The notes under the pieces are model-generated. The model ran no database searches. It saw only the letters and a list, made by a program, of their open reading frames with translations, and had not been told where the DNA came from. A stretch of DNA of 24,554 nucleotides from positions 64,001-88,554 of the IMG/VR virus record IMGVR_UViG_3300032116_000094, one strand, 5' to 3'. This document shows, piece by piece, positions 1 through 24,554 of the stretch. The translations under genes and the position numbers were made by a program. Source of the DNA: a virus. Position 1 is the first letter of the stretch, and each line of letters starts with the position of its first letter.

Positions 1-355
1 TCATCGTCTTTTTCTTTGATTTTTTACCTCTATTTCTAAGCATTTCAAAATCTTCTCGATCTAATTTGTTATTACGATTTAAATCTATCTTATGCTGACG
101 GCCTTTTAATTCGTCATTTATATTATGTTTTTTATTTTTTGACTTTTTATTCCTTAACCTTTTAAAATCATCCCTATCCAATTTACCATTTTTATTCATG
201 TCTAGCTCCCGCTGACGGCCATGAAGCTCATCATTAATTATACTATCGTCAGTTTGCTCATTATTTAATCTTTCCTTTAAACGGGAAACTAGAGAGTTTG
301 CTTTATCTTCCAAAGCCTCATTTATAATTTGTTGTGCTATTCTATCGTATCTCAT
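1..355 (-). CDS. EF-hand repeat protein (C-terminus off the left edge)
   Basis: The frame opens at ATG 355 and is still open at base 1, so at least 118 residues are present and the C-terminus is missing. Residues 1-36 look helical. Two copies of a 39-residue repeat (117 bp apart in the DNA) follow, each with an 'NDEL-GRQ' segment, a 12-residue EF-hand-type loop and Lys/Arg-rich sequence. The loops are DMNKNGKLDRDD (52-63) and DLNRNNKLDRED (91-102). D/N at loop positions 1, 3 and 5, Leu at 8 and D at 9 and 12 fit Ca2+ binding; the first loop also has Gly at 6. The pattern resembles dockerin or isolated EF-hand loops. More repeats may lie beyond the edge. It is the most downstream gene of the leftward unit here. 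The Ca2+-binding call comes from the motif only; its role is unknown. Confidence 0.7.
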   Translation of the reverse strand, partial: MRYDRIAQQIINEALEDKANSLVSRLKERLNNEQTDDSIINDELHGRQRELDMNKNGKLDRDDFKRLRNKKSKNKKHNINDELKGRQHKIDLNRNNKLDREDFEMLRNRGKKSKKKTM

Positions 356-381
356 CAATTAATTATTTATATATAAATAGT

Positions 382-942
382 TTATAGATATATTTTATTC
401 AAATTTTTCTCTACTAATTTATACAGTTGAAAAAAATTAATCTGATTTTCTTCTGAAATTCGATTCAAAATATTAACTAATTGTTTTCTTTCTGTTAGTT
501 TTAATGCGTTAATATCTCCTTGATTACAGTATGGATATTTTTTACATTTCTTTTTAACCGTAACAAATTTACCCCCAGGATATAAAGGTTTCTTAGCCCC
601 CCTCCAATCTTTTTTACTGGTAGATTTAGCCCACATTGCCGGTGTTTCATATGAACCAGAGGATGACGCCCCTACAGCTTCTTTCGCTTCAGTTTTTTTC
701 GATTCAAAATTTATAGGCGCAGAATATTGGCCAGAACCCCCACTAGCGGTAGCTTCTTTACTTTCTAACTTTTTCTTAGCACAGGCTTTTTTATTCTTAG
801 GATCTTTACAGTCTAATTTTCTTTCAGATAGATTAGATGTTATTGAGTTATACATTCCGGCTCCCTCAGGCGTGGATAACGCCCCAGAATTAGATATTTT
901 CTCCCTTAACGTATCACTAAATGTTTGTAGTAAATTTGACAT
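382..942 (-). CDS. Phage protein of unknown function with duplicated Gly/Ser motif
   Basis: This is a 186-residue protein when started at ATG 942, which overlaps the upstream stop as TAATG. An in-frame ATG at 969 would add nine residues but overlap the upstream gene by 28 nt, so 942 is preferred. The N-terminus (1-60) is helical and then Lys-rich. A short motif appears twice: EATASGGSGQYSAP (about 63-76) and EAVGASSSGSYETP (about 88-101). A basic segment with two cysteines, KKCKKYPYCNQGD, spans about 131-143, and a helical tail closes the protein. I recall similar motif and 'YPYCNQGD' segments from uncultured marine phage proteins, but no function. Translational coupling to the 81-residue gene is likely. 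A virion or DNA-associated role is possible but unsupported. Confidence 0.7.
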   Translation of the reverse strand: MSNLLQTFSDTLREKISNSGALSTPEGAGMYNSITSNLSERKLDCKDPKNKKACAKKKLESKEATASGGSGQYSAPINFESKKTEAKEAVGASSSGSYETPAMWAKSTSKKDWRGAKKPLYPGGKFVTVKKKCKKYPYCNQGDINALKLTERKQLVNILNRISEENQINFFQLYKLVEKNLNKIYL

Positions 943-1187
943 TACGCATTTTTTAATCTTGGCTCCCATTGACCTCTATTAGCCCACATTTGGTAGTAGA
1001 ACTCACGAAAAACTTTTATTATGATGTCTTTGACATCCCCCTCCAGTTTCCCATCACGAATTTCTTTTGAGATGGTATCCAAAAGCCTATCCTCATATTG
1101 CTTAATAGTATTCTGCCCTAAGAAATCTTTAACTTCTTTGCGGACGATCACTTCAATATCTTTTATGTCACTATTTGTTAATGCCAT
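942..1187 (-). CDS. Small helical phage protein, unknown function
   Basis: An 81-residue, mostly helical, charged protein with no membrane segment or cysteine. It ends in an aromatic-rich segment, FREFYYQMWANRGQW, at about 60-74. It starts 1 nt after the stop of the gene to its right and its stop overlaps the next ATG by 1 nt, so it is embedded in a tightly packed leftward operon. A TACATTTG sequence about 20 nt upstream, inside the 3' end of the preceding gene, matches the Bacteroidetes -7 pattern TAnnTTTG, but no convincing -33 partner is visible. I do not recognise a named family. Confidence 0.7.
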   Translation of the reverse strand: MALTNSDIKDIEVIVRKEVKDFLGQNTIKQYEDRLLDTISKEIRDGKLEGDVKDIIIKVFREFYYQMWANRGQWEPRLKNA

Positions 1188-1188
1188 A

Positions 1189-1593
1189 TTATTTTATAAT
1201 TAAAATCACAAATGTACTAACCACGTTAAAAAAAGCTGAAAGCCGGTACCAAAACATATTCTTTTTTTGTTGCTCTAGCTGATTAAATGCGATTTCATTT
1301 ATTTCTTTATACTGAGCCATTTGTGCCTTATTATTTGTTATAACTTTTAAATAGTTTGTATTAATACTATCCATCATGAATATAACACTATCTTTCAAAC
1401 CGATAATTTCTTGCTGAACTAAAATCTTATCTTCATATTTACCTAATATTTTCTCGGTAGAATCTTTCTCGATCAGTTCTTTAATTATTAATTTTGCTGT
1501 CTGCTCATTTATTTTTATCGTATTCGTATCTGGTTGAGAAAAACATATAAATGTCTGAATTATTAAAACTATCGATAGAATTAATTTTTTCAC
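1189..1593 (-). CDS. Exported coiled-coil protein with C-terminal membrane anchor (spanin candidate)
   Basis: 134 residues. The N-terminus (MKKLILSIVLII...CFSQ, 1-20) is a clear Sec-type signal sequence with a cysteine at 17; 'FSQ' just before the mature part is common in Bacteroidetes exported proteins. Residues 25-112 are helical and likely coiled coil. Residues about 113-133 form a second hydrophobic segment at the extreme C-terminus. Signal/lipoprotein-like start, periplasmic coil and C-terminal membrane helix match the topology of a unimolecular spanin, but the residues before Cys17 (T-F-I) are a poor lipobox. Its 5' end overlaps the neighbouring coiled-coil membrane gene by 89 nt in another frame, recalling Rz/Rz1. 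The membrane topology is visible; the lysis role is inferred from context. Confidence 0.6.
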   Translation of the reverse strand: MKKLILSIVLIIQTFICFSQPDTNTIKINEQTAKLIIKELIEKDSTEKILGKYEDKILVQQEIIGLKDSVIFMMDSINTNYLKVITNNKAQMAQYKEINEIAFNQLEQQKKNMFWYRLSAFFNVVSTFVILIIK

Positions 1594-1891
1594 TTGTGTT
1601 TGTTTTTATTGTTGATATATCTTTGTTTATTATGTCGATTTTAGAATATGTACTAACAATTTTGTTATTTATCTCTGTAATTTCAGAATTATAAGTTTCA
1701 ATCTTAGTTAGTAAGTGCTTGTTCTCAGAATGAATTGAATCCAATTCTGTCTTGATTCTTTTTATTTCATCAGCACTGTCAACACTATCGTTATTCATTT
1801 TGCGTAGCAGATACACAGTATATAAAAGGCTCAAAATAACAACAGTATATATTATTATATTTAGCAGATTGCTAGCAGATTTTAATTTCAT
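1505..1891 (-). CDS. Membrane-anchored coiled-coil protein (inner-membrane spanin candidate)
   Basis: 128 residues. One transmembrane helix lies at about 9-29, followed by a long polar segment (about 35-115) whose heptad-like I/L spacing indicates coiled coil. This is the plan of Rz-type inner-membrane spanins: N-terminal anchor and periplasmic coil. The start overlaps the upstream gene by 4 nt (ATGA), and the 3' end overlaps the exported coiled-coil gene by 89 nt. Position within a cluster containing an endolysin supports a lysis role. A structural tail-related or generic membrane role cannot be excluded, since spanins are poorly conserved in sequence. Confidence 0.6.
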   Translation of the reverse strand: MKLKSASNLLNIIIYTVVILSLLYTVYLLRKMNNDSVDSADEIKRIKTELDSIHSENKHLLTKIETYNSEITEINNKIVSTYSKIDIINKDISTIKTNTSEKINSIDSFNNSDIYMFFSTRYEYDKNK

Positions 1892-2502
1892 ACTCCCATA
1901 TTTTTAGGCGATGTTCTTTTTCTAGCAGCAGTTACTTTTGACCACTTAGCTTTAAATTTTTCATAGTAAGATTGTAAGTCATTTATCATACCTAAGAACT
2001 CTTCATCAATTTTGATCATATCTCCATTTATGTAAATTCCATTATTTTCCCCTATCGTAAAATAGAAATCTAAATCAAAATCAATAATCTTACCCCCCCA
2101 TTCTACATCATTCTGATAAATATGTAAGGCATCAAAATTAACTAATGATGAAACGTCTTCTATAAATTCATCCATTGTCTCCTGGAACGCAATTTTCTCG
2201 TCTGTTGTAAGTTCCAACTGCGAACGATCAGTTCCATGCATAGTTAATATACCACCAGAAATTCTGTAGGATTGCTGTTTGTCTCCTTTTTTATCTTCAG
2301 TATCTTCATCACCTTTTTCCTTTTTAAAGCTTTTTTTTATGCTTTTTAAAGGATTAATTCTTTGTCTTAAATCTGAAGAGTCTTGCTCTGTCAATAAGTA
2401 ATTACTAAGAATTTCATTACTTTCGCTTACTCTGTCTTTACCTAATAATCTTTTTGATGCAGATAAAAGACCGCGTATTTCTTCATACCTTGAGTCGCTC
2501 AT
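1888..2502 (-). CDS. Conserved-looking phage protein, unknown function
   Basis: 204 residues with no signal or membrane segment. The N-terminal half is helical and highly charged, with a Lys/Asp/Glu-rich linker at about 52-75. A more globular part (about 78-200) contains the segments GGILTMHGTDRSQLELT and IIDFDLDFYFTIGENNG, then a helical, basic C-terminus (KAKWSKVTAARKRTS). It overlaps the amidase gene upstream and the coiled-coil membrane gene downstream by 4 nt each, so it is co-translated with the lysis cluster. The layout gives no direct functional clue, and I do not recognise a named domain. Confidence 0.65.
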   Translation of the reverse strand: MSDSRYEEIRGLLSASKRLLGKDRVSESNEILSNYLLTEQDSSDLRQRINPLKSIKKSFKKEKGDEDTEDKKGDKQQSYRISGGILTMHGTDRSQLELTTDEKIAFQETMDEFIEDVSSLVNFDALHIYQNDVEWGGKIIDFDLDFYFTIGENNGIYINGDMIKIDEEFLGMINDLQSYYEKFKAKWSKVTAARKRTSPKNMGV

Positions 2503-3092
2503 TTTTCTAATTGGTTTTTTAAAAATTTAAAATCAAAAGCAGGGCTTAAACTTGTAACTTCCATACTAAAATTACTATACGTTATAACCCCCTCATATTT
2601 TTCGGCATAATCTATTTTTGTATTATGGCCTATAAATTTTTGGTTTATGTTTAAACTATTTGTTACTTCTCTTATGACATCTATGCAAGAATTAATTTGA
2701 TCTTGTGTGTATGGCTGCCAATAAAAGTAGTCACGCCATTTTTTCTCATAAATGTCTCCATTATAAATATCTCCAATCCAATTAACAAATCCTGTTTCTA
2801 TGGGAATTTTTTCAAGCCACCCTAAATTTTCTAGAGTTATTATAACAGAGTTTTTATTCATATCCGTTTTTTTAAAAAAATTGGTATATGCATTATCGGG
2901 TAATAACTTGTATACATCACCATTCCTTGATATAACAAAATTCGGTACCTTATCGTAATCGCCATTATTACGATAAAGTACCGAATTGAGATAATCCGTA
3001 ATATTCCTGGAGGTGTGTGTTAATATGATCTGTTTCTTAGTTTTACTCTTTTGGTAATTGTTAGAAACGTAGTTTTCAACGATATTAGCCAT
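2499..3092 (-). CDS. Endolysin: N-acetylmuramoyl-L-alanine amidase (Amidase_2-like)
   Basis: 197 residues. It is predicted to cut the bond between N-acetylmuramic acid and L-alanine in host peptidoglycan. Amidase_2-type landmarks appear in order: IILTHTSRN (22-30) with His26 as first zinc ligand; NFVISRNGDVYKLLPDN (51-67), the strand pair around the substrate; ITLENLG (85-91); YTQDQINSCIDVI (128-140), the usual helix; FIGHN with His156 as second ligand; and SPAFDF with Asp187 where the third ligand (Cys/Asp) is expected. No signal peptide is seen, so export would need a holin, and a four-helix membrane protein lies immediately upstream. The start overlaps that gene by 8 nt. The sequence is divergent, so the family call is good but the fine specificity is inferred. 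Confidence 0.8.
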   Translation of the reverse strand: MANIVENYVSNNYQKSKTKKQIILTHTSRNITDYLNSVLYRNNGDYDKVPNFVISRNGDVYKLLPDNAYTNFFKKTDMNKNSVIITLENLGWLEKIPIETGFVNWIGDIYNGDIYEKKWRDYFYWQPYTQDQINSCIDVIREVTNSLNINQKFIGHNTKIDYAEKYEGVITYSNFSMEVTSLSPAFDFKFLKNQLEK

Positions 3093-3867
3093 TCCTCCTA
3101 GTATAACTTAAACGCTTTATTTTTGGTATAAGAGGATCCTCTTTAGGGACCTCTAATTCCTGTTGTGTAACTTCAGGTGTTGTTTCGGATGTATATGGTA
3201 TATCATCAACTACGGATACCTGTTCAGTTTCTGTTGGAGTCGGCTCTGGTGTTGGCTCTGGCGTTGGTTCTGGTTTAATTTCGGGTTCTGTTGGGTTTGG
3301 GACTCGTTTCAACTCAGATAATTTTTTTTCTAGCTCTTTAATTTTATCAATTAACCCAGATACATCATCGTTTTGTTTTTCTTCAACAACTTCTGCTGGC
3401 TCCATTTTACTAGATCTAAATTTAACCAACATATGTAGGAATGACAACGATATCAAAGGTAGCATTCCACCTGAGAACATAGAAAGTATTCTTTTATGAC
3501 CAACAATATCTGTTTTTTCAATATTAAATAACTCCGCAATAGGGGTTATTAGGTCAATCCAGTCTTTAAATTCTTTACTCTCTATATTAATGTATGTGTA
3601 TGAGTAGAAGATATTTCCTACGAATTGGATTATTGTTACAATAGCAAACGGAAAATATACCTTACTACCCATCTCAGCAGAAATTGCTGCCAAAGCAGCT
3701 AAGGCAGCAATTTCTACAGCAACAGATAAATAGATTGACCAACTAGCCGGATTGGTTACACCATACCAATTTGTGACATGTGATATTGAAACCAAAGCTA
3801 CCAGGATTATTGGTACTATGAACGAAAAATATATTATTGATTTAAAATTTCTTTTAATCCAACTCAT
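3085..3867 (-). CDS. Four-helix membrane protein with coiled coil and Pro-rich tail (holin candidate)
   Basis: 260 residues. Hydrophobic helices lie at about 11-32, 43-64, 70-92 and 128-150; the second is Ala-rich (EIAALAALAAISAEMG). After the membrane part come a charged coiled-coil stretch (about 158-188) and a low-complexity PEPTPEPTPEPTPTE segment (about 200-214), ending in a basic C-terminus. The gene sits directly upstream of, and overlaps by 8 nt, the endolysin, the classic place for a holin. It is larger than most holins, and its long cytoplasmic or periplasmic tail is unusual, so a scaffold-like membrane protein of the lysis complex is an alternative. The start codon is 2 nt after the stop of the upstream 91-residue gene. 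Confidence 0.65.
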   Translation of the reverse strand: MSWIKRNFKSIIYFSFIVPIILVALVSISHVTNWYGVTNPASWSIYLSVAVEIAALAALAAISAEMGSKVYFPFAIVTIIQFVGNIFYSYTYINIESKEFKDWIDLITPIAELFNIEKTDIVGHKRILSMFSGGMLPLISLSFLHMLVKFRSSKMEPAEVVEEKQNDDVSGLIDKIKELEKKLSELKRVPNPTEPEIKPEPTPEPTPEPTPTETEQVSVVDDIPYTSETTPEVTQQELEVPKEDPLIPKIKRLSYTRRNG

Positions 3868-3869
3868 AA

Positions 3870-4145
3870 TTACTTTAGTTTTTTTAACTCTTCGTCAATC
3901 GCGTTTTGACGAGAAACATCTAGAAGTGTTCTATCTGTTGCTTGGATCATTCTTTTTTCAGATTCAAGGCCCATTATGGTCAATTTTTTATCCAGTTCAA
4001 CTTTAGTGTAAGTTGAGTCTTTTATCCTGCCAATATCTTTATTTATTTTAGATATTTGACCTTTCGTCGAACAAACACTAAGCAGTGTCATAATCATAAA
4101 CGCAAGCACAATCTCTGTAAAATAGTTTTTAATGAATTGCCTCAT
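3870..4145 (-). CDS. Small membrane-anchored protein
   Basis: 91 residues. One hydrophobic segment (about 8-26) ends in LLSVCSTKGQ and is followed by a polar, helical region (about 30-91). The cysteine after the hydrophobic run is not in a good lipobox context (L-S-V-C). Small phage proteins with one anchor and a short coil often sit in lysis clusters as spanin components or holin partners, and this one is the first gene of the cluster with the four-helix protein and the endolysin. It begins about 30 nt after a stem-loop that separates it from the sigma gene. The leader is A-rich with no Shine-Dalgarno. The lysis role is an inference from position. Confidence 0.6.
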   Translation of the reverse strand: MRQFIKNYFTEIVLAFMIMTLLSVCSTKGQISKINKDIGRIKDSTYTKVELDKKLTIMGLESEKRMIQATDRTLLDVSRQNAIDEELKKLK

Positions 4146-4175
4146 TTTTTTTAAAGTTTTAGTTTAGAAAATTAT

Positions 4176-4198
4176 TAGACTATCACATAAATAGTCTA
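4176..4198. terminator. Stem-loop between sigma and lysis genes (weak terminator candidate)
   Basis: TAGACTAT (4176-4183) and ATAGTCTA (4191-4198) form a perfect 8-bp stem with a 7-nt loop. On the plus strand it is followed by a T-rich run (4199-4210). On the minus strand, where all nearby genes lie, only a weaker T-containing stretch follows. It could attenuate or process the leftward transcript between the sigma gene and the lysis cluster, or block antisense transcription. The stem is AT-rich and so of modest stability. Confidence 0.4.
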
Positions 4199-4208
4199 TT
4201 TTTTATTT

Positions 4209-5009
4209 TTATATATAGTCAAAAAGAATTGCCGTACCATTCCTAAGTTTACGCAATCCTTTCTCCTTAATCTGACGAATACGCTCTTTTGTTAGATCAA
4301 AGTCTTGTCCAATCTCTTCAAGAGTTCTACATGAACCTGTTAGTCCGTAATAATCTTCAATTATGGTTCTTTCCCTGTCATCCAAGCTACCGAGAAGCTC
4401 AAAAAGTTTATCCCTGAGAACCTTGGTACTATTGAATGATTCATCCGGTCTACTAGCATCATTATTATAAATGACATCAACCAGAGTATCACCATCTTCA
4501 TTTATTGGCTTATCAAGCCAAATCATGCTAGGTAAGTTAGCATATTTATCAGATTTAAATCCAGTACCGTTCTCTATTGCTTTTTTTTCTTTCTGAACAT
4601 CTTGTACGACATTTACAGGAAGCCTTATCGTTCTAGCATTTTCATTGAGAGAGTAAAGGATTGACTGGCGAATCCACCAAACAGCATAAGAAATAAATTT
4701 AAGGTTTTTATTCCAGTCAAAATTTTGAGCTGCTTTCATTAGACCTATATTGCCTTCAGCGATCAAATCTGGAAGATCAAGACCTTGGTTCTGATATTGC
4801 TTAGCAATTGTAATAACAAATCTAAGATTACCACGAACAAGCTCTTCGTTAATCTTTGAAACCTGGCTAGGCGTAAGTGTACCTGAACGCATCAAATCTG
4901 CAATTTCTTTTTCACGCTCAGTTGTCATAACTTCGATCTTTCTAAGATCTTTAAGATATGAGGAAATTTCAGCTTGATTAAATGGAATTGTTGTTTTCTT
5001 TTCTTTCAT
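4209..5009 (-). CDS. Phage-encoded sigma-70 family factor, primary-sigma-like
   Basis: 266 residues. It should bind host RNA polymerase core and direct promoter choice. Region 1.2-like sequence covers about 14-45. Region 2 (about 55-118) holds the core-binding and promoter-melting helices, including LVRGNLRFVITIAKQYQNQG, LPDLIAEGNIGLMKAA and FISYAVWWIRQSIL. Region 4 (about 200-256) includes LDDRERTIIEDYYGL and the helix-turn-helix TLEEIGQDFDLTKERIRQIK. The sequence and length are close to the short RpoD of Bacteroidetes, but region 3 (about 130-165) is clearly shorter, with the usual region-3 helices reduced to a short linker. The start overlaps the upstream gene by 4 nt (ATGA). By position near gp46/gp47 it may play the role of T4 gp55 (late sigma), though it is far more complete than gp55. 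Confidence 0.93.
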   Translation of the reverse strand: MKEKKTTIPFNQAEISSYLKDLRKIEVMTTEREKEIADLMRSGTLTPSQVSKINEELVRGNLRFVITIAKQYQNQGLDLPDLIAEGNIGLMKAAQNFDWNKNLKFISYAVWWIRQSILYSLNENARTIRLPVNVVQDVQKEKKAIENGTGFKSDKYANLPSMIWLDKPINEDGDTLVDVIYNNDASRPDESFNSTKVLRDKLFELLGSLDDRERTIIEDYYGLTGSCRTLEEIGQDFDLTKERIRQIKEKGLRKLRNGTAILFDYI

Positions 5010-5494
5010 ATTTGTTCCAAAAATTTTTTTTCTTCATTTGTGAGAGAGGATATGCCTTGTTCATTTATCTTGTCCAAGATAGTATCCATATTGAACACAC
5101 CATCGGTAAAATTGTTGTTACAAATGGTATTATACTCATAATCCTCATCATCTTCATCATCATAATAATCAAAGATTGTTGGATTAGTTATATTGATAAA
5201 TAATTCATATTCTTCTTTATCACGGAAGCTTAACACAGATGAATCATCTACAACAGTCAAAAAATAAACATTATAAATAGAATTTAGAGGCTCACGTAGT
5301 TTACTATCAATATGTTGACAATTCATCTCGCTCATAAAATGAAACATGATTGAATCTCTAGTCCTATAGAACGTAATATCTTGTTTTGTAATATCAAATT
5401 TTGGTGCAATAATCTCAACAATTTCACCAAATGTTTGCATGATTTCATTTTGCGTAATGCCAGTCTTATTACAAATTAAGTAGTATCTAGTCAT
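5006..5494 (-). CDS. Acidic phage protein with C-terminal DKIxxxGxxSLTxEEK motif
   Basis: 162 residues from ATG 5494. A TTG at 5506 is in frame but falls inside the TACCTTTG promoter box, so the ATG is preferred. The N-terminal 100 residues look like a compact alpha/beta domain. A strongly acidic run (DYYDDEDDEDYEY) follows at about 107-119. The last 23 residues carry ILDKINEQGISSLTNEEKKF, a short motif I know from the C-termini of Bacteroidetes rhomboid-type proteins and other Bacteroidetes proteins. The gene overlaps the sigma factor by 4 nt, so the two are probably co-translated. An acidic partner or regulator of the sigma factor is conceivable but not shown. Confidence 0.65.
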   Translation of the reverse strand: MTRYYLICNKTGITQNEIMQTFGEIVEIIAPKFDITKQDITFYRTRDSIMFHFMSEMNCQHIDSKLREPLNSIYNVYFLTVVDDSSVLSFRDKEEYELFINITNPTIFDYYDDEDDEDYEYNTICNNNFTDGVFNMDTILDKINEQGISSLTNEEKKFLEQI

Positions 5495-5503
5495 ATCGTT
5501 CTG

Positions 5504-5511
5504 CAAAGGTA
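5504..5511 (-). promoter_or_regulatory. Bacteroidetes-type -7 box TACCTTTG before the acidic protein/sigma pair
   Basis: On the minus strand TACCTTTG matches the Bacteroidetes -7 consensus TAnnTTTG exactly, and its end lies 9 nt before ATG 5494. Transcription would start within a few bases of the start codon, giving a very short leader. About 19 nt upstream is TTTA, a near match to the -33 TTTG element. The same core with the flank ATTACCTTTG recurs before the primase. If used, it gives the sigma factor its own host-type promoter. Confidence 0.5.
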
Positions 5512-5529
5512 ATATTTTTTTTTTGATAA

Positions 5530-7866
5530 TTAAATTAATTCACTAATATTTTCAGATTTTTTAATCTGGCAGATATTGTCTGCCCAATTGTCTATCATTG
5601 GGTTATGCGAGATAACAAATATTTTTTCAAAATATTCTCTAATCTTGAAGAAAAAATTGCCAACTAATTCTAAATTGTCATTTGATATTTTACCAAACAC
5701 CTCATCCATTACTATAATGTTTGGTTTTGGAAGCGAACATATTTTAGACAAAACGGATCTTATGGCTAGAGATGAAATTGTCTTTTCGTATCCAGACCCG
5801 CTATTAAGCAATTTTTCAATTCCCGTAGAATTGTCTATCATGTAGAACTCAACATCATTCTTATCTGAAATCTTGATTTCAACTTTGAATGGTGCACTAT
5901 CTTTTAACAATCTTTGAAGCTCATTGTTTATTATTGGTAACATAGTTTTCATTATATACTTACTAATACCATGTTTGCCAAACAACTCTAGATATATTTT
6001 ATATATTTTTTCTTTCTCAGCTTCCTCTTCTATTTGCCGGATAAAATTGTAATTAGAGTCTATTTTATCATGATGATTTTTAATTTGCACTATTGCAAAT
6101 GTTATTTTTTCATCAAGTTTCCTTTTAGCTTGCGTAAGTTCTTCTAAACGATATTTAGCTTTCAAAAGTTTTGACTCTATCTCATTATTTTTGTTAATTT
6201 TTTCCTGGATTTCAAGGTAATCCGAAATTTTTTCTTTAGCTGAATTTATTTTTAGCTCTAAAGATTCTTTTGTTATCTCATATTTTGAATAAATTAATGA
6301 ATTTTTTTCATAAAGATCAAACTTTTCTCTTAATACAATAAGAGCTTTTTTTTCTTTTTTACATGTTTCAAGTTCAAGAACTAAAGAGTTTTTCTTCTGA
6401 TAGAGTTTTTCCAAATCCATCAATTTGTTTTTAACAAGAATGGCATTAATAATATCAATACCGCAATGTTCACACTTTATACCACCATCAACAGAGTTTT
6501 TTAACTCCTCTAACTCTGATATCTTAGAATCAATAGTTGTCAACTCAACATATATATCATTACACGCATCATTCAATTTATCGTAAACCTGTTCATCATA
6601 AAACTGATCAGGTTTAACAAGGTAAAGATTAGACATTTCTTTAATTGTATTGCTATATTGGATATTTAGTTTTTCTAACTCAGAATTTAATGTATCCAAA
6701 TTTGTTGCAGCCAAAACCGAATCAATGTCTGTGTGTTTAGAAGCCATCAACTCCTCCCTATATGATGTCCCTATTTTAATCTTTTCCTCAATTTCAGATA
6801 AAGCATTTTTGTCTATTTCTAGACATTCTTGAAATGTATCGATAAACTCTAAGTTTTTTTCAATATCCTGTTTTAGAGTTTCTTTGTTATATATATTGGA
6901 GATTAATCCCTTAGAGAATGTAGAGTATATTTCTTTGGCGATTTCTTCTTTTCTTTTTAAGAATTCTAACCCTAAAAACTTACTTAAAATTTGTCCTCTG
7001 GCTGTTGGTTTAGACTCAATCAAATCTTCTAGATTTGATCCTGTCGTAAGGATTGTCATCAAAAAGTCCTCTTGTTCTCCAATCGATGATTTTATGAATT
7101 TTTCTGTTTCACGACGTTGCTCACCTGTTAAACTTTGCAAAGATCCGTCTTTATTTTTCTTTATAAAATCTAATTCCGCTTTTACTGAATAATCCCCACT
7201 CTTGTTCTTTTTACGCTCAAGAGTCCTAATAATAAAATAATCATCGCCATCAATAGTAACCTCACCTTTAACAACTACTTTGTTTTTGTCTGTAAACTTA
7301 TTGAATATATCCTCATTTTTTGTCGTTTTAGTTGTCGTATTGAAGAATAGAAAAAGCAGAAGATCTACCGCCAGGACTGTTTTACCCCCAAAGTTAGGTG
7401 GATTCGAGGTTATAACTGTAATACCATTGTATTTGGTAAAGTCAATAACTTGATTCTCACCGAAGGACATAAAATTAGAAAATTCAATTCTTTTTAATGA
7501 CCATTTTTTAAATGCGGAGATGTCTTCATACCTAGAAATGAGTAGATCTTCTACTTGTTTATCCAATAAGTAAACGTCAGCAGCGAAATCATTGTATGAT
7601 TTAGAGTCCAAATACATATCAATTAACGACTTCTGATAATTCTTATCCATGATATTGTATGATACATCAATTGTTTGCATGGTCATCTCATCGTCCTGAC
7701 TAGAGTCCACTGTGATAACATTTATATTTGTTGTACCATACTTTTTAGAAAAGTATTGCTTAACGCTTTTTATGCGTTCTTGTGTGAAGTTATGTGGTTC
7801 ATCTTCCCAAATAACTTGTACGTTAGGTGTATATTTTTCCTCAATATCAGTTACTTCGCTGCTCAT
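5530..7866 (-). CDS. SbcC/Rad50-type recombination ATPase (T4 gp46-like)
   Basis: 778 residues. It is the ATPase subunit of the Mre11-Rad50-type complex that processes DNA ends, partnering the nuclease encoded at 8868-9647. The N-terminal head begins near residue 122 (LKRIEFSNFMSFGENQVIDF). The Walker A region is NPPNFGGKT with Lys162. Long coiled coils flank a zinc hook CEHCG (Cys465, Cys468). The C-terminal head has the signature SGSGYEKTISSLAIR (about 684-698), Walker B IIVMDEVFG (about 716-724) and the switch histidine in VISHNP (about 753). Two oddities: residues 1-120 precede the head and are absent from typical SbcC/gp46, and the first Walker A glycine is replaced by proline. T4 gp46 is much shorter (about 560). 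The start is taken at the first ATG, 9 nt after the upstream gene. Confidence 0.92.
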   Translation of the reverse strand: MSSEVTDIEEKYTPNVQVIWEDEPHNFTQERIKSVKQYFSKKYGTTNINVITVDSSQDDEMTMQTIDVSYNIMDKNYQKSLIDMYLDSKSYNDFAADVYLLDKQVEDLLISRYEDISAFKKWSLKRIEFSNFMSFGENQVIDFTKYNGITVITSNPPNFGGKTVLAVDLLLFLFFNTTTKTTKNEDIFNKFTDKNKVVVKGEVTIDGDDYFIIRTLERKKNKSGDYSVKAELDFIKKNKDGSLQSLTGEQRRETEKFIKSSIGEQEDFLMTILTTGSNLEDLIESKPTARGQILSKFLGLEFLKRKEEIAKEIYSTFSKGLISNIYNKETLKQDIEKNLEFIDTFQECLEIDKNALSEIEEKIKIGTSYREELMASKHTDIDSVLAATNLDTLNSELEKLNIQYSNTIKEMSNLYLVKPDQFYDEQVYDKLNDACNDIYVELTTIDSKISELEELKNSVDGGIKCEHCGIDIINAILVKNKLMDLEKLYQKKNSLVLELETCKKEKKALIVLREKFDLYEKNSLIYSKYEITKESLELKINSAKEKISDYLEIQEKINKNNEIESKLLKAKYRLEELTQAKRKLDEKITFAIVQIKNHHDKIDSNYNFIRQIEEEAEKEKIYKIYLELFGKHGISKYIMKTMLPIINNELQRLLKDSAPFKVEIKISDKNDVEFYMIDNSTGIEKLLNSGSGYEKTISSLAIRSVLSKICSLPKPNIIVMDEVFGKISNDNLELVGNFFFKIREYFEKIFVISHNPMIDNWADNICQIKKSENISELI

Positions 7867-7875
7867 TTTTCTTAA

Positions 7876-8082
7876 TTAAAGGTTTTGCTGGACGTTTATT
7901 TGGGGTGAGGGTTGTTCCTCAACTTCTGAAGTTAGCTCTGTTTCAGCCGAGGCTTTATTCTTTTCAATTGACTCTAGAAGAGTTTTAAATGCCTTACGCT
8001 GCCGATTAATATCCTCTGAAATTCTTTGGTTCCTACTTTGAACACGTTGTTTGTGACCTTTTCTGTTTTTTGATTTTGCCAT
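7876..8082 (-). CDS. Small basic protein, unknown function
   Basis: 68 residues. The first 25 are strongly basic (MAKSKNRKGHKQRVQSRNQR), the middle is helical, and the C-terminus is acidic and Gln/Pro-rich. A basic head like this suggests contact with nucleic acid or with the ATPase encoded just downstream. Nothing else is recognisable. The leader reads AAAAAAAACTAAAACT directly before ATG, with no Shine-Dalgarno. Confidence 0.6.
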   Translation of the reverse strand: MAKSKNRKGHKQRVQSRNQRISEDINRQRKAFKTLLESIEKNKASAETELTSEVEEQPSPQINVQQNL

Positions 8083-8096
8083 AGTTTTAGTTTTTT

Positions 8097-8465
8097 TTAT
8101 TTTTTATTTTCTTCGAACCATTCGATTACACTGTTTAATGCCCAAACGCTTCCTGAGGCGAATAAGCCATCAACAAAGACGACAAGGCTTTCTTTCAGTA
8201 TAGAATCGATTCCACTACCAAAATGTCTGTATTCATCAATATAAGAAATATATGGTGAGAACAATACGAATGATAAGAAGAACCCAACCCATGTTGATGT
8301 ACACATAACACAGCTTAGTAGCTGAAGCACAAAGGTACTAATATTTGATATAACAGGTATCCTATTTTCCCTTAAAAAGTTTTTAAATCCATTAAAAATG
8401 GAACCGTATACCAAAATGTTTGTACAACCGTATGCGATAAAAATCCAAATAAGTAATTTAATCAT
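8097..8465 (-). CDS. Integral membrane protein, unknown function
   Basis: 122 residues with hydrophobic segments at about 3-22, 43-68 and possibly 88-110. The central segment carries CVMCTSTWVGFFLSF (about 52-66), with a C-x2-C pair at the membrane entry. This pattern recalls small phage and bacterial membrane proteins with a C..C...WVG core (DUF1360-like), but I would not assign the family. It overlaps the upstream coiled-coil gene by 4 nt and lies between the gp47- and gp46-like genes, an odd location for a membrane protein. Confidence 0.6.
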   Translation of the reverse strand: MIKLLIWIFIAYGCTNILVYGSIFNGFKNFLRENRIPVISNISTFVLQLLSCVMCTSTWVGFFLSFVLFSPYISYIDEYRHFGSGIDSILKESLVVFVDGLFASGSVWALNSVIEWFEENKK

Positions 8466-8896
8466 AATTGATCTTTTAAATTTGTTGTTCTCAAAAACGT
8501 TGCTGATTGAGATATTGATTTAGTTTTTATTGCCGATAGCTCATCTTCTTTAGCTTGCAATTCAGATCTCAGGGTTTGTAATGTATTTGACAACTTAGAC
8601 ATTTTATCTCGTAAGTCTAACGTTTCTTTTTCGACAAGCTCACTACAATCTTTATCTTGAATCACCGACACCTCTTTAATAATTTCCCTGTCTACATATT
8701 TAATAACCTCCTTTTCTATTATCTCGATTTGTTTTTCAGGCTCTGATCCACCTAATAATCCATATTTTTTAATATCAAAACCTTGTTTTAAACATTGAAG
8801 TAAAAACTTTTCAATATCAGATATTGAATTTAAGTGACAATATTCCTGAATTGTAGAATACAATTCATTATGAATTGATAAGTTTTTCATCTCCAT
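8462..8896 (-). CDS. Coiled-coil protein with small helical N-terminal domain
   Basis: 144 residues. Residues 1-45 (LSIHNELYSTIQEYCHLN...FLLQCLKQGFDIKKYG) have the size and pattern of a ribbon-helix-helix-like domain. From about 54 on the protein is coiled coil, with an EKEVIKYVDREIIKEV stretch typical of phage coiled-coil proteins and a long helix at about 85-128. ATG 8896 or ATG 8890 could start it; both overlap the gp47-like gene (by 29 or 23 nt). Being co-translated with the nuclease, it could be an accessory of the gp46/gp47 complex. This is context only. Confidence 0.6.
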   Translation of the reverse strand: MEMKNLSIHNELYSTIQEYCHLNSISDIEKFLLQCLKQGFDIKKYGLLGGSEPEKQIEIIEKEVIKYVDREIIKEVSVIQDKDCSELVEKETLDLRDKMSKLSNTLQTLRSELQAKEDELSAIKTKSISQSATFLRTTNLKDQL

Positions 8897-9647
8897 TAAT
8901 TATATCATCAATACTAGTAATTTTAAAAGAAAGATAAGACCTGGGGTTTTTAATGTCAAAAAACGTATATTCATCAATTTCTAGATCATAAAGGCCATAG
9001 CCATGATAACTAACTGACTCACCATAATCTTGCTGAATAAAAGAGCCAACCATATATGCTTTCTTATTATTAGGAATATTAAAAACTTGTCTTTTGTGTA
9101 TATCGCCACATAATACTACGTCGCAGCCTGAAAATTTATTAGTATCATAACCTTCAGTAAAAACGTGGCCAACATCTGTTTTTAACCCATGAACCGCACC
9201 GTGAAATATACCTATGTTTTTTTTATCTGAAAAAACAAAGTCAGGTGGTATATTATGGTCCATTAATGAATATACACACCAATTAACATTGGAATCTTCA
9301 TAGATGCCTCTATTTTTGTAGTAAACAATATTTTTATTATTTAAAGATTCAACAACAGGAGTTATAGCGTCTAGTCGACCCATATTTGCCTCCAAAAAGT
9401 CATGATTACCTGGTATGATAATTGTTTTACATATTTTAGAACATTCCACCAATACCCAAGCAATCATGTCTATCAATTCTGGTGACATTTGGTTTTTAGA
9501 ATGAACCAAGTCACCAGAAAAAACAATTCTATCAGGATTATGTCCACGCCACTCAGAAAAGGCTTTATTTAATAATAAACGATATAATTCGTGATCTTTA
9601 TATATTTTAAGGTGTAAGTCCGAGAAGTGAATTATTTTCTTTATCAT
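8868..9647 (-). CDS. SbcD/Mre11-type nuclease (T4 gp47-like)
   Basis: 259 residues from ATG 9647, which gives the standard family start MIKKIIHFSDLHLK. An upstream ATG at 9665 would add six residues and increase the overlap with the zinc-ribbon gene. All calcineurin-type metal-binding motifs are present: FSDLH (Asp10, His12), FSGDLVHS (Asp46), PGNHD (Asn81, His82), GIFHGAVHG (His149, His153) and CGDIHKRQ (Asp182, His184). It is the Mn2+-dependent exo/endonuclease that pairs with the SbcC/gp46-like ATPase. The length is short, close to a minimal nuclease domain with little C-terminal capping domain; T4 gp47 is about 340 residues. The gene is in the same leftward unit as its ATPase partner, separated by three small genes. 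Confidence 0.92.
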   Translation of the reverse strand: MIKKIIHFSDLHLKIYKDHELYRLLLNKAFSEWRGHNPDRIVFSGDLVHSKNQMSPELIDMIAWVLVECSKICKTIIIPGNHDFLEANMGRLDAITPVVESLNNKNIVYYKNRGIYEDSNVNWCVYSLMDHNIPPDFVFSDKKNIGIFHGAVHGLKTDVGHVFTEGYDTNKFSGCDVVLCGDIHKRQVFNIPNNKKAYMVGSFIQQDYGESVSYHGYGLYDLEIDEYTFFDIKNPRSYLSFKITSIDDIINGDEKLINS

Positions 9648-9858
9648 TAGATTCTTGTGTGTCAAAAATATTAAATTCTTTATTTATGTGGTTGCATTGA
9701 TTACAACAATAAACGCTAATAGGTGCAATAGCATCTTGACTCTCCCCAAGCATAATCCTAGACACTTTTTTCAGTATAAAAGCTTCTTTGAAGAGTTTCG
9801 ATCCGCATTTTTCGCAAGATATATTAGGTTGTGATCTTAAATCAATTTTTGAATCCAT
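9607..9858 (-). CDS. Zinc-ribbon protein upstream of the gp47-like nuclease
   Basis: 83 residues. Cys15-x2-Cys18 and Cys51/Cys52-x2-Cys55 form a probable treble-clef or zinc-ribbon site (SCEKCG ... YCCNQCNHINKEF). The spacer between the two knuckles is about 32 residues and hydrophobic. The C-terminal 15 residues are polar and overlap the nuclease gene by 41 nt. Small two-knuckle proteins of this kind occur in many marine T4-like phages beside recombination genes. Function is unknown; DNA or protein contact is plausible. Confidence 0.7.
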   Translation of the reverse strand: MDSKIDLRSQPNISCEKCGSKLFKEAFILKKVSRIMLGESQDAIAPISVYCCNQCNHINKEFNIFDTQESNDKENNSLLGLTP

Positions 9859-9887
9859 AGTAATTTTAATTTATTTTTAGTTTATTG

Positions 9888-10745
9888 TCAAATTTTGTGT
9901 AATTTAAAATCGTATTGTAAAACACGATTTGTTATGTTTTGAGGAACCCTATACTCAGAATACATTGAGTCCTCATTCAAATGAACCACAATGCAACCTA
10001 ATAATTTTGTATTTTCAAATTCAGTTCCTTCAAGCATTTTTAGAAGCAATTTCCCATATAATGGCAACTGTAAATAATAGTGCCCTAAAGCAGTATCGTC
10101 TATATCGTCAAAAGGTGGTTTTAACTTTTTAGTATATTTGTTAGGAACAAAATTCTTAGATTGATTCGTTTTCCAGTCTGTGATAGCAATTCCAATTTCA
10201 CCTCTAGATTTAGATTCAAATAACCATACTTTATCTGGTTGACCAACGTACCCCAATTCAGGATGACCTATTACCATCTCAGTATCCAATAATATACCAC
10301 CACGTTCTTTCATAAGTTTAAGATATTTGTTACCGGCGGATATCATTTTATCACTAGCTAATAACTGGTATCTATCACATTCAAAAACAGGTTCTCTAAG
10401 AGTTTTTCTTAAATTAAAAAGATCTACAGAAGTTTGCTCTAAAAAATAATGTACACGATTACCAAGATTGACAGCTTTATCTCCTGATTCTTTCCATTTA
10501 AGTAATAGTTCATTCTTTTTCTGTGTATTACCTTTTGATATTTGTTCAGAAATTTGTTCGGCATCAAACTCGTCATAAAATTTTTTAATAACTTTAGTAA
10601 CGGAAGGATAATTATCACGTATATTACCATTAGAATCTATCATATGGTAGATGTGTGTATCTTCAAAAAACTTTAGTGAAAGTTCCTCTCTTTTTGTTTC
10701 AAAAACTTTTCTAAGCTCATTAGCCGTGTCATTTATATTCATCAT
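9888..10745 (-). CDS. PD-(D/E)XK superfamily nuclease (RecB/Cas4-like exonuclease)
   Basis: 285 residues. The motifs of a RecB/Cas4-type nuclease core appear in order: GNRVHYFLE (95-103, His99), DTEMVIGHPELGYVGQPDKV (Glu156 and Asp171), TDWKTN (Asp190 and Lys192) and YYLQLPLYGKLL (Gln226 and Tyr230, the Q-x3-Y motif). It likely degrades or trims DNA ends during recombination or host DNA breakdown. There is no helicase domain and no four-Cys iron-sulfur cluster, so it is not a classic Cas4. The start is ATG 10745 or ATG 10742, immediately after the primase stop. It lies between the primase and the zinc-ribbon/gp47 genes, which supports a replication-recombination role. Confidence 0.85.
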   Translation of the reverse strand: MMNINDTANELRKVFETKREELSLKFFEDTHIYHMIDSNGNIRDNYPSVTKVIKKFYDEFDAEQISEQISKGNTQKKNELLLKWKESGDKAVNLGNRVHYFLEQTSVDLFNLRKTLREPVFECDRYQLLASDKMISAGNKYLKLMKERGGILLDTEMVIGHPELGYVGQPDKVWLFESKSRGEIGIAITDWKTNQSKNFVPNKYTKKLKPPFDDIDDTALGHYYLQLPLYGKLLLKMLEGTEFENTKLLGCIVVHLNEDSMYSEYRVPQNITNRVLQYDFKLHKI

Positions 10746-11660
10746 TTATTTTATTTCATAATAATATTCGTTTATTTTTCCCCTCAAATCGCAGACATCT
10801 TTATCTGCCGGTAGTTTTAAAACCCTAATCTTACCGTATAATACCCCCCCATTTAGCTCATGATATAGTTTTAGTGCGTTATCAAAAGCATCTCCATCGA
10901 GGCATATAGTAATATTACCCTTTGCCTTGTTATATAATGCTTCAAAAAGAATATTTGGTAAATGTTTACCTAACAAGGGAATGCTATTGTTTAGAAAAAA
11001 AGAGTCGAACACCCCCTCAACTAAAAAAATATCATCGGACCAATTAATAAGGTGTTCATTAAAAATAATCAACTCCTTTTCAGCCTCAGGATTTTTATAT
11101 TTTGCTCGTGATTTTGTGTTCCAAGATCTTCCAATATAATAATTTAATTCATTGTTACTATCGTATGACGGTACTATAATTCTACCTTTGTAATCTCCTT
11201 TGGCCGCAAAACCTATTTTATATTTGTTTATTATTTCTTCTGTAATACCTCTAGACTTCAAATAATTTATAGCCTCAAGATACGGAGGATACCGTTTATT
11301 TGATTCACTTAATAACACGAAATCTTCAGGTAGTTTTATTTTCTTCCTAAAATGCGTAACTTGTTCCGAATCTTTCGGTCTTATTAAATTGTAAAGTTTT
11401 TTTAGCCTTTTATCACCATATAATTCAAATAGCTTACCCAGAGGACCATGCATTTTGCTATAATCCCCACAAGACCAGCAGTGAAATAAATGTTTAGAAT
11501 ACGATATTTCTAGGTTGCCTTTCCCATCCCCAGATTCTAATCCTTTTAATTCTGAACAATTTGGACAATCATATGATATCTGGGATTTGTTGGGATAGTG
11601 AGCTTTATGCTGACCCAACAGATCATCCAACAAGGTTATTATTACATCATGCTCTTCCAT
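10746..11660 (-). CDS. DnaG-type primase with zinc finger and TOPRIM domain
   Basis: 304 residues from ATG 11660; the frame is open to 11699, but that part would be a hydrophobic leader not seen in primases and would run through the TACCTTTG promoter box. The N-terminal zinc-binding part has DCPNC (Cys32, Cys35) and HCWSCG (Cys61, Cys64). The middle includes a DnaG-like segment with YLKSRGITEEIINKYKIGFA (133-152) and GRIIVPSYD. The TOPRIM fold shows EGVFD (Glu215, Asp219) and CLDGDAFDNA (Asp255, Asp257). It should make RNA primers for lagging-strand synthesis. It is much smaller than bacterial DnaG and lacks a helicase-binding C-terminal domain, as is usual for phage versions. Confidence 0.9.
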   Translation of the reverse strand: MEEHDVIITLLDDLLGQHKAHYPNKSQISYDCPNCSELKGLESGDGKGNLEISYSKHLFHCWSCGDYSKMHGPLGKLFELYGDKRLKKLYNLIRPKDSEQVTHFRKKIKLPEDFVLLSESNKRYPPYLEAINYLKSRGITEEIINKYKIGFAAKGDYKGRIIVPSYDSNNELNYYIGRSWNTKSRAKYKNPEAEKELIIFNEHLINWSDDIFLVEGVFDSFFLNNSIPLLGKHLPNILFEALYNKAKGNITICLDGDAFDNALKLYHELNGGVLYGKIRVLKLPADKDVCDLRGKINEYYYEIK

Positions 11661-11664
11661 AGAA

Positions 11665-11672
11665 CAAAGGTA
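11665..11672 (-). promoter_or_regulatory. Bacteroidetes-type -7 box TACCTTTG directly before the primase
   Basis: TACCTTTG matches TAnnTTTG and ends only 4 nt before ATG 11660, so any transcript from it would be leaderless or nearly so. A T-rich stretch containing TTG lies about 24 nt upstream, a little further than the usual -33 distance. The shared flank with the box at 5504-5511 (ATTACCTTTG) supports a real element. Confidence 0.5.
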
Positions 11673-11708
11673 ATAAATTAATTTCAATAAAAAAAACAAG
11701 AAATAAAT

Positions 11709-12311
11709 TTAACTCCAAATGCCTTCCTTTTTTAGGAACCCTAACGCACAACAATACGCATCAGTACTATCGAAATTTTCTTTTTTCAACGTATTATTTT
11801 TAGTAAATAACCATTGAATTTGCGGTTCACGTTTAGAGACTAATTCCCATATTACCATTTTTTTATCAACATCCTTTGGATACCCACCAAACAAGACATT
11901 TTTACCCTTATCATTTTTCTGTAAAAGTTCAGGAAAGGCATTTTTCCTGGATTCATATGTTGTGATAAAATCAGGAACAATACCTAATACTTCATAAACC
12001 TCTCTAAATATTAGAGTGTTAAACCTAAGTAGCGTACCTATTGTATATGCATTATTAGAGTTCAATAACGGCTCTTCAATAACAACATGTGTGATATTTA
12101 AACTAGAATACGCTTCTAACTTTGATCTAAACATATTAGATTTTAATATTAGTTCTTCCAGTTTATTTCCAACTTCAGGTTTTGGCCTGGGGGATACATG
12201 CGTTAATTCTAATAATTCTTTAGTCGCAATATCAAATAATGCGATCCCAATAGTTTTAGTTGAAACGTCCAATCCTAGAATTTTTGGGTTATTTACAATA
12301 GTTTCACTCAT
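11709..12311 (-). CDS. RuvC-like Holliday-junction resolvase
   Basis: 200 residues with the RNase H-fold plan of RuvC. The first strand ILGLDVSTKTIGIALFD carries catalytic Asp15. THVVIEEPLL (72-81) supplies Glu77 or Glu78. The C-terminal helix has FDSTDAYCCALGFL with Asp179 and Asp182. It would cut branched recombination intermediates before packaging, the job done by endonuclease VII (gp49) in T4. It is the first gene of the replication/recombination block, after a 51-nt gap from the virion genes that holds no recognisable terminator. No Shine-Dalgarno precedes its ATG. RuvC-like enzymes of this type are common in marine phages. Confidence 0.85.
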   Translation of the reverse strand: MSETIVNNPKILGLDVSTKTIGIALFDIATKELLELTHVSPRPKPEVGNKLEELILKSNMFRSKLEAYSSLNITHVVIEEPLLNSNNAYTIGTLLRFNTLIFREVYEVLGIVPDFITTYESRKNAFPELLQKNDKGKNVLFGGYPKDVDKKMVIWELVSKREPQIQWLFTKNNTLKKENFDSTDAYCCALGFLKKEGIWS

Positions 12312-12362
12312 ATAATAAATTATTGATACAATAATAGTTAAATATGTTGTAATTGTGAATTA

Positions 12363-14570
12363 TTAAAAATCCAATCTTACTGCAAATTGCTGAGTACCTT
12401 GCCTTTGTATAGGTGACTGCAACTTTGTTATTACAACCAAATCTTTATCGACATCAAACAAACCAACTTCAGTTATAAAACTATTTGTTCCTGGAACCCA
12501 TGTTGGGTTAGTTGTGTTTGTAAATTGTGTTGAAACTAAATTACATAAAAACCTCATTTCATAAATAGTTGCCTCAATATCTGTCTCGATATTTCCATAA
12601 AAAAAATACTCCTCACCAAAATTCAAAAGATCTTCTTGCCCTGATGGTTCTGGTAAAGGTAAATAATCTGCTAAATCATATGTATCGGCATTATTATACA
12701 TATCGTAGCTAATAATGAATGTATTTGATGTCATAGCAGAAGGCGAAATTGCTCCATTGCAAGTATCACCGCTCACCCTATAAGTAAAATCAATTTTTTT
12801 CCAAGCTCCAGGCGAAGGTTGTGTTGTAGAACCAGAAACCAACTGAGCTAATACCATAAATTCATTCGCATTAAATCCACTAAAACAAGTGCAACCAGAA
12901 TTCATAAAAGGAAATTCCTCACCAAATTTAATAGCAACGTTTTGCCTGTCTTGATTACACTCATCACTAGGACCTTGCACTTTAGAATAATAATTACAAT
13001 GCAATGAGTCAGTAAATCCAAATGTTGAATTAAATCTATACGTAATATACATGTACTCTTGGTTATTACCTATAACACCAAAGTCATCAACGTCAGCATC
13101 ACACAAATTGGGGGCAACCAAAGACAAAGATGGTGCAGGTAATGTCCAGTTTCTATTTGATTTATACGATAAGGCTGCTACGATTTCGTCATCGTCAAAC
13201 ACAATAGTTTTTATATCAGGAAATACTTTTCCTACTCTATTTGGTGTACCTAAGTTATTTACATGTGTATCCCACAAATGATAGTATCTTAGCCCTGGAT
13301 TATTCATATCATTATCCACAGCAGATTTCATATATTTGACTTGGAATAATCCCTGAACCCCAACATCCGGATCAACATAAAAAGTCTCCCCCATTTGACC
13401 GGTAGATGACTTATGCCACATTAGCCAAGGTATTGAAACTTTAAAGTTTCTAGCAAAACCAGTCGTCTCTAAACTTTGCGGATCGAATGGTCTTAACGCA
13501 AATTTTTCACCATAAAAACTATCAATAGCATTGTTTGTATAATGAACTATAGCAATAGCCTTTTGCTCATTAGGATTTTGATAAACAGGTTTTTGATATG
13601 AATTAAAATAATAAGTATCTGTTGTTTCAGCAGTTAATGCAGGTGAAACCCAAAATGTTTGACCGCTTAGTTCTTGATAGCCAAAATATTCTTTACTACC
13701 AAGATATGTTCGTGAATTATATTTTGTGAAATCTTCATTCAAAGTAGAAACCACACCTGCCGGACTTACTGACCAAGGAATATTCATATTCCAAATTTTA
13801 ACATCGGTGTTACCTAAATCACAAATAGATTCAAAGTTAATAACATCAGGTGGCCAGTATCCTTCAGGCGTATTGTAATCATATAACTCAGTCATACCTG
13901 AAGGGTATATTAATACTCTAGCCGTTCCACAACAACCCGACTCAGAATAATTAGGTATATTCCTATCCAAAGTTAGTGTATTACCTGATACTGATTGTAT
14001 TTTATAAGTTAAAATTGGAAAGTTTGCAGTTAACCCACTATTACATGAACCAACCCCATCATAATAAATCGTAGCAAAATGACCGGAAAATGTTACTCCT
14101 GTTGTTGTAGAACAAAAATCGTCTGTTAATGTTATAGTATTACCACTATTTGAACAAAGGTCCAAAATGTAATTAGAACTAATAGTGTATGCTGAAGAAG
14201 TTTTTGCCGTCCATGAATTAGCCGAACCACTAAAAAAGCCTCTTGGTGCTGCTGTGTTGAATACCGAATAAATTTGTGAGTCCTCAAACGCTAAACCATA
14301 TGTATTGCCAGATGAACCAGATACATAATATGGATATTTTATATGCATTTTATTTGTCTCTGGATTCTGACTAGAATTTTGAGCATTATATGCGGCCTCT
14401 ATTATATTATTGTTTGTTTGATTATAACCTGGTATCTGATTATATAGCACTTCACTATCCCCAATTTGGAAATAACGAATATCTAGTTTACCTTTAGATA
14501 GCTTTAATCTACCGGTATCTGTAAACCTTGTATTTAATAGACCTGATGTATTTTTTATTATATATGCCAT
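12363..14570 (-). CDS. Large virion protein, probable tail-fibre or baseplate component
   Basis: 735 residues, beta-rich, with no signal or membrane segment. The N-terminus (AYIIKNTSGLLNTRFTDTGR, then a KLDIRYFQIGDSEV segment) resembles the start of baseplate/tail-attached proteins I recall from phages with Bacteroidetes hosts. The C-terminus (NSFITEVGLFDVDKDLVVI ... LQSPIQRQGTQQFAVRLDF) resembles the particle-attachment pattern 'ITEVGL.D..G.L..I.K....I' of phage tail-fibre proteins. Between them are many Ser/Thr/Gly-rich strands and about 15 cysteines, for example SGCCGT and SGCTCFSG. It is the last of the five leftward virion genes. Exact position in the virion is not determined; a receptor-binding or connector role is plausible. 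Confidence 0.65.
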   Translation of the reverse strand: MAYIIKNTSGLLNTRFTDTGRLKLSKGKLDIRYFQIGDSEVLYNQIPGYNQTNNNIIEAAYNAQNSSQNPETNKMHIKYPYYVSGSSGNTYGLAFEDSQIYSVFNTAAPRGFFSGSANSWTAKTSSAYTISSNYILDLCSNSGNTITLTDDFCSTTTGVTFSGHFATIYYDGVGSCNSGLTANFPILTYKIQSVSGNTLTLDRNIPNYSESGCCGTARVLIYPSGMTELYDYNTPEGYWPPDVINFESICDLGNTDVKIWNMNIPWSVSPAGVVSTLNEDFTKYNSRTYLGSKEYFGYQELSGQTFWVSPALTAETTDTYYFNSYQKPVYQNPNEQKAIAIVHYTNNAIDSFYGEKFALRPFDPQSLETTGFARNFKVSIPWLMWHKSSTGQMGETFYVDPDVGVQGLFQVKYMKSAVDNDMNNPGLRYYHLWDTHVNNLGTPNRVGKVFPDIKTIVFDDDEIVAALSYKSNRNWTLPAPSLSLVAPNLCDADVDDFGVIGNNQEYMYITYRFNSTFGFTDSLHCNYYSKVQGPSDECNQDRQNVAIKFGEEFPFMNSGCTCFSGFNANEFMVLAQLVSGSTTQPSPGAWKKIDFTYRVSGDTCNGAISPSAMTSNTFIISYDMYNNADTYDLADYLPLPEPSGQEDLLNFGEEYFFYGNIETDIEATIYEMRFLCNLVSTQFTNTTNPTWVPGTNSFITEVGLFDVDKDLVVITKLQSPIQRQGTQQFAVRLDF

Positions 14571-14600
14571 AACGATAAATATCCTATTTAATGTAAATTA

Positions 14601-15977
14601 TTAGCCACTAGGTGGGTTATTAGGGTCTTGCTGCGGTATTTGTTGAGGTATTTGCGTGGTACTCTCAATTATTGTTGTTGGTTGAATTATAACACAATCA
14701 TTATCCACCGTAATATTTGACAAATAAGCATTTATCCCAACCGTACCTCTTGTATAACATAATGGATCGAATGTGAAGCCAGGATCAATATCTATTGTAT
14801 ATTCAATGTAACCAACAATATTTGATGTGTTATTACCTGTTATGGCTGTAGCAGAATATATATCATATGCAGCATATACATCATGTATCGGATTACATTG
14901 TGACGTAGATATATTGATGAATGGCCCACTATCTATTATTGACATTGTTTTTTGAATATTATTCACACTAATACTATGCCCTGTTGTTATAAAACTAACT
15001 GTTCCAGGCTCAGAATAGGTTTTAGTGTATGTTACAACATAATCAAACTCAATATTAACACCTACAGGCAATAATGATGTATCAATAGTAAAGTCGATTT
15101 TGTATTTTGTTAAGTCATTTATAGTTGTACCAACTCTATCCGGGCCAGCAGTAACAACCATCGGTAATTCATAAGTTTTTGGTTGAGATGGTGATAGTGT
15201 AACGTCACAACTAGTTGTATTACCTGATGAATCTTTAGCATAGACTGTATATGCCCCAGAAAATAACCCATTAAATATCCCAACATTAATAAAATTAACA
15301 TTATCTAAAGAATATTGCCAAGGAGGATTACCACCAGTTGCCACCGAAGTTATTGACCCATCATTTTCGTTTACACATGATGGACTATTAAAATTACACT
15401 TTATACTATATGTCTTATCTGCACTTTGACATTGACCCTCTGTTGATTTACAACTAAAAAATTGAGCGTTATTACCAAAGACAAACCATCCTGTCAATGG
15501 GGTATCTTTCGGGTCTGAGCTTCGTATAATTAAGCTAGGATAATCAGGTATTGGGTCTAGCTCCCAATATTGATTTATAAAATTCCATCTGGCATAATAG
15601 TTTATCAGATTTATTGTCGTAAAATACTCAGGTTTACCATTATAAGAGTTGCCGTTATAACAAAATGTATATCTTTTAAGCGTATTTGTTCTTGAATTTG
15701 TAATTGATAAACAAAAACAAGGATATGTTTTAATTGGATCTGAAATGTTTATTGTATTATACAAGCCACATAAATTGTTATATAATAATATTTTTTTACT
15801 TGTATCTGGGACTACAACTAAAACCCCTGTTATTAACTCCGAAAAAGTTAATCCTGTAGCAAATTCTGTTGTTAAATATTTAGTAGCCAAACTACTAGAT
15901 GATATATTATCATAATACACCGAAAAAGTTCCGTCAGGAGTTCCTGCTGTTATTGTTATATTAAATATCCTATTCAT
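14601..15977 (-). CDS. Virion surface protein with SprB-like module
   Basis: 458 residues from ATG 15977, which follows the upstream stop by one base (TAATATG). The frame stays open to 16097, but that part is the shadow frame of the neighbouring Thr-Pro repeat (QHQHQH-type) and is left out. The N-terminus (MNRIFNITITAGTPDGTFSV) starts a beta-rich domain. Residues about 192-268 match the SprB repeat of Bacteroidetes surface adhesins: CVNENDGSITSVATGG, PPWQYSLDN, FNGLFSGAYTVYAKDSSGN. The rest is beta-rich, and the C-terminus is a Gln/Pro-rich tail (about 440-458). It is probably a tail-appendage protein; host-surface binding is an inference from the module type. Confidence 0.65.
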   Translation of the reverse strand: MNRIFNITITAGTPDGTFSVYYDNISSSSLATKYLTTEFATGLTFSELITGVLVVVPDTSKKILLYNNLCGLYNTINISDPIKTYPCFCLSITNSRTNTLKRYTFCYNGNSYNGKPEYFTTINLINYYARWNFINQYWELDPIPDYPSLIIRSSDPKDTPLTGWFVFGNNAQFFSCKSTEGQCQSADKTYSIKCNFNSPSCVNENDGSITSVATGGNPPWQYSLDNVNFINVGIFNGLFSGAYTVYAKDSSGNTTSCDVTLSPSQPKTYELPMVVTAGPDRVGTTINDLTKYKIDFTIDTSLLPVGVNIEFDYVVTYTKTYSEPGTVSFITTGHSISVNNIQKTMSIIDSGPFINISTSQCNPIHDVYAAYDIYSATAITGNNTSNIVGYIEYTIDIDPGFTFDPLCYTRGTVGINAYLSNITVDNDCVIIQPTTIIESTTQIPQQIPQQDPNNPPSG

Positions 15978-15978
15978 A

Positions 15979-16893
15979 TTATGGTGTCGGAGTTGGCGTA
16001 GGTGTTGGTGTTGATGTCGGAGTAGGACTAACTGTAGGTGTTGGTGTTGATGTTGGTGTCGGGCTAGGAGATATTGTTGGTATTGAACAAGTGCCAATAT
16101 TTAAAACAGACCCCAAAGAATTTGTTTGTATCCAATAAATACCGTTTGAATAATACCCTTCAACTACAGGCATTGTTAATTCATAATCATAATAAATGAT
16201 ATCCCCACTTTGCATTTCAAATATTTGTGAAACTGTTGACCAGTATTCTTTTGTTTCACCAGAACATGATGACAAGATAGTTGTTCCGCTACCTAATAAC
16301 AAATAGTTAAGTTCACTAACAGAGCCAGAAAAAATACAATCTAATGGTTCTATTAATTCGCAGCTAACGGTTGTTATAAAGTCATAATATTTATCAGTAA
16401 TTGTGGCATTATATGTACCTGCACTCAAGTTATATATTGTTGTACCAGTAGCTGTGGTATTATTAGGTAATGACCATACAACATAATATGGTGCTGTACC
16501 CCCAGTTATTGCTAAAGATAATATTCCACTATTAGGACTATTAACGTCAGGATTTATTGCAATACACTGAGCACCTAATGGAAATAATGTTATTGGTTCA
16601 CATTCGTTATATGAAACCCCTGGTATCGGAGGTGGAGGTAATGGCGTTGGCTCTGGCCCTGGACATGGCAAGCATCCTGAATATGAACATGTCATACCAG
16701 ATCCAGCATCAACCAAAGGTATATCATCATTTAGAATGGTAAAATATACCTTAATATCTGGCTCTTCAATAACTTTGTAACAAAAATTAATTGGCTTGCT
16801 GATTAATAAATTACCAACAGTGTATTTTGTTCCTGATTTTATTTTATATATTTGATTATCACAGCATCCTGTAACATAGCTACTTAAATTCAT
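15979..16893 (-). CDS. Cys-rich virion protein with SprB-like module and Thr-Pro C-terminal tail
   Basis: 304 residues from ATG 16893, 5 nt after the upstream stop; an earlier ATG at 16929 would overlap that gene. The N-terminal part is Cys-rich (TGCCDNQ, SYSGCLPCPGPEP). A Pro-rich linker (about 80-90) is followed by a SprB-like module (about 105-185: NSGILSLAITGGTAPYYVVW, TIYNLSAGTYNATITD), a further beta domain, and from about 272 to the end an uninterrupted Thr-Pro/Ser-Pro repeat. A linker-type repeat at the extreme C-terminus is odd because such repeats normally join two domains. The next gene begins one base after the stop and itself has a SprB-like module, so the two may derive from one longer protein. 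Confidence 0.65.
   Translation of the reverse strand: MNLSSYVTGCCDNQIYKIKSGTKYTVGNLLISKPINFCYKVIEEPDIKVYFTILNDDIPLVDAGSGMTCSYSGCLPCPGPEPTPLPPPPIPGVSYNECEPITLFPLGAQCIAINPDVNSPNSGILSLAITGGTAPYYVVWSLPNNTTATGTTIYNLSAGTYNATITDKYYDFITTVSCELIEPLDCIFSGSVSELNYLLLGSGTTILSSCSGETKEYWSTVSQIFEMQSGDIIYYDYELTMPVVEGYYSNGIYWIQTNSLGSVLNIGTCSIPTISPSPTPTSTPTPTVSPTPTSTPTPTPTPTP
15982..16080 (-). repeat. Thr-Pro coding repeat at a gene end
   Basis: A degenerate 6-bp repeat (ACTCCA-like on the minus strand) codes for about 30 residues of alternating Thr/Ser-Pro at the end of the 15979-16893 gene. The unit length is a multiple of three, so unit gain or loss would keep the frame. It reads in the second frame as a His-Gln-rich open stretch, which creates a false upstream extension for the next gene. 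Confidence 0.8.
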
Positions 16894-16898
16894 ATAAT

Positions 16899-17117
16899 TT
16901 ATATTACAATTAAAGATTTTATCACACAATTATTCCCATCTAATACCCGGATACCAACTTCACTTAAATTATTGTATGGTTCTGGAACTAAAAAAGAATA
17001 TGGTATGTCAGCATCATTTATTGTTGTAACGTATGCACACATGTTATATGTATTGTCACAAATATATACTGTGTATGGTTGTGTTCCGATTAAGTCTGTA
17101 ATAGTTATCTCTTTCAT
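16899..17117 (-). CDS. Small beta-rich virion-cluster protein
   Basis: 72 residues. It contains one probable beta-sandwich-like unit: ITITDLIGTQPYTVYICDNT, then a hydrophobic Pro-containing segment (IPYSFLVPEPYNNLSE), then VGIRVLDGNNCVIKSLIVI. Units of this form, with TxPYxVYICD and a later DxNxCxI segment, occur as repeats in large virion proteins of phages with Bacteroidetes hosts, so this may be a stand-alone copy of a domain used in its neighbours. Gaps are 6 nt to the upstream gene and 5 nt to the downstream one. Function is unknown; a small fibre or decoration protein is plausible. Confidence 0.6.
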   Translation of the reverse strand: MKEITITDLIGTQPYTVYICDNTYNMCAYVTTINDADIPYSFLVPEPYNNLSEVGIRVLDGNNCVIKSLIVI

Positions 17118-17123
17118 ATTATT

Positions 17124-18914
17124 TTAACTTACACATGTTCCCCAAACTATTGTCACAACAGTAGATCCTATTAATATTGTTGACCCACTAGACGGTATGG
17201 ATGTTCCATTTATTTTTACATTATATAATGTGTATCTAATCGGAGTGCCTCCTCCTCCTGAATTCCAATAACCTGTTTTAGTGTCTGGAGTTAAAGATAC
17301 TATCCCAGAATTACCAGTGTTAAATGTTACTAGACTGCTCAGATTATTATATTGAGCACCAGCAACACCTGATGTACAACCTATATCATCATAACCATCA
17401 CCAAAAACTGTTGAAACTGTTAAGTTACCTGTTATAGGTGTATTTAGTTCCGCAACAAATATTGGGAACGATGAACTAGATATATTGTCCATTGTTAAAT
17501 ATAATGTTGGGATAACGTCTGTCGGTGTTGGTGTTGGTGTTGAAGTCGGTGTATTCGTAGGAGTGCTTGTTGGTGCCGGAGCAGGTGTCGAAGTTGGGCC
17601 TGTTGCCGTTGGAGATAATGTAGGTGTTGGTGATATCGTGCTTGTTGGTGTTATTGTCGGTGTAGGTGTTGGCGTTGGAGTTATTGAACAGTTATCACAA
17701 CCTGGACCTAAAACCCATATTATGTCATTGAGGATAGCATTTGACGAATTACTTGATAATGACTCGTATGTTACACATTTTGAAACGCCATTTATTACAC
17801 AATTAAATGTAACTCCAGTCTCAATTGATAATCCTGAAAATACCAATGAGTCAACAACATAGTATGTGTCTCCTGATATACAATCAACTAGTTTTTTTGT
17901 TTTAGTATCTGTAAATGTATCATCAACTAAAGTATATGTTACATCACCACTAAAGCAAACGCTATAACCCGTTATTGGTGTTGCCGTAGGTGTCGCACTA
18001 GGTGTTGGTGTAGGTAATGTTGTAGCACTTAAAGAAATACTAGATAACGAACAATCAGATGTCGGCGTTGGTGTCGGTGTTGGTGTTGGAGTAGATGTCG
18101 GTGTAGGGCTTATTGTTGCTGTTGGTGTTGGTGTTATTATCTCACAATTAAAATACGCATTAAAATCAAAATCGTCGCATATTGCAGGTGTTGGCGTTGG
18201 TGTTACAACACAAACTCCTTCTGTTAATTCAGATAATGAAATGTCTGGGCAATTTTCGTAACAAGGAACTTTACCAAATAAAAAACAATCTCCACCCAAA
18301 CTATCAGATAAACACCATTTATACCCTGTATTATATAAATACCCTATTTGATCTGTACCCCCAGTATAATACGCATATCCATTATAGTTACCAACTTTAT
18401 TATAGGTCCCATCATTATCAAAATAATTATTAGTATCTAAGCAATATTGGTTAATCGGACATTCAGGCCCTATATACGTAGGTGTCGGTGTTGGTGATGG
18501 TGTAGGTGTAGGCGTTTGTGTTGGTGTAGGTGTAGGGCATGTTATGCAGCCTTCACAACTAACTTGCTGGACAAATATACCTGTTGTCCCATCATATACT
18601 GTTCCTCCACCTAAATTATCTATATAGGTGCAACCAGTATATCCTGAAACAGTAACGTGATAAAAGTTAGAAACTAATTGTGCCGGAATACCACTAACTG
18701 TAAATGTTATGCCACTATCACAACAATCCGTAAAATTGTATTGATAACTAGCACAGGCTGGACTACAACTCATGTCAGTTAATGTTATTCCAGAATATGA
18801 GTAATCGTCATTTAAACAAATTGGTGTACCAATAGTAGATCCGCTTTGGAAATAACCGCAACAATCTGTATATTGCCAGGAGCTAGAATTAGTTACACCA
18901 GATAGACAAGCCAT
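17124..18914 (-). CDS. Modular Cys-rich virion protein with five Thr-Pro linkers
   Basis: 596 residues. Cys-rich beta modules alternate with Thr-Pro/Ser-Pro linkers at about 125-147, 237-245, 256-285, 299-315 and 409-467. The N-terminal 120 residues contain two related units, each with a [YF]TDCC segment (QYTDCC near 14, NFTDCC near 60), and end in CEGCITC. A middle module (about 148-235) is Tyr/Gly/Cys-rich. The C-terminal domain (about 468-596) is Ser/Gly-rich beta structure (NSGIVSLTPDT, GSTILIGSTVVTIVW). The design, many small domains on extended rigid linkers, fits a fibre or decoration protein on the virion surface. It is the first gene of the leftward virion block, divergent from the glycosyltransferase genes. 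It could be a substrate of those enzymes, but that is a hypothesis. Confidence 0.65.
   Translation of the reverse strand: MACLSGVTNSSSWQYTDCCGYFQSGSTIGTPICLNDDYSYSGITLTDMSCSPACASYQYNFTDCCDSGITFTVSGIPAQLVSNFYHVTVSGYTGCTYIDNLGGGTVYDGTTGIFVQQVSCEGCITCPTPTPTQTPTPTPSPTPTPTYIGPECPINQYCLDTNNYFDNDGTYNKVGNYNGYAYYTGGTDQIGYLYNTGYKWCLSDSLGGDCFLFGKVPCYENCPDISLSELTEGVCVVTPTPTPAICDDFDFNAYFNCEIITPTPTATISPTPTSTPTPTPTPTPTSDCSLSSISLSATTLPTPTPSATPTATPITGYSVCFSGDVTYTLVDDTFTDTKTKKLVDCISGDTYYVVDSLVFSGLSIETGVTFNCVINGVSKCVTYESLSSNSSNAILNDIIWVLGPGCDNCSITPTPTPTPTITPTSTISPTPTLSPTATGPTSTPAPAPTSTPTNTPTSTPTPTPTDVIPTLYLTMDNISSSSFPIFVAELNTPITGNLTVSTVFGDGYDDIGCTSGVAGAQYNNLSSLVTFNTGNSGIVSLTPDTKTGYWNSGGGGTPIRYTLYNVKINGTSIPSSGSTILIGSTVVTIVWGTCVS
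17515..18540 (-). repeat. Set of Thr-Pro linker repeats within one gene
   Basis: Five blocks of degenerate 6-bp repeat (GGTGTT-like on the plus strand) lie at about 18478-18540, 18184-18207, 18061-18150, 17970-18020 and 17515-17690. Each codes for alternating Thr and Pro with Ser, Ala or Ile substitutions. The longest spans about 58 residues. Synonymous variation between units shows they are not a very recent expansion. Confidence 0.8.
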
Positions 18915-19030
18915 GAATAATGTTTTATACTATAAATAACTAGAATTTAATTTTTTTGATAAAATCAATGAAAAATAATAAGCTAATTTATTTAATTTTG
19001 AATTAAAAAACATTATTTTTTTAACAAAAA
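18915..19030 (+). promoter_or_regulatory. Divergent intergenic region with candidate promoter elements
   Basis: This 116-nt AT-rich gap separates the leftward virion block from the rightward glycosyltransferase genes and is the longest gene-free stretch in the window. On the plus strand it holds TATAAATA (18931-18938), identical to the T4-type late promoter box, and TAATTTTG (18993-19000), which matches the Bacteroidetes -7 pattern TAnnTTTG and would give a leader of about 25 nt for the gene at 19031. No good -33 element is visible at the usual distance. AT-richness makes chance matches likely. Confidence 0.35.
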
Positions 19031-19972
19031 ATGAAAAAAGTATTCCTAGATTTATCCGAAGCAAAAGGCTTAGGTGATACGCTATCAGCAACCCCTGTTA
19101 TTAGGAAATTAAAAGAATCATATGGTTCCAAAATATATGTCATAACGAATTATCCTGAGTTATTCCATAATAACAGAAATGTTGAAAAAGCTTATTATGT
19201 AAATGCAATTAATATAGAAAATGTAAAATCAACACAGATATATCATTCATCATTCAATAATGTTGGTAAGAAAAATGAGTTTGGTGTTGAATTTAAAAGT
19301 AATGTATGTGATATAAGACAATATCATGCTATGACGCTTGGCTTTCAATTATCTGAAGATGATTTGTATACAGAATATGAACCCGATGAATATATACCAA
19401 TTGATGGACTACCAGAAAAATTCGTTTTAATCCATCCCGCAGAAAATTGGCCCTCAAGAACCTGGGATAAAGACAAATGGGCCGATCTTGTTAATTTATT
19501 ATGCGGAAATAATATAAATGTTGTTATTACAGGTAAAAACACCGAGGAATATGGATTTTTTCACATTACAAAAAAAATATTTAGCATAAAACAAGACTTG
19601 GTTTTAGATTTATCAAACAAAAGTAATATATCGCAAACCTGGCACTTAATTGATAAATCTTCTTGTTTTGTAACAATGGATTCAGGACTGCTGCATTTAG
19701 CAGGAACAACAGATGCCGAAATAATTCAACTCGGAAGCTCCATAAATAACGAATTTAGAGCCCCATATAGATATATGTCACAAGATTACAAATACCATTA
19801 TATCTCAGGTCCTTGTGGAATATTTTGTGCTTCAGACATGAAATATGGTGTTAGAGAATGGGGTACAATACATGGTGTTCCCCCATTAATTGGCTGCTTA
19901 GAAAATAAACCTGAATTTGAATGCCACCCATCGGTAATTGATGTTTACGAAACAATTATGAAAATCATATGA
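19031..19972 (+). CDS. GT9-family glycosyltransferase (heptosyltransferase-like)
   Basis: 313 residues with the GT-B fold markers of family 9 (ADP-heptose:LPS heptosyltransferases). The N-terminal glycine loop and helix is GLGDTLSATPVIRKLKESYG (13-32). The start of the second Rossmann domain is VLIHPAENWPSRTWDKDKW. The donor-site motif is TMDSGLLHLAGTT (Asp217). The C-terminus has four cysteines (262, 266, 289, 298), the last in FECHPS, closely matching FECHKS in the next gene; this suggests a shared metal-binding finger like that of TibC-type enzymes. The donor sugar and acceptor are not predictable. It is the first gene of the only plus-strand operon here, and its stop overlaps the next start (ATGA). 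Confidence 0.87.
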   Translation: MKKVFLDLSEAKGLGDTLSATPVIRKLKESYGSKIYVITNYPELFHNNRNVEKAYYVNAINIENVKSTQIYHSSFNNVGKKNEFGVEFKSNVCDIRQYHAMTLGFQLSEDDLYTEYEPDEYIPIDGLPEKFVLIHPAENWPSRTWDKDKWADLVNLLCGNNINVVITGKNTEEYGFFHITKKIFSIKQDLVLDLSNKSNISQTWHLIDKSSCFVTMDSGLLHLAGTTDAEIIQLGSSINNEFRAPYRYMSQDYKYHYISGPCGIFCASDMKYGVREWGTIHGVPPLIGCLENKPEFECHPSVIDVYETIMKII

Positions 19973-22900
19973 ATAATAAACTTAAATTTGATAAAGCGTA
20001 TATTTTGTATGCAACCGAAAATTATTTTCCAGTAATAGAATGTACTATAACTAGTATTAGGAAGTTCTCTAAATTACCGATAATAGTTTATTCTATAAAT
20101 AAAAAATTTGAAACATCTAATAATGACGTATATTGTGAAGTAATGTATAATATACATTTAAGGCATAAAAATAATGATGATTTATACATTAAAGGATTGG
20201 ATGAATCTAATTTTTATATTAAAAGAGAAAACCCTCACATATATTCAATATTAATCCAAAAACCATTTATAACAATACATGCCTTAGAAAATTATGCTAA
20301 AACAGTATTCTTTATTGATGCCGACTCAGTTATATTCAACAATATTGACATTTTTTTTGATTTATATCCAGAAAATGAAAATATTCCTTATTTTACCAAA
20401 GGCATTTATGATTTTTTAGCATATAACGAAATTGGTCATGAAGACGGTTTAGAAAATACCGTTGAACACAAATTATGCGAATTATTGAATATTGATCAAT
20501 CATTTAGGCTAAATACAAGTTATAGGCAATCTGGTTATTATATATCAGGCCAGAAGAGTATACCATTTTTAAATGAATGGTATATTACTTGCGGAATGGA
20601 TATAATATTTAGGAACCATGCAATTTATGCCCCTTATAACGAAGAAACCGTATTAAACTGCTTATTATGGAAATATAAAATAGATAAGGGTTTGCCTTTA
20701 ATATATGTTAACGGATCGTTAGATAGAATTGATATTATCAATGATAACAAAAATTATTTAGGTATTGAAAACGAAATACAAGAATGGTTTAAACTACCTC
20801 CCCAGAAAAATTCTGTGTATTTTATACATGGTGAAAAAAGACCAAATATTATTATGGATATGATAAATAAAATTGATGAAATAAAAAACCGAGATAGCGG
20901 AAAAAAAACAAATATATTGTATTTAGCCCCTCATTTATCAACAGGTGGTATGCCAGCTTTTCTACTAAAAAGAATTGAGGCCATAAAAAAATACTATAAT
21001 GACGAATTTAATATTTTTGTTGTTGAATATACAAATTATGGCGATGCATTTTCAGTGCAAAAAGATATGATAAAAACTATGATCGATTCTGATAAGTTTT
21101 ATTCCTTAGGATATTTAGGTGAACCTATTGATAATAAATACAAGTTATTGGATATTATTAAATATAATAATATAGACGTAGTACATATTGATGAACCAAT
21201 TGAAGGCTTTGACTCATTTAATCCTGTGCCAAGAGATTTAATTAACCTACTATATTCTGAGGACAGATCTTGGAATATTGTCGAAACATGCCATAATGTT
21301 GTATTTAATCCTAAACAATCAAAAGAATTTCATCCTGACGCATATGCTTTATGCTCAAAATATCATAAAAATGTAACTTTTGCTGATGAAAAAGAAATTT
21401 TAGAGTTAATTGAATATCCGATTGAAAATTTCAAAAAAACAAAAGCTGAAAAATTAAAAGCGCAATTAAGTTTAAATTTAGATCCTGAAGTAAGACACGT
21501 ATTAAATGTCGGTATTTGGACACCAGGTAAAAATCAAAAAGAATTCGTAGAAATTGCAAAATTGTTTGAAAACAATAACAATTTACATTTTCATGCTATT
21601 GGTTCCTTAGCACCTAATTTTGAAGACTATTGGGGCCCAATTGTTGAAAATTTACCTAAGAACATAACTGTATGGGGTGAAAGAAATGACGTTCATGCAT
21701 TTATGGCAGCTTCTGATGTTTTAATATTTAACTCAACATTTGAGTGTAACCCAATAACTCTAAAAGAAGCTATATCTTTTGGATTGAAAATATTAGCAAG
21801 AGATCTAAATGTTTATTTAGACACATACTCACAATATATTATACCAATAGATGATAATATTTTAGACACAAAAAATAAATTAGAAAAAATTGTAAATTCA
21901 AAATTATTTTCATATACAGCAACTAATGAACAGAATTCTTTTGCGGAAAAACATGTTAATTTATATCTAAATTTAAAAAACAAAGAATCCAAATATAAAT
22001 TAGATATAGCTCAATCATTTGTTGGTCAACCTTATTTTGAAATAAAAGGAAAGGATAATAACACATATCACGTAGAATTTATTGATGAAAATAACACACT
22101 TGTTTATTCTGAAAATATCACCACAAATACTTGGATAAGACTTAACCGAAAATATTATACAAAATGGAAAACTAATGTATCTATTGATGATAAAATTATA
22201 TATTCAAAAACATTATCATTAAAAAATGAAAGAGTTTATATCGCATTCGATAGTAACTCGTTAGGCGATACAATTGCTTGGATGCCATATTGCTTAGAAT
22301 TTAAGAAAAAACACAATTGTTATTTGATTGTATCAACATTTTGGAATAAATTATTTGTTGATGTTTACCCTGAAATTGAGTTCGTAACTCCTGGTGATAT
22401 TGTTTATGACTTATACGCGATGTATAACATAGGATATTATTATGATAATAATAGTGCCCCAGAAAACCCTCAAATAATACCCTTGCAAAAGGTGGCAACA
22501 AACATTTTAGGATTAAATTACCATGAAATTTCTCCAAGGATTAAATTTAATCCGGGGAAAAGACCTATTGAATCTAGATACGTTACCATAGCAACAGATT
22601 CTACAGCCCAACTAAAATATTGGAATTATCCTAGAGGTTGGGAAATACTTTGTGAGTATCTTCAAAATTGCGGATATAAAGTTATCTCTGTCTCAAAAGA
22701 AGCGTCTAAAATTAATGGGGTTATAAACTTATCCGATACATCAATAGAAAATACTATGAATGTGATTCATCATAGTGAGTTTTTAATCGGTTTATCTAGC
22801 GGTCTATCATGGCTTGCTTGGGCATTAGATAAACATGTTGTTATGATCGCTAATTTCACGGATGAGGACCAAGAATTTAAATCAAATTGTACTAGAATTA

Positions 22901-23079
22901 TTAATAAATCAGTATGTAACAGTTGTTGGAATAACCCATTATTTAAATTCGACAAATCAGATTGGAACTGGTGTCCAGAACATAAAAATACTCCTAGGCA
23001 ATTTGAATGCCATAAATCTATAACGCCAGATATGGTGTTTCAAAGAATAAAAAAAGACATATTTAAGTATGAAAATTGA
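19969..23079 (+). CDS. Three-module glycosyltransferase (GT-A + GT4-like + TibC-like GT9)
   Basis: 1036 residues with no signal or membrane segment. Module 1 (about 1-300) is a GT-A-type transferase, with KAYILYATENYFPVIECTI at the start and a metal-binding DAD at 117-119 (VFFIDADSVIF). Module 2 (about 310-650) is a GT-B enzyme of GT4 type: LSTGGMPAFLLKR (323-335), LNVGIWTPGKNQKEF, and the EX7E motif Glu592/Glu600 in FECNPITLKEA. A small beta segment (about 665-750, with YHVEFIDENN and WIRLNRKYYTKW) leads into module 3, a GT9 enzyme beginning SLGDTIAW (about 764-771). Module 3 ends with Cys983, Cys986, Cys1002 and Cys1014 (CNSCW, NWCPEH, FECHKS), like the iron finger of autotransporter O-heptosyltransferases (TibC/Aah). 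That family glycosylates Ser/Thr of proteins in the cytoplasm. Three enzymes in one chain suggest stepwise building of a glycan, probably on protein; this is inferred. Confidence 0.88.
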   Translation: MNNKLKFDKAYILYATENYFPVIECTITSIRKFSKLPIIVYSINKKFETSNNDVYCEVMYNIHLRHKNNDDLYIKGLDESNFYIKRENPHIYSILIQKPFITIHALENYAKTVFFIDADSVIFNNIDIFFDLYPENENIPYFTKGIYDFLAYNEIGHEDGLENTVEHKLCELLNIDQSFRLNTSYRQSGYYISGQKSIPFLNEWYITCGMDIIFRNHAIYAPYNEETVLNCLLWKYKIDKGLPLIYVNGSLDRIDIINDNKNYLGIENEIQEWFKLPPQKNSVYFIHGEKRPNIIMDMINKIDEIKNRDSGKKTNILYLAPHLSTGGMPAFLLKRIEAIKKYYNDEFNIFVVEYTNYGDAFSVQKDMIKTMIDSDKFYSLGYLGEPIDNKYKLLDIIKYNNIDVVHIDEPIEGFDSFNPVPRDLINLLYSEDRSWNIVETCHNVVFNPKQSKEFHPDAYALCSKYHKNVTFADEKEILELIEYPIENFKKTKAEKLKAQLSLNLDPEVRHVLNVGIWTPGKNQKEFVEIAKLFENNNNLHFHAIGSLAPNFEDYWGPIVENLPKNITVWGERNDVHAFMAASDVLIFNSTFECNPITLKEAISFGLKILARDLNVYLDTYSQYIIPIDDNILDTKNKLEKIVNSKLFSYTATNEQNSFAEKHVNLYLNLKNKESKYKLDIAQSFVGQPYFEIKGKDNNTYHVEFIDENNTLVYSENITTNTWIRLNRKYYTKWKTNVSIDDKIIYSKTLSLKNERVYIAFDSNSLGDTIAWMPYCLEFKKKHNCYLIVSTFWNKLFVDVYPEIEFVTPGDIVYDLYAMYNIGYYYDNNSAPENPQIIPLQKVATNILGLNYHEISPRIKFNPGKRPIESRYVTIATDSTAQLKYWNYPRGWEILCEYLQNCGYKVISVSKEASKINGVINLSDTSIENTMNVIHHSEFLIGLSSGLSWLAWALDKHVVMIANFTDEDQEFKSNCTRIINKSVCNSCWNNPLFKFDKSDWNWCPEHKNTPRQFECHKSITPDMVFQRIKKDIFKYEN

Positions 23080-23434
23080 GGTATCAATTGGAGAAATTGT
23101 AGATAAGTTATCTATTTTACAAATAAAAAAAGAAAATATATCCGATGTTAATAAATTGTATAACGTAAATAATGAATTTAGTTATTTACATGATATTGTA
23201 TTCAATGAGCTTAAAATCAGTGATGACGATTATTATAATCTTTTAATTATTAATAAAAGCTTGTGGGATATTGAAGATCATATACGAAAAAAAGAAATCG
23301 ATAAATCATTCGATGATGAGTTTATCGATTTAGCTAGAAAAGTTTATATTACAAACGACAAAAGATCCGTTATAAAAAAAGAAATAAATATAAAATATAA
23401 CTCATTATTTGTTGAAGAAAAATCTTACAAATAA
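23069..23434 (+). CDS. DUF6165 family protein
   Basis: 121 residues, all helical. It matches the family layout from end to end: MKIEVSIGEIVDKLSILQIK at the N-terminus, LWDIEDHIR in the middle, then FIDLARKVYITNDKRSVIKKEIN and the ending FVEEKSY. Members are found beside glycosyltransferases and polysaccharide genes in bacteria and phages, but their biochemical role is not known to me. Here the gene overlaps the large glycosyltransferase by 11 nt, so it is translated from the same message, and it is the last gene before a strong terminator. A helper or scaffold for the transferases is the simplest guess. Confidence 0.8.
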   Translation: MKIEVSIGEIVDKLSILQIKKENISDVNKLYNVNNEFSYLHDIVFNELKISDDDYYNLLIINKSLWDIEDHIRKKEIDKSFDDEFIDLARKVYITNDKRSVIKKEINIKYNSLFVEEKSYK

Positions 23435-23472
23435 AAAAAAATGTGGCAGAATTAACTGCCACATTTTTTTTA
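23433..23472. terminator. Bidirectional intrinsic terminator between convergent genes
   Basis: A perfect 9-bp GC-containing stem (ATGTGGCAG at 23441-23449, CTGCCACAT at 23456-23464) with a 6-nt loop is flanked by a run of eight A on the left and nine T on the right. A/T pairing extends the stem further. It can therefore terminate the plus-strand glycosyltransferase operon and the minus-strand fibre gene alike, each gene ending within a few bases of it. Confidence 0.92.
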
Positions 23473-24554
23473 TGATAATATAGTGAAAACTAATTGTGGA
23501 TGGAAATATAATGTATATTCACTTAAAGCTACGCCAATTATCTGTACTACGTCATCTTTGGCTGATGGCGGTGTTGTAGTTATATTTCCTGCTGTAGTAC
23601 TTAAATACCAAATAGTATTAGGACCACCATATGCTCCAACACCTGAAGACACTTTTGTTACAAACCCGTGCATCAAAAAGTTTCCTGCTGCACCACTACT
23701 TAAGCTTGTTTCAAGACATAAAGCTATTGCAGGAGCTGTAGAGCCCGTATCTGCGTCAGCTTTTTTAAATTGACCAAGTGTTGCGTCAATATATACAACA
23801 TCACCAAACGCTAATGATTCACCAGCAGTAAATCTGGTTATCATACCCCAACCCGCAGAGCCTGTTGTTCCTGTTGAAATTGGGTATATTGAGGTTATAC
23901 CTGTAAGTGCTGGTGATGTTCCCGAAGTGCCAGATGTTCCACTCGAACCTGATGATCCGCTTGAGCCAGAAGACCCTGATGAACCACTTGAACCTGAAGA
24001 GCCAGAAGATCCTGATGTACCAGAAGATCCCGACCTACCGGATGTACCTGATGTTCCACTCGAACCTGATGATCCGCTTGAGCCAGAAGACCCTGATGAA
24101 CCACTTGAACCTGAAGAGCCAGAAGATCCTGATGTACCAGAAGATCCTGACCTACCGGATGTGCCTGATGTACCACTCGAACCTGATGATCCGCTTGAGC
24201 CAGAAGACCCTGATGAACCACTTGAACCTGAAGAGCCAGAAGATCCTGATGTACCAGAAGATCCTGACCTACCGGATGTGCCAGAAGTACCAGAAGAGCC
24301 TGACGAACCGCTCGAACCAGATGAGCCAGAAGAGCCTGATGACCCGCTTGAACCACTCGAACCAGATGAGCCAGATGTACCAGAAGAGCCTGATGACCCG
24401 CTTGAACCACTCGAACCAGATGAGCCAGATGTGCCAGAAGAGCCTGATGACCCGCTTGAACCGCTCGAACCAGATGAGCCAGATGTACCAGAAGAGCCAG
24501 ATGATCCTGACGAACCGCTCGAACCAGATGAGCCAGATGTACCAGAAGAGCCTG
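23470..24554 (-). CDS. Collagen-like fibre protein (N-terminus off the right edge)
   Basis: The minus-strand frame ending at 23470 is open to the window's right end, giving at least 361 residues with the N-terminus missing. The ATG at 23844 is internal and not the start. From about 23925 rightward the product is almost entirely Gly-X-Y triplets with X and Y Ser or Thr (GSS, GTS), a collagen-like pattern without proline. Then comes a short junction (TGITSIYPISTGTTGSAGWG) and a C-terminal domain of about 125 residues: ITRFTAGESLAFGDVVYIDA, AIALCLETSLSSGAAGNFL, NTIWYLSTTAGNI, VVQIIGVALSE. This terminal domain is commonly found behind collagen-like stalks in phage fibre and capsid-associated proteins and likely trimerises. 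Dense Ser/Thr makes the stalk a possible O-glycosylation substrate; that is a hypothesis. Confidence 0.82.
   Translation of the reverse strand, partial: GSSGTSGSSGSSGSSGSSGSSGTSGSSGSSGSSGSSGSSGTSGSSGSSGSSGSSGSSGTSGSSGSSGSSGSSGSSGSSGSSGSSGSSGTSGTSGRSGSSGTSGSSGSSGSSGSSGSSGSSGSSGSSGTSGTSGRSGSSGTSGSSGSSGSSGSSGSSGSSGSSGSSGTSGTSGRSGSSGTSGSSGSSGSSGSSGSSGSSGSSGSSGTSGTSGTSPALTGITSIYPISTGTTGSAGWGMITRFTAGESLAFGDVVYIDATLGQFKKADADTGSTAPAIALCLETSLSSGAAGNFLMHGFVTKVSSGVGAYGGPNTIWYLSTTAGNITTTPPSAKDDVVQIIGVALSEYTLYFHPQLVFTILS
23933..24283 (-). repeat. Three tandem 117-bp copies in the collagen-like stalk
   Basis: Units begin at 23933, 24050 and 24167, each 117 bp (39 codons, 13 Gly-X-Y triplets), and differ at only a few bases (for example GATGTTCC versus GATGTACC). 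The near identity at the DNA level shows recent duplication, on top of the basic 9-bp triplet repeat. Confidence 0.85.
24326..24554 (-). repeat. 54-bp tandem repeats in the collagen-like stalk
   Basis: A different higher-order unit starts at 24326, 24380, 24434, 24488 and 24542 (the last cut by the window edge), each 54 bp or 18 codons, with a few substitutions between copies. It likely continues beyond the window. The two unit lengths point to independent expansions in one stalk. Confidence 0.8.

Follow-up and report, generated by a model that had tools for sequence, protein, structure and literature searches.

On which molecule do the glycosyltransferases of a phage operon act when that operon converges on a gene for a collagen-like fibre? 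The locus raising this question lies in a window (the whole stretch of DNA analysed, 24,554 nucleotides) that covers positions 64001-88554 of the virus record IMGVR_UViG_3300032116_000094, whose length is 88,554 b. Our preferred reading, with a probability of roughly 0.7, is that enzymes of the operon build an O-linked glycan on the collagen-like fibre of the same phage ahead of virion assembly; reaction, sugar and acceptor are all predictions. Such a sugar coat is probable, since genes for the enzyme and for Ser/Thr collagens keep company in many phages and in some bacteria.

Organisation of the operon and its neighbours

Three plus-strand open reading frames (ORFs) were confirmed, at 19031-19972, 19969-23079 and 23069-23434, with overlaps of 4 bases between the first two and 11 bases between the second and third. 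They comprise a GT9 gene, a gene for a 1036-aa chain (GT-A-like, GT4 and TibC-type GT9 modules) and a DUF6165 gene, and the operon is convergent with a minus-strand collagen ORF encoding a proline-free (Gly-Ser/Thr-Ser)n repeat. The features are as follows.

17124-18914, minus strand: Thr-Pro-rich protein, candidate further acceptor (PTS tracts; PHROG of unknown function)
19031-19972, plus strand: stand-alone GT9 glycosyltransferase, 313 aa (PF01075, 55 bits)
19969-20898, plus strand: GT-A-like module of the 1036-aa chain, about aa 1-310 (DxD, alpha/beta model)
20905-21987, plus strand: GT4 module, about aa 313-673 (PF00534, PF13692 (aa 503-622))
21997-23076, plus strand: TibC-type O-glycosyltransferase module, aa 677-1036 (TIGR04414, TibC fold)
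23069-23434, plus strand: DUF6165 protein (PF19662, 32.8 bits, cut-off 27)
23434-23471, no strand assigned: putative bidirectional terminator (16-pair stem with flanking A and T runs)
23470-24552, minus strand: collagen-like fibre, C-terminal part, 360 aa in the window, proposed acceptor (PF01391, 107.8 bits)

The first-pass annotation had described four glycosyltransferase modules and a DUF6165 protein in this operon, and both the ORFs and the Pfam/NCBIfam matches for the GT9, GT4, TibC-type and DUF6165 parts bear it out. The assignment of the N-terminal module as GT-A-like is tentative: it draws on a DxD motif (D117/D119) invariant in A2, an alpha/beta model and a single PDB-profile match of low significance (E 0.095). 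The N-terminal ~305 aa have no Pfam or NCBIfam match, and the structure-comparison list was occupied by the GT4 domain of the chain. That GT4 module aligned structurally with MshA over aa 314-673 (Z 26.9). The stand-alone GT9 has relatives with 56-63% identity in other phage loci and occurs in 7 of 45 clusters (window's own counted); a tblastn search against GenBank phages gave no match, and PHROGs returned nothing informative for either glycosyltransferase protein. Its assignment as an LPS heptosyltransferase (GT9a) was rejected, all equivalog models falling under their cut-off (best 49.1 vs 170.2 bits). The DUF6165 protein, predicted to form a four-helix bundle (pLDDT 89.9), had no Foldseek match at E up to 0.001; it is found in 15 of the 45 clusters, again counting our own, and in two other phages (L072, L075) it forms one chain with the enzyme.

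The stem between the operon and the fibre gene is probably a bidirectional terminator; two terminator-like sites were found where shuffling predicts 1.4. The fibre ORF runs past the record end, its 5' end lying beyond it, and contains 71 G-S/T-S triplets in which the X and Y positions are 98% Ser/Thr, Y is always Ser and Pro is absent. No S74 domain was found in the C-terminus of the window fibre; S74 is present in six relatives, chosen for similar-looking ends, and absent from four others tried. Upstream, the block annotated earlier as Thr-Pro/Ser-rich and virion-associated does carry Thr-Pro tracts, both in 17124-18914 and at 15979-16929, but its virion role is putative: the PHROG matches there were of unknown function, with a Hoc-like one at E 0.04.

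The TibC-type module and its proposed reaction

TIGR04414 (hepto_Aah_TibC) matches aa 698-1029 at 307.2 bits, over the NCBI curated cut-off of 200, and the module aligns in sequence with TibC (4rap) at E 1.3e-54 and superposes on it with Z 36.7 and rmsd 2.3 across 353 aligned residues, which confirms the earlier description of a TibC-like GT9 module. In the 4rap alignment, Asp110, Thr226, Lys230 and Trp305 of TibC correspond to D767, T879, K883 and W948, with Asp767 in the catalytic place, and the four iron-finger cysteines are kept (C983, C986, C1002, C1014). In a set of 67 modules below 90% identity, made up of the window's module and 66 others from phage loci, Asp110 is conserved in all 67, and Lys230, Trp305 and every iron-finger Cys in 66. 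The adenine-contacting Arg286 is replaced by Thr929 and is Arg in only 10 of the 67, so that ADP-heptose as donor is unsure. No HldE-like gene was found in this record or in a near-identical 148.8-kb record, and of 35 enzyme-positive records 5 hold an HldE-domain-II-like gene, each scoring below the cut-off. The beta-hairpin thumb of TibC forms the ring of its dodecamer; it is missing from the phage module, where the region is 10 residues shorter than in TibC by alignment and spans 17 residues, as against 27 in 59 of 85 cellular modules.

In the mechanism we propose, the TibC-type module (aa 677-1036) would act in the cytoplasm, placing the first sugar, probably a heptose or a related sugar, on Ser/Thr of the nascent (Gly-Ser/Thr-Ser)n chain; extension of the glycan would then fall to the stand-alone GT9 and to the two modules fused to the TibC-type part, GT4 and GT-A, with DUF6165 as a possible accessory subunit, and the finished coat may affect the virion. 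The enzyme would thereby represent a branch of the TibC superfamily without the ring-forming thumb, acting on Ser/Thr collagens and not on autotransporter beta-helices. With TibC/Aah (BAHT, TIGR04414) it shares the fold, the catalytic Asp, the phosphate and sugar contacts, the iron finger and a Ser-rich partner gene nearby. Unlike TibC/Aah, it lacks the thumb and the adenine-reading Arg and is fused to GT4 and GT-A-like modules, and its neighbour is a Ser/Thr collagen, whereas the partner there is a beta-helix autotransporter.

Membership in TIGR04414, whose studied members act on autotransporters (PMC4358343), would fit a module that modifies autotransporter-like adhesins of the host during infection. 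The loss of the thumb and of Arg286, together with the placement of the module apart from the autotransporter branch on the tree, makes this highly improbable. An autotransporter-type partner within the phage was also rejected: TIGR04415 had no match in the phage's own record, itself a fragment, or in 35 enzyme-positive relatives, although this absence from the 36 phage records searched has no bearing on host proteins.

Co-occurrence with Ser/Thr collagens in phages

A test set beforehand, the co-occurrence of the enzyme with Ser/Thr-repeat fibre genes, gave a positive result with the collagen-like fibre across enzyme-seeded, primase-sampled, fibre-seeded and held-out sets, with GT2 as specificity control. 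The enzyme-seeded set held 45 clusters, 30 of them with at least 5 kb on both sides; a Ser/Thr collagen lay downstream in 23 of these 30, convergent in all 23, and upstream in 4 (only-downstream 21 vs only-upstream 2, p 6.6e-5). Five of the 30 had no Ser/Thr collagen in their flanks (L049, L016, L037, L051, L076); other Thr-rich ORFs are present in L049, L051 and L076, and a mate of L037 has a collagen. Thr-Pro-rich (PT-rich) ORFs are found close to the enzyme both in the window and at other loci, and the upstream Thr-Pro-rich proteins could be the main substrates in place of the collagen fibre; in L066 such an ORF occupies the convergent downstream position, and in L049 one lies 59 bp upstream. 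The same scan, however, found PT tracts in 24 of 80 loci vs collagen in 53 of 80, and the cellular short-thumb relatives pair with collagen, leaving this reading improbable.

The primase-sampled lineage set started from 80 loci and came to 50 records once those below 45 kb (23), those sharing a 100% identical primase (3) and repeat entries for a single phage (4) had been removed; here collagen was present in 5/5 enzyme-positive vs 5/45 enzyme-negative records (p 1.2e-4), the positive G008 lying below the Pfam cut-off. For the fibre-seeded comparison, the GTS-collagen set comprised at least 120 stretches, 105 with a Gly-X-Y run on translation, which yielded 41 records, and later 21 held-out ones, with a length of 30 kb or more; L204 and L253 (in the 41) and L267 and L275 (in the 21) had been met earlier in the enzyme search. 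The Gly-Pro-X set, also of at least 120 stretches, was checked at loci L298-L376, where 72 of 79 were verified; 34 records from there reached 30 kb and entered the comparison, and later loci contributed 14 more.

Among the matches listed, TIGR04414 was found in 20/41 GTS records (19 over cut-off) and 9/21 held-out ones, and in 1/34 and then 0/14 Gly-Pro-X records; pooled, this gives 29/62 vs 1/48 (p 4.3e-8). On the same basis, records of at most 110.6 kb gave 15/33 vs 0/32, and the held-out set without L267 and L275 gave 7/19 vs 0/14 (p 0.013). A further Gly-Pro-X control record, L397, was enzyme-negative. GT2, again among the matches listed, showed no bias (12/41 GTS vs 12/34 Gly-Pro-X), and a general glycosyltransferase richness of fibre-carrying phages was therefore rejected as an explanation.

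The enzyme is absent from 33 of the 62 GTS-collagen records among the matches listed, the records being fragments, and the Ser/Thr content of the repeats is slightly higher in enzyme-negative than in enzyme-positive GTS records (0.87 vs 0.82, p 0.03). A Pfam scan of 42 proteins (170-900 aa, from 22 loci) encoded beside enzyme-less collagens gave matches to 24 families, none of them a glycosyltransferase. Within the fibre-seeded set, distances to the nearest match fell short of being significantly small (p 0.07 for 20 records); neighbourhoods were retrieved for 15 of the 20 enzyme-positive records of the 41, and a Ser/Thr collagen appeared in 9 of the neighbourhoods (n=16), convergent in 3 and sharing the enzyme's strand in 6.

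Bacterial relatives and a proposed collagen branch

Thumbless enzyme/Ser-Thr collagen pairs also occur on chromosomes. Among cellular rows below 85% identity and with enough flank, a Ser/Thr collagen is near 15/16 short-thumb and 2/27 long-thumb enzymes, and ORFs beside long-thumb enzymes carried the TIGR04415 repeats of autotransporters in 6/6 tested; among phage rows this rule is loose, a collagen being near 31/42 short-thumb and 5/9 long-thumb enzymes. The pattern points to two branches of the TibC/Aah family, one for autotransporters and one for collagens, distinguished mainly by the thumb. The thumb/partner split occurs essentially once on the tree, and a test for independent change of the two, with 2-5 independent pairs, was not significant.

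The chromosome of Methylobacter luteus carries a collagen and enzyme pair with no LPS gene beside them. This bears on whether the enzymes instead alter host surface glycans (LPS/O-antigen) and block superinfection, with the fibre adjoining merely as part of a host-recognition island, a reading that the available text of PMC7029224 proposes for pelagimyophage host-recognition-cluster glycosyltransferases; the GT4 and stand-alone GT9 families also build LPS. We regard it as unlikely: protein is the substrate of those TibC-type enzymes that have been studied (PMC4358343), and TIGR04414 is enriched with GTS fibres while GT2 is not. Host-glycan modification, the main alternative named at first, is thus weakened by the GT2 control and the M. 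luteus pair. Those two results and the co-occurrence sets support the first-pass proposal that the enzymes glycosylate neighbouring fibres in so far as it concerns the collagen-like fibre; for the Thr-Pro block as acceptor, nothing beyond neighbourhood speaks in its favour.

Glycosylation of the phage's own fibre would have parallels elsewhere. The collagen-like surface protein BclA of Bacillus is O-glycosylated on Thr, which resembles the phage proposal in both collagen and Thr O-glycan, although the organism and the enzymes differ. In Riftia cuticle collagen, glycosylated Thr is reported to hold the triple helix. Mycobacteriophages, in the available text of PMC12619734 (citing Freeman 2023), have glycans at the C-terminal ends of their capsid and tail-tube subunits, whereas here a collagen-like fibre and a TibC-type enzyme would be involved. 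Mimivirus L230, according to the available text of PMC4691112, glycosylates the virus's own collagen-like protein by making and glucosylating hydroxylysine; a virus-encoded enzyme acting on the virus's own collagen would be common to both, with Ser/Thr proposed here in place of hydroxylysine. A literature search for heptosyltransferase with collagen-like returned nothing related by title, and none of the matches listed named Microcystis phage Mel-JY01 (PP395634), a phage with a named host in which the enzyme and a Ser/Thr collagen frame (L085:2-3049) are both present.

More tentatively, a widespread collagen-directed TibC branch of phages and bacteria may O-glycosylate proline-free Gly-Ser/Thr-Ser collagens, sugars on Ser/Thr replacing (hydroxy)proline in holding the triple helix. 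If such a branch exists, the NCBIfam name 'autotransporter strand-loop-strand O-heptosyltransferase' would be misleading for it. The analysis proposes a specific, testable substrate for a class of phage glycosyltransferases to which papers have assigned host LPS or phage DNA as the target, and suggests how proline-free collagens could be stabilised or shielded.

The glycosyltransferase operon and its collagen-like neighbour

The window, which covers bases 64001 to 88554 of a virus record 88,554 bases long, carries three overlapping plus-strand ORFs that form one operon, whose neighbours resemble a sigma factor, SbcC/SbcD, an exonuclease, a primase and a RuvC-like resolvase:

19031-19972, plus strand: stand-alone GT9 gene (GT9a), overlapping the next ORF
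19969-23079, plus strand: 1036-aa chain of GT-A-like, GT4 and TibC-type GT9 modules, overlapping both partners
23069-23434, plus strand: DUF6165 protein, overlapping the preceding chain

A collagen-like ORF on the opposite strand ends 35 bases past the operon and extends beyond the record. Its collagen part comprises 71 triplets, with Ser (52), Thr (16) or Arg (3) at X, Ser at Y in 71/71 and no proline. In the 35-base gap there is a stem of 16 pairs flanked by A and T runs, which probably terminates both transcripts; it was called by pattern matching, and the stretch shows 2 terminator-like sites where 1.4 are expected. The overlapping ORFs, the collagen triplets and a match to TIGR04414 bear out the first-pass annotation, which had placed an operon with glycosyltransferases and DUF6165 beside a collagen-like ORF. 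The DUF6165 protein (23069-23434) is confidently predicted to be a four-helix bundle, and a PDB search with this structure gave no significant match. SprB repeats are domains known from Bacteroidota gliding adhesins, and the one at 14604-16097 (PF13573, 30.4 bits) perhaps hints at the host.

Fold, key residues and possible donor sugar of the TibC-type module

Residues 698-1029 of the 1036-aa chain match TIGR04414, the TibC/Aah O-heptosyltransferase model, at 307.2 bits (cut-off 200), and this C-terminal module matches TibC at E 1.3e-54. The predicted chain model, built from 17 sequences (mean pLDDT 80, pTM 0.44), aligns to TibC with Z 36.7 and rmsd 2.3 over 353 residues. Residues 313-673 form a GT4 fold (against MshA, Z 26.9); residues 1-310 are termed a putative GT-A module from a DxD motif and the model.

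The key residues of TibC, as given in PMC4358343, were transferred via the TibC alignment. Across 67 modules below 90% identity, Asp110 is kept in 67, Thr226 in 62 (Ser in 5), Lys230 in 66 and Trp305 in 66, and each of the four iron-finger Cys positions in 66. Arg286 is found in only 10/67 (Thr in 42/67), and with its loss the donor may carry a nucleotide other than ADP. The Pro300 column holds Ser in 49 modules, Gly in 14, Ala in 2, Pro in 1 and Asn in 1; the same paper gives Ser at this position in Aah. The loop matching the TibC β-hairpin thumb has 17 residues in 44/67 of these modules and 27 residues in 59/85 cellular modules. Because the TibC dodecamer is built by thumb and iron finger (PMC4358343) and the thumb loop is short here, a ring would not be expected for this thumbless enzyme.

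Heptose would be a guess for the sugar, from the enzyme family. The locus of one phage relative (L016) carries HldE-kinase-like, HldE-adenylyltransferase-like and HldD-like genes beside the enzyme (L016:13387-15339), which match heptose families best, all under curated cut-offs. HldE-domain-II-like genes occur in 5/35 enzyme-positive records, 0 over cut-off, with none in the window's record or a near-identical 148,754-base record. A sulfotransferase gene in L016, together with genes for FkbM methyltransferase and additional glycosyltransferases in a second locus (L054), hints at decorated glycans.

Co-occurrence of the enzyme and Ser/Thr collagen fibres in phages

A pattern scan of IMG/VR gave 167 pattern-bearing stretches, 163 of which encode an enzyme relative; the best 80 of the 163 were used, forming 45 clusters at 90% identity. 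A strict scan of the fetched flanks of these best 80 loci detected Gly-X-Y collagen in 53/80 and a Pro-Thr-Ser tract in 24/80. Among clusters flanked by 5 kb or more on each side, Ser/Thr collagen lies downstream in 23/30 (convergent in 23/23), upstream in 4/30 and on either side in 25/30; with at least 4 kb downstream, the downstream count is 25/36. The GT-A, GT4 and TibC modules form a single chain in 26/45 clusters, at least GT4 and TibC in 34/45, while DUF6165 is present in 15/45 and GT9a in 7/45. DUF6165 is fused into the enzyme chain in two loci (L072 and L075).

Some phage records show further features. Microcystis phage Mel-JY01 (L085, PP395634.1) encodes a 1016-aa Ser/Thr collagen frame at 2-3049, not annotated as such, and its GT4/TibC chain (4750-8427) is labelled 'methyltransferase FkbM', for which no Pfam match was obtained at 0.01. 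One record (G048) holds two TibC-type genes (L177:517-1704 and 12022-14124). TibC-type frames contain 7 in-frame TGA codons in G172 (record of L290; 85335-86378) and 1 in G174 (record of L294; 32575-33567); the former suggests a TGA-recoding phage bearing the enzyme.

As a lineage control, phages were gathered via the window's primase, with 50 of 80 records used. TIGR04414 was found in 5/50 and collagen in 10/50, 9 over cut-off; the remaining record (G008) is enzyme-positive and cut at the collagen. Collagen occurs in 5/5 enzyme-positive versus 5/45 enzyme-negative records (p 1.2e-4), and is convergent with the enzyme in all five positives. The five collagen-positive, enzyme-negative records also bear Ser/Thr-rich repeats, and three share the same 860-aa ORF.

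In a fibre-seeded comparison among the matches listed, records with a GTSGTSGTS-coding stretch (GTS) were set against Gly-Pro-X collagen records (GPX), two sets whose Ser/Thr contents barely overlap. Among these matches, the enzyme occurs in 20/41 GTS (19 over cut-off) versus 1/34 GPX records, in 15/33 versus 0/32 when size-limited, and in 9/21 versus 0/14 held-out records. The first-pass annotation had proposed that the enzymes may glycosylate the neighbouring fibres, and the co-occurrence check it asked for was positive for the collagen fibre, with pooled counts of 29/62 GTS versus 1/48 GPX (p 4.3e-8, among the matches listed); an additional 49th GPX record lacked the enzyme. A GT2 control in the first 75 records gave 12/41 versus 12/34. 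Sixteen neighbourhoods were fetched, from 15 of the 20 enzyme-positive GTS records and the sole positive GPX record, where a Gly-Pro type collagen lies 4.6 kb from the enzyme. Ser/Thr collagen was found in 9/16, 3 convergent and 6 on the same strand, and enzyme-fibre distance by nearest pattern match in 20 records was not significantly short (p 0.07). Co-presence of enzyme and GTS fibre is therefore firm; the tight convergent layout characterises the branch to which the window belongs and does not hold across the fibre-seeded set as a whole. Since Ser/Thr content is slightly higher in enzyme-negative than enzyme-positive GTS records (0.87 vs 0.82), it does not alone predict the enzyme. In three enzyme-lacking records, a 326-aa protein (79-86% identical; L168:3397-4374, L169:911-1888, L172:5839-6816) adjoins Ser/Thr collagen, and the L172 copy had no Pfam match at 0.001.

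Cellular relatives and the possible role of the glycan

Bacterial and archaeal genomes were scanned once, giving 78 loci from the best 80 of at least 487 relatives, a choice that skews the cellular set to the phage type; many loci are contigs of metagenome-assembled genomes, and phage DNA may be among them. Leaving out rows at ≥85% identity or with too little flank, Ser/Thr collagen lies near 15 short-thumb cellular rows and is missing near 1, versus 2 and 25 for long-thumb rows (best 80 of at least 487 relatives). Phage rows are mixed (short thumb, 31 with and 11 without; long thumb, 5 and 4), so the thumb-partner rule is loose among phages. Large ORFs beside long-thumb enzymes contained TIGR04415 autotransporter repeats in 6/6 tested, and 8/10 bacterial collagens exceeded the Pfam cut-off. 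On a 4.5-Mb scaffold of Methylobacter luteus, a 432-aa enzyme is paired with a collagen of 287 aa whose start resembles a signal peptide; the pair sits between an mfd-like gene and genes that are small or metabolic, and no LPS gene appeared within the 8.5 kb inspected (names from translations). In a quick-method tree of 128 rows, with thumb columns excluded, a starred 41-row long-thumb group has a collagen neighbour in 0/24 rows with enough flank, and phage and bacterial rows intermix outside it. Thumb and partner switch jointly essentially once, making this a two-clade contrast rather than many independent events.

PMC7029224 interprets phage glycosyltransferases near fibres as altering O-antigen. 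PMC12619734 cites glycosylated virions of mycobacteriophages, and L230 glucosylates Mimivirus collagen according to PMC4691112. Among the papers listed, with most subscription journals outside the search, no title or abstract opening describes a TibC-type enzyme paired with a phage collagen fibre. From the genomic co-occurrence we infer that the collagen fibre is probably the glycosylated partner.

The S74 chaperone is a domain characteristic of tail-spike and fibre proteins. Ten fibre C-termini were compared with Pfam: S74 (PF13884) was detected in six, preselected for S74-like ends, and was absent from the other four tried, the window's included. Triple helices usually rely on proline, and the GTS fibres are nearly proline-free (median fraction 0, highest 0.04). 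The helix of Riftia cuticle collagen is stabilised by glycosylated threonine, not hydroxyproline (cited in PMC6953826). On the boldest reading, the phage glycan would likewise stabilise the triple helix of the fibre.
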